Source: Taiwanofungus camphoratus (lineage: Eukaryota; Basidiomycota; Agaricomycetes; Polyporales; Taiwanofungaceae). From it: a DNA stretch of 64,000 nucleotides. This document shows, piece after piece, positions 1 through 64,000 of the stretch. The DNA lies in the NCBI GenBank assembly GCA_003999685.1, contig CP021232.1, positions 248,001 to 312,000 on the forward strand. The letters are read 5' to 3'. How positions within the stretch are numbered: the stretch's first letter is position 1; each line of letters begins with the position of its first letter. The position numbers and the translations under genes are program-made. The notes beneath the pieces were generated by a model, which saw only the letters and a program-made list of their open reading frames with translations, had not been told where the DNA came from and searched no databases.

Positions 1-1236
1 CACCCTGGAATTGTCAAAACCCTGGGCTCCCTGCGAAGGGACTATTGGTGGCCCGGAATGGCCGACTTCGTCACCCGTTATGTTCATGGCTGTGGCACCT
101 GCCAACAAATGAAGGTTAACACTCACCCAGACCGTCCCGCCCTCGTCCCTATCCGAGCCGCCACTCACGCCACACCATTTAGCACCTTTTGTTGTGATTT
201 TATCACCGATTTACCCCTTTCCAATGGCTACGATGCCATATTGGTCGTAGTGGACCACAACCTTAGTAAGGGGGTAATTTTCATTCCATGCAACAAAACC
301 ATTGACGCGCAAGGAACGGCGGAGCTTCTTTACAACGAGGTCTACAAATGGTTTGGACTCCCAGACAAGGTGATCAGTGATCGCGGACCACAATTCGCTT
401 CAAAGGTATTCCAAGAACTGTGCCGCATGACAGGAGTGCAGTCCGCCATGAGCACGGCTTTCCACCCTCAGACAGACGGAGAAACGGAACGGGTAAATCA
501 GGAGCTCGAAGTATACCTTCAGTGTTTCACAAGCAACAACCCGGATAGGTGGTCCTCCTTACTCGGCGCAGCACAATTCGCTCACAACTCAAGGGAACAT
601 TCGACGATCAGGGCGTCACCGTTTAAAGTCATGATGGGCTTCGAACCGCGAGGAATCCCTGTCGTACACAAAGGATCGGACACACCCAGTGCAGCTTATC
701 ACCTGAAGAACCTCCAGAAGATAAGAGAACAAGCACACGCGGCAATGGAGCTAGCCCAAGCGATACTGGCAAAACGGATCAAACCACGAGGGAAAGGTTT
801 TCGTAAAGGACAACAGGTTTGGCTCGACTCTCGGAACCTAAAGCTGCCATACCCCTCCAGGAAGTTGGCACCCAAGAGAGAGGGCCCCTTTGAAATCATT
901 GAAGTCCTAGGCCCGGTATCATACAAACTAAAACTTCCGGAAACATGGCAGGTACATCCAGTTTTCCACGCTGCTCTCCTATCACCATATACGGAGACGG
1001 AAACCCATGGCCAGAACTACACGAGGCCACCCCCGGAACTTATCGAAGGCGAAGATAACTACAAAGTCGAAGCTATCATCGGACATCGAGAGAACTTACG
1101 GAAAAACCGCCGCGAGTATAGGGTCAGATGGAAAGGATATTCTTTGGCGGATGACTCATGGGAACCAGAAGCAAATTTAGCCAGTACTGCGGAGGAACTC
1201 CTGGGAGCATATAAGGAGAGAAAGAACTTGAGCTAA
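1..1236 (+). CDS. Integrase with C-terminal chromodomain of the gypsy element (partial at 5' end)
   Basis: The frame is open from base 1 to the stop at 1236, so the true start lies upstream and the ATG at 58 is internal. The N-terminal part has an HPG followed by YWWPGM and C-x2-C (CGTC), the end of the HHCC zinc-binding domain. The catalytic core follows: D at FCCDFITD, D at ISDRGPQ and E at TDGETERV, with DD35E spacing. A GPY-like C-terminal region (GPFEIIEVLGPVSYKL) leads into a chromodomain (YKVEAIIG to WEPEANL, including YRVRWKGY). Integrase joins element cDNA to chromosomal DNA; in chromoviruses the chromodomain is thought to steer integration to modified histones. Confidence 0.95.
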   Translation, partial: HPGIVKTLGSLRRDYWWPGMADFVTRYVHGCGTCQQMKVNTHPDRPALVPIRAATHATPFSTFCCDFITDLPLSNGYDAILVVVDHNLSKGVIFIPCNKTIDAQGTAELLYNEVYKWFGLPDKVISDRGPQFASKVFQELCRMTGVQSAMSTAFHPQTDGETERVNQELEVYLQCFTSNNPDRWSSLLGAAQFAHNSREHSTIRASPFKVMMGFEPRGIPVVHKGSDTPSAAYHLKNLQKIREQAHAAMELAQAILAKRIKPRGKGFRKGQQVWLDSRNLKLPYPSRKLAPKREGPFEIIEVLGPVSYKLKLPETWQVHPVFHAALLSPYTETETHGQNYTRPPPELIEGEDNYKVEAIIGHRENLRKNRREYRVRWKGYSLADDSWEPEANLASTAEELLGAYKERKNLS

Positions 1237-1279
1237 ATCCAGTTCACTCCCTTCAAACGAACTACCACCTGCTCGCAAC

Positions 1280-2656
1280 ATGCCTCGCCAGTCTAACACC
1301 ACCGCCCAAGCTGCCGCTCGTGGCCGAGCCCGCGCCTTCCTTGCCACTCGACGCGCTACCCGTACACCTCAGACCGCCACATCTCCCACGGCTTTATCAT
1401 CCTCATCGTCGGCATCCTCTGGTCACGGCCCACTCTTTGGTTTTCAAACCGCCGCACAATTTCGCAACCCCGTGCCGGGAGAGGGCGCTTTACCCCGACA
1501 AGCCGACGTCATCTACTACCCGCGTTGCATCTATGACGTGGACCCCATCCTCCTCGACATCCTGGTTCGACACTCGAGAGATATCGCACGACTACTTGGG
1601 TCTCTACCGAATACGTGAAACAACCAGGACGAGCAAGAAGCGTACGGGGAATACATCGACACCAGGCTACAATACTTAGGAGCGGTGGATGACGTGACCG
1701 AACAGCTAGCCATATGGAAAAACAAAATCCGACAGTTAGACTTCAAGGTGGTCCGCACTCTACGCAGGATGGACGATATGTCCATGGCCCGCCACCTCCA
1801 GGACATGATCGCCCCACACCGACGAAACAGCCACGCCAAGTTTATACGGCGACCTCAACCAGACATTGTCATACACGGACCCACCTCGCTGCCTGAACCC
1901 GAAGACCCCCTCCAAACCTTCATTGACACCCCGGCCGGACAGGAGTCCATCGGAGCCGTACCCAGCTGAATTGACTCTCTCCCGAACTACATGCGCCCTG
2001 GGCCAAACTGGAGACCTCGAGGGCGCTGCCACGCCTGTGGCAGCATGACGCATTGGGTACGTGATTGCCCTGACTACACTTGCGCCAGGTGCCATCGCAC
2101 CACCCCGGGACATCTATCCCGAGAATGCACGGCAGCACGACACGCCTCTGCCCCACCCATCTTACCGGCACCGGGAGAGGGGCGTCGTCGCGAGCTAGTC
2201 GACTCGATACATCGTCCCACGCAGGCACCCATCCCGGTCATGTCAACCACCAATCCTCCACGGGTCCTTATGTCTAGAAGGGAGCAACCCCTCCCCCCGA
2301 TCCCATCCCGCCCCAGAGCAAATACAACAGCCGGTCCATCGCGGACCGATACGCCTTACCCTCACCCACGCGCACCCGGGCCATCACTCAACCATTTGTC
2401 CGGACCAGGAATACCGCCCCACCAACATCTTGCAGAGCCCGGGGCAAGTACTGGCCCCTTCACTCGTGGCCCCGATGGCCGATTCACCCCTCCCCCAGTC
2501 ATCCCACCTCCCCCGTCGAGCTATCACCTCCCCCCTGTCGTTTCTCCACCACCTGCTTACCGCCGCGGGACTTACGACCCGCCCTCGAACTCCTACATGA
2601 ACGACGATGAGTGGGACGACTATGGGTTCGAGGATTACGGTGATGGTGAGCAGTAG
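1280..2656 (+). mobile_element. Zinc-knuckle (Gag-like) ORF region downstream of integrase
   Basis: This stretch lies between the integrase stop and the 3' LTR, where most gypsy elements have nothing. It reads in open frames over 1280-2656. The last part (1991-2656) contains a canonical C-x2-C-x4-H-x4-C knuckle (2027-2068) and a second, wider C-x2-C-x6-H-x4-C motif (2081-2128), followed by a Pro-rich tail ending in an acidic DDEWDDYGFEDYGDGEQ-like terminus. Knuckles are the hallmark of nucleocapsid. It could be a relocated Gag-like protein or an extra RNA-binding ORF. The region looks broken about twice. A similar arrangement occurs in the minus-strand element at 10844-11698. Confidence 0.7.
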
Positions 2657-2926
2657 GGATGCTGTTTGCTTGAGGCGGTAGGTTGCAAGCGGTGCTGGGT
2701 CCTTACCCGGCCGCCCACATGCCTACATTGCACGAGGCTTACACGATGTCGTGGGTCCTTACCCGGTCGTTGTCTGTCTCACACCAGGTATGAGATGAAA
2801 CACTCTCAGGGTCTGAGGTGAAACACCCTCACGGAACGCGGTGAAAAACCCGCACGGCTGACGAACATTTTATTTAACGGAAAATCAAGTAGGGTCGTTC
2901 GGAGATCGACCTTAGTAAGGGGGTAA

Positions 2927-3403
2927 TGATACAATTTCTATTTCTTGTCATTACCACGGTCATTGCTTACACATGGACTATTACTATACGGGCCCCGGAT
3001 CGGCCCCGCTTACGCATAGGACTCTGACTCATATCCGGGCCGCTTACCACATTCCTCATTACTCACACGTATTGCTAATACGCCCGGATCGTACCACCTT
3101 CTATTTACTCAGAGTCGTACCACATCTCGGACCCCCTGCCCTAGAGTAGTTCTTGGTCCGTGCTCATGATTGGTATTTGTATATATAGCATGTACTTTAG
3201 CTTAGGTCGGACCTTAAGTCTGATCTTCTTACTATTATATTCGTGTCTTGTATCTTCTCGCTCATATCTGAGAGATATTCGCTCGAGTCTATCGACTTCA
3301 CGACACTCGGTCTATATCGACCATAAGACCTCGCCACCTTCTATCGTGGTCAGGCCCTCACGTTCGAGGCAACGTATAGGATCCGAGATACCAATTTGTA
3401 TCA
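2927..3403 (+). repeat. 3' LTR of the chromovirus
   Basis: The 477-bp LTR is bounded by the inverted repeat TGATACAA...TTGTATCA. A purine-rich tract ending AGTAAGGGGGTAA sits immediately before it, as expected of the plus-strand primer site. A TATA-like GTATATATAG is at about 3178-3187, giving a likely transcription start within the LTR. Only one LTR is in the window, so its age cannot be judged from an LTR pair. Confidence 0.9.
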
Positions 3404-4332
3404 GCGTCGCCCCAAGCTTCCTACCTCCCCTCCCATCCTCACTTCGGGTGACCAATCGTGACCATGACTGTGACCACGTTCGACTTCTCCAGTGTGGTGA
3501 ACGCCCCTGCTCCTCATCTTGCATGACCAGGATGAATGCCTTGAGTATCCCCTTGTGTTTGCACAGTGGAGGTGCAACAGATGCTGGTGGCGGCGGGGTA
3601 GAGTCAGCGTGCGCTGGACGCTTTTCCTGCACCCGGTGCTGCCTTTCTTCATCATCCATCAACTCGTCCACCTCCATCTCCTCCCTCCCATCCTCCCCTG
3701 AAACCTCCAGCATGTTCTCCACATCAAGATGCACCTTCTTCTTCCTACCCTCCCCACTCTCATCTTCCTTGGTCCTCTCCAGTTCCTCAATCCCTCGTTT
3801 CATTCCATGCTCGGCTATATATGTGCATTGTGGATCAGAAGGTGTGTGATAGACATACAATAAGAAAAAGTACTCACCATCTATCACCCACCACATGTCT
3901 TCCATCTCCTCCCTCTCCTGCTCTGCCAGGTCTCCTTCACTTGCCTCAGTGAACCATGGATGTGTCTTGACGGCCAGATTGCTTGCTGAAATGACCTCCA
4001 GTCATGCCAGAACCCCATATTGTCCGGTGTGGCCAAATTCCATCACGCCACTGAGAAGAACAGGAGGCACATATGGCTGTTGCCTGGTCATCACGGCCTT
4101 GGTCAGAAGATCATGGAGAGGCATCTATGGTTGTCAGTCTAGTCAGTGTGATATGTAAATGATTGATACTCACCAGCTGGCCTCCCAATTGCTCCTCAAA
4201 CCATGCCTGGCAAGAGTGGTTGGGACCGGGCAGATGACCGAGTGCCAGCTGGACCCATGTGGCGAGACGGTTGAGGCGAGCTTGCAGGCTGAGGGTAGCA
4301 GACATGGCATAAAGCACAGTAGTGGTGTTCAT
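3404..4332 (-). pseudogene. Lineage-specific hypothetical gene, cut off by LTR insertion
   Basis: Not recognised. The start is the ATG at 4332 (MNTTTVLYAMS...). Three exons can be modelled: 4174-4332, 3878-4124 and 3814 down to the LTR junction at 3404. Introns of 49 and 63 nt have GTGAGT donors and TAG acceptors. The N-terminal part includes LNRLATWVQLALGHLPGP. A conserved-looking stretch (LEVISASNLAVKTHPWFTE) is in exon 2, and an acidic/basic low-complexity stretch plus a Pro-rich segment is in exon 3. Exon 2 holds one in-frame TGA, probably replacing a Trp, just before LEVISAS. The third exon runs straight into the retrotransposon LTR, so the natural C-terminus is lost or lies beyond the element. 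The gene shares a divergent promoter with the gene at 4558-6752. Confidence 0.6.
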
Positions 4333-4420
4333 GGCGAAAGGAGATGGGTTTGACAATGGGAGGAAGCTTGAGTTGGCACTGACCGACGGTGTCAAATGGT
4401 TGCAAAAAATCGTGGCAGTG

Positions 4421-4455
4421 TCATGTGATCATTGTGTGTGATCGGGATCACATGA
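4421..4455. promoter_or_regulatory. Palindromic element in a divergent promoter
   Basis: A perfect 10-bp inverted repeat, TCATGTGATC (4421-4430) and GATCACATGA (4446-4455), is separated by 15 bp. It lies between the start codons of two divergent genes (4332 minus, 4558 plus). The half-sites contain CATGTG/CACATG, an E-box-like CANNTG core, so a dimeric bHLH-type regulator is possible. This is inferred from symmetry and position only. Confidence 0.45.
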
Positions 4456-4557
4456 TACAAAACTCGTGCTGCAGGCCTGACTCCTCATGTTCAATCCCAG
4501 AGTTGGATCTTCATACATCTTTAGCCTTCACCACTCATCTCTCCAAGTGAATATAAC

Positions 4558-6752
4558 ATGTCTGACATCTCCAAATGTGAGTCTCATTTTTCCCTGACCA
4601 TTTTGGACTCTAATACACCCCTGCAGCCATGCAATCCAAAGGCAAGGGCAAGGGCAAGGCCACTCAGCCCACTGTAGCAACCAGCACCTCTCCCTCCCCC
4701 TCTCAAAATCAGCCTCACCCACAGAGGGCCATCCAGGACTCATCCCCTTGGGCTCTTCCACCTCCACCCCCACTGCAGACCAGGACTGAAGGGATGGCCA
4801 GGGCTGGGGCTGAGGCTGGGGCAGCAGGGGTGGCAAGGGGGGAAGAGGGGCAGCAGAGCAAAGGAAAGGGGAGTGGGGGAGGACCATCAGGGGCAATGTC
4901 CTCAAGTTCCAGGTCAGCTCCTCAGTCTGCCTATCAGTCCTCCCAGCCTCCAGAGTGGACCATGCTTCCTTCACCTCCATCAAGCCGGCCTGCCTCCGAT
5001 GTCCCATAGTGGACAGTCCTTCCCACCCCTCCCTCGCCGGCTCAGTCTCAAAGGGGCTCTTCACTGCCTCCCCACTGGACCACCGTCCCCACTCCTCCTG
5101 CACCACAGCCTCTGGCCCGGGCTCCCACTCAGCCCCCAGACTGGACCATCCTTCCTAGGCCTCCAGCATCATCTCAGTCAACAGGGGCACCAAGCCGGGT
5201 TCCAGATTGGACCTCCCTTCCTATGCCCCCCTCCTCCAATCCACCCCCAGCTCAGCAAAGTCAGGAGAAGGCCAGGGAGCCAACACCATCAGGTTGTCCA
5301 AGGCCTAAGCCATTGTATAGGGGGGCCTTGAGACCTGAGGGGTCAGCTGGTGAAGGGGAGGAACTGGCAGCAAGGGGCACAGCACTGGCAGTGATGGGTG
5401 CGGCGCCGGCGGTGAGGAGTGCAGCACCGGCGGCAAGGAGTGCAGCACCGGCAGCAAGGAGTGCAGCACCAGTGGCAAGGAGTGCAGCACCAGCGGCGAT
5501 GAGTACAGCACCGATGGCGAGGGGTGCAGCGCCAGGTGCGGTGTCGGTGGTGAGGGGTGCGGTGCTGGCAGTGAGAGGTGCAGTGCCGGTGGTGAGGGGT
5601 TCAGTGGTGAGGAATGCAGCGCTAGCAGTGATGAATGTGGTGCAGGGGGCAAGAGGTGTGAGACTGGAGATGAGAGGTGCGACAGCGGGGGCAAGGGATG
5701 CAGCGGTGGGGGCAAGGGGTGCAGCCTCAGGGAGTGGGCAGGATGTCCCTGCATTCCTCATTGATGAGGTGGTGGACATTGCCCCACTCTCAGAAAATGT
5801 GCAGAGATATCGTGAGTCCCGTGTCATTCCACCTGGCTGTATGGTCTCCAGCATCTATGGGACCATCATTGATGTCAGAAGTCCCACCCAGCCTCATCGG
5901 GCCCTGTCTGCCTTTGAGAAGCAAAGGCATCAGATCTTTGGGCCACAGCCAGCACGCATGGTTGCCCCAGGTGAGAAGGGAGATATGGCTGTGAGAAGAA
6001 GGGAGTTTTTGGCTGATGAGGAGTTTGTGGCTGTGGGTATGCATCCCATTGATAGGAGACCGCACCGATCAGCTCCTCCCTCTTCTTCCTCTGATGGTGG
6101 GTCTTCTGGGGATGGGTCTGGCAGTGGGTCTGGCAGTCAGGGAGATAGCAGGGGAGGGGATGAAAAGGATGACAGTGATGAGGATGAGGATGAGGAGGAG
6201 GAGGAGGAGGAGGAGGAGGAGGGGGAAGGGCAGGGGGAGGGGGGGGAGCAAGGCCAGGGGGAGGGGGAGGAGCAAGGCCAGGAGGATGTCATAGAGCTCA
6301 GCTCTGATGATCACCCACAGCAGTGGGCAGAGCAGATGGAGATGGATGAGGGGCATGGTCAGGTAGGTATGCCTTGCTCTCCTTTTCTTGTGTTTCAAAT
6401 TGATATGTGGACATGTACAGGCAGATTTCACAGCACAGGCAGCAGAGGGACAAGGGGAAGGGGCAGACCCCAGTGATGATGGTGAGTTCTCAATCATGGT
6501 TCTCTCATCCAAATCCTGCCTTTGTGTTCACCCATTGTTTATGTAGAATCTGTTTTTTCTGCAGACTTGCTGAGATGGGCTGATGAGCAGACTGAGACCC
6601 AAGCTGCTGCTCAGTTGGTATATGCTTATCAGCATCTCAGGGTGGAGCAGGTCAAATCTGCTGATTCTTTGCAAAGGCTGACTGACATGAGGGACTTCAA
6701 TGCCTTGGGGGTGGATTCTGTAGGACATGTACTAGACAGATACAAAATGTAA
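4558..6752 (+). pseudogene. Lineage-specific Pro/Ala/acidic repeat protein gene (one in-frame stop)
   Basis: Not recognised. Four exons fit with one frame: 4558-4576, 4627-6362, 6421-6481 and 6565-6752 (2004 nt, 667 codons before the stop). The start is chosen because ATG TCT GAC ATC TCC AAA T splices over a 50-nt GTGAGT...CTGCAG intron into MQSKGKGKGKATQ. The protein has five imperfect repeats of the WTxLPxPP type (4955-5235), a run of AARSAAP-like Ala repeats (5390-5560), a more ordered segment around VPAFLIDEVVDIAPLSENVQRYRESRVIPPG (5744-5835), an acidic Glu/Asp tract (6172-6290) and a short C-terminal domain ending GHVLDRYKM. A TAG at 5007-5009 lies inside the second WT repeat, so the copy is probably decayed unless the base is a sequencing error. 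It is divergent from 3404-4332. Confidence 0.65.
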
Positions 6753-6926
6753 CTGTATCTACATTCCTGTTCTCAAACTCTTTGTATATCTGAACATGGG
6801 TCTAATTTATGGTACATGTCAAGACTTCACCCAACATTGAGCCCTTCATTTAGAAATCACATTACAGTTAGGAATGGCTAGTGCAAGGGGCAGGGGGCAT
6901 TGCTGAAAGAAGGAAGGCCTGGCAAA

Positions 6927-7294
6927 CCCATTGCAACAGGATAGTACCATCCCTGGCTGACCAGTTACAAGGGGATGGTACCCTCACTGGCTGACCTGTT
7001 GCAACAGCCTGGTGTCCTGCCTGGCTGACCCATTGCAACGGGTGGGTCTCATCCCTGGCTGACCCATTGCAACAGGCAGGTCCCATTGCCGGCCGACCCA
7101 TTGCAACGGGTGGGTCTCATCCCCAGCCAACCCGTTGCAATGGGCAGGTCCTATCACTGGCTGACCCGTTGCAATGGGAATACATTCACACCCAGCCCAC
7201 CCATTGCAACGGGGCTTGTTTCAATGGTCGGCCGACATTGGACGGCCCGTTCACAATGGGCCAAACTCAGCGTTTATTGGCCCGTTGCAACAGG
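6927..7294. repeat. 34-bp minisatellite with palindromic core
   Basis: A 14-bp palindrome-like core, CCCRTTGCAAYGGG, recurs at 6927, 6961, 6995, 7029, 7063, 7097, 7131 and 7165 at exactly 34-bp spacing. Further copies are at 7200, 7246 and 7281 with spacing 35-46. Spacers resemble GGGTCTCATCCCTGGCTGA. It lies just downstream of the gene ending at 6752. Short ORFs across it are repeat shadows. Confidence 0.9.
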
Positions 7295-7325
7295 GTTTTT
7301 CACTGGATGGGCTCAATATCCTCTC

Positions 7326-9727
7326 ATGTGACTGGCTTCACCACTCCAATATCATTTGATCAGTTACAACTCACCACTTGATGCACTCAATAGTGCTACA
7401 ATAGCAGTATTTGCCTTAGACTAGTCCACGTATGTTGCTTTGTCTCAACCCTTCTAGTGATGTCAGTACTGTAGTCCCTTTCTCTATGAGCCACTCAGTA
7501 GATCCTAGCTCACAAGTAGTTTAGGATGCCACTCATACTATGCCACTCCTGATACACCTTACATTATTTGTACAGTAGTATAAACATAATGTATGGTGTC
7601 ATGAAATAAAAAGTTCCTTTCCCCCATTCTGCAGAGCTCAAGAAGAGCACTTTGACTAAGTCTTTTACTATGTTCTACTGTGTTCTATCCATCTTCGATT
7701 ATGTTCAAAGAGTTGCGTTATCTTCCACCTTCTACAGTTCTTGAAGGGTTGCATTCTTGTCCACCTTCAACTCCATCAAAGGGTTGCATTTTAGTCTGTC
7801 TTTGACTTCTGTCAAAGAGTTGCATTCTTGTACCACAGTTTTGCATCCACCTTTGACATCTGTTGAAGGGTTGCATTCAGTATCCCTTCTCTAGCCCCGT
7901 TGATGAGTCCCATAGTCTCCTGGGCTCCAAATTGTGACTTTAGGAGCTTCCTAATCCCCTCACAGGCCAGTCTACAATTTCCCTAGGACCCACAACATTT
8001 AGGATACTTTCCTCAGACTCTCCTAACACCTCCTTCGCATCCTAAACACTTCTAACCACTTACAAAGTCTATGAAGGTGCATGAAGTCCTACAAAGTCAT
8101 ATGAAGTCATTCAAAGTACTCTGAAGCTTCTAAATCTAGCTACAAAGTCTCTAACCTTTGCTAATTCCACTATCAGACACTTCCAGCCCTCCTATACTGT
8201 CCTATCTGGTCCAGGCCACACCTCTTACATCACCTATTGCCATCCTAACTTAGTATCTTAGCTAAGTCCCTCTAATCTCTGCTGTGGCTGTATATACCTC
8301 CAATAGTCTCCAAAACAGTTCGAAGTTCTGCAGCCTAGACTTAGGCAGCCTCATGCATTCTCTGGGTCTCAATCTCACATCACAAGGACCTTCTATGATA
8401 TGCCCATATGATCCCCTACCCTTTTAGGACACCTCCTACCCCAGTTTGACAAAGTCCTGCTGGTAGAAACTTCATATGTCTTTAGTTCACCATGATAGCT
8501 GATCACTATGCATGTCTATCTCCTGATAATCATCCTGCCCTTATGTCTGGTCTTGGAAACATTTATACCATACACAGTTCCCCTGTTTCACTTCCTAAAC
8601 AGTTTATATCTCCTCATGCTTGCTCTGAAGTTCACGCACTTTTAGTAGACATTTCGGACTTTTCAATTCCACTTCACATAAGATAGTTCATCTCACCTTC
8701 TCCTATTTAGTCAGATGTACCCTACTATGTACGACAGAGACCCCTTGATACATGCTACTCCCCTCCTGAGAATACTAGTCCCTCTACAGCTATGATCTCA
8801 TAGCTCACTGAGAATAGAAGCTTTAGGAACCTTTCTAAGCTTCTAAGTCCCTCACCTATGCTCTGTCTCAGCTCATATAACTATGACTACACCTGTGATA
8901 ACTCCTACAACTATGCCTACACTCTCAAACTACGTCCTACAATCTACGAAGTTGCTGTGACTTCATATACTACACATATTCAACCAGCTCCCCTATCTGG
9001 TGTGCCTCCACCTTAGTTATACCCTAAAGGCTCACGTTGCATCATTACTACGTTCCACTATGTCCTATCCCTCACCCTATGATCTCTGATTCCATCCCTA
9101 TTCCCCTGCTACGCTTCTAAAACCTTCAAAACATGTACTATTTTTAGCAGCTCCATCATCATCCATTGTAACTTTATAATCTTCTACAACAGCCTATAAG
9201 CCCCCTATATCTCATTCAAGTCCTTCAGTATACACCCTATCTCCTTCCTATTTTCCCTATTTCATTCTATGAACATCAGAAGTCCTACAAAGTTTAGCTA
9301 ATTTTGGCTAGCTTGTGAGGACTTAGGAAGCCTTCCTGTCCATTTTGTTACCCTTTGTGCTCCATCTCACTTCCTCACACACCCTTCCATGCCATCTATC
9401 TCATCTCTATGCCCCTATCCTCTCACTAAGTCCTTCTACTGACCTCACACCACATTGCAGAACCTCAAAGCACTTTGGACCACTTCACAAGACTTCATAG
9501 GTCTTTGAAGGACTTTGTACCCTTTAGGGACCCTTAGCATGCAGGAGTAAGTTCCTGAAGAGCAAGACCCTTGGCCCCTTACCACCTTAATCAATTACAA
9601 CAAGACATACAGGCTACTCAGTACCACACAGTGCTCCTTACTCCTACAGCTATATACCACATCTCACTCACTGACCAGCCATTGCGGAGCACTCTCTAAG
9701 TACCAGGGTTACCTAGATCATATCACC
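7326..9727. repeat. Long non-coding dispersed repeat, copy A
   Basis: There are no credible genes in this 2.4-kb stretch. Its left part (7326-7900) matches 14786-15360 and its right part (about 8645-9727) matches 28381-31012, so it is one copy of a dispersed repeat. The left part contains a degenerate 40-50-bp tandem motif ending GAAGGGTTGCAT (7680-7890). The right end reads CTAGATCATATCA. Read on the minus strand it begins TGATATGATCTAG and has a TATATAGC box about 80 bases in, which would suit an LTR. No internal protein-coding part is seen, so it may be a long solo LTR or a non-autonomous LTR element. Confidence 0.6.
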
Positions 9728-10309
9728 ATCTTTGTCATTTATGAATGATAATCTTTTGTATACTTTGTATCCATTTTATGATTATACTGTCTATATTTTG
9801 AATACCCAGTTATGTCTATACTCAGGATAACCTTATGATTAGGCCAAGATTATCCCCTTCTCTTGCACATACACAAGTTATAATCATTCACAAGCTACAT
9901 TATCAGACTTGTCACCCCAGAGTTAACCATGCCACTGTATTTTAATCATTGTGATAATCATAAAAACACAAGCAGTCAGACTTATATTAAAACAAGGGAG
10001 ACTGTAATCTACAGGCTAAGCCAAGATAATCAAGATGGTTAACTCAAGCAAATAGAGGATTGTCAACTAGCAACCACAAAATAACCAATACAATTAATCC
10101 ACACCAGCACATGATTATCTACCAAGGACCTCGAGATAATACTATACATACATTAAAATAATGTGTCAACACAAGGATATTATCAGAAGGGTTAGAGCAT
10201 GATAATCAAATGATTATCTACAAGGAATACCCATGCATCATAATCGTGACGAGGGTGATCAGAGCATCAACAAGAGTTAAGAGAGCACCTTTAAATGTCA
10301 ATGGACAAT
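9728..10309. other. AT-rich spacer rich in GATAATC/GATTATC
   Basis: There is no gene here. The sequence is markedly AT-rich and carries repeated GATAATC or its complement GATTATC (near 9750, 9860, 9952, 10026, 10112, 10201 and 10213). It lies between repeat copy A and the LTR of the minus-strand gypsy element. Confidence 0.5.
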
Positions 10310-10803
10310 TGTTATTGGGGGTACACCCGTTAACATGCTGCTGACAGCGGAGGCTATATGCAGCTGGGTGATGAGATGGAATGCTAGATGACAAGTCACT
10401 TGTCCTGAATGTGTCTTCAACCACAAGCCCTATATGGTCTCAAAGGGTTGTGGGCTCCTTGCATTATGAAGGGACAAGTAAAGCAAGGTATATTGTGTAC
10501 TAAGGCATAGTACTTGTAGTGATGAACAAAGAGGATAAAGCTAAGGACTGTCCCTCATTGGGGGTCCTATATATACTACTGCTGCCAGCCCCCCAGATAC
10601 CACTGTATCGCCCCCCAGGGGACAGCGTAAAGGGAGAGAGGTAAGCAGTCCACATGAGTAACTACAGATGTCATAAGTGGAGACGGTCGGACCATCAGAC
10701 AGATGGTGGATGAGTAACTGAAAGTGGAGCTGCATGTCCGTAGTGTAAGGTAAAGGAAAAAACGAAGAGTAAATATGTCCATTATCCCTACCAGTCAGTA
10801 ACA
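10310..10803 (-). repeat. 3' LTR of the minus-strand gypsy element
   Basis: The 494-bp segment is bounded by TGTTA...TAACA and lies next to the purine tract AGGGGAGACAGGGG on the minus strand. It contains a TATATATAGG box on the minus strand near 10570. It is clearly homologous along its length to the solo LTR at 20586-21068. Confidence 0.9.
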
Positions 10804-10843
10804 TTACCCCTGTCTCCCCTAGATGTCATCCCGACATTTATCC

Positions 10844-11698
10844 TCAGGTGATGGTGGTGTCCTTGGCAGGGTCATTGATCTCCGACCAGGTGGCTCCTGT
10901 GATGGGGCAGTGGTTGGTATCATGATTGTCGGTGAAACAGTCAAGGAAGTGAGGGGGAATGATGATTTCGGCAGCTGTGGTTATCTGGGCTGGGGGAGCG
11001 GTGACCTCAGTGGCAGTGGTCCCCAGGATCAGGTGTTGGTAACATGCCATAGAGGCATGGTCTTTACTCCCACAGAACTGGCAGGAGTATTCTCAAGTGG
11101 ACATCAGGGTTTGGCAGCATTCGGGGTGAAGACAGATGGTCCAGTCATCTTGGACTGTGGGAGTGGGGCACATAATAACGAATGATGGGAGGAGGAGGTG
11201 CTGGAGAGCGGTGACAATATCTGTGCAAAGGAGGAAGTTGAGGAGGGACTGGGTACCATTACATGCCTGCCAGTACACTACTCCCACCTCCCAGATCGGG
11301 CTGGCCCACCACTTGGCCACATTGTGCCCCCCTGTCTCCATCTCACCCTTGTATCTGTGGATGATCTGGTCGAGGTGCAGGACAACCTTGGCTCCATGAC
11401 AAAAGATGGTGACCTGGCATGTGAGGTCAGGCCAGATGACCAGGGTGGTGTCCACAGCTGGGCAGAGCTGCTCATTGGCCAGCACCCATCCTAGGTGATT
11501 GGCTGGGGTCATGAAGTTGGTGATGAGGCTGGATGTTGCCTGGTGGGAGAGGGCAACTACAATCCCATCATCCCAGTTGGGGAGGTTCTGTGGCCCCCTG
11601 AGGAAGGGGTTGAGGGTGCAGGCATTGGCAGTGGTGAGGATGGAGATGGCGAGGTGCACCCTGGTGAGGTCATTTTGGTGGGATATGGCTGGGGTCAA
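10844..11698 (-). mobile_element. Zinc-knuckle region after the chromodomain (minus gypsy)
   Basis: An open stretch (11093-11698) follows the chromodomain end. Just beyond it a perfect C-x2-C-x4-H-x4-C knuckle (CQFCGSKDHASMAC) is encoded at 11042-11083. This mirrors the region after integrase in the element at 1-3403, although protein similarity between the two is hard to see by eye. It looks broken at least once. Confidence 0.6.
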
Positions 11699-14528
11699 TG
11701 TCTAGGCTGGAGGTGGTCGCTGTGCATGTTGCAATTGATTGGCTGGGTTCTGGTCTGATGCTGAGGTGGTTTGTCCTTTTATACTGTTCCAGGAGCTCTG
11801 GAGCATGGCACAGATCCTCCTCCCTTTGCCATGTGTTGGTGGAAGCTGGCCACCCCTTCCATTTGATGAGGAACTCCCACTTCCCATGGTGGGCATGATG
11901 CCTGCAGATGCCTTTGACTTCATATTCTTCTTCCCCTTGGACCAGGTCTAGTGGGGGCCTGATAAAGTTTGGTCCATGTTCCACTGTTTCTCTGTATGAG
12001 GTGAGCAAGGATGTGTGGAACACCGGGTGTATTTTCCAGGTTCTCAGGAGCTGTAGCTTGTAAGTCAGGGGCCCCTTGACTTCGATGATCCTAAATGGCC
12101 TGAGTCATTTGGGGTTGAACTTCTGACTTATTGTCTTTAGGTGGAGGTTTGTGGCTTCTAGCCAAACCTTGTCGTTCTTCTGGAACAGTTTCCAGAGGAA
12201 GGGGGTCCTGTCCTCCATCAGCTTCTGCACCAGTTCTTGTGCCACAAGGGCCTCCTTGTGGGATTTGGAGATTTGAGTCAGGTGGTCCCAAAGTGTGGGG
12301 TACTTTTCTGAGGGCCAGGGGGACCTGATGGCCTTCGGGTTGTATTCCATGATCAGCTTGAATGGGGAGTCCTTCCTTCCAGTGTGTGACACCTGGTTGT
12401 GTGTGAATTTGAACTTTGGGATGTGTCAGACCCACATGTGGGGATCATTTGCACACAGGATCCTCCAGGCTGCTTCCAGCTCCTGATTGACCCACTCCGT
12501 GCTTCCATCAGACTGGGGGTGATAAGCTGTGGACATCGCCACTTTGACTCCAGTCAGCTTACACCATTCTTGGAATGCGGTGGCCACAAACTGTGGTCCC
12601 CAGTCTGATATCATCCTGTCAGGTAAGCTGTACCGTCTGTATATGTTGAGGTGGAGGGCCTCTGCTGTCCTGACAGCATCTATGTTCTTAGTGTATGGCA
12701 TGAGTATGATACCCTTGGTGAGCTTTCTGTTGACCACCACCATGAGTGTGTCATACCCTTGCGACTCTGGCAAGTCAGTGATGAAGTTGACTGATATGTG
12801 TGAGAATGGTCAGGAGTTTGGTTCTGTTGGAATGGCCATTAGTGGGGGGTTTGTTGGGTGAGTGTTGATCTTGTTTTCTTAACATTTGACGCATCCCTCA
12901 ATGTATTTCTCAATGAACATGGTCATCCTGTACCAGAACCAATCCCTTCTGGCGATGGCGAGAGTGCCCTGGGCCCCAGGGTGTGCCATGGCAGATGTGT
13001 CATGGCAGAGTTGGATGACTTCTTGGTGCAGATCATCATCAGAAGGTATGTAGACTCGGTTTTTGTACAAAATCAATCCTTCCTGAATGTCCCAATCCAC
13101 CAGTTTTGTGTGTGCAAATCCTGTGCCCTTGAATGGCAGTATCTTCCCCTGTTTTAAGGTATCAATCATCTCAATGACCATCTTATCATGGCTGCAACAT
13201 TCACATATCTTTTCAATAATGGCTGTGTTAGTGGCATTGAGGAACAGGTCATTGGGGAGGAGGATGACATTCTCATTGTCATGTTCACCCCCTGGGTGGT
13301 CTGGTCGTTGGGACAGGGCATCAGCGACTATAAGTTGGCTGCCCTTTTTATTGAGCAGTTGGATGTTGAACAGGGATAGGAACAACTGTCAGCAAGCCTG
13401 CCGGCAGTTCAATCATTGGGCCTCTCAGAAGTAGGTTAGATTCTTGTGGTTGATGATCACTGTGGTAGTATGTCTGCTGCCCTCGAGGTGGTGGTGCCAC
13501 TCCTCAAGTGCTCGTACAATGGCCAGGAGTTCTCTATCATAAATCTGATAGTTTTGTTCTGCCTCCTTCAGACTCTTTGAAAGGAAGGTGATGGGATGGA
13601 GCCTCCCCTCATCATCAGATTGCTGCAGGACTGCTCTGGTTGCCACAAGCAAGGCATCTGCTTCTATGGTGAATGGTTTGGAGGGGTCTGGCATGCAGAG
13701 GATGGGCATGCTGGAGAAACACCGCTTGAGCTCCTTGAAGGCATTTTCACAAGCAGGTGTCCAGTTCCATTTGGCACACGTCTTCTTTATCACATTCAAT
13801 GGGTGCACAATGTGGGAGAAATTGTATATGAAGCGTCAATAGTAGTTGGCGAGTCCCATGAATCATTTGATGTCCTTTACCCTGGTGGGGTGAGGCCAGT
13901 CTGCTATCCCATTCAATTTGTCCTTGTCCATGTGCACCTGTCCAGGTGAGATTGTCATTCTCAAGAAGTCTACTTTGACAACATCAAAAGCACATTTTTC
14001 CAGTTTTACAAATAGGTCGAGTTTCTGTAGCTGCTGTAGGACCTGCCGCATCCAGTCTTGGTGCACCTCTGTGTCATCTGAGAAGATGAGGATGTTGTCC
14101 ATGTAGATTGCTATCCATCCTTTGGCCAGCATGTCTTGGAAACCATTGTTCATCATGCATTGGAAGGTGGCAGGGGCATTGCACATTCCAAAGAACATGA
14201 TGGTGGGCTTGACAAGTTTGTCCTTGTTGCTATGTTTTACCATGAATGCTCCCTTCCATTGGTCGCCTTCCCTGATCCTGATGTTGTTGTATCCATTTCG
14301 AAGATCCAGCTTGGTGGACACTGTGGCCTTTTGGAGTCGATCAATAAGTTCCCCTATCAGAGGTAAAGGGTAGGCATCCTTGACTGTGGCATTGTTCAAG
14401 TACCAGTAATCTTGGCATGGATGCAGTGTCCCATCCTTCTTCTTTACGAAGAAGGCAGGCAATGTCATGGGGGAGTTCAATTCTCTTAGGTACCCTTTCA
14501 CCAAGTTCTCCATTATGAATTTGTCCAT

Positions 14529-14785
14529 CTCAGCCTGTTCTTTTATGGTGATAGGTGCCAGGCCCTTCTAGGCCCTGTGAAGCACCCTCACTTGACCCTA
14601 GGACCTTAGTCATGTCTTTAATGCCACTTGACATGTCCAATACAGCCTGAAAAGCCACCATGAGACTCTCCAATAGCTTTGAATCACGCCACAGCCACTC
14701 TGCCAGTTCTGGTCTGATGTTCCAGTGTACCATTCCTTCTACGCACAATATGCCACACACAATTGCCACTCAAGGTCCTCGCATG
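14529..14785. other. Unassigned spacer upstream of the minus gypsy RT
   Basis: The stretch contains a 79-codon minus-strand open frame (14530-14769) with no recognisable domain. It may be a remnant of the gypsy element or unrelated sequence. Confidence 0.3.
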
Positions 14786-15360
14786 TGACTGGTCACACCA
14801 CTTCAATATTGCTCAATCAGCTTTGATGTGCCACTTGATGCACTCGATAACACTATGGCCCCAGGTTTTGTCTTAGTCTATTTCATGTACATTCCTTTGT
14901 TTCAGCCTTTCTAGTGACGTCAAGTACAGTAGCCACTCCCTCTATGAGCCACTCCATAGTTCATAGTACGCAAGTAGTTAGGATGCCACTCGTACTACAC
15001 CACTCCTGATGCACCTTACATTGTAGTACAGTAGTATAAACATGATGTACGGTGTCTTGGAACAACAGAGAAGTTTTCCCCCATCCTGCAGAGCTCAAGA
15101 AGAGCCCCTTCGATTCAGTCTTCTACTGTGTTCTACTGCATCTCTCCATCTTCAATTACGTTTGAAGAGTTGCACCTACTATTCACCTTCTACAGTATCT
15201 TGAAGGGTTGCATCTAGTCTGTCTTTGACATTCATTGAAGGGTTGCGTTTTAGTCCATCTTCAACATCCATTGAAGGGTTGCGCTAGCATCTTGTCTCTA
15301 ACCCAAGTCCGCCTTCTACAGTAGTTGAAGGGTTGCATATCAGCTAAGTCCTCACATTTA
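14786..15360. repeat. Long dispersed repeat, copy B (left part)
   Basis: Matches 7326-7900 in the same orientation, starting at CATGTGACTGG. It includes the CACTTGATGCACTC segment and several GAAGGGTTGCAT-type tandem units (15130-15350). Homology fades near 15360. The 230 bp from there to 15590 holds no gene and leads into the Gag ORF at 15591, so part of this interval could be the 5' leader or LTR of the plus-strand gypsy element. Confidence 0.6.
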
Positions 15361-16330
15361 GTCTCTCCTTAGTACAGTACAGCATAGTAGCGCATTGAAG
15401 CTACGTTGAGCAGTTGTGACACACGTTGTAGGTCATCAAAGACCTTTGTAGATGTCTCTCGACCAATTTGAGATTGGGAACCCTTTGCTGCTGACTCTCC
15501 CCTTGCACATTAACAGTTCTATAGCCTTCCAGCTTCTCTAGGTCATACCCAGTTGGGGTTGGAGTGTTATAGTGCTTTCTGGAGCCCACCATGAGGGGAT
15601 TTCAGGCAAGGAATCTGCTGCTATCAGATTCGCCAAAGACATCTCCAGTATTCACCTGCTCACAAGCGTGTGAGGCTGCCAGTCATAGTGCAAGCAAAAA
15701 CCTCAACAACAGTTCTACCACCCTTTCTACAACTCCCAACACCTTCAACCACGTGAAAGAAGACCTCATAGATCACGAGCTAGAGTTTCCTTCAACCTCC
15801 GATGAACGTACTTCATCTTCTGAGCTTCTAGGGCTATCTACACCAGAAGTCAACTTCTCATCCCCTGATCCCTACAAACAGTCTGGTTCATCACCTGAAC
15901 CAGAGGACCCAGTAGAATCGACATTGCATACCACTATCCCAACTACTACGACTCTACCCTCATCCCAGCAGACTGTTACTCCATACATTCTTCCCAGTTC
16001 TTCGAACCACCCCACATCAGCCACCATTAATCCCCCTACTCCTAAAGTTACAATGAATCAAAATGCAGCACCTATGCTGTTCATGCCCTCTCAAGGCCAT
16101 TCAACAGCCCCCATCTTCAACCTGACAGAAGTCCAATCACTTTGACATTACTTCCAGGACATCAAAGTCTTATTCACCCAGTGCAGAATTGTCAATGATG
16201 CAGAAAAGAAGTCACGGGCCATTCATTACCCCTCGATCAACATCGCAGACCTATGGGAGTCCCTTGAATCCTTTTCTGATCAGACCAAGACATATGCCCA
16301 GTGGAAAGCTGATGTCCTAGCACTCTACCC

Positions 16331-19300
16331 TAGTGTTGCCACGGCTCGGCTAGTCGCAAACTGACTACCACAAGCCGCGACTTTCTCATATCACGGCTTG
16401 ACTATGACTTGGCAAGTCGCAGCTTGTGATTGGCTCGACTACAAGCCACGACTCAAAGTCGACTCTAGTCAATGTGTGGGACTAAACCATCTCTGATATA
16501 TTCAGTTATATTGATATATATACTACATATAAGAATCTACAATGGATAACAATTACTTCACCTAGGATGCAATGTGATGTCTCTAATACAAACATAACCA
16601 AAACATCAGGAAAAATGCAGGTAACTATGTAGCTGGATGTGCTACATCCCCAATCTATAGCACTGTATAGTGCTACAGATTTGGTTGTAGTTGCCGTAGC
16701 ATCAGGAGCTACCCTGATTTTTCCTAATGAACAAAGGATGTCTCATAGTGAATAAATGCACAGATCATGCAGCCCTCGCGCCAGCCTTCCAGCTTAATGG
16801 AGGTGGAGGAGGGCAGCGTGGGCCCTCCAATGGCAGGCCCATGGGCACCGTCCATGTTCGTGGTCTTGGACCAGACCGTCCATGAGGCTGGCCGCCCGTC
16901 TGACCAGTCGGCTCGCTGTACGCACTACACGAGCCTCACCAGCTGTGCACACCCGCACCGAGCTCGCTCCCAGCGACACTCCCGGCATACATCGAGCACA
17001 CGCTGTTTGGGAACATCATGCTTCCGCCCCACCTGCCCTGCATGCCCATCCCCATCCCCATGCTGCCCATGCCACTCATCGTGCTCATCGCGCCTCTGCC
17101 ACCGCCGAGGATGCTTGTCGCCGTGGTCGAGCCGCGCTCCCATCCCGGGTGTACCGGCCTGGGGTGACTGCCAGGCCATGGGCAATGGAGGCATCATGTT
17201 TGGGGCGTCGGGCATGCCCATCATGGGCGGGGGCATATTGTCAGGCGGACGGTCCTCCTCATTGTCATCATCATCAGTGATGGGGCCATGGCCGTTGACA
17301 ATCTTCCCAAGCTGCAGAACGGGCTAGAAGGTCAGTACACAAGGATCGCTGTGCGTACAGAGGGCGTGCACACCTCAAGAGCAGCCTTTGTCTTGCTGCG
17401 CCTGCACTCCTTCCTCCGCATCTCCTCTGCCTCCGCCTCAGTCATCGCGGCACGCTCCTCTCTCTCCCTGTCAAGCTCTCTCTCCCAGCCCACACACCCC
17501 CTGTCCCTGTCCCTGCTTCTGTCCAGCTCACTCCCGTCCACCAGCATGACTGGCGTGTGCCCACTGCTCGACTCGCCCGTCAAGCTTGCAGGGCTGCCGG
17601 CTGCGCAGGTGCCGTGAGTGAGAGCGACGATGCGGAGGACGATGTCACGCCCGATCTGGATCCCGAGCCTGAGCCCGGGCCCACATTGGCCTGGCGCGCA
17701 GGGCTGCCCGTGCGCCTGAGCAGCCACGCGAACGGGCGGAGCGCCTGTGGTTGGTCCTCGCGTGGGGTGTCTGACGCCTGGCTCGCTGTCACGGAGTGGT
17801 GGCACGCGGCGCGCAGTGTGGGCGCAGGCGGGCTGCTTGGTGTCGTGGGGTTCCCCGCAGTGCTGGTGAGGAGCCCACTGCCCATGAAGCCCTTTGAGGG
17901 GGGCATGCTGCCGTCGGGGATGAGCGGCTGCCTGCCCGCCCGTGCGGTCGCAGAGGGCAGAGTTGGTGGTGAGGGTGGGGGCTGAGAAGGGGAGTGCACG
18001 GTGGACTGCTGCACTTGCTGCTGCTGCTGTTGCGGCGAGTGCCCCTGCACGCCAGCGAACTGCGTGTGCGATGCGAGCCCGAGCTGCGACGTGGGGTGCA
18101 AGGTGACGCTGAATGCAGGTGGGGGCGAGCACTCACGGATCGGCATGGGCACGATCGGCACGGGGTCCGAGAGAACCTTGACGCCCTCGCCCGCGAGCGC
18201 GCCGGCGTCCGGTGTCGAGAGTGAGCGGCCGTTCAGCTTCTGCGTGGCTGTCAGCGATGGCGGCATGGGGGGTGATGCTGAGGCGGGCGACGCGGGCGGG
18301 GTGGGCGATGCAGGCACAATTGCGGACATGAACGATGCAGGCGACGTGGACAGCAGGAGGAGTGTGTCCGCGGGCGCAGTCTGGCTGCGTGTGGGCAGCT
18401 TGCACGCACCGCTGTCCCTGTTGTCATCCTCATGCACGCCCTGGGGCTTATGCAGTGTGTCCCCAGAGCCCGTGCGTGCTGCGGTGGGGGGTCAAGCCCG
18501 TGATGTCAATCAGCGGCTGTGCAGGCACGTGTGTGCGCAAGCCCGCTGTTGCACTCGACGCAGCGCTCCCAGGGTGCCGCAGCTGCACAAGCCGTGAGAG
18601 CAGTGCATCGTCCGAGTCTTCGTTCAGATCCGAGGAGTCATTGTCCGAGGAACTCGTCGCGCTGTCCTTGTTCTTGGCGTGGCCTTGTGAGCACTGGAGC
18701 AGGTCCGTGGCGGAGCCTGTGGGAGGGTGTGAGTGCATGCTCGACAAGGACGCAAACAGGCAAGGCGAGGGGGAAAGAAGCAGAAGACCGGAGGCTCACC
18801 TGATGCACCCTTGTTTGCAGCAGCCAGCATCGACACGCGCTTGGCCACAGCACTCAGCATCAGTGTGGACGTCAACACCGATGCCCGCGCATGGCTGTAT
18901 ATGCTGTCGCGCCCCCCGCTTCCGTTCGACTGCGCCGAGCTCGACAGAGTCATGCGCACCGGGGCCTGCATGGGCGATGGGCGTGCACGGTGCCCGAGCT
19001 CCGAGCATGCCTTTGCAGCGGACCATGGTGTGATCGTGCTGTTGCGCCTCGGGCCCAGCGTCAACAACCCTGCTGAGTCTTCAGAGTCCGAGTCCGAGTC
19101 CGAGTCTAGCTCAGAAGACATCGGGTGTGTCGATGCCGCCATGTGACGGTGCCCAGTTCTACGTGGGGGCGTGTGGGTGGGCAGGCGAGGTGCAGGCGGG
19201 GACGTGCACACGGGCCGGCCGAAGGGGGATCGCCAGGTCCGCCAAGGACGGCGACGGCGAGTTCACAGCACTGCGCCATGCTGCCATCTCCTGGAACGCA

Positions 19301-20066
19301 GCCACTGAGATCCGCTGTGGCGAGTCTGGCGGTGATGTGGACGTGGACGCAAAGCTGCCTGCATGGGGGCAAGCACCAGGCGGGGCGAGGCTGCTCGCTG
19401 AGACACCAGACAGCGCTGAGGATGGGCGGAGCAGCAGCGGCTTGGGGGGCTCAGGGGAGGTGGGACGGACGTGGTGGAAGGCACGCAGGTTGAATGCCCC
19501 ATCGGGCGGGGGAGCCAGCACAGGCGTAGGTGGGAGTGGGGGCAACAGCTTGCTCTTCTTGCAGTGGAGCGGGCTGCAGGGTCAGTGTAGGCGGCGAACA
19601 GATGCGCCTTGGACGGTGGGGGGCCAAGCAAGTCATGGCCCAAGTTGAAGCGGGCGCTGCTGGGGTAGCATGGGGGGGTCTGTTGCAGCGTGGGGCACAT
19701 GGAGGAATGCCAGGTCACCGTTGGAGGGCGAGGAGGGCTTTTTGGGGCAGAAGGTGAGCAGGAGCTTGCTGGAGGAGGCAGCTGCAGCAGTAGAGCTGCT
19801 GCTGTAGACTGAGTTGTGGATGGCCTTGTGTTTTGACCACCAAAGATGTGTAACCACAGCGGTACAGTACCTGGACAGCAAGCACGTAGAGAGCATCACG
19901 TGATCTTGACCCTACCAGCTACAGCCGACTGCAAAGTCATGGCTACAACTTTAGTTGATGCAGGCAGAGCCGGTTATTGGCATAGCCGAAACAAGCCGAG
20001 TCGCTGAAAGTCGCAGCTCAGCTTCCGGCTACCAGCTGGCTTTGAGCTGAAGCCGCAGCAACACTA
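16331..20066. mobile_element. hAT-like DNA transposon carrying host gene sequence (Pack-type)
   Basis: The 3736-bp element has terminal inverted repeats: the left end TAGTGTTGCCACGGCT matches the right end (complement TAGTGTTGCTGCGGCT) at 14 of 16 positions. It is flanked by a perfect 8-bp target duplication, CTCTACCC (16323-16330 and 20067-20074), which lies in the Gag gene of the surrounding gypsy element. Subterminal regions repeat motifs such as AAGCCGCGACTTT and AAGTCGCAGCTT. The 8-bp duplication and end structure suit the hAT superfamily. No transposase is seen inside; the interior (about 16770-19830) is GC-rich host-like coding sequence. It was presumably moved by a transposase made elsewhere. 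Confidence 0.88.
16770..19830 (-). pseudogene. Captured host gene fragments (Ser/Pro-rich protein) inside the hAT-like element
   Basis: On the minus strand the interior encodes pieces of a Ser/Pro-rich, low-complexity protein of the kind common in Agaricomycetes. The pieces include FLHVPHAATDPP (near 19700), a region with DGAFNLRAFHHVRP and RISVAAFQEMAAWRSAVNSP (19159-19545), a DSDSDSEDSAGLLTLGPRRN tract (near 19085), an uninterrupted 285-codon frame (17580-18437) with a Gln run, a charged REREERAAMTEAEAEEMRRKE segment (near 17430) and a Met/Gly/Pro-rich end (16925-17236). Frames change between pieces and stops occur, so it is decayed or contains unspliced introns. Base composition differs sharply from the flanking gypsy sequence, which fits capture. 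The parent gene is not in this window. Confidence 0.6.
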
Positions 20067-20585
20067 CTCTACCCAGGAACTGACAACACTAGAAAATGGT
20101 CCCTCACAGACATGGACCAGCTGATTGGAGAACGTGCACACATTGGAATCCACAATGCCGCAGACCTCGGAAGCTACTATTGTGACTTTGTATCCATCAC
20201 GAAGCACCTAATCATGCAACAATGGCTCTCCGACATCGAACAAAGTCGAGCGTTCCTATGAGGGTTCCAGCCTTCTCTACTCACGTGACTCAAGGCCTGA
20301 CTTCACCTGAAGCATCCTGACCACTATCCTGATGACCCCTATCCACTTTCCGATATTCATGCAGCAGCCACGTTCATTCTACATGGTACTTCAAATATGC
20401 TGACAGTTGCAGCACCACAGCCAGCAGCTTTGACAACTACTCTGCCTGGCATGATCAAGACAGAAGACATCTTGACAATCATTGAGAGCTTATCAAAGAC
20501 TATTGCGACCCTTATCCAGCCAAGTAGTAGCAAGTCAAATGTAGCTGCTAGGCTTCCATCAACCCAAGGTGGTGCAAAACAAACC

Positions 20586-21068
20586 TGTTACTGGGGTGTA
20601 TCCGTTCATGTGCTGCTTAATAGTGGGACTATACACAGCTGGGTGACGAGGAGGAGCACTTAGCGATGACAAGTCACTTGTTCCTCAGGTGTCTTCAACC
20701 ACAAGCCCTATGTGGCCTTGAAGGGTTGCGGGCTTCTTGCGATACGAGATAATGAGTAAAGCAAGGTATTTTGAGTACAAAGGCATAGTACTCTATGGTA
20801 TGAACAAAGAGGATAAAGCTGGAGACCCTCCATCGTCTGAGAGTCATATATATACTACTGCTACCGCCCCCCAGGCACTACTGTCATGACCCTGGGGACA
20901 GCGTAAAGAGAGAAAGGTAAGCGGCCTGCATGAGTAACTACAAATGGCATAAGCGGAGACAGTCGGCCCATCGGACAGATGGTGGGTGAGTAACTGGAAG
21001 TGAGCTGCACATCCATGATGTAAAGTAAGAAAAGTAAATACGTCCGTTGTCCCTACCAGCCGGTAACA
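20586..21068 (-). repeat. Solo LTR nested in the plus-strand gypsy element
   Basis: The 483-bp sequence is bounded by TGTTACTGG...CCGGTAACA and flanked by the perfect 5-bp target duplication AAACC (20581-20585 and 21069-21073). It sits directly before the nucleocapsid knuckle of the host element. It is the same family as the LTR at 10310-10803, whose element reads on the minus strand. No internal part is left, as expected after LTR-LTR recombination. Confidence 0.93.
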
Positions 21069-21683
21069 AAACCTGCCACTTTTGCAGCGACCAGAACCAC
21101 AGCATTCAAAGCTGCCCACACATAGAAGCAGACATAGTCACCGGGAAATGCAAGCGCAACACCAAAGGAAAGGTGGTACTGCCAAACAGTCTATTCATCC
21201 CATGTAGTATTCCTGGCATTACGATCCATGACCACCTCTATGAGTGGATTCGTCGCAACACACCAGCAGCACCTGGTCTGCTCTATGAGATTGACAAGCA
21301 AGCCAGAGTCCAGACCCTCACGCTCAACATAGAAGGTAGAATCAAAGCGCTCAAAAGGGAGCTCCTACAGCTTTGAAAGCATAGGAAAGTCTTCAATGGT
21401 GTTGAGATCTTACAACACAAGAAACCTACTACGACAGTGCCGCAGACCACAGAGGTCTCCAATATGACCCCTGTCTCATGCAGTACCAACAACCCAGCAC
21501 CTGACACAGCCAAGTCAGCCACTCCTAGCACAGTCCCAGTCCCAGTGATCCCAGCCAAACCTTCGACAAGCACCGCCACACCTTTGATGATTCCCGCAGC
21601 TATAGTTCCCCCACCCGCTTCATCGAACATACCTTTGACACAGCCCACCACCATGTCTACTCCATCAGCGCCCCCAGTTCACC

Positions 21684-22063
21684 TAGTGTTGCCACAGCTT
21701 AGCTGCAGCTAAAAACAGAAATGTTTATAGCTGTATTGATCTAGAAGCTTAGAATATAAAACTAACATGCAATTATAATATTTTTTACCTGAGAAGTCCA
21801 TTGGTAACATCCTCATATCATAACTCTCAATAATTCTTTCACAATATGAGAATTTTGTGTATGACTAGTCAGCTTATCTGACTTGACAATCAGCTAAATT
21901 CAGATATCTCAAGAACTTTTGCAGCTATTAACATGATTGTTGGCTCAAAATGAAGCTATAAATAAGGGCTATTAAACATAGCAACATGTGTTCAGGTATA
22001 TCATAAGCTGCACAAGCTAGAGACAACATTCTGAAATGAGCAGCTAAAGCTGTAGCAACACTA
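21684..22063. mobile_element. hAT-like MITE, same end family as 16331-20066
   Basis: The 380-bp AT-rich non-coding element has ends TAGTGTTGCCACAGCTTAGC and (complement) TAGTGTTGCTACAGCTTTAG. It is flanked by near-identical 8-bp duplications, AGTTCACC (21676-21683) and AGTCCACC (22064-22071). The shared TAGTGTTGC terminus and 8-bp duplication link it to the 3.7-kb gene-carrying element, so both probably answered to one transposase. Confidence 0.88.
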
Positions 22064-22966
22064 AGTCCACCCCTTCACAAATGCTCAAGACATGACCTAC
22101 GCTCTGCCGAACCTTTGAAACTTCGCTATGCTGCCCAAGTTTTCAAACAACAAGGGCAAGGACCCTGCGTACAAGACCATAGTTCCCATACACCAGCCTA
22201 AGATAGCCAACAAAATCTTCACATGCTCAATGAGGTCCCCTCTCATCACATTAATGCCAGAAGAACTCCTTTTGATCTCACCCAACGTACACAATAGGTA
22301 TCGAGAAGCAGTTACACCCAAGTGAGTCTCAGCAGAACCTGTCACTTCAGCACACATTGTAGAAATCACCAACAAAGATGAAGCGAAAGAGGTACACCAA
22401 CTATCTTGCTCAGGTGCAGCGCTACAGCTCAGAGCTACTATCATACCTGACCCCTACAAAACTTATCTCAAGCACGTCCCGCATGGTGAACATCCCGCTG
22501 ATCTCACGGTTGCCCACAACTCGAACACTATCTGCTTGATCTACGCTCTCATTGACAATAAAGAGCAGATTGAATGCATCGTAGATCCAGGTTCACAAAT
22601 CGTAGAAATGTCAGAGGAAGTCTGTTTAGGCCTGAAGCTCCTCTTTGACCCTACAATACAGTTAAACATGCAGTCCGCCAACGGTGAAGTAGATCGATCT
22701 CTAGGGCTCGTACGCAACGTACCCTTCCAGATTGGTGAGGTAGTATTATATCTTCAGGCTCACATCATTTGAAATGCAGCATACGACATTCTTCTCAAAT
22801 GACCCTTTGACGTCCTTACGCAAAGCATTGTAAAGAACTTCGTGAATGAAGAACAAACCATCACAATAGTATGTCCCAACTCCAGTGAAACCCTCACAAT
22901 TCCTATGTATCCGCATGGAAAACCACGCTTTTGACCGCAACATCATAGAAGCTGTCCGCATGCGGG

Positions 22967-23592
22967 TGTTACAAGGCAATACAGGTGTGGGCGTACATTT
23001 CATTTTCTCTCTACTTCGTGGACTAGCGGGTCATGTACACTTACAATTACCACCACCTTTCCAGACGGGCTGTCTGTCCCCGCTTAGTTATGGACCGTTA
23101 CTCAGAGGGGGCCATTTGGGCCTCTGACTCAGGGACACTTAGTAGGTACTGGTATCTGTGGAGCGAGGGCCGACTTGCCCTAAACCACCGTAGTACTTAA
23201 GGGGGTTGGCTCACTGCGGAGTACCCCAATCTTGTCCTCCTTTTGTTACACCCTGGTAACCGTTCTGTTACCCTGTTTCTTACCTAGTTATTCAGGGTTA
23301 CACTTTGGTAGCCTTAGTCGCACTACGTACTCGGACACCGTCGTTGTCCTTGTACTTTGTATATACCTTTGCTTATTCAACGGGTCTTCTCAGACCATCT
23401 ATCTCCTTGTGACTACACTCGGACTTAGACGACGTGACATAGCCCGCAACTCTCTCGAGACCGTTGGGTTAGCGGTTGAAGACTTAGGTGTATACTTGTC
23501 ATCAGCCAGGCTGACTCCTCGCATACACGCTTGACTACTCAACGACTTACCGTCACTAGTAGTCGCTTACGGGCGTAGACACCCCCGTAACA
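22967..23592. repeat. Second solo LTR nested in the plus-strand gypsy element
   Basis: The 626-bp sequence runs from TGTTACAAGG to CCCCGTAACA, has TG...CA ends and is flanked by the perfect 5-bp duplication GCGGG (22962-22966 and 23593-23597). It differs from the 20586-21068 LTR family. A TATATA-containing stretch near 23358 suggests plus-strand orientation. It interrupts the region between protease and reverse transcriptase. Confidence 0.88.
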
Positions 23593-26500
23593 GCGGGTTT
23601 TCACGCTTCGAGGATTTGATACCCCATCATCAAGGAGGAGCAGCCCTAGTCATCGACTATGATGGGGCAAAATCTAGTATTTCTTTTGTCACTCCGATTA
23701 ATTCTTCGATTTCCGCAGTCCAGTCTCTTTACCTCTCTGCTTGTTCATCAGTTGCCTCACAGTTACAGTCTCTCTATACCACAGACGCAAAAGCATCCAG
23801 TACGGCCACGTCGAATGCTTCGATGTGGGCTTTGACACTTCTATTTTCAGCCCCCCTCGCTTTGCTTCCTACTCCATCCTCTTTGAACTCTTTGACTCAC
23901 GCTTTCGACCTCTCAGCTTTTTAATTCCATTCTTCCAACATCTTCTACTTTGACTCATGAAACCTACGCAGCTACTAAGAAAAAGTACAAGCCAGTCATG
24001 CTCAAGACTTGTCCCATTCTAGGAGTGGTCCCAAAGCAGTTTCAAATAGTTCAAGACATCAAGGGTGACCCCCTATCCATTATGCCAGTACTCTCAACCA
24101 ACCCCCCACCCTTCGAACCTACTGGCCATTATATGCATGAACGCTTTGACATCACAGAGAAGCTTCATGACAGCAACTTTCTACTCCCCGATGAGCATCG
24201 AGTCCTCCATCACTTCATGTGCTTGCACAATGAAGCCTTCGCATGGACCAACGAAGAAAGGGGATGCTTCAAACCAGAATACTTCCCTCCCGTATATTTC
24301 CCTGTCATACTGCACACTCCCTGGGTGCAGAAGAATATCCCCATTCCACCCAGGATCTACAATCAAGTCTGCACAGTGATCAAGCAAAAGATCGACGCAG
24401 GAGTCTATGAGCCTTTGAACTTGTCGTATTGATTGTGCTGGTTCTGCGTAGTAAAGAAAGACGGGAAATCTCTTTGACTCGTACACTCCCTCGAGCCCCT
24501 TAATGCAGTTACTATACAGCACTCCAGCATACCACCTATGCCAGAATATCTCACAGAACAGTTTGAAGGAAGATTGTGTGGCAGCATGCTCGACCTCTAC
24601 GTAGGCTACGATGAACAACTCATCATGGAGTCTTTGAGAGACCTTACAACGTTCCAAACTCCCTACAGTGCCATGTGACTTGTCACCCTTCCGATGGGTT
24701 GGACAAACTCAGTCCCTATATTCCACAATGACATCACATACATTCTACAACCCAAAATCCCGCACTCTACAGTCCCCTACATCAACAACGTTCCCATCAA
24801 AGGCCCCGCATCTGACTACAATGATGAGTGGCTGCCTTTGAACTCTGGAATTCGAAGATTCATGTGGAACACTTTGAAAATTTGAATCAAATAGTCACTC
24901 AAATGCGATATGCAGGAGGAACCTTCTCTGGCATAAAGAGCATTCTCATCTCGTGTGAAATCATGGTCATAGGACACTGGTGTACTCTGGAAGGATGGTT
25001 ACCCAACAACTCTCAAGTCTCAGCAATACGCAACTGGGGCCCCTGTGCTATGCTCTCCGATATTTGAGCATTCCTAGACACCATCGGAGTCGTTCAAATA
25101 TTCATACACAACTTCACCCATCATGCCGATGCCCTTGTACATCTTACGAGGAAGGATGTAGAGTTCGAATTCGGTCCTGAGCAAATCACAGCACAAGAGG
25201 ACCTCAAGGATGCTCTACTCTCATCCCTCACACTACATGCTATCAACTACGATTCCCCATCCCCTGTAATCCTCACAGTCAACACTTCGTTCATCACAGT
25301 CGGGTACCATCTTTGCCAGTGCGATGAAGCCAACACTCGAGTTTGCTACTATAACAGATTTGGCTCTATCACATTGAACGATCATGAGTGAAGGTTCTCT
25401 CAACTGAAGCTTGAGATCTACAGTCTATTCCGTGCCCTTCGATCCCTTTGACTTTATCTTATCGGCGTTTGAAACCTCATCATAGAAGTCAATGCTTGCT
25501 ATATCAAAGGCATGCTCAAGAACCCAGATATCGCCCCCAGTGCAAGTATCAATCGCTGGATAGTAGCCATCCTCACATTCCACTTCACGATAGTACATGT
25601 CCCTGGTACAATGCATGGCCCCAATGGTCTCTCTCAATGTACGCCACAGTCAGGTGACACTGTCATAGAAGAAATCAATGAAGACTTCAACGACTGGATT
25701 GATCACATGCACTCCTTTGTCCATCAGATACTACCTCCCCCTCCTGCCCCTACGATGTCCATTCTAACCAATGCAGAAGCTGAGGACGGCTCCAATTTCA
25801 AAAAGGAAGAGGATAGCTACAAAATCATTCCACATTCAGAGCAAGTACAGCTTGCAGATGCAAGACTCGATGAGGTCCTTGAGTTTCATCAAACACTTTC
25901 AAAGCCAGAAGGCATTTCGGACGGTGAATACAAAGGGTTTCTCAAGTACTGCATGCTGTTCTTCCTGGATAATGACACTCTATAGTGAAAAGACAGCCAT
26001 GGCACACACAAGTTGGTCGTCAAGCCTGGTGATCGACTCTGAATCCTTTGAGAATGTCATGACCGCACCACTCATTGAGGCATCTATGTGATGAAAGTCT
26101 TCATCAACGAACAATTTTGGTGGCTGTTCCACTATGCAGATATAGCATGGTTTGTTTGAACATGCCATCTATGTCAGTCTCGTCAAGTTCAGCAGATTCT
26201 TATTCCCCCTACTGTCGCAATGCCCACTCCTATCTTTGCCAAGATACATATTGATATGATGCATATGCCCACGTCTGGCAGATACAAGTATCTCGTACAA
26301 GGAAGATGCTCCCTCATGATGTACCCCAAGTTTTGAATGCTTCAAAAAGAAACAGCCTCAGCACTCACTGACTGGATCTTCAAAGACATCCTCTGTTGAT
26401 GGGGCACCCTCAGCGAGATCATTACAGACAACGGTGCAGTGTTTATCAAGGTGGCAGACTATCTTTCAAAGAAGTACCACATCAACCACATTCAAATTAG

Positions 26501-27230
26501 CAGCTACAACTCAAGAGCAAATGGACTCGTTGAATGACCGCACTTCAGCATGAGACAAGCTTTGTTCAAAACTGCCAACAGAGACAAGAAGAAATGGTCT
26601 CACATGGCTTACTTTGTGTTTTGGTCCAAATGCATTACGACTCGATGATGCATGGGTTGCTCACCATACTTTGCAGTCATGGGCACCCATCCTCTCATCC
26701 CTCTCAACATTGTCAAAGCTATTTATCTTCAACCCCCTCCTACTTCAATTCTTTCTATGACCAATCTCATCGCACAAAGAGCAATTGCGCTTCAGAAACA
26801 TGTAGAACAAGTAGCTGAACTCAAATCGAAGGTCTACGAAGCCCATCAAACAGTGGCACTTCACTTTGAAAAGGAGCACAAGCACTCGATCAAGGACTTC
26901 AATTTCAAATGTGGAGACTTAGTGCTCATACGAAACACAAAGATCGAGAAGTCCCTGAATAGCAAGATGTGCCCCCGCTACCTAGGCCCCCTCATTGTTG
27001 TCTTGTGCAACAAGGGCAGCACATACATTGTCTGCAAACTGGACAGCACAGTCCTCAACAGGCCCATCACAGCATTCCAAGTCATTTCCTACTTCGCTCG
27101 ACAATCCATCCCCATCCCAGACAACCTAGAAGATGTCTCAATGGAGCATCTTCGAAAACTTGAACGATCCAATTCGCTTGGTGACAACGACAACGACATC
27201 CTTGAAGATGTTGAAGAAAGCAATCACTAG

Positions 27231-27511
27231 AAGCCCCTGTCCCTCTACTTGTACTACTATGATGCATACTTTCTACAGTCTCTTTTCTCTTACGATATGC
27301 TTAATTTCATCTCTTTTTCTATTGATCTAGTGTCATTTTACTTGTACCATACACAATTCAACTTGACTAAGTCATGATATCACTTTGACGTTCTATGAAC
27401 ACTTCGATTCAAACATTGTGTGGAGGCTCACTTTCTACGAGTCCTCCTAGGCAGTGATGACAAACTGAGCCTACCAGCATTTTGTTACATGGCGGTACTG
27501 GTGTGGACATA
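27231..27511. other. Spacer between gypsy pol end and Tc1 element
   Basis: No gene is seen. A GTGTGGAGGCTC stretch (about 27418-27430) might be the polypurine tract and start of the 3' LTR region of the gypsy element, but no matching 5' LTR was found, so this is unproven. Confidence 0.3.
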
Positions 27512-28380
27512 CAGTGACTCACAAAACTGTTGCAATGTTTGTCACTTTCTGACTGTTTGACCTATATCTCAGCAACCAGATATGCGATAGCTTCAAATGT
27601 TGGACCATTAGAAAGCCCTACATCATGGCTTTCCAATGTGATATCTATCATAAAAAAACAGACAAGTATATGTGAGATTATCTATCATTCTTTTAGAGAG
27701 TTCATTGCAATAGTTTTGTTGCTAGCATAATATGGAATAGAAAATACAAATTATTAGTACTTAGTATATCCTCCTTTTGCCTTTATCACAGCCTCTACCC
27801 TCCTAGGCATACTTTCTATCAAATTTTGACACACAGAAGCATCAATTGCATCCCATTCCTTCTCCACACGCTCCCAAAGCTCCAAAATCCCACTTGAAGG
27901 CTTTTCATACCCTGCAAGCCTTGTTTTCAAGTGTTGCCAAAGGTGCTCAATAGGATTGAGGTCAGGAGACTGAGCTGGCCATACCATGACATTAAAATCA
28001 TGGTCCTGAAACCACCTTTTAGCCTTTTTGCTAGTGTGCTTGGGGTTGTTATCTTGCTGGAAGATGACATCTTGAGGGGTTAGACCATAGTAAGTGATCC
28101 TTGAAGTTCATCCTCCAAGATGCTGACATAAAGGTCTGCATCCATCCTCCCATCAATCTTGCATGCCAATCCAACTCCTTCCCAAGTCATACAGCCTCAT
28201 ACCATGACACTCTCTTCACCAAACTTGACTGTTCCCTCCACCAGCCTGGCACTAAGACCCTCTCCTGGCTTTTTTCATGCCCATTTCCTTTCATCTGACC
28301 TCAGGTGATTGATTTTGGTCTCATCAGACCATATAACCTTCTTCCAATCATCCACAGTCCAGTGCTAATGACTCACAGCA
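27512..28380 (-). mobile_element. Truncated Tc1/mariner transposon (DD34E)
   Basis: On the minus strand the C-terminal two thirds of a Tc1 transposase is recognisable. It has the first Asp in WSDETKI (near 28320), the second Asp in IFQQDNNPKHTSK (near 28050), and the final Asn/Glu region SPDLNPIEHLW (near 27965) with exactly 34 residues between D and E. The last 77 codons are open (27754-27987). Stops after RKW and elsewhere, and one frameshift just before the second Asp, make it inactive. The 3' end at 27512 (CAGTGACTCACAAAACTG) follows a TA target. The 5' end, including the DNA-binding domain and left inverted repeat, is missing; the sequence switches to the long repeat at about 28380. Confidence 0.88.
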
Positions 28381-31012
28381 GACTTTTAGATACCACTTCA
28401 CATAAGATAGTTGATCTCATCTTCTCCTATTTAGCCAGATGTACTTCACTGTATATGAGAGAGACCCCTCAGTACATGCTACTCCCCGCTTGAGAATACT
28501 AGTTCTCCTACAGCTACAATCTCATAGCACACTAAGAATAGGGCCTTAGGAACCCTTTTAAGCCTCTAAGTCTTCAACCTAAGCTTCATCTCAGCTCATC
28601 TAACTACATCTACATCTGCAATAACACTTATGATTACACCTACACCCTTGAACTACACGCTACAATCCCCAAAGTCAGCAAGACTTCACACCCTGTGCAT
28701 ACTTCTCTAACTCCTCTATCTGGTGGGCCTCTGCCTTGGTTATACTCTAAAAGGCTCACATTGTGTTATTATCATGTCCTACTACATCTTATCCTCCATC
28801 CTATAATCTCCAATCCTGTCCCTATCATCTGGCTATGCTCCTAAACCCTTTAAACTATGTACAACATTTGGCTGATCCCTCATCATCCATTGCAACCTTG
28901 TACCTCTCTAAGGCAGTTTATACATTGCCTAGATCACACTCTAGCACTTCAGTATATTCCCTATCCCCTTTTTATACTCCCTATTCTGTTCTAAAATCAT
29001 CTAAAGTCCTACAAAGTTTAGCTAACTCCAGCTGACTTATGAGAATTTAGGAAGCCTCCCAGACAACTTTGCTACCTTTCATACTCCTTCTCATTTCCTT
29101 ACATATCATACCTTACCTCCTATCCCATCCCTACACCTCTAGCTTCCTTCTAAGTTCTTCTAAAAAACTTTGTACTTCATTGTAGAGCCTTGCAGCACTT
29201 CAGACCACTTCACGAGGCTTCACAGGTCTTTGAAGAACTTCAGACCCTTTTAGAAACCCTTAGCATGCAGGAGCAAGATCCTGAAAAGCAAGATCTTGGC
29301 CTTTTACTTCCTCAACCTATCAAAACAAGAGACATACAGGGTACTATACAGGCAGTTGCTTCCTTCTCCCATAGCTAGATAGTGTGCCTCACTCACTGTT
29401 ATACTGTTGCAGTGATATGACCTAGAGAGTCCTGAAGGGAGAACCTAGAGAGTAGGTCCGATGCATCTGAAAATAGAAGAGGTAGTATGATGGGAGGACT
29501 AAGGGGGAATACTAGAGGGAAGAGTGAGCAAAAGGACAATGGAGAAATCACCTAGACCACAATCAGGGGCCTAGAAGTCTTGTGTGTGCAAGAGAGTAAG
29601 GGGCCAATGAATCCTGCATGACAGGATCTTGTGCCAAGGTGTGAACAGTCCCAAAAAGGTAGGAACATAGTCTTCTAATCCTAAGGCAGCGAGCTGGTGG
29701 AATACCAGCCAAGTGCAAAGGAGTTGAAGGAAACTGAGGGTGAAACCGATAATAAACCAAAAACCAATGAATAACTGAAAACTGATATACTCAGGGGAGG
29801 GGCTGCAAATGGGGGATGCTGGTGGAGGGATGGAGCAAGGATCTGATATAGGTGATGACTAGCTGGATGAACTAAGCACAATGCATGCCTATAGGGTATA
29901 ATGAGGGCAGAGGCATGCCAGATGAGAGGGGAAGGGGGCTGCTGGATACTCAGACCAAAGTCACTCTGACTTCGAGAGTATAGGATGTAGGGGATGTAGG
30001 TATGCTGCAATATAAAATGTAGTACTGGCTGCTGGCTGAGAATATGCATAGAGATGATAGGAAAGAACCTTGTCAGACTGTTGAAAGACCTTAAAGCAGG
30101 GGAAACCCAAATCTGAACTCTGGAGGACAAGTCTGTAGATTCTGAGAGGCAAGACAGGAGCACATATCTTACTTTCCATCTGATAGGTACAGGAGACTAC
30201 ATAAAGGGCTTACAGTGTCAAAGTGTCTTATGCAAAATAAAACCAAAGAAACCAAAAACAAACAGAAAATTATAAAGTCTAGAAATTGATCAGTGTACCA
30301 TATGGAGAACTAAACCTAAGGGGGAAATGAAACAGTGACTCTGAATGTGGTAGAGAGGTTACTGAGGGATTGCACAAGAGAAGGAATGCTTATCTGGAGA
30401 TCATCACTAGGAAAAACAGACTACTTAGCAACACTTGAAAGAAAAAAGGGATCTGACAGCACTGGACAATCAAGCCAATGTGTAGGAGATCTAGGCAATG
30501 TGAGGGGACCATGTGTGCATCAAGGGCAAGAGGATGGGACTCCAGACCAAGAGACCAATAACCAAAACCAAGAACCAAAGACCGAAAACTGAAGGACTCC
30601 TGCTCAGCTTCTCTTGATCAAAGGTCTAGACTCATGGAGCATCAAGAGGGATGCTAGGAGAGACTGCTGGCATGTATTCTAGAATGTGAGAGACCACTCT
30701 CTTACAGTGGGGCTTCCAGAGTATCATGCAAGACTTCTATTATCAGAAATCCCATTGTTCTTCCTGGATAGGAAGACTGGATGGCCAGGGTATGGTCAGA
30801 CATATGTAGCACACCTGTCTGCCAAATGAGGTCATCTTCCAGGGATGGAGTGAGATTCTCAGTTCTTGTTATGACATTCAGTCCTCTGATGCTTGCCAGT
30901 ACAGCTGAGAAGTGTGCTGGAGACCAAAAGTATGTGATTTTGGGGCACAGAGGCATACTGGACCTATCAGCAGAGCACTCCCTAGGTACCAGGGTTATCT
31001 AGATCATATCAG
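28381..31012. repeat. Long dispersed repeat, copy C, split by an insertion
   Basis: Segments 28381-29412 and 30970-31012 are homologous to about 8645-9727 of copy A, in the same orientation. Shared features include CCACTTCACATAAGATAG near the left and CTAGATCATATCA at the right end. The interval 29413-30969 has no counterpart in copy A. Short ORFs here have no recognisable domains. Confidence 0.7.
29413..30969. repeat. LTR-like insertion in copy C
   Basis: The 1557-bp block is absent from copy A. It begins TGATATGACC, ends ACCTATCA (TGATA...TATCA) and is flanked by GCAG on both sides (29409-29412 and 30970-30973). This fits an LTR or LTR-bounded non-autonomous element with a 4-bp target duplication. 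No internal repeat pair or coding capacity is seen. Confidence 0.5.
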
Positions 31013-31022
31013 TGGGCAGTGT

Positions 31023-31715
31023 ATATGGTGTGGTGCTGGATGAGCAGTGGCACGTCTATGGCACCACAGCTCAACCTCACTGTTCTCGACCCCATGCCCT
31101 TCATATTCCACACTGCACACCTCACAGCCCTTATCAACATGGACAAGGCCTGGGATATGTGCCCCAGGGCAGAGGAGGGTGTGGCAGATGGTGTATATGA
31201 TGTGATGCTGGATGAGCAGTGATGCGTCTATGGCACTGCAGCTTGACCTTGCCACAGACACTGTGCTTGACCTCACACCCTTCAATTTTATCTCATGTGC
31301 CTCACAATCTTCATTAACCCCAAGTTGCTCAACATGCTCATGCATATGCATGCGTGTGCTGCTGCATGGGCTCAGCACACACATACAGTGTGGGCTGTGC
31401 AGGTGCATGCTCACAGACACCATACTGGTTAACATGGATTAAGGCCTGGGATGCATGTTCTGGCACAGAGGAGGACATGGCAGGCAATGCATATGGTGTG
31501 GCACTGGATGAGCAGCAGTGTGTCTACAGCACCACAGCTTAATCTTGTCATGGATGCCACACTCAACCCTGCATCCTTTGTGTTCTGCCTCACACATCTT
31601 GCTGCTCTTGTCAACCCCCAGTTGCTCAATGTGTGAGCATGCATGAGTGGTGTGCATGCACTGCTGTGTGGGCTCATCATGTATGATGTGGGTGGTGCAG
31701 GTGCTGACATAATGA
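31023..31715. repeat. Degenerate tandem repeat, about 180-300 bp units
   Basis: Three successive units begin with GGTGTGGTGCTGGATGAGCAG-like sequence at about 31023, 31201 and 31499. Each continues with a CACCACAGCTYAAYCT segment and a run ending near GGCCTGGGATR. Units 2 and 3 share an extra segment with TTGCTCAAYRTG. ORFs on either strand repeat with the units and are not genes. Confidence 0.65.
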
Positions 31716-33954
31716 TCAACTGGGACTGCTTGGTGTTGTGGTACTCATATTTGTGAGTCTGCCACTGTCAATCACAGTGAACATTTGACCCATATTGATG
31801 CCATCTTTTTTATAATCTAACAGTAGTAGCTATATGTAGATAAGGATGTATATCTAATATATTTCTTACCATCACTATCACTGGGTCTGTGAGTCTAAGT
31901 ATATAGGATATAATCTGACAAACAATTCAATTATCTTGGATAATACTTGATGACTTGGGTCTTATTAGACATTATTTAGTGATTATTTGTACTAATGGTA
32001 CTAATTTAGTGCCAGTTGTCAAGGGGGCCAGATAATGTGGGCTAATAATCACTAATGCTACTAATGCTACTAATGCTACTAATTTTTGGTTATTATCAAT
32101 AATTAGAGATGATCATGAAGAGTGATTTTCCCTGATGCACAGCATGACTGAGACTTGTAATCTTAACATCCAGGAGCATGCATCATATCTGGCACCTGCA
32201 GCTTACAGGAGATGAGACCCTTATGTTGTATCCATTGCCTATTGTTATATACCTCTCCAACACCTTTTCATCCCTCCACAGGCTACATTGGGAAATCAGC
32301 CAGAGTCTTGTAAAACCTGAGAGTGCTGACCAGCTGTGAGAAGAATGGTAGTCAATTGTATGGGCTTGCAAGACCTTGTAAGTGAGACTTATGGTTGTGA
32401 CACCTTATCAGAGCACAAAGGTCTTCTTGCTGCCTTATCATTGCATTCTGACACTCCTTAAACCCTCACCACACTGAAGGTCCCATGGTCACTGGCTGTC
32501 TGTGTACAGCAATCATCATGACTCTCAGCCACATGCTTATCGGTCATGTACCAGTCTTGTGTTTGCATGATCAGCAGCGGTAAGTATGATGGTGAGCTTC
32601 TATTGTAGAGTCAAACAATCTCAGTGCAATCCAAGCCTTATCCTCTCTGATAAGTAAATATAAGATAGCTCATCAGGCTGATTGTGGGCCAGCACCGGAA
32701 TTTATGTAGACTCTATATCAACTATCAAAATGAATATCTCCTACATGTGTGAGTAGCATGTGGTCAGAAGGCTCAGCAATATGTGTGCATGTGAGGTTTA
32801 TCTGGATTTCAAATCAAGATGCACAGGCATGTGTGTGCACTGATATGCAACATTGCTGACACTGTTTGGTTGCTATCATGCCACATGCTCTCAGACAACT
32901 GTTGTAGATTGCTATCTTGTTGAATGCAATTCAACAATGTTGGACTATGGATTCTGGTTTCTTGAATGTATAAAGCAACATTGTTCTTGCTAAAGTCAAG
33001 CATTGCTCACTTCCATTATTACATCTGTCCCCTGAGGTCACTGGTGTTCAGGGCACCTTGATGCTGTATGCCACCAAGTAAGTCCTATACAACTCACTTT
33101 GAAAGCAGTGGTCTTACATAGACAGGGAAATTGTATTGCTTGTTGAACACTCACTCAACCACATGGCATGACAGTCCAATAGTGTCTCCAAGTGGCAAAG
33201 GCAACAATGCACAGCAGCAGAACCCAAGGAACAAGCTGAGGCCTAGGTAACAAAGTAGTTTGTAGTGACTAATTTTCATTAGTGTATCTCCATTAGTATC
33301 TAGTTCAAATTAATTGAAACAAATATATATTTTGGAATAATCAGGTTGACAGTGTGCCCCTTGAGTACATGATGAGAATATGGACAGAATTGCCAATAAC
33401 CACCAGTATGAGATCTATTTGCAACAGCTACCTGTTCTTATCTCCAATGTGAGCCCTGGTGACAGATGGCAATTATTTGCTTGTATGGTAAAGCTATGCA
33501 AGCCTGACAAACCAGTATAAGAGCTCTCATTGTTGGCTAAGTTGACAAGTCTGACAGCAATGAGCAAGGTGTACCTGTTCTTGCCTCCGGTTATAAGATC
33601 GACTGTAAGGCTTGTGAATAGTGTGTATCTTACAGTCCTTGTAAGGCCTTGCAATGCCTTACCAGACCCATATCATTGCAGCACCATTTCCCCGATGTAT
33701 TCTTTAAGTGAAAAAAAAAGGATATTGAATGTACCATACATTCTGCCTTGATGAGAATTCAGAATTATTGCCAGAAATTGAACACACTGGGCCTTTCGAA
33801 GCTAGAGGTGCACGCACATTAGACAATGTGCATGTGTTTCCCACTTGTTCAGTCATTCAGATTTGAAATATGCATAACACATGTATCATGTTTGAGCCCA
33901 GGACTCGTTACAAGAACAAGAACTCCTACTCAACCATGTACTACATTCGACCGA
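31716..33954. other. Non-genic AT-rich stretch
   Basis: No gene or domain is recognised in 2.2 kb. Short features include a CTAATGCTACTAATGCTACTAAT run near 32050-32085 and AT-rich blocks near 31800-31960 and 33290-33340. It is probably decayed repeat sequence. Confidence 0.5.
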
Positions 33955-34446
33955 TCAAGCTAACCCAGCCTCCTCGCGGTGCCGCCGAATACGCGCGCAG
34001 TCTTCCTTGACCGACTTGACCATCTCCTCTATAGGTGTCCATATGAAGGTTATCTTACTGCGTGATGGTTGAATTCCCCCAAGCGTAATGTTCATCGTGT
34101 CCACCATGGACACCCACTCCAACTCACTCGCCTGGTTTTCTTCCAGCCATCGCTTGACGCTCCGATCCTTTTCGCCCTCCTCGGTCTCCCCAGGGTCTGT
34201 GTGATCGAACTCGATGAACGAGGTGAGGAGCACTAAGCCCATCTCGCTGGTATCTCGGGGGTGGTCGACTACTGCAGCCTTCATATGCAGCCGTTGAGTG
34301 TCAAATAACCAATCGTTGAAGGGATATTCCATGTGAATTTCGTTCTCTTTGGGATTTCTTTCTTGGTCAGCTTGAAAGCCAAGACATGTCGCGAGAGCGC
34401 GAGCGGTAGAAAATGACATGAAATAGCCACTGATTCTCCAAGTCAT
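33955..34446 (-). CDS. Hypothetical protein, 163 aa
   Basis: Not recognised. A single uninterrupted frame runs from the ATG at 34446 to a stop at 33955, with composition closer to the host genes on its left flank than to the repeats. The product is acidic and soluble-looking, with no signal peptide or membrane segment. Notable stretches are MEYPFNDWLFDTQRLHMKAAVVDHP, split around residues 40-65, an acidic DPGETEEGEKDRSVKRW region near the middle and a C-terminal charged helix ending EEAGLA. It could be an intact small gene or the surviving exon of a larger one. It marks the start of the gene-bearing half of the window. Confidence 0.5.
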   Translation of the reverse strand: MTWRISGYFMSFSTARALATCLGFQADQERNPKENEIHMEYPFNDWLFDTQRLHMKAAVVDHPRDTSEMGLVLLTSFIEFDHTDPGETEEGEKDRSVKRWLEENQASELEWVSMVDTMNITLGGIQPSRSKITFIWTPIEEMVKSVKEDCARIRRHREEAGLA

Positions 34447-34763
34447 ACTTCAGCTGAGAATGGAAGTAGAAGTGCGGCTCAGAAAGCGCTGGCCAGTGAT
34501 ATGACGAGGAACAATTCTCTCACTGTGAAAAGTGGTTGGTACACGTCGAGTGAATGACTGAATGATTCTGTATGAGTTACGAAAGATCAGTAAGTAGCTG
34601 AATGCGGTGGTGGTCCATTCTGCTTACTGTCTATTGAATAAACCTTGAGTTGTGGTGAGCTAAGCTGTAAGCTGAGCCTTTTGTTTCGGTTGCCCACATC
34701 GTGTGCTGTTATTGCCTTCTTTCTTGTTGACGTAAGTGAGAAATGGGTGTGCAGAGACCTCAG

Positions 34764-35774
34764 GCTATAAAAAGGTCATCCTCCATCTGGGGTGAGCTGC
34801 AACTCAATCTCACCAATATCGCAGGTCAGTCTAATGCGCTGCCCTGTCTGTGTTTTTGAAGTGAACAGTAGTCAGACTCATCGCGGCTATCCTTGTGTGC
34901 CATTAGCACCTCGCCTTGAACTCGGGCTACGCTTCAGCTGGTTAGCATGGGTTTCCCCATCCTCAAAAACCGAATCCGTGTCTGCAAGGCATCCGTAGGC
35001 CTAGGAGAGGAGAACGCGATGTTGCGCACGCCGTTTCAGAACCGCAACATAACAGTTCTATCAACAGCTCATAACTGATCTTTCCGACTCGGTAAGTCTT
35101 GGATCTATCCCATCCGACGTCCTGTTCATATCATGCGCGACCTTGGGTACTCGCAGGTGACGAAGCACGACCACCATAATACCACGCTGGCTTCGAGCTC
35201 GCTTTGCGGCAATCAGCTCAGTCAACGCAGTATACACTACGAAAGCTCTCTATGTGGCCCCATCAGTATGTCGTTGACTCCATATTGTCCTGCTGGAGGA
35301 CGCTTCTTGGTTAAAAACCCGGCCGCATCTTCGAGAACCTTTTGGTACAGGAGGACGGGCATCGACAGAGTCTTACGGCCCGTCTGTTGGTACATCGGAT
35401 GATGACAACTTTCCCGATTTTGTTGTCGCCGTTGGCGGTTCGCAACTCAACTTGGATGCCCTCTTTCTCGTTAGGGACGGAACTAAACCGGGAGCCACAG
35501 CTCTACAGGTAGAGTGTTACACCACATGGGTACAGGAAAACCAGCAGGGGATCCTACCTTTTACAGGTGATAATGATCAGACCTCTGCGGCCATACTTGC
35601 TTGTAGTGTGAAACGTACTATACTCAGGATATATGCTAGTGGGATTTGCAACGTGACATATGCAGACATTATCAGTAATGAAAGCCATACACTGTTGAAT
35701 AACTTCCTAATGCATATGGACACCTCGATTCTGTACAGACTTTCCCAATGTTGTAGTCGACAAAGAATGTGGTA
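34764..35774 (+). other. Possible gene remnant with introns
   Basis: A TATAAAAAGG box (34765-34774) is followed by stretches with splice-like signals (donor GTAAGTCTTGG at about 35092, acceptor CTCGCAG at about 35157). A plus-strand frame over 35299-35774 includes NFPDFVVAVGGSQLNLDALFLVRDGT. The reading frame upstream (35133-35400) does not match the later frame without a shift near 35340. No family is recognised. It may be a decayed gene. Confidence 0.3.
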
Positions 35775-36166
35775 AACAACCAGAATTCATATTTCAGTAT
35801 TGAGAGAGTACTAGCGAGACGCCGACACCCAACCCTCCGACCAGCCGTCGCCACAAGCGCTCTACAAGCGAGCAAGCCCCTGCTTCCTCCAGCAGACAAA
35901 AACGAACGGCAACGAGTCACTTGACCACCCGGCGCCGACATCGAGCTCCCATCCTCGCGAGCGCGGCGACTGCAGCAGAGCACGGCGCGAGACGCGACAC
36001 CCGCCCAGCGATCCCGAGCGCGCCGGGCCCTGGGCTGTCGACGCCGCCGCAAGTACCAGTGGATCCTGCCGTGCGTCTCGGGGGAGGGAACGGGAGTGCC
36101 AGCGTGCTCCGACGGGCGCTGCGGGGAAGTGGCGGCCCCGGCGCGTTCAGCAGCGCGCGCGAGTCG

Positions 36167-36238
36167 CCACCCACCCACCCACCCACCCGTCTGTCTGTCT
36201 GTCTGTCCGTCCGTCCATCCGTCCGTCCGTCCACCCGC
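36167..36238. repeat. Simple repeats (CCCA)n and (GTCT)n/(GTCC)n
   Basis: A run of CCCA units is followed directly by GTCT and then GTCC/ATCC units, each 4 bp. The ORFs through it are low-complexity shadows. Confidence 0.9.
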
Positions 36239-36410
36239 GCAGGCGAAGAAAGCGGAAACACAAGGGCCGGCCTTCGCACCCTCGCAGCCGCAGTCGCAGT
36301 CGCAGTCGCGGCGCGGGACCCAGGGTGCGCCACGGCTCGCAGCACGCTTTGTGCTTGTCCCCGCAGGGCGGGGGCCCCGACGAGGGCGAGGGCGCGCGCG
36401 TCGAGCTTTC

Positions 36411-36592
36411 GAGCCACAAGCCTCAAGCCTTAAGCCACACGCCTCAAGCCTCAAGCCTTAAGCCTCAAGCCTCAAGCCTCAAGCCGCACACCTCGAGCCT
36501 CAAGCCGCACACCTCGAGCCTCAAGCCTCCAGCCACACGCCTCAAGCCTCGAGCCTCAAGCCTCGAGCCTCAAGGAGCCCCGGCAGGCAGGC
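36411..36592. repeat. 7-bp CCTCAAG minisatellite
   Basis: About two dozen 7-bp units of the CCTCAAG type, with variants CCTTAAG and CCTCGAG, are interspersed with CCACACG or CCGCACA spacers. There is no coding meaning on either strand. Confidence 0.9.
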
Positions 36593-36659
36593 GCTCCGCA
36601 TCGACGGTGCCGGATGTCGCGTACGGTGCGCGTGGGCGGCGAGAGCGGCGGGGTCGTGG

Positions 36660-36930
36660 GCAGAACAGAACGGACGGCAGAGCACAGAACGGACGGCAGA
36701 GCACAGAACGGACGGCAGGAAATGGAAATAGAACGGGCAGGGAACGGGACGGGCAGCAGAGAATAGAACGGGCAGCAGAGAATAGAACGGGCAGCAGAGA
36801 ATAGAACGGACGAATAGAAATAGAACGGGCAAAGAGAAATAGAACGGGACGGGCAAAGAGAAATAGAACGGAACGGGCAAAGAGGACTGAACGGGCAGGG
36901 AACAGAACGGACGGCAGAAAATAGAGCAGA
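36660..36930. repeat. Minisatellite with AGAACGG(A/G)C core
   Basis: Units of 18-26 bp are built on AGAACGGACGGCAGAGCAC and AATAGAACGGGCAGCAGAG, grading from one variant to the next across 270 bp. Local strings of identical units suggest recent unequal exchange or slippage. Confidence 0.9.
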
Positions 36931-37082
36931 GCGCAGCCGAGGCCGGGGGAAGTGGGAAGGAGGGAAGGGCGGAAGGGGGATCTGCGCTCGCGGGGGAAGC
37001 TGGGAACCAGGGCGAGCGAATCCGGGTATACCGTGGTCGCAGAGCGTGCGGCGGCTTCGAACGCGGGAGCACCGAGCCGGCG

Positions 37083-37083
37083 G

Positions 37084-37133
<50 letters not shown>

Positions 37134-37540
37134 GCGGGCACGTCCGCCTCAGCCTGGGTACCATTATGCAGCGTACATAGCCTCCGTGGCTGAACGTCCA
37201 GCGCTCAGCGCTCAGCTCCAGCTCGCACAGTCGCGCTGGCAGAAGGACGGCAGGCTCGCGCGCGGAGGCCATCGCGAGCTCGAGCTCGGGCCCGGCCGCC
37301 CTGCGATGTGCGATGTGCGATGTGCGATGCGCGTCCGCTCTCTCAGCGCGGCAATGCACGTCGGCTGCCCGGCGACGGGGAAGAGGGCGGTGCGTGTGCG
37401 CCGCGGAGGCGTCAGCGGTGGTGTCGCGCGTGCCGCTGGCCACGGACGAGGTGCAGGATGGTGACGAGGGCGACGTAAGGAGAAGAGGAGAAGGGAAGGG
37501 AAGGGAAGGGGAGGGGAGGGAAGAGAAGAGAAGAGAAGCG
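37083..37540. repeat. Cluster of short tandem repeats
   Basis: Contains about eight GCCTGA hexamers (37083-37135), four GCGATGT heptamers (37303-37333) and a purine-rich GAAGG/GAAGA tract (37478-37540). Between them the sequence is GC-rich and no gene is recognised. Confidence 0.85.
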
Positions 37541-38769
37541 GGCACGCACCGTGACATGTGCACGATGATGCGCGATGCGGTAGATACACGACGGCCCGGG
37601 GATGTCCCGCGGGGAGGAGCACTGAGCACTAAGCAGCGAGCATAGAGTACTGAGCACTGAGCCTGCGCTGCTGGCGGGCAGTCGCCCGTGTTCGTTTCCT
37701 GTCCAAAGTTCGGATGGTATCCAGCTTGAGCCAAAGCCGGGGGGGGCACGCACCTGCCAGCTCTCTCGGTGCTCGACACTCGACGCTCGTTGCTGCGTAC
37801 AGCCACGATCCCGACCGCAGACACTGGCAGCGCGCATCCCCAGGCTGTCGCGGACTGCTGACCCAGTCGAATTGCAAAATGCTGATGGACGTCCGCGTCA
37901 AGGATGACAGCAGGCGCCGGCCTGGCCTTGCGCTATGGGCGCGGCGGGAACGGTGCCTGGCGCGTTGAATGCAGCAGCGGGCCAGTGCAAGTACGTACGT
38001 GTTATTCGGCAGCGTCTGCTGGCTGTCAGTGGCGTCGCGGCGAGGCGAGCTAACGCGGTGACGCGCGGCCGATCGGATCTGGTCGCGGCCAGGGGCAGCG
38101 TCCTGATGATGCAAGGCGGGTCTTGGCGGGGACGCGGGCGGCGGGGGGAGCGAATCACGGCCAGGGTGATGATGCAGCGCGCGCGACGAGCAGGGCGAGG
38201 ACGATAGAGGAATGGACGTGCGTCATCGCTGCGAGCGGGCGCGGGGACGGCAGCAGGCGTGTGACTGTGCGGGAAGAGGCAGGCGCGAGTGATGGCAAGG
38301 GTGCTTCCAATTGGGTCGTGCCGAGCGCCCGGCGGGGATCTCGATAGCGGCCTCGCCCAGCTCGATCGCGGTGAGCAGAGGCAGATAGCGCTTGCGGTGA
38401 CGATGCCTGCTCTCGCGTTCTGATATGCCTCCGAGTCCGAGCCTGCGCACGGCGTGTACACCTGCACCCACACGGAGGCCGTCTATCGTGTACATATAGC
38501 CCGGCCATGCGCGTCCACGACTGGTTCCCCTCTCCAGTCTGCGGCGGCGCGTGCCCACGACGCCTGACACTGACAGCTCGGCACTGCACACAAGGGATTG
38601 GCAGGGGCACCTGTCCTTGGCCGTCGCCGCGCCCGCGCCCTCCCCCTCGCGAGTGCTAGCGCCGATCGATATCGCGCACTGCACAGCCGGCTCCGGACGC
38701 CTGCGGCCATCCTCCTCCCCGTTATATCCACCTCCCACGCCCCTGCCTCCTGTTCGCTCCCCCTGCCGC
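37541..38769. other. GC-rich region upstream of the 38.9-kb gene
   Basis: Overlapping long ORFs on both strands reflect GC-richness, not genes. No domain is recognised. It likely includes the distal promoter of the gene starting at 38895. A second TATA-like ACATATAG is at about 38491. Confidence 0.4.
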
Positions 38770-38776
38770 TATATAG
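38770..38776 (+). promoter_or_regulatory. TATA box of the 38.9-kb gene
   Basis: TATATAG lies 119 bp before the ATG at 38895. It is followed by a pyrimidine-rich leader with CTCGCTCGCT repeats, typical of a fungal core promoter. Confidence 0.5.
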
Positions 38777-38894
38777 CACACACCCCTCCCCCGCCTGCTC
38801 GCTCGCTCGCTCGCTCGTCCTCCTCCTCTGCCTGCTGCCGCCCATCGCCCCGTCCTGCCCGTGAGAGTGAGAGCCCTGCCTGCCCGCGACGGCC

Positions 38895-41800
38895 ATGACG
38901 TCTGCCCGCATGTCGACCGTGCCCGCGGACCCGCCCCCCATCAGGGTAAGCCCCTCTCCGTGCTCGTCATCCCCTTCGCGTCATCCCACCGGCCGCTTTC
39001 TCTCCCTTTTTTCGCCTTTTTTATTTTATTTTTGTTCGTGCCTTCCCCGCTGTTATTCGTTTATCCCCTCGCCCGATCGCGCCCTCTTTCTTTTCTGCCC
39101 GCTGCCTCCCACGACACAGTGCACGCCGCGGCACGCCCTGCCGCCTCCAAGGTGGGCGCCGCGCCACCGTCACTCGCCGCACCCACGCTCGCACCCTGTC
39201 CGCCCTTCCTCGCTCTCGCTCTCACTTCCTTCCTCGCTTGCTTTCCTTCCCTCCGCCCTCCTTTCTTCCTTCCTTTCCCTTCCCACCGCACCGTCTCCCT
39301 CGTAACCGAGCCTTCGCGAAGAACCCCTCCGTCGCTTCTCTTCCCCTCCCCTTCTCGCACCCGCCGTACCGTGCTCCGTCCTTCTGCTTCCCCATTCGTC
39401 ATTAACCCTCCTTGCTTGGCCCCCCCTCCCCCTCCCCTCCTTCCCCTCCCTACCATCCCGCTTCCCGTTCTGCGATTTCGCTTTCGCTTTCGCCTTGCCC
39501 ATCCCGCAAGTCCCCCTCTCACCCCCTCCCACCGCTCACCCACTGACGCCTGCTTATCATTCCCGTCGCTACCAGGCCCGCCCGCGCAGCATGTTCCTCC
39601 CCGGCCTCCACCCCCTCTCCGAGCACGAGCACGAGCACGAGCACGACACCGCCGCACCCCCCGCGCCCGCTTCCGCACCCCACCGCGACTCCTTCCCCCA
39701 CCCGCACGCACACGCACACCCCCCGCACCCCTACGCCGCCCTCACGCTCCCCGCGCGCCCCCCCTACGCGCGGCGCCACACCACCGTCCTCGCCGGCACC
39801 CCCGCCCCCTTCTCCGCGCCCCCGCCCTTCCCGCGCCCCCTGCGCAGCTCGCCCCTCGCCGGCCCCAGCCTCGCCCTCGCGCGCGACGGCGTCACCGTGC
39901 GCCGCGTCGGCCGCACGAGCGAGGAGGAGGAGGCAGCGGCGTCAGCGGAGGAGGAGGTGGAGGTGGAGAGGGAGAGGGAGAGAGACGAGGCGGGGTACGA
40001 GGCGGACCGCAGCGGCGAGGGCGGCGCGAGCGTCGGCTCCAGCGCCAGTATCTGCGCCCCGCCGTCCGCTGCTAGCGAAGACCCCGCCCCCGCCCCCGCG
40101 CCGCCGAGCCCCGCGCGCGGCGTGCGCCGCCTGAGCCTCGGGCTGACAAAGCTCCGCAGCATGCCCGCGCTGCCGTTCCTCGCCTCCGCCTCCGTCCCTG
40201 CCTCCCCCTCCCCTGCACCCGCCCCTGCACCCGCTACGGCGCCGCGCCTCGCGCACAGCCCGTCCTCCACCTCGTGCACGTCGTCGCGCTCCGCGTCTTC
40301 TTCCCACCCGGGCTCGGGCTCGGGCTCGGACCCGCCCCCAGGCCCGAACTCGAGCGCGCCCGCGCGCAGGCGCTCCGCGCTCCTCCCCCCCGCCCACTCC
40401 CACGCGCACGCGCTGCCCGCCCCTCCTGCGCCCGGCCCGGCCATGCCCGCCGCGCCCAACCGCGCCGCATCCGCATCCGCCCCCGCACCCGCGCGCAGGC
40501 GCTCCGCGCTCCTCCCCCCGCCGAACCGCCCCGCACCCGCACACCCCACTACCAACCCCACCACCAACCCCACCACCAACTCTAACACCAGCACCAGCAC
40601 CAACACGCGCCCGCCCGAGCTCGACTGGCTCTCGACCGCCGCCCCCCCGCGCTTCTCGCGCGCCGGCCTGCGCGACGCGGGCGTCGTGCTGCCCGTGAGC
40701 GCACGGGACGCGCGCGCGCGCGCGATGCGGGCGGGGGAGAAGGGCGTGGGCATGGGTAAGGGCGTGGGTAAGGGAATGGGTAAGGAAATGGGTAAGGGCG
40801 TGGGTAAGGGCAAGGAACGCGCTGCGTCCGCGCCCGGGGCCCCGCGTGCGCTTGGGCGCGTCGAGGGCTTGCCGGCGCCGTCGGAGGGCACGCTGGGCGC
40901 GCTGCGGGCTGCTGCTACCGCTGCTACTGTTACTCCCACCGCCGCCGCCGCCGCTGCCGATCGCCACCGGACCCGCGGCCGCGGCGAGACGCAAAATCGA
41001 CCCCGGACCGCGGGCGCGAGTCAGGCGCCCTCGCAAGCCCCGAGTCCGATGATGACGGCGATGCGGACGCGGACGCGGACGCGGGCACAGAGCCAGCCCC
41101 CGCCGGCAGTACTCGCGCGGACGCCGTCCTCGCCGTTTTCGCCGCCGCCACCACTACCGTCGATGATGATGTCGCAGTCGTCCTCACCATCGTCCTCTCC
41201 ATCGTCCTCACCACCGTCACCATCGCCGTCGTCCCCGCCGCCCGCGCGCCCACGCACCGCGCCAGACGCGCCAGCCGAGCCGGACGACCCAGACGAGCCA
41301 GACACGCGCCTCCCCGCGCCCACACCGCCCTTCCTCGCCGACGCAGAGCTCTCGTCGACGAGCTCCCTCGCGAGCACCCCGAGCCTCTGCCGCTCCGCGA
41401 GCGACACGAGCGATGGTAGCGGCGTGGCCCGCCTGCGCGTGCGTGGCGCGGAGATGGAGGTGGAGGCGGAGGCGGAGGCGGAGGCGGAGGCGGAGGCGGA
41501 GGCGGAGATGGAGATGGCGCACATGGGTACAAACCCGAAGACGAAAACGAGGACAAACCCGAACCCGAACCCGAAAAAGAACCCGAAACCAAACCCGAAA
41601 GCGACGATCACGATAACGAACGCGGACGCGGGCGTCGTCGAGGTGCAGGTGAACGGCGTGCCCGTCGAGCGCGTCGCGCTCGGCCGCGCGGCGTCGGCCG
41701 CGCGGAGGCTCGTGCGCCGGCGGCCGGCGGCGGGGCTGGGGGAGGGCGGTAGGGATAGGGATGGGGGTGGGGATAGGGAGAAGGACAGGGAGAAGGACCG

Positions 41801-41942
41801 GGAGAAGGATAGGGAGAAGGACAGGGAGAAGGATAGGGATGGGGAGAGGGACAGGGACAGGGAGAAGGACAGGGACGGGGAGAAGGAGAGGGGCACGATC
41901 GGCCGCGCGTGGTGGCGCGTCGTGCAGAGCGTGCGCCGCTAG
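38895..41942 (+). CDS. Hypothetical disordered low-complexity protein, about 805 aa
   Basis: Not recognised. Two exons are proposed: 38895-38945 (MTSARMSTVPADPPPIR) and 39576-41942, joined in phase across a 630-nt GTAAGC...ACCAG intron. The intron is long for this genome, so other splice choices are possible. The product is almost wholly low complexity: His/Glu pairs near the start, ARRRSALLPP twice (about 40365 and 40492), a run of (M/V)GKG units (40740-40820), Ser/Pro tracts, an (EA)n tract (41455-41510), NPNPNPK units and a long (DREK)n tract (41760-41890). It closes with an ordered GRAWWRVVQSVRR tail. A short strand-like segment (VVEVQVNGVPVERVALG) precedes it. The very high GC content and in-frame repeats make it prone to length change. 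Confidence 0.6.
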
Positions 41943-43363
41943 CCGCCAGCTGCGCGAGGGCCGTGAGCCTCTGCCTCGGACGCGTGCGCGTGCGCGGCCC
42001 CCCCCCCGGGTATGAGAGGAGGTTGAGAGGAGAGGGGCAGACTGGGCCGAACGGACATTGGACATGACTTTCTCTTCTCTTTTTCTCTTTCTTTCTCTTT
42101 TTCTTTTTATTTTCTTGGTGTCTGCGCGCGCGTCTCGGCAGTGTGCTTGTTTGTGTCCGCGTTTTCACTATGAATTCTGCATGACGTCGCTTGCGCCTCC
42201 CATCTTTCGCGCACGCTGCCGCGTCCATTCTGCAGCCCGCCCCTCCTATTCCCAGGTGATATAATAATATATCGGCATCCATCGCTATCCTGCCCCTCCC
42301 ACACTCGTTCCCCCCGTCCCCGTCCCGGTCCCCTTCCACAAAACAGAGCGTCCAGACATAGACCCTAGATTGTATACACCCACACTCACCCACACACATA
42401 CAAACGCCCATGTACGCCTTGTTGCATCCGATCCCGCGCCCGCCGTAGCGGCCCCAACAATGTACCTACCTACGCAGCCATTCGCCTGCTCGAGCCTCCG
42501 CTATACTAACACTGATACCCCGCGCGGTGGCTGCAGCGCGCGCGTCCGATGTATTTCACTTGAGCGTGGTGAGGAGCGCGTATAGAGACTTTGCCGTCTG
42601 ACTCGGATCGGGAGGCGCCTGTGGTGTCTTCGGATCGAGTGGGAAGCACTTTGCCCCGCGCTCTCCGTTTTACCTGGCCACTGGGTGGTCCAGCCGTCCC
42701 GCTACTGACAAGTTACCCAGTAGCTTGCAAGACCGGCATCCCGGAGCGAGTTTGCAGCCGTTGCAGCGAGCGGTGCCTCACCAGCATCAGCATCAGGCTC
42801 ATGCTCAGGCCGGATGCTGCGAGAACACCCAGCGCGACGCGGTAAACACCTGCCTATTCGCAGACGCGTGCGTGGTCGGGCTGCTCATACCCAATCCGAT
42901 CCTGAACGGGCAACGCTCGAGTCCGTTCTCGATAGCGCATTCGGTGCAGCTTTACGAGCACAGGCCGTGGGTAAAGCACGCCGCCGCGAAAGAGATACCA
43001 GAAGGTTGTTCAACGCGAGGAATCGGCCGAAAGGACATCAAAGTGTGCAATGAGAGGGATTCACACCTACCTTGAGGAGAACTGATGAGACCTCCGTGTT
43101 CCTATAGAATAATTAGTCTGGAACGGGGTAACAAAAGGTAGCCCGCAAACCTCTAGCTGAAAGCAGGGAATAGGGCCGACCCTTCAGGACCCCACACAGT
43201 TACGGCGCCAATGCTCGCCCCCGAGTTGGCTAGGTCGATACTCGCACTTCATGAAACACCCAAAGCACAACGCAATTGCTGCAACAGCAATCGATAATGA
43301 TATTCCAGACAACAGGCAGAAATCAATGACAGGGAAATAGAATATGCAAAGAGCAAACAAGAA
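41943..43363. other. Intergenic region with possible gene remnant
   Basis: It starts with the pyrimidine-rich 3' flank of the preceding gene (about 42060-42120). On the minus strand near 42740-42870 a membrane-like stretch (YRVALGVLAASGLSMSLMLMLV) can be read, and a GTAGGT donor-like site is near 43072, but frames do not connect. It may be a decayed gene; nothing is named. Confidence 0.3.
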
Positions 43364-45680
43364 CTACATCGGCACAATGGGCGCACTGCCCTTCTCGTGT
43401 GCCGTCCGCAAACTATATAAAGTTACGGAGGTCAGTACAGATAATTGACATATTAGAAACATCAGAGGGATGTAAGCACCCGAGCACCGAACACATACCT
43501 ATAGTCATCACCGTTCTGGGTTATGTACCTCACCCATGGCAATGCCTGATACCCGCTCTTCTCGACAATCTTGAGATACCGCACCTGGATGCCGCTCACC
43601 GTGAAGTACGGGATTTCGAATTTTACCGTAATCGGGGCGCGCTTATCCATGTCTTGCTCTGCCATTGGGATAATTCAATTCCAACGTTTTGCAAGCCCAG
43701 CTAAGGACACGAAAGAAACTCACCACCCCTCACACTCGGCAGCCCGAAGTGTGCCCGCATCAAGAACTCACGGCCGCCCCCCAGCTGCTTGATCTTCCAC
43801 ACGAATGCGCTTTTGTCTGGCGCGTATTGCACGCTTCCCGTTGATGCCTGGTGGCACACCAAGTCTATGTCAATGATGGGACCCTGTACTGACAAATAGC
43901 CCTCTCCGGCGCGAACGTGCGGGGACAGGAGAAGAGATAAACGATAGGGAGAACAGAGGGAAGTAACGCACCCGGAACTTGGGCGTGTCCGCATCATCCG
44001 GCACTGGCACATATATTTCCACGTTGTTCGCTGTGCTGCGCCGTTTGAACTGCGCCTTGACCTTGACCATGTATTCGACGCGGCTGCCTTTATGGTGCTC
44101 TACCTGTGTGTCCGAGGCAGTGCCAATCAGTCTCAATGACACTTGGCGTAGAAGTCATGCAGTCGAAGAAAAATACAGTCGTGGGGTGGACGAACATGAT
44201 TTCGACACTTACCGCAGCCTCTACCCAAACGAGGGGCTTGACCGGCGTCGACAGCCGGTAGCTCATCAGCTCGAATTCGCCGTCGGGAGGAATGAAGCTG
44301 ATCGTGCGATCATTCTCGAAGCGCGACAGGCGCACGCACTGGTGGAACTTGACATCCTCCATCTCGATCGCCTTTCCGCGTGCGGCTGATAGTCAGGGAC
44401 AAACAGTCGTGCAGTGATGGTAGAGGCCCGCGAAGGGAACGTGCAGGGAGTATGGCAATCCGATCCGAACATCAGTCGAGGGAAAGGAAAGGTGCAAATA
44501 AAGTGATAATGCGACAATGACAACGACAACAAAAAATAGAAGGTAGCATCAGTTTCAGTGCGGGTTGGTCAGCCATGTCTCCATAGAGAAAAGTGGACGT
44601 ACTCACTTCTCCCCGTTGTCTCAAACATGACTTTATCATTCAATCCCAGCCTCAATTCCGGCATACCGGACAGGTAGCACTTCATTTTGATCGCACCGAG
44701 AATTTCAGAGCGCACAACGTTACCGTTCGCATTGACCTGCGCGTAAGATCGAGATGTTACTTCAATATCAAGCGAAGAGTCGGAAACGCGAAAAGGAACG
44801 ACCAGAAGATCATACATCTACATCACCAGTAGACGGTGATGACGAAATCAACAGCAGGGCAAGGAAGCAACAAGGCAGCCATGAGGGAACAGTAACTTAT
44901 ATTCGGAGAAGCAAAATAATGCAGTAATAATTAAGAGAACGATACGCACAAGCAAGTTCACGCTTTCGATGACATCGAGGAAGACTTCGTTCTTTCTGTA
45001 GCGGATACCCTCGGACCGCCATGACACGGCATTCGTGACGGCTATTGGCGGACGAACTTGTACTTCAAGTTTGTAAGATTCTTGTGTGATGTATCTGGAC
45101 GCGCAAGAGAAATCGAATCATTATATGAGCCCCGGAAATTCGCGCGATCGGTTGCAGGATGTGCATGATAGACCGCGAGGGACGGGAGAGGGAATGGTCA
45201 AAATGAAGAACACGTACTCTTGCAATATTTTGCTCTCTGTAGTCTGTGGGTATCCGAAGTCCATCATCTCGTCCAGCAGCTCGTAAATGATGACAAAGTT
45301 GTCGCGAATAGACTCCTCTTCAAGTTCCTTGAAGTACTCAATGAGGACTTGGACAAGACGGTGGAGGAAGAGGATGATCTCGGTCGCGTTCGTGTTTCGT
45401 TTTGACAATGCGAGCACTGCACACGCCCGCACATACTCAGTGATCTAGCAGACGATGCGCATAGCGGAACAGCGCACGCACAATAAAGGTTTGAATGTCG
45501 GATGTGCATGTAATTCACGCCCTCCCGTGTGAAACATGGTGTGACCTGCTGGCCCTCCTCTTCGAGGTCGAGGACAATGGGTAGGAAGCGTTCAATATAC
45601 GAGGAGGGCACGTCGTCGCGGTACGACCTCTGAATGAGCGGCTTGCCCTTAAGGTCGAGAATTGCGATCAGGCTTGCCAT
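43364..45680 (-). CDS. apm1: AP-1 clathrin adaptor complex mu subunit
   Basis: Nine exons fit without any break: 45482-45680, 45218-45416, 44950-45094, 44607-44736, 44213-44385, 43972-44103, 43724-43847, 43499-43658 and 43364-43412. They give 436 aa, the usual length of AP-1 mu. The N-terminal longin domain begins MASLIAILDLKGKPLIQRSYRDD. The family signature FVIIYELLDEMMDFGYPQ is near residue 120. The C-terminal mu-homology domain includes RLSRFENDRTISFIPPDGEFELMSYRL, split here by description only, AQFKRRSTANNVEI and SGYQALPWVRYIT. As part of AP-1 it sorts cargo with tyrosine-based signals into clathrin vesicles at the trans-Golgi network and endosomes. The C-terminus carries an extra short tail ending SAPIVPM. 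All introns have G[TC]RNGT donors and CAG/TAG acceptors. Confidence 0.97.
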
Positions 45681-46099
45681 GATACCAGATGTAACAGGCT
45701 TCCCTAGGATAGTTTGTGTCCGGATGAAGCTAGGGAGGGATAAAGGGATGGCTAAGGCCTGAAAATGGATGCGGTGTCAGCTGATTGCCCGTCGGGTGCG
45801 ACGATCGTGTATGGTTTGCAAGAGTGCAACCCGCTGTTACGAAAGTAATAATCGGGCTACTAGTATTGATGCCGTAAGCAGGCCTTGTTGCTATTTAGGA
45901 CACCGTTACTCAAACAAATGTGTATGACGAGAACATTGAGAATAGGTCAATGTATTAGCAAGAACCTAAATAAGAGCAAGGTAAACTATACATGGTCTGG
46001 AATCTGGATCAATATGAACCTAACACACATAATTGCCGGACCCATTTGAGCCTCTCCAAATATAAATCGTTCATACCAACCCAAAGCAAGTCTCCAACT
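45681..46099. other. Promoter region of apm1
   Basis: 419 bp lie between the apm1 start (45680) and the stop of the PQ-loop gene (46100), both on the minus strand. No TATA box is evident close to the start. No further gene is seen. Confidence 0.5.
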
Positions 46100-48140
46100 T
46101 CAGCGCGTCCACTTCAGCCACCAAAACAACCCGCCCACACCTGTCCCTGCCTTCCCCTCAACTCCATTTCTCTTTAACAATGGTGTCTCTTCACTGGTCT
46201 CTCCTCCCTCCGCGATGCTCCTCACATCAGTCTCCACTGCCTCTTCCACTGCGACTTCTACAGGCGCACCCTCATCCGGCCCTCTGATCACAGGGACAAG
46301 AGAACCAGGCTGTGATGGAACGATCGGATTCCCAAAGTCGTCGATACCGAGACGCGCTTGGCGAGCGCGCCAGAATAGGCACATGATAAGCAGCGAGCCC
46401 TGCATTACACCCGCTACTGCGTATGGGAGCCATGCTAACGAAACTGTGAGCTTCACACGCGAGGGAAGGAACAACACCGCAACTTACTAGTCCAATTCGT
46501 ACTGGGCCTAGCGTCCAAATTCATGAATCAGAATAGACCAGAGGAGAATGAACAGAGCTTACCTCAGCGCGATACTGAGTACCATAACTACAGCACCGGG
46601 ACTCTGGATCAGCATCATCGGGACACTTAGGGCGCCCACCAACCGCAGCTTTGCTGTGTGCACGAGCTGTGGCGCATACTGTAGCGCGGCGAGCAGCGCA
46701 GATGTTACGCCGAGGAATGTCGCCCACGCGTGTACGCGCCGCTCATGCGGCGAGTCAGGGCCAGGGGAAGGCGCAAAGTTGGAGAGGAGAAGAAAGGTGA
46801 CGAAAGTAATTAGTGCACTGACGCGAAGGTGGCCTTCAGAAGGGACAGAGGGTAAGAATGTACGATGCGTACATGTGGAGAAACACAACCCAGCTCAGGA
46901 TGATCGACAGTCTCCACGCGTCACTCTTGATGCTCGCCTTGGCGCGTGGTGGGCGGGAGTCATGCGTGTCTGCACCTGTGTCTACATCGAGCGCGACTGC
47001 GGCATACTTCAGATGTGGTGGAAAGTAGATCATGTACAGGACTAGGCTATATATACAACGCAAAGAGTTTGTTGTGAATCTAATCGTACCAGATATGGAT
47101 ATGACCTACATGATAGTGAATAGGGCCCACTGCAGCGTCAGCTGGAATATTCCTGCGACAGATTCGATGCAGCTCCCAACGCTCTGTAACATCATACGAC
47201 ATCGTCAGCCTACTCATCCCCTCTCGGCTGTGTAGCCTAGTGCCAAACTCAACAGATTGCACTTACAAGCACCCGACAACACCGCACGATCCCCCACTGC
47301 ATCACAATACTAGTCCCACAAAGGCGCACTTAATCATCGGCGGTGCTAGAACTAACGGATGTACTAACACTCACATATTAAGCATGCCGGATGCGCTCGA
47401 CGTACTCCCGAGTAGAAGGAACCAAGGGCTAAACCCTTCCGATGATTTCGCAGAGATTATCCGAAGGTGCTGATGTATAATGAAGGGAGGTGGAAATGAA
47501 GCAAGTTCGTGAGCGAAAGGAAGATGGTTATGAAAGAAAAGGTAAGGAAAGGAGAATATAATGACAGAGCCATGCCAAAGAACGCCCCGTGTCAGGCTAC
47601 TGATTGTATTTCCCTTCAATTCCATAAGAAATGGGGGATCTTCAACCAAGACCTGTAACCTGCATTGGCACGAGACTGGGAGCCGATCCATCGTATATAT
47701 ACTGGCGCCCCTTCCTGACGTTACATACGAGTGCCAACGACCTAGTATACCAAGCCAAGAAAGGCGTTTTGAAACATGCAGATACGCCATTATCGGTCAG
47801 CGTCCACACAATTTCAGAGGGGTGCATTCGATACAAAACCCCTCACACTCATGTATGGAACAGGATTAAATGAGGTGCGGCGCAGCAGTGACCGCCTCCC
47901 AAACGTTGTAACTCACCTGAGGGAGGTAGGAGATGGCAAGGCCAACGCACAAACCGGCTGTGAGTACGTTCGCCGCATAATCATGGTGCTACGAGCCAAT
48001 TCGACATGCATATAATTGCGCAGTCGTTTGGCGTAGTTGTGCGATGAGCACGAGGTTTCATGAGTAGAATTTGGTCAGTCCATAACTTTCGTCCGAGAAG
48101 GTGAGCGCCCTACCGGAACACATGTCTCGAGGTTGGACAT
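46100..48140 (-). CDS. PQ-loop repeat membrane protein (7-TM)
   Basis: Nine exons join in phase: 48114-48140, 47917-47988, 47375-47469, 47267-47309, 47110-47183, 46873-47046, 46563-46817, 46488-46507 and 46100-46434, giving 364 aa. The start is fixed by a 9-codon first exon (MSNLETCVP) that splices into HHDYAANVLTAGL. The two PQ dipeptides expected of the family are at SYLPQ (residues 32-33) and QYAPQ (211-212), each in a hydrophobic helix. The first is followed by SSEGFSPWFLLLGSTSS and the second by RLVGALSVPMMLIQSPG. About seven membrane segments are visible, then a cytosolic acidic tail. PQ-loop proteins act as lysosomal/vacuolar amino-acid exporters, sugar carriers or cargo receptors; the substrate here is unknown. 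The second intron is about 447 nt. Confidence 0.9.
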
Positions 48141-48259
48141 GGTGTACAACGATGAACTAAGAAGCAGCATCTGCTTGCATTTGGGTCTGCCGCGCAGACG
48201 CCACGACGCGTCGAGATCAGGTGATCAGGGCGTTCAGGCTCGATCGATGACTGGGATGA

Positions 48260-50590
48260 TTTTTTTTATTTTAAATTCACCGGGTTTATACTCCATACAA
48301 CATAGGTACATGCAGAGTAAACATGACAGAGATTGGGCATCCGTGCCCACAAGAGTGGCCAGCTGAAGTATCAGTGGCCTCGGTACATGGTGTGGGCAGA
48401 CAATCCGACGAGCCTGCAAGAAGAGGGGCATAGCCAGCCCAGATGTGGAAACTCCAGCAGCTTGGTACCAAAATGGCCCTATCCTGCCAGAGAAGCAACA
48501 CCCAGAGGAAGCCACACCCAACCCCCACCCGGCCCATCATACATGCTTCATGGGGCTGCCTGGCCCAGTACAGCTGCACTGTCAGCAGCTCCCCAGTGAC
48601 TAAGTGTAGCCCTACAGGTTTCGGGCCTCAGTCAACATCTCAATAGACAAGGGGGTCATTGTGAATACTAGGCTTCGCTATCCCCTTGTCCACCCAATCA
48701 TTGTACAGCTTGAGTGCCCGTTTATCAGTGTTGTACCATTCACAGAAGTCCCAGAACTTCCCACCCAGGGCAGTGGTCATTTCTGAGATAAGATGATGGT
48801 CCACATGGAACCAATCCCAAGCCACACCTGAGAACGGTGTGGCACATGAGGTGCACCCTCATATATGTCCAGGTGCATGCCGCCTCAGCCTTGAGGAGAG
48901 ACTCAGCAAGAATCTCAGCCCAGTCAAAGGTAGAGACCATCGGGTTTAACCAAAGGAACTCCAGTATGTCGTCCAGGGTCCATCCCCTTTGATCAGGGGG
49001 CCCCATCAGAAGCAGGTCAAAAGGACCCTGCTGCCATTTTGTTCTGATCCAGAAGGGACAGTCAAAGAGCACATGCTCCCTGGTCTCATGAGCATCACAA
49101 AGGCACAGGTGAGGGCCAGGGATATTGAATCTCTCACAGAATTCACTGCTAGGGAAATGATTGGTGAGCATGTATGAGGTGTGCACCACCTCCTTGTTGG
49201 ATTTACCTGCCACCTTCAGGACCCATGTGCCCATAGCCATAGTCCCGTGCAGTGCAGGAGCATCATCAGCCACCTGCCATAGCCAATGACCATGATAGCT
49301 GGGTTGCCCTGTAAGAGCTGCCCAGTGTGTCTTGACCCTTGCCTTAACCTGGGCTAGGGCCATAGAGTAAGAGAGAAACTCAGGTTGAGGCTCCTCCAAC
49401 ACTTCCTTCACAAGCTCATCAATGAACTTGTTCTGGGGGACATCCTTGTGGAATGGAACCCAAAACAGGACAATGTGCCTATGCACATCACCATCAAAAA
49501 ACGTGCACACATGTTGGGATGCCATGACCACCACCATCTGGGATGGTCTGACCTCCAGTGAAAAGATTCGGTCCAGTGCTGCCTGGTTATCAGCACAGAC
49601 CATTAAGGTGGTGATGTGGGCAGGGACATCATGAGTTGCCTCACACAACCCACATGCCAATGCCAGCATCTCCACATCAAAGCTCTGGACCTTACCGGCC
49701 CTGAACTTCCTGTGGGCGACATGGGTAACCCCATCCATGATGAGCCACACACTACCAGACCTCACTTCAGGTGCATTCACATATGACTCATCAGTGAACA
49801 AGAGTCTGTTGCCTGGCTGGGCCACCTGGCGGTGAAACTCTGGCCACCAGGTGAACTCCAGCCAGTCAGCAAACTCCAGAGAACACTTAGCTGGACCACT
49901 GCCATCCAGAAAAACACACTCAAATTGATCAATGTACCGATCCATGACCCGATCACCAGGCCATGCCTCTGGGTGAAGGGGTGCAAAGTCCTCTGATGAC
50001 TGTCACCCAATGTGATCAATGAACATCATCAGGATGACAGCCTGCTTCCTTCCACAGTGTGAGTTCAATGGCCACAGCACAGTGACATTGGTAACATTAG
50101 TTGCCCAATATGGGGGGAGGACCGCTCACATGGGGTGGCCCTCATGAACTCACCACGCTCTAAGTGCAGCCTTTTCCATGTACCAGTTGACCTGGATGCA
50201 GATGGGGACCAACCCAGCCAACATCTCCATTGCCCCAACAGGTGTGGTCTTGAAGCAGCCAGTAATCCACCTGGCTGCCCAAGACTGGGTGGTCTGCAAT
50301 TCCTTTGCAGCCCACTTGAGGCCCTTTCACTGTGGATTCCACCACAGTTGGGCGCCATAAAGCATCAATGGAATGACATGCACAATATAGAGCTGCCACT
50401 TGTTGATGGGATGGAAACCGTGTGCTGAGTTACCTAGCATGCAGAGTGCATTGCATGTGCTGGCCACTTTATTAGTGTAGAACTGCATGTGAGCATGGAA
50501 GCTAAGCTTCAGATCCAACAACTGGGATGATTGCAGTTCACCAGTCAACCACTGCCAAGGACTCCTTGCGCTTGCCTTCATGCACATGTT
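48260..50590 (-). mobile_element. 5'-truncated Tad1-like LINE
   Basis: Non-LTR retrotransposon on the minus strand. The 3' end is an A-rich tail (48260-48275 as T on the plus strand). The reverse transcriptase C-terminal region is recognisable at 50327-50587 (KLSFHAHMQFYTNKVAST, VIPLMLYGAQLWW) and at about 50150-50300 (WAARWITGCFKTTP) in shifted frames. A long frame (48740-49945, 401 codons) holds the RNase H domain with its acidic residues (FTDES, DVEMLAL, CADNQAA and a KFIDELVK region) and a C-terminal Cys/His motif (CLCDAHETREHVLFDC). Endonuclease and the catalytic reverse transcriptase core are missing at the 5' end, as usual for LINE truncation. At least two frameshifts lie upstream of 49945. 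No target duplication was found. Confidence 0.88.
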
Positions 50591-51340
50591 ACCGGTTTAC
50601 CTGTGATCTTCACATCAAGTCGGTATTTTTATTTTTTATTTTTTAGAAATATATCTATCTTCTTGTATGCCACAAACTCGTACTGTGTTCTCTAACATCG
50701 GCATCGTCCCTGTTCTTAGCCGCCCCGATGGTTTTTTCGCATTGCAGAAGCCACTGATGCATACACTCTGTCAAAGCAGATAAAGTAGTGACCAGTCATA
50801 TGGCAGTGCGAACTCAAGAACTTTTCAGCCTGGAAGGGAAGGTACATTGCCCTCTGTTCTGAGCTTCGACTCTAAGCACACAGGATAGACCCTGCACGAT
50901 GGCCTAAAGATATAATAAAGGCCTTCCGTTCTGCACGTTCGAATCCAGCTTACCTGGTTTTTGAACCATACTTCTATTCATTGGGACTTATGAGTCATCC
51001 TGATCAAATTCCTTCACATCTTTTTCAGGTTGTACTTGTCACTCTTGTCTAGCGCCACATGTCTATTGGCTAAAGAACTCTGATCAAGGGACATTTTGTC
51101 ACCACCTTAATCCAAACAGGCATCCACAGTCACCTTCCTATATCTGCTGGAGACCTATCATTAAAGCTAGGTAGACTCATGTGCTCTCCTAGCGGGCCGT
51201 TACGCTATTTGAGCAGTTCCAGCGCTGGTGTTTCGCTCAAGGTGAGTGTATATAGGGTTGGTGAACTGATTGCTCATCACTCCACGCCTCATCCTTATCT
51301 GCGCCTCCACTCCCCGTTCACTGACACCCTCCTTCACATC
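50591..51340. other. Intergenic region upstream of the BTB array
   Basis: No gene is seen. A TATATAG box at 51249-51255, 85 bp before the first BTB start codon, lies in GAGTGTATATAGGGTTGG. Similar sequence (GAGTGTATATCAGGCT) stands at the same distance before the BTB gene at 53511, so this promoter was duplicated with the gene. Confidence 0.55.
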
Positions 51341-52329
51341 ATGTCCACCAAACCACACACAGCCCCTCCACCTTTCGATTACGATGATGCCGATATCATG
51401 ATCCGTACCTCCGATCGCGTCGATTTTCACGTTCATAAGCTCATTCTAAGCAAGGCATCACATATCTTCAGCGAGATGTTCGGTCTACCTTTGTCGTCAG
51501 CATTCTCGACGGCAAAACAATGCGACGAAGGGGACATACCTTTCGTGGATGTAGTAGAGCACAGCGACATTTGGGACAGGTTGTTGCGGATCTGTTATCC
51601 TGTGCCTCCCCCTACACTGGACAATCTTGACTATGTGTTGCCCTTTGTAGAAGCAGCCAGGAAGTATCAGATGGAGGGTGTGCGTGAGTATGTGGGGCAG
51701 GTCTTGCTTGCGCACCATGCTTTGGGTGCCGACACTCTGCGACTGTACATCCTCGCGTGTTATTCCCGCAACGATGACGTCGCTCGCCTTACTGCAAAGG
51801 CCATGCTTGGAAGCTGGCGATCCTATAGCTTACCCGGGCCCTATGCGCAGGAACTGCAATCCGTTACAGGCGGCGCATTATATCGCTTGCTTGAATACCG
51901 ACAGAAGTGCGGCGAGGTTGCTAGTGCCCTAACCGATGCATCTGCATGGCATTGGATGATCCCCCATCGATCCTCAGTTCTCTTCAGCTGTCTGAATTGC
52001 GCAAGGAGCCCCGGAACATGGGTTGGCACATATAACCTCTCTCCCTCTATTTACCTGCAAAACTACCTGAAACGCGCTGGAGTGGCTTTGAAGGCCGAAC
52101 CTTGTGGCGCTACCGTGACAGCGGTTTCAATGGTAGGACCTGCGCTACGAGCCGCATACAAGTGCAAAATATGTACCGATCGTGTCCTTGCTGACATGAC
52201 CCGGGTTGCGGAGACGTTTGCGGCTGAAGTGGAAAGGGTAATATCCAAGGCAAGGTATTTTCTTTCTGGCAGGGATGGTTCCTGACAATGTATCTCGTTG
52301 TGCAGGTCGTGCTTACGGTAGAGCAATAG
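51341..52329 (+). CDS. BTB/POZ domain protein, array copy 1 (intact)
   Basis: Two exons, 51341-52249 and 52306-52329, give 310 aa. The start MSTKPHTAPPPF is chosen over the longer upstream frame because paralog 53511 starts with MSTQPR at the same point and the TATA box lies 85 bp away. The BTB fold occupies roughly residues 14-110 (DADIMIRTSDRVDFHVHKLIL, split motif; then FSEMFGLPL). The C-terminal half is family-specific, with two C-x2-C pairs (CLNC and CKIC) about 60 residues apart. The 56-nt intron has a GC donor (GCAAGG) and TGCAG acceptor, with CTGAC as likely branch site; the last exon encodes VVLTVEQ. BTB domains dimerise and can bind Cullin-3; large BTB families are common in Agaricomycetes, with unknown roles. 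Confidence 0.88.
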
Positions 52330-52740
52330 GCGGCAAGGAGAATGTTTTCTTGCGAGCACAATGTCATCGATCCGCATCTCATGCTTATTGTTTGACTTGA
52401 GGACTATTGAAATAATTCAAAATCTTGTGCATCGATGATACATTTGTCTTCTCAGAATATGTCTGATCGTGCTTGGGTGCTGGTGATAATGGCACAGATA
52501 TCGATATCCTCAACAAGGACCTACAGGAACATCCAAATTTTGAAGGAGCCAAGGTCATGTGCGCTCCTCGAGGCAATCCAATCTGCTGATGTAGTAATGG
52601 CGTAGACCTTTGTGATACGCACTCACTCGTACTCATGATAATGGCTCATAAGGTTTATTTTACTACAGATACGGACTGCAGCAACTTCCCTCTTCGAACC
52701 CACACCCCGTGAACACCAGAAAAGACAACATTCATTCCCG

Positions 52741-53150
52741 ATGCCGAAAGAGATGCCCAAGGCTTCTCGACGGCGCAAGGTTGGCTCGAAAGCTGAATGG
52801 CGTGTTGCGCCGCCGCCTTTTGACGATCCTGAGGCCACCCCTGTTCTACGAGCCTCAGATAGCATGGACTTCCGCGTGTACAAGCTCCTGGCTCTGACGT
52901 CGCCCGTCTTTCGCGACATATTCTCATTGCCACAGAGCGACAACATAGTTCACGTCGAGCAGCCCAGCACTACGTTGGATAGGCTGCTGCCAGTCCGGCA
53001 GATCCCAGGCATGGGGCAGTCTTGATGAACTCTTGCCCCTCTTATAGGCCGTGCAGAAGTATGATATGGGAGATCTGAGGGAGATATTGAGGCAGGCATT
53101 GCTCGCACCGCTCTTCCTGGAGACATAGCCTCTTCGGGTGTAGGCAGTCG
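52741..53150 (+). pseudogene. BTB/POZ array copy 2 (truncated)
   Basis: An N-terminal BTB region ([27 protein letters not shown]...[14 protein letters not shown]) starts at the ATG at 52741 but stops at 53025. Beyond it, similarity continues in other frames (VQKYDMGDLREILRQALLAPLFLE near 53050-53130) and then fades. The C-terminal half is missing. It is preceded by about 220 bp also found before copy 4. Confidence 0.75.
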
Positions 53151-53510
53151 CTTGCCGCTCTGGATCCGATCAAATCATCCGGATAGCTGCCACGATTACT
53201 CTGCGCATCCCATGGTGGGACCGTTCGTGCATTCGAGGATTAAGCCAAGAAGTCTGACCAAAAGGTATCACCTTTGTCCGAATAGGCACCCACGAGCACC
53301 CTCACAACTATACCAGAAAGACTTGTGCTTCTTACCGCCAGTTAGGTCATATGCCCCCAAGTGGCCCGTTGCACCGATTCAGCAACTCTAGCTCCAGCCT
53401 TTTCGTCGAGATGAGTGTATATCAGGCTCATGGAACTACTTGCTCATTATCTCACGTCTTACGTTTCCCCGCGCGCAAGTTCTGCGTTCCTTAGCGCCCT
53501 CGTCTGCAAT

Positions 53511-54496
53511 ATGTCCACTCAACCACGCATGGCATCATCACCATTCAATGGCAATGACGCCGATATCATCATCCGCACTTCAGATGGTACCGATTTCCAT
53601 GTCCATAAGTTTATCCTTGGAAGGGCATCATCTGTTTTCCGCGACATGTTCACTCTTCCAACGTCATCAATGTCTTTGACGACGAGGCCAGACGACCAGA
53701 CGGAGATCCCCTGTGTGAGTGTAGAGGAGCACAGTGACACATGGGACACACTACTGCGGTTTTGCTATCCCGACACCTTCCAACTCATAGACGACATAGC
53801 TCATGTCTGGCCTCTCCTTGAGGCATCGAAAAAATATCAAATGGAAGGCATACATGAGCAGATGAAGCAGGTATTGCTCTCTACGCGCTTTCTGGAGGCC
53901 GAGCCACTACGTGTGTATGCACTCGCATGCCATTACAAATTCGACAAAGGCGCTCGCGTAGCTGCAAGGTTTACTTTGCGTCGACCTATAAATGGGCCGT
54001 ATATGAAGGAGCTAGAGTGCATTACTGCAGGGACCTATCACCAGTTGTTGGAATACCGTTATGCGTGCGGTGAAGCCGCCAGCGCCATTGCCAACGTAGG
54101 GGCAGACAAATGGCTGGAATGGATAGGCCCGAAATCCAATCATGAAGACTTCAACTTCACCTGGTTCAATTGCAGGAAATGCGCACTCAGTTCCTCCAGG
54201 CAGGGGAGGTATTGGGTTGACTACATGGAGCGTGCTAGAGATGCATTGAAAACTCAACCTCATGGTGCTATCGTTTCAGCGCCGTCATTGATTGACCCTG
54301 CAGTGCGGACTGCAAGCAGATGTGAAACATGCGTTCTCCTTATCTCCACCGACATGATTCGCTTTGCCAAGATCTTCGAACAGGAAGTGGAAAAGGTGAT
54401 ATCTGAGGTAAGTAGGGATTTTTCGTTTCTCATGGGACTGATTCTTGATAGATCGCTATTGCGTCAATGCAGGTTGTCCTTACATTGGAAGGCTAG
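53511..54496 (+). CDS. BTB/POZ domain protein, array copy 3 (intact)
   Basis: Two exons, 53511-54407 and 54473-54496, give 306 aa. The BTB domain begins DADIIIRTSDGTDFHVHKFIL (split motif) and FRDMFTLP follows. The family half includes KYQMEGIHEQMKQVLL, a CITAGTYHQLLEYR stretch and the paired C-x2-C motifs CRKC and CETC. The 65-nt intron has a normal GTAAGT donor, unlike copies 1 and 6, at exactly the same position, and the last exon encodes VVLTLEG. The upstream region with its TATA-like element and the 3' flank both match copy 1, so the gene was duplicated together with its promoter. Function unknown; a protein-interaction or ubiquitin-adaptor role is possible. Confidence 0.88.
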
Positions 54497-54964
54497 GCGG
54501 AGAAGAGATTCGTTTGCGAGGGATGTGTAGCCCATGCCTACCTGTTCGCCCGTCTTGGGATTGAGTAACCCGGAAGGAATCCATATTTTCAGCGTGGATG
54601 ATACATCTGACTTCTCATAATACTATTGAGTATCCAATTGGACTTGAGTGCTAGTAAGCACTGCACAAACATCTTGACATCTCTAACAAGAACTTACAAA
54701 GATAACATCCGAATTTGAAGGAGTCAATGTCATGTGCGCTCCTCAAGGCAATCCAACCTACTGATGCAGTAACGATAGACGTTTGTAGTACGCAGTCACC
54801 CATGCTCAAATTACCAGCGTTTAAGGTTGATTATGGTACAGATAACGGATTGCAGCTCCTCCCTGCGAACCCACGCCCCGCAAACACCAGATATGCAAAC
54901 CTTCATTGCCGAAGGTGCTAGTGATTGCCCAACGCTAATTCACAGCAGCGTAAGGTCGACTAGG

Positions 54965-55258
54965 AAGCTGTATTGAGCCGCAGCCTTTTGACGGTTTTGA
55001 GGCCGACCTCGTGTTACGAACCTCAGATGGCGTTGACTTCAGCGTGTACAAGCTTTGACGTCGCCTGTCTTTCGTGACATGTTCTCATTGCCACAGAACG
55101 ACAGTGTGGTCTCGACGTGTTCGATGATCGGACCTGCAGCCAAAGCGGCCAGCTGTTGCTCAGACTGCTGTAACGCTGCCTTCGCCAACTCGAGTAGGTT
55201 CACCCGATTGTTGAAAGGAAGTAGAAAGGGTGATTCCGACGGGGAGTGCAATGGTTTG
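54965..55258 (+). pseudogene. BTB/POZ array copy 4 (internal deletion)
   Basis: The start of a BTB domain (LVLRTSDGVDFSVYK, then SPVFRDMFSLPQND after a shift) is joined directly to the C-terminal C-x2-C region (MIGPAAKAASCCSDCCNAAFA) by loss of roughly 200 internal codons. It keeps strong nucleotide similarity to copy 2 at its 5' end and shares with it about 220 bp of upstream spacer. Confidence 0.75.
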
Positions 55259-56459
55259 TGACTTGGAAACTCTTGGAAGTGACACGTCTTAGTGCATGTC
55301 TGCTCACATTAGAGTGGCAGTAGATGGTTAATTTTCTCGGAAGACATATGCTTTGGATCAATGGTGTTCTCTGACAAACGAGATGAAACGATGATGCGAC
55401 ATTCGTTCATGAGAGCTACTGACCTTCCTACATGTACCCATAGATTGAGCGGATGTAAAGTAGTTCCCTGAGTACGGTAAGTATGGATGGTACTTGAAGC
55501 TCCAATGTCTACAGACTGTTGCGAAACAATTATGTCACGAAGATTATGCGCTTTCGCATACTCACCTTCAATAGCAGTTGTAGTTAGCTACTGTCTGAGA
55601 GTCAAGGGCCCGAAGCATGTCATAATTTCGCCTGGAAGAGGGCTGAACGTGGCCCCGGTCTGAGATGCCAAGCAGCAGTAACGTTGGAGGAACTGCAGAG
55701 ATATCTGGTATGAACCGCACGCTGACAGATGGCTCACGCTTCATTTTGAGATCTGAGTACTCGCATTGAACGCACCCAATTCAAACTCGAGCAAAAAAGG
55801 AAAAAAGTAGGCAAATAGGCAAATAACGGTCTCTGATTGGTTTGGGGCCCGAACTTCGAATACGCTCTAATTTCACGACAAGACTTGGTATGATCAGAAC
55901 GAACCAGGTTCAAGGCGCTTGCGGCCACGTTGTACACCGCGACTCGTGAGCGCTTGAGCTCCCACCATTCCACTGTGCCTGCTTAGGATCAATTCTTGTC
56001 CTGTGTATGTAGCTTGCTTGGTATCACTTTCTGGAGATAGATGCCCTTGTTGTGTTGGAGTCTCTCTCTGCACCTAGCATTCATCATGGCCGCTGGTAGT
56101 GTAAGTACTTGTGCAGAAGATAATTACCTGCCAGAGCGGGCACCTAAAGGCATCGAAGTTTCTATACTCCGCTCTCATTGAGTCTGAAGGTCCCATTTTT
56201 TCCCTGGTTTACCCCCTGAACGGTCCTGGATAATGTCGTCTGGCTCTGTCGGATCGAGGTTCCGTGCTTCTGCATTCGGCACCAACACTCGTGTACACAT
56301 TCTTTTACCACAATCCCGGCTCGAAAACCCTCCATTTGGGGGAAAATACACTTTTCATAAGTATGCTATGTAGTCAAATCGATTTAGCAACTAGAATCGA
56401 TTGCCAGGCCAAGGTGAGTGTCAAAAGTCGATCTGCCACCATGGGCTGAGACCTCAGCT
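55259..56459. other. Intergenic region in the BTB array
   Basis: No gene is recognised in 1.2 kb. A 79-codon minus frame (55734-55973) has no domain and is not supported. Confidence 0.45.
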
Positions 56460-57239
56460 CTTTTGACATATCCTCAGTTCATTCACCGACATCTTCATCT
56501 GCGCTATGTCACACTTCTCAACTGTTCAATGGTAGCGACGCTATCGTCCGTTTTACGTGACATGCTCACTCTGCCAAATTCTCCATCATACGTGTCCCAG
56601 ACGGTCAGTCTGGACTATCAAGGGTCTCTACAAAGAGGCAGAACAGTGTGGCGATACCCAGAAGCACTGCAGTACCGAGGACAAGATGCTACGGCTGTGT
56701 TATCCAACACCTGTTGTATTACTAGACAATCCGGCCAGGACTGGACCGCGTGTGGCTCTTCTAGAGGCGGTGCAGGAATAGTTGCTAGCCATGACGTTAA
56801 CAATCAATTAATCACTGTTCATCGCAGACTCCCTCGAGACTTGGAGCGTTCGAGACTCTGTTGTGTATGCCTGGGAAAAGTCGCGGTGGCAGCTGCGATG
56901 TTCACTCTGTCCTGTATAGGCATATGATGTGGCTGATGTGAGGTGTGAAGTATATTGCCACCAATGTTGCTCCCTTTCTTAGTACCGCTGACCTGTGCAG
57001 ACGTACTTGGCTCGCGGGTGATCGTAGCGGTGGCTGCCTTTTGATAGGCTCATGTGAACGAACACTTGCAGGGCTCGTGTTGTTGCCAACTCGCCACTCA
57101 TGTGAACAAGGATCGGTTTGCCAGAAATACGAGGGTGTCATATGTGTAACATTTGAAACAGGAGGTGACCGATTACTGTATGGTTCATCACTGATGAACT
57201 GTTGTCGTGTAGGTTGTGCTTGTAGTAAAGCAGCAATAG
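56460..57239 (+). pseudogene. BTB/POZ array copy 5 (heavily decayed)
   Basis: Scattered pieces in several frames correspond to BTB copies: FNGSDA-like and LRDMLTLP near 56510-56575, LRLCYPTPVVLLDNPAR and VALLEAVQE near 56690-56780, AVAAAMFTL near 56890, and the terminal exon-like VVLVVKQQ with stop ending at 57239. There are many stops and shifts. It is the oldest member of the array by appearance. Confidence 0.65.
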
Positions 57240-57669
57240 AGGGGCCGCCGTTGTAAGCTGTACTTGAGTCACCTCGCACATGATGCTCGCACCATTACTC
57301 AATTTTGGTACTAATTCGGATCAGAAGTCTCAGCAAATGGCCCCATTCCTTCTTCACGACATCACATCTTACATGAGTGCTGCTGAGAACGGCACTGAAT
57401 ACAGGGTTGGACCTACACTAGATGTCTGAAATGTAGATTCCACAGTCGGATTTGCACTCAGACTCAGATATGACATGTGCCCTTCCGCAAGGCAGACCTC
57501 ATACCCTGATGCAGAAATGGGCGATAATCAGCTCTCTTGACACGGTCCGCCATTTAGGAATCCAGGTTCTGCAATATAGTGCTGCTGCTGAGGAGGGTGG
57601 GTTCTTCTGCCCTTCACCTACATCCGTGTTCGGCTGACCAACATGTCCTGGATCACGTACATTCACACT
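57240..57669. other. Spacer between BTB copies 5 and 6
   Basis: No gene is recognised. A BTB-like promoter is not evident before copy 6. Confidence 0.4.
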
Positions 57670-58728
57670 ATGTCTCCAGTCACATCCGAAGCGAATAGAG
57701 CCCCGTCACCATTCATTCAATGACAGTGACGCCGACATCATCATGCGTACTTGTGACCGTGTCGATTTCCGCGTACACAAATTCATCCTGAGGAGGGCAT
57801 CCCCCGTCTTTCGCGACATGTTCTCTCTTCCCCAGATGTCTCCCGAGATTCCAGTGATCGACGTGACGGAGAATAGCGGCACCTGGAACCACGTATTGCG
57901 AATCTATTACTGTCCGGGCTCCTCAGCGTCGGACGGATTAGATCATGTAGCGCCGCTGTCGGAAGCAGCCGAAAAATATCAGATGGAGGGCGTACGCGGG
58001 CAGATGAAACAGACCTTACTTGCTCGGTATTCGTTGGGCGCCGACCCTCTACGAGTGTTTTCTCTCGCGTGCTGTACTCATAACGACGAGGTCGCGCGCC
58101 TCGCCGCAGAGTCCATTCTGAGGCACTGGAAGCCGGCAGAGGAACCTGGCTCGTACGTCAAGGAGTTGTGATGCATCACGGCGGGCGCGTTGTTCCGTTT
58201 GCTGACAGACGAAAGTGTGGCGAGATCGCTAGCGCTCTCACCGAAAACTTCACTTGGACGAGAAGTGACACCAGCTTCGTTTTCTTCCAGTGCCGCAACT
58301 GCTCGGGCGGTTCGCAGAGTTACATTGGCTATGGTTATTGCTATGTGGCGCAATATTGGAAAGATTACATGGAGCGCTCAAATAAAGCTTTGAGGACTCA
58401 ACCTTGTGGCGCTACTGTATCAGCACTCTCTATATTTGAGCCTGCGATACAGACCGCGAATGCGTGCAGCGAATGTGCCAGTTCTGCCTTCGCTGACCTG
58501 TCTCGTTTTTTGGAGATGTTCGCGAAGGAGGTGGAAAGAGTGACATCGGAGGCAAGTCGGACATCTTACAGGAAATACAATTACTTACAGACCTTCCTCA
58601 CTCAGGTCGTGCTCACAATAGAGCAGTGGACAATGAACAATACTCGTTGGATATGCGCATCCATCTGGACCGAAGAGCTTGCACAAAAACATAGGTTTGT
58701 TACAAGAATCAGTTTAGATCTGGGCTAG
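57670..58728 (+). pseudogene. BTB/POZ array copy 6 (nearly intact, two breaks)
   Basis: The ATG at 57670 (MSPVTSEANRAPSPF) leads into the usual start of the family, but a 4-bp tandem duplication (ATTCATTC) shifts the frame just before NDSDADIIMRT. The BTB domain and following region then read cleanly (57743-58168) until a TGA in the KEL-CITAG motif, where copies 1 and 3 have Gln or Glu, and the remainder is open from there. Paired C-x2-C motifs (CRNC, CSEC) are kept. The intron (58552-58605, 54 nt) has a GC donor (GCAAGTC) like copy 1. The normal stop after VVLTIEQ is TGG here, extending the frame to 58728. It probably lost function recently. Confidence 0.75.
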
Positions 58729-59306
58729 ACTAGCAATTAAAATGACTGGAGTAAATAATTGTACAACACCCTGACCATATTTTTCTCATTACACACGCAA
58801 AATCCACTGTGCCAATCGTAGGGAACAGCGTACATATGTACTCAACCTCCATGTACCCACATGAGAAACAATGGCACGAAAATGATTATAGATGCAACAA
58901 ACTAACAGTGATTAGTACAGGAACAGGTGAGATAAAGTGATTGAGAAGGGGGCTGGCCGGTGAGCTAGATTCTGTTGGGGGTTGTTATCCAAACGGGTTC
59001 AAAGGATGATGAAATAAATCCGAGTTGGCCATGCCAAAGGTGAGGAGTAAGTACCGCAGGTCACTGCGTAGAGATGGCATGACCGGACCAGGTAAAAGGC
59101 GGAAGAAAGGGAATCTGGGAAGTTAGGGTATGGTAGGACGCGTTGGCAGTCGAGGACCAGACGACATAATTTTCGATAAGTAGCGAGTGCAATTCTCGCT
59201 CGAGCGTCACTATGTTCTGCGGTGGGAGTCAATTGATTTCACTCGATGCATACACACACTTCCGCGAGATTATTCACGGCGGGGATAATGCGGTCGGAGC
59301 GACTAA
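58729..59306. other. Intergenic region between BTB array and F-box gene
   Basis: The two genes converge here (plus and minus strands). No further gene is seen; the short minus frame at 58999-59232 has no recognisable domain. Confidence 0.5.
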
Positions 59307-60795
59307 TCACAGTGGCACGGCCCAAGGACTCCATATGGCTGTCACTGTGACCGAGGACCTGTAAGGCTTATTATACCAGGCACAGACTCCAAACACGTAC
59401 CGTTTTCGAACCGCATGATATTCCGTGCATATGACAACGGAAAGCGGCGAGTGAGCTCCGTGTGCAATCGGCTCAGGGGGTTCTTCTCCGACCAATGCGG
59501 CAGCTCGATCACGAATCTCTTCAGGCTCGCAAACTGCGCACGCGAAAGCAGCTCGTCGATGCGGTCGCAGCGGAGCTCTGCTAGGTCGGTGTGCTCCATG
59601 TGGGACGGGAAGCGAATTGTCATCTGCTCTATGCAATACGACGAGACTTGGGAGAGCGCGGCATGCACCCACCCCCAGCCCTTGTGGTCGTATTTTCTCT
59701 CTCGTTCGGAGCCATAGTACAGTCTGGTCAGGCTAAAAAGGATGGAATTGAGCCTAATAGCGGCACGCATGAGGGGTCGGTATGTTTCTGGTTCAAAATG
59801 ATCAATCGTTATCCCATGCACAAAGTATGCTATAGTATACCTGGTTCTCTATCAGATACAGGCATCCTTTGCTGCCAGTGATAGCTGAACGCAAGATGAT
59901 GAAGCGATGAGCCGACGGCCTCCAGCCCTCTGCCTATGTGTTCTACATCCTCGAGTAGGATATTGAACAGTTCGATTGACTCAATATATGTGACCGAAGC
60001 CGCATCGAGCAACCAATTAGCCATGTCTCCCGACCAAGGAACGTACGCCATCGTGAGATGTTTGAGTTTCCGGCGCGGGCCAGAGTGCCCGAGGGCGAGT
60101 GGATTGTACTGGTTTGTTGTCCACGACAACATGCCGCAGGTGAGATTGGAGAGACAGGGGAGGGAACAGACCAGACGCCCAAAGTCAGTCACGGAGGAGA
60201 ATTCCATATTCCCCAGTGTAAGTGTGGACACAGATGTGAACTGCGACATCAGCGTCGCGAAATGTTGTGAGATTGGGTACAGATGAAGCTTGGGCCTGTG
60301 CGCGCCGCCGATGCGGAGACTTTCCACGCTCAGAAGCTTGCCAGCGAGCGCCGAGGGAAACACTTCGAACAGTTTGAATTGGGCCAGGGGATACGGGCAG
60401 ATGTTCAACTCCCTCACGAGATATGCAAGGTAGGGCGATGCATCGACCAGGCTGCAGAAACGACGGATTTGATCTGAGTTCCATAATTCGGTACAGTAGA
60501 ATAAAATGTAGCGACTCCTTGGCAGCCATGCACGGCACGTAAGCGCACAAGCTAGCAACGATCGACGATCTGACCAAAGGAAATCGATGATACGTTCGTA
60601 GATTTCAGTTGGAAAGGCCGGGATATATGGATTGTAGTGAAGGGTAGGGTAGGAGGCCTTGAGCCGAATGGCGCGCTGAAGATGAGTGTAGTCAACGGCG
60701 TACTCAAGTTCCGTTGGCGGCGAGGAGTGACGATGCCCGAGGAAAAGGTCGATGATGAACTGAAAGATAATCATAATTCGACTAAAACAGTTCAT
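59307..60795 (-). CDS. F-box protein, 459 aa
   Basis: Three exons join in phase: 59841-60795, 59401-59787 and 59307-59344, with introns of 53 and 56 nt (donors GTATAC and GTACGT, acceptors CAG). The F-box spans about residues 61-100 (FPTEIYERIIDFLWSDRRSLL, split motif, then CALTCRAWLPRSR). The remaining length is a leucine-rich-repeat-like region typical of basidiomycete F-box proteins (SLRIGGAHRP, VSTLTLGNMEF, LSNLTCGML). The F-box binds Skp1 and the rest would choose substrates of an SCF ubiquitin ligase. The start at 60795 is the first ATG after a TAG-ending stretch that could also be a splice acceptor, so an extra 5' exon is possible. Confidence 0.85.
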
Positions 60796-61848
60796 TAATC
60801 GTTAGCAAGTGAATCAGACATATTCTCATGAAAAGCTTAAAGACTGACACGAATGATTGACCTGTGGAGTTCCAGCAATGTTCCGGGTAGTACGAGAGAT
60901 TTGCTCTGCAAGGACTGATCCTGGGAGATGGGGGCAGCTTGGCAGAAGTGAATCCTGAGAGACTCGTATTTAGGATTCTCAAACGATGATTTATACGAGC
61001 TTCTCAAGTCTGGAGAAGCCTAGAGAGGGGGGCCAGCTGACCAGACCCCACACTATAACGAGAAAAGCATAACACCGCGGCAACAATCCCCAGATCCCAT
61101 CTGTCTCTGACCCCAAAGTAGCACGTGGACAGCCACATGGCCAGCGCCTAGAGTTTTTGAATTTTGTCCGGTAACTCCACCCCTCAAGGCCTCAGATTGT
61201 AAGTCATACTGCAATATGAGGCTGAACAGGTAGTAGACTACTTCATAATTTGTACAGGGATTTATAATCGACCTTTTGCGCTGCGGGAATGCTGGGCGCT
61301 GACGAAACACAGCGGCCCTTACCAGGGGTACTTGGCACGCGTGACTAGTAAGTTCCGTCTTCTGCTTGAACAAACAACGATGACCACGACAAAGTAAAAA
61401 TTGAGACAAGGATCGAGGGGCCCCCGTGCACGATGCAGGTATGAAATGACAGTCTCGGCGCTGTGCTGTTAGCCTCAGTGACATTGAGCTGCTGCCAAAT
61501 ACATACCCACGCGGCCTTGGGCGGCAGTGGCGCATTGTAAAGAGTCCGGCGTTCGAGGCGGTCTGAACTCGAGCAAATTCGATGAACAGATACTGTAGGA
61601 CACGCTCACACCTTGGTTGCCGTAAATCATTTTCGACTGCTTTCAAGTTGGAGTGATACGACCAACAATGCTACTGATGGTAATTAAAGCCACCAATTGT
61701 AGCCTGCTATACAACGTATTGATATTCGTAGCACATTTATGTAACTGAGCCGGAATCGGGTCTTGTTTACACTCTAATCTATTCTGGAAGATGTAGCTGC
61801 GCGTAGATACCGCGGCTGTAGGGAGTCTTTGATTGACGAGCCATAGTC
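60796..61848. other. Intergenic region
   Basis: Contains a 197-codon minus frame (61053-61646) with no recognisable domain; its first part could be an exon of an unknown gene ending near a GTATGT donor at about 61503, but nothing downstream supports it. Confidence 0.4.
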
Positions 61849-63345
61849 TCACAACCTACTCCGGAGTCTGGCGCCCGCGGTCTGATTCAGGATAGCATAG
61901 AGAGCACGAGCCAGATTTTCGGGTTGCATATGCGGTACCTGCGAGAATACAGTATCGTGAACGTCGTAAGCAAAGATGATCAGATGCAAAGTCGTGTAAT
62001 CGAGGTTGAGAATGAAGACAGAAGCACGAGGATGACGTCTTCGACCAATAACAGTAGCCAAGATGCAAACCAATGCTCAATCGTGATCGAACTACGCCAG
62101 CATCACTAACCAAATGGCCAGCACCTTCGACTCTCGTTAAAGAGACAGCCTTGGTTTGTAACGCCACGGCATCTCTGACCTGGCGTGGGCTAGCAGAAGA
62201 ATAGATGAGGCGCAATTCGTAAGGATCTAGCGCACGATACTGACAGACAGTCATCAATAGCATCAAGGACGACGTGCACAGGCGTGATAGACCCAAGTAC
62301 ACGCAGATAGTCGTAAGCGCGTACATGTCCGACGGCGTCAACGCACGATGCTTGTATGTCAGTTCCAGACAGTGAGCAGATTCTCCTGAATCTTGCCGCA
62401 TTCGAGCCCTACAGTGCTCGCCGGACGTTCACTGTCCGCAGAGGGTAAGTCTCTAAGTGCGTATTCCTTAAGACACTTATACAGTCGGCATCGTCGCAGC
62501 TGGGGACATGTATTGATCACTCACGGTATATACATCGAGTGCTTTAGGATGCCAATCCTTAGAGCCAGGTCTGCCCTTGAAATACGCAAGCGCTTCCTCG
62601 CGGCTGGCCTATGTGTCACGCCTGTTCTTTGCTATAGAAACAAGAAGGTCAATCATGCATGATGGATCCCAGATGTATGGTACAGGCGAAAGCATCGGAT
62701 CCACCAGTACCACAGAAGGTTAGCTTGGGAAAACACGTTGCTGCGGGTATCCTGCAGCGACATGAAAATAATAAATAAGATGGCTTCCGTCGCAAGTCGA
62801 GCTGTGCACCGCGTATAGTGGGTAACAACGTACATTGCTACCGCACCCATGGAATGACCTATGCCAACCAGCTTACGTTGACTGAAGTCAACATCGACTC
62901 CGGTACCAAGTCCTGTTAATAACGCATGCACAGCGCGCGCGTACTCCTGCCAATCGACTGGAGTAACCAGCGTCAGCTACTAAAGAAAAAAGCACGATAA
63001 AAGGATAGCGATGACGAACAATGTTCAGACGCTTCCCACAGCAGCACCTCTTCATTTAAAACGGCAGCGTCTCCATGATTGGGAGCATCGATGCTCCATA
63101 TGTCTAGAATCCTCCCCGAACCGGGGCGTTTAGCAAACAAATCATACAGATACTCGACTGTAGGTTCCAATATCTCCTTGTGAAATCCTACACCATGTGT
63201 AAGGATGAGAGTAAGCGCACCTTCGCTGTCGTCATCGAACCCAGGAACCCAGTATCGCTTCACCGTGACTAGTAATGGATAATTTGGGCAAGGATCAAAG
63301 ACATACGATGCACGGGTCAAAGTACACACGGGGACATGGATAGCA
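61849..63345 (-). pseudogene. Alpha/beta-hydrolase fold gene (decayed)
   Basis: Read on the minus strand, the gene begins near 63345 after a TTAG acceptor-like site; the first exon and true start are not identified. The N-terminal region (SYVFDPCPNYPLLVTVKRYW, then ILTHGVGFHKE and WSIDAPNHGDAAVLNEE) ends at a GTTCGT donor at about 63019. The next exon (62834-62957) carries the nucleophile elbow GHSMGA. Further blocks are VVLVDPM (near 62685), ASREEALAYFKGRPGSKDW (near 62580), VTRVEGAGHL-like SLTRVEGAGHL (near 62120) with the catalytic His, and a last exon ending LARALYAILNQTAG with stop at 61849. A TAG replaces the expected Trp before ASREEA, and frames shift near 62715, 62390 and 62290. The family includes fungal esterases and peroxisomal hydrolases; this copy is probably dead. 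Confidence 0.7.
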
Positions 63346-64000
63346 CTAAGACAATGTGAGGGCTGATTCGATTCTCACTTGAGTCCAGAGGGGTCTTAAA
63401 TCCCTGCATGAGAGCCGCGGTGGCTGCATTGTACTCTGAGATGGGCCTTAGGACAGGATCATGTTCTGTCCGAGTGAAGACACATCGTAAGTAAGGCATC
63501 ATTGATCGCCGAATGGTGCAGCTGCTGCGGAGTACGGTGGACCGCGTCGGAGACACGCAAGGTCCGATCTGACTCTACCCTGTACCAGAAGAGAGCAAGA
63601 GAGTACAGTAGGCCACATCCACTGTTGGAGACTCGCAGGATCCGAGAGGACTTCACCTTGTGCCCAAAGGGAGCAAAGTCACTACTAAGTGAATGTGCTT
63701 TATCGGCAGTTTGCAATCGGTATGAACCACTAGAGGAAGTGTTGCCGCGAATGGCTTAGCCAGCATCTTCTAGCTTGTAGCTCGTATTGACTTGCCAGTC
63801 TTCCATGAAACACACCCAATGTGAAGTTGACATGGTCAGTCTTCGGGCAAGCATTGCTGAAAATGCCATCAGATGTGATCCGGCGCGCTGTCGGGTGGAA
63901 CTGTGGTCCAATGATGACACTATCAGGTCTGTGTTGACACATGTATGTAGTTCCTTGACGCAGACATAGAAGAATGGTTTGGCGGCGATTAAGTTTTTGA
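63346..64000. other. Unassigned 3' end of window
   Basis: No gene is recognised. A 50-bp imperfect direct repeat lies at 63549-63598 and 63627-63676 (GGAGACWCGCARGRTCCGA start, GAGCAA end). Short minus frames here (63459-63716, 63730-63942) have no domain and could be upstream exons of an unseen gene. Confidence 0.4.

Follow-up and report, generated by a model that had tools for sequence, protein, structure and literature searches.

A hAT transposon carrying a captured host gene in Taiwanofungus camphoratus, and its giant gene-carrying relatives

The element and its insertion site

The window, by which we mean the whole 64,000-nucleotide stretch of DNA analyzed here, lies on a contig of Taiwanofungus camphoratus (CP021232.1, denoted C13 below) and contains a short element with terminal inverted repeats (TIRs) that is inserted into repetitive DNA:

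16323-16330, no strand: CTCTACCC, left copy of the 8-bp target duplication, single copy in the empty sites
16331-20066, plus strand: non-autonomous Pack-type hAT element of 3,736 bp, defined by its TIRs, target duplication and empty sites
16331-16464, plus strand: left terminal region, 134 bp, matching the left end of the autonomous 23-kb elements at 79% identity
19912-20066, minus strand: right terminal region, 155 bp, matching the right end of these 23-kb elements at 79% identity
20067-20074, no strand: CTCTACCC, right copy of the 8-bp target duplication

The original prediction had placed an element with inverted ends and a perfect 8-bp duplication at 16331-20066, and these coordinates proved exact. 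The inverted ends are formed by TAGTGTTGC at 16331-16339 (plus strand) and 20058-20066 (minus strand), with 88% complementarity across the first 16 bp of the termini. Between random pairs of window positions a perfect 8-bp match arises at a rate of 5e-5 (200,000 draws), and CTCTACCC itself occurs seven times within the window versus 1.6 times expected. Note that the TAGTGTTGC 9-mer, with at most one mismatch, is found at chance frequency (14 matches versus 14.1 expected), and the case for an element is therefore built on the TIR pair, the duplication and the empty sites taken together.

The surrounding sequence is a high-copy repeat, for which 40 matches were listed including the window's own. 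A query for empty sites was assembled from 250 bp of each flank joined with one copy of the duplication, and five of the 39 other listed copies were compared with it. All five aligned with zero gaps over the junction, four of them over approximately the full 500 bp and one reaching position 349. The predicted jump into a repeat was thus borne out, while the name of retrotransposon given to that repeat is unconfirmed, as Pfam returned no match in the plus-strand frames scanned and no direct repeat of at least 100 bp that could represent an LTR pair was detected within 12000-30000. A single reverse-transcriptase match nearby (Pfam, 13863-14567) lies on the opposite strand. CCHC-like and protease-like stretches were also noted in the repeat, as judged by eye.

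The GC content of the element amounts to 63-66% in its three inner 1-kb bins versus 45-49% in the surrounding bins, the contrast that had been described. Its lack of a transposase was likewise confirmed, in that tblastn with the transposase of the 23-kb family (E 1e-3) found no match in the window; a search of contig C13 for the hAT dimerization domain also remained without a match. An open minus-strand frame is indeed present, although its length is not the 285 codons claimed: the longest such frame spans 303 codons from stop to stop (17580-18491), and Pfam found no match in it.

The captured gene and its parent

The interior of the element was captured from a host locus elsewhere, as had been proposed, and the parent is a gene on contig C1 of the same genome. 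This gene has an open frame of 1,377 codons that is divided into three exons by two introns (92 and 50 bp), and its protein showed no domain in Pfam. The following remnants of it were assigned within the element:

16563-19825, minus strand: captured host DNA, colinear with deletions relative to approximately C1:3958130-3962365 (locus L010, approximately 2630-6865); end points approximate
16604-16729, no strand: nested short repeat of 126 bp within the 3' flank of the cargo, missing in the C1 parent, with many genomic copies elsewhere
16768-17323, minus strand: exon 3 remnant with deletions relative to C1; limits by eye
17324-17373, minus strand: intron 2, retained, GT...AG, 50 bp in element and C1
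17374-18716, minus strand: exon 2 remnant with deletions, containing the 303-codon frame at 17580-18491
18717-18799, minus strand: intron 1, retained, GT...AG, 83 bp versus 92 bp in C1
18800-19825, minus strand: exon 1 remnant without the parent's first approximately 42 codons; limit by eye

The cargo aligns with the parent in colinear pieces of 72-88% identity that cover roughly 3.1 of 4.2 kb, with several internal deletions, and the captured span begins at about codon 42 and ends approximately 75 bp downstream of the stop codon. The comparison of introns that the original prediction had called for found both of them at the same places in cargo and parent, and their retention identifies the captured material as genomic DNA rather than a transcript. 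The capture of a spliced transcript does have a precedent in Pseudocercospora fijiensis (PMC6710886, as far as the consulted part of that report goes), but both introns and the 3' flank are present in the element, and in a giant relative described below the alignment of Brr2-derived cargo to the Brr2 gene extends over 3,629 bp and has zero gaps. We reject this explanation, whose probability we regard as negligible.

The direction of transfer was assessed from CpG decay. Of 674 CpG positions in C1, 161 (67+94) read TpG or CpA in the element, versus 17 (6+11) of 324 in the reverse comparison, which marks the element copy as the decayed one. A TIR pair was not found in the 9.5 kb examined around the parent gene, where three sites match the first ten bases of the TIR with at most two mismatches, versus 5.9 expected. 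These data bear on the possibility that the interior is native to a transposon lineage and that the C1 gene is its domesticated, immobilized derivative. The recurrence of the same sequence in TIR-bounded elements (on C13, on C6 and in a pair on C9) speaks for such an origin, but the C1 gene has an open frame, extends further 5' and is free of TIRs, CpG was lost in the direction from C1 to the elements, and a giant relative on C2 lacks the C1-gene sequence and has the ends alone in common with the window element. A parent thus exists and the interior is foreign to the autonomous lineage, and on the evidence of this one genome we reject the domestication reading as very improbable.

The frames of the cargo are broken and the 303-codon frame is a leftover; the cargo is a non-working gene. 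Judged from its sequence, it is passenger DNA that could possibly serve as raw material for chimeric transcripts or small RNA. The right-hand part of the cargo (alignment A5) shows 137 transversions relative to C1 in 1,414 aligned columns, so many that the present-day C1 gene was not the exact donor and a diverged allele or paralogue is needed.

Pack-TYPE (Pack-hAT) elements are recognized by TIRs with the duplication proper to the superfamily, by the absence of a transposase inside, and by captured DNA whose source is a host coding gene present elsewhere. All three features were found in the window element, which is an ordinary Pack-hAT member in an unusual group of organisms.

Relatives in the same genome

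A search for other elements with the same TIRs, suggested by the original prediction, led to relatives on C6, C9 (a pair), C5, C2, C3, C4 and C11. The genome was scanned with the 16-bp TIR, allowing two mismatches, and 30 of the 37 matches were taken up as loci; the reversed control pattern gave 19. Pairs were sought with exact 9-bp ends and up to two mismatches in the duplication, a setting that misses damaged elements, and several single TIR matches (e.g. C4:2301117) stayed outside the pairing. The control count, together with the frequency at which the 9-mer alone is expected, would agree with unrelated segments lying between chance TIR-like words that never transposed. Against this stand perfect 8-bp duplications in all seven independent elements that carry genes and whose two ends are known (C13, C6, C5, C2, C3, C4 and C11) and in the C9 pair, as well as empty sites that align gap-free at the junction for the elements on C13, C3, C4 and C6. 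We therefore discard an explanation by chance, which we hold to be exceedingly improbable.

Among the smaller relatives, the one on C6 (C6:662379-666786, 4,408 bp, perfect duplication TTCTGAAG) has ends that are 97% and 90% identical to those of the window element. Its empty site aligns at 95% identity with no gap at the junction and two gap columns, the nearer 11 bp off. It contains two versions of the C1 gene, of which one is 89-93% like C1, whereas the second shares 89% identity with the window cargo and only 80% with C1; these differently aged versions are best read as two uptake events of the same gene. For its middle 1.3 kb, only fragments of 78-80% identity were found as a source. The pair on C9 comprises elements of 3,507 bp and 4,301 bp that have the perfect duplication GCTGGAGT and the flanks in common and thus represent one insertion, later duplicated along with its surroundings. 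The C1-gene copy in this pair retains 8 CpG in 725 aligned columns versus 260 in 755 for C1, and pieces similar to C3:488732-490547 and C1:4136097-4136432 are present as well. At C5:1959040 a left end is present, and a right end was not found in the 5.5 kb examined. A further locus, C5:1693045-1704386, spans 11.3 kb with the perfect duplication GTCAGAGA, has no transposase and is a deletion derivative of the following giant elements:

C2:3102789-3126248: giant element of 23,460 bp, perfect duplication GACCACAG
C4:2064149-2087603: giant element of 23,455 bp, perfect duplication TCCCTACG
C3:2081299-2112503: giant element of 31,205 bp, perfect duplication TACCAGGG
C11:1198912-1228471: giant element of 29,560 bp, perfect duplication GAGTGATC

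All four giants combine the perfect 8-bp duplication with a short TIR of 16 bp, as is typical of hAT elements, and their 1,516-bp ends are 99.5-99.9% identical among themselves. The C3 giant is longer because approximately 7.7 kb interrupt its transposase gene, and the C11 giant because approximately 6.1 kb interrupt a cargo piece derived from the FAS gene. Empty sites, in the form of other repeat copies to which the joined flanks align, were identified for the giants on C3 (89% identity, no gap), C4 (94% identity, one gap column 99 bp off the junction) and, weakly, C11 (68% identity, no gap at the junction); none was found for the C2 giant among the sequences compared. The TIR of the window element agrees with that of the giants in the first 9 bp and differs at one of 16 positions at each end, and its similarity to the C2 giant is confined to the ends.

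The transposase gene of the C2 giant is open over 852 codons in 10 exons, with GT..AG introns of 49-64 bp and no stop; exon ends were placed by eye, for this copy only. The protein contains the hAT dimerization domain (1.1e-16) and resembles Hermes transposase (2.7e-8), with the SER motif aligned. The 23-kb relatives accordingly show the transposase expected of hAT elements, with its dimerization domain, which is the statistical match, and its putative DDE residues; the D, D and E were assigned by eye. Over the 3,171 bp of the transposase locus (L015), identity amounts to 99.8% for the C11 copy and 99.5% for the C4 copy, and the C3 copy is the interrupted one.

Host DNA from five loci makes up approximately 18.3 kb (union), or about 78%, of the 23,460 bp of the C2 giant, mostly at 95-98% identity with the parents. 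The individual pieces, in coordinates of the C2 element, are:

339-4161: FAS locus (C6), 95.4%
4154-7782: Brr2 locus (C10), 97.1%, no indels in 3,629 bp
7783-8395: FAS locus (C6), 98.2%
8390-8668: FAS locus (C6), 89.3%
8676-8806: FAS locus (C6), 80.0%
13070-19482: C9:917707-924113 (6.4 kb), 96.3%
19484-19536: FKS1 (beta-glucan synthase) locus (C13), 84.9%
19669-22720: FKS1 locus (C13), 96.1%
22717-22834: FKS1 locus (C13), 97.5%
22869-23117: C1:4136, 81.6%

The names FAS, Brr2/SNRNP200 and FKS1 are backed by Pfam, which found no domain in the C9-derived open reading frames. The fused frame of FAS and the shortness of the introns agree with a basidiomycete host. One strand carries the FAS, Brr2, FKS1 and transposase frames. 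The approximately 18 kb of host-gene DNA are present in four copies at 98-100% identity and in part of a fifth. The FAS pieces keep the order of the parent locus, with deletions in between, and the Brr2 piece sits where approximately 516 bp of FAS are missing, an arrangement that fits repeated repair inside an earlier capture.

Origin of the cargo and comparison with known systems

The divergence between giant cargo and resident parents was counted over 2,069 codons in eight coding stretches chosen by known protein sequence, and comprises 146 synonymous and 62 nonsynonymous differences without a stop. The resulting omega is 0.126 (bootstrap 0.094-0.171), with values of 0.08-0.14 in six stretches; two FKS1 stretches, in which changes are few, reach 0.34 and 0.56, and the value of 0.56 is based on 3 changes. 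An earlier count in raw frames gave 0.11-0.39 per frame, with a few stops that stem from introns and wrong frames. Uncorrected synonymous divergence from the resident genes is approximately 0.02-0.30 by stretch. Under free drift, with an assumed spectrum of 85% transitions and a CpG weight of 4, 62 nonsynonymous differences would be paired with at most about 64 synonymous ones, and the 146 found therefore indicate that most of the divergence arose while both sequences were constrained. This leaves two readings, a different allele as the donor or selection on the cargo.

Selection on gene fragments expressed as proteins would account for the predominance of synonymous differences and the lack of stops, and some single domains are whole (the FAS acyl carrier, the helicase PWI domain and FKS1 domain 2). 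The cargo nevertheless consists of truncated pieces of the FAS, Brr2 and FKS1 genes, and capture from a diverged allele is the simpler explanation of this pattern. Moreover, identity to the parent is patchy along a single contiguous capture, with values between 84 and 100% in the 200-bp bins of the C9 stretch, which speaks for recombining haplotypes within one species rather than for a distant donor. We consider selection on the cargo unlikely, and the donors of the giant cargo were probably diverged alleles.

For the window element, we are highly confident in its interpretation as a non-autonomous hAT transposon with a captured C1 gene that moved into a high-copy repeat, probably mobilized in trans. 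A hAT element would have taken up most of the C1 gene, introns and 3' flank included, as genomic DNA, and would then have entered the repeat by a transposition that duplicates 8 bp. The capture itself may have proceeded through a repair process that copied host DNA into a gap or break within the element, a route that we infer, given that clean microhomology was seen at only one of the five giant junctions looked at (CATG, 4 bp). The 852-codon transposase of the 23-kb elements would probably be the source of mobilization in trans, although termini that are only 79% identical make the role of exactly this enzyme tentative. The family takes up host DNA repeatedly, as follows from the pieces of five loci in the C2 giant and the two C1-gene versions in the C6 relative.

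More tentatively, the 23-kb elements may be the hAT equivalent, in a fungus, of giant transposons with gene cargo, namely autonomous elements that collect long segments of essential genes and move them between nuclei, so that the cargo records the alleles of another lineage or species. We regard this as possible but rather doubtful; if true, the synonymous divergence of the cargo would have been gained before capture. The giants' cargo may in any case preserve alleles of other haplotypes, and its approximately 18 kb of repeated host-gene DNA offer a ready source of chimeric genes and ectopic recombination, and of possible silencing signals against FAS, Brr2 and FKS1.

The capture of genes by cut-and-paste elements is known mostly from plants. 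According to the portion of PMC8903248 consulted, plant Pack-TYPE and Pack-hAT elements are, like the window element, TIR-bounded, free of transposase and flanked by the duplication proper to their superfamily, and contain captured gene DNA; here, in contrast, the host is a fungus, the capture comprises most of a gene with introns, and autonomous relatives carry cargo as well. Hatvine-6 of grapevine likewise combines a common hAT transposase and TIRs with variable captured genic DNA including introns, but is a plant element of 'variable' length with a 9-bp duplication, and the available sections of PMC2528002 describe no giant multi-gene copies. Fungal hAT elements have captured histone H3 in two ascomycete lineages, Pyrenophora tritici-repentis (PMC3538342) and Pseudocercospora fijiensis (PMC6710886). 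From the accessible text of both reports, they resemble the present family in the capture of a housekeeping gene and in occurring as longer and shorter versions (5.6 kb and 2.3 kb; approximately 9.5 kb), and differ in their ascomycete hosts and in holding one small gene, as an intronless copy in P. fijiensis, whereas genomic DNA with introns, five loci and 23.5 kb are found here. In basidiomycetes, the excerpted description of TET+ hAT7 from rust fungi (PMC12730594) likewise presents a hAT with a captured gene, but with a 7-bp duplication and one dioxygenase gene.

The 8-bp duplication and the hAT transposase argue against membership of the giants in the Starship group, whose hallmark is a captain of the DUF3435 tyrosine-recombinase type. 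Starship cargo is mostly whole genes, whereas the cargo of the giants is gene pieces. Starships are large fungal elements with cargo genes, as are the giants, but the parts consulted of PMC12506042 and, for a basidiomycete case, PMC13066641 ascribe to them a tyrosine-recombinase captain instead of a hAT transposase. ToxhAT, or ToxTA, a gene-carrying fungal element of 14 kb formerly called a hAT, has a 2-bp TA duplication and was reclassified as Tc1/Mariner (PMC12506042, in the same parts), unlike the elements described here with their 8-bp duplication and hAT transposase.

In the literature outside subscription papers we found no report of a transposase-bearing hAT element of more than 20 kb consisting mainly of host gene DNA, and the whole word 'hAT' was not found in a review of giant transposons (PMC6431247). 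Within that literature it is thus the size and content of the giants that are new, hAT gene capture being already known in ascomycetes and plants. The upper end for hAT elements is quoted as 7.1 kb in the consulted part of PMC6710886; the C2 giant is about three times as long and well above the 9.5-kb histone elements. With parents, small Pack-type elements, a deletion derivative, giants and empty sites all in one genome, the mechanism of capture becomes directly amenable to study.

Giant hAT elements and divergence of their cargo

Giant hAT elements with housekeeping-gene cargo lie on four contigs of the genome:

C2:3102789-3126248, giant hAT with housekeeping-gene cargo
C3:2081299-2112503, giant hAT with housekeeping-gene cargo
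C4:2064149-2087603, giant hAT with housekeeping-gene cargo
C11:1198912-1228471, giant hAT with housekeeping-gene cargo

As evidenced by comparison with the resident parent genes on C6, C10 and C13, the differences in this cargo are mainly synonymous, with a nonsynonymous to synonymous ratio (omega) of 0.13. This divergence is too constrained for the cargo to be a copy that left the resident alleles and then drifted freely.

Relatives on contigs C9 and C6

The two C9 loci that hold relatives of the window element, C9:1278000-1286000 and C9:1194500-1202500, constitute a segmental duplication that carries one gene-capturing element, which is CpG-depleted. For the 1.3 kb middle of the C6 element (3165-4480 of its locus, L009) no clear parent was found in the same genome.

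Surroundings of the window element

A Pfam reverse transcriptase domain (PF00078, 2.7e-24) lies in a minus-strand frame at 13863-14567, on the strand opposite to the frames surrounding the window element. The region from 36 to 42 kb has a GC content of 67-78%, and its GC-rich stretch at 39306-41942 contains a low-complexity plus-strand frame of 878 codons and numerous short tandem repeats.

Within the element itself, a 126-bp repeat is found at 16604-16729, with at least 34 further copies of 88-98% identity among the matches listed. A second hAT-type insertion, a 380-bp MITE at 21684-22063, is located 1.6 kb past the element, with ends TAGTGTTGC and duplication AGTTCACC/AGTCCACC; the scan of loci revealed similar copies of 385-387 bp on C9 and C13.
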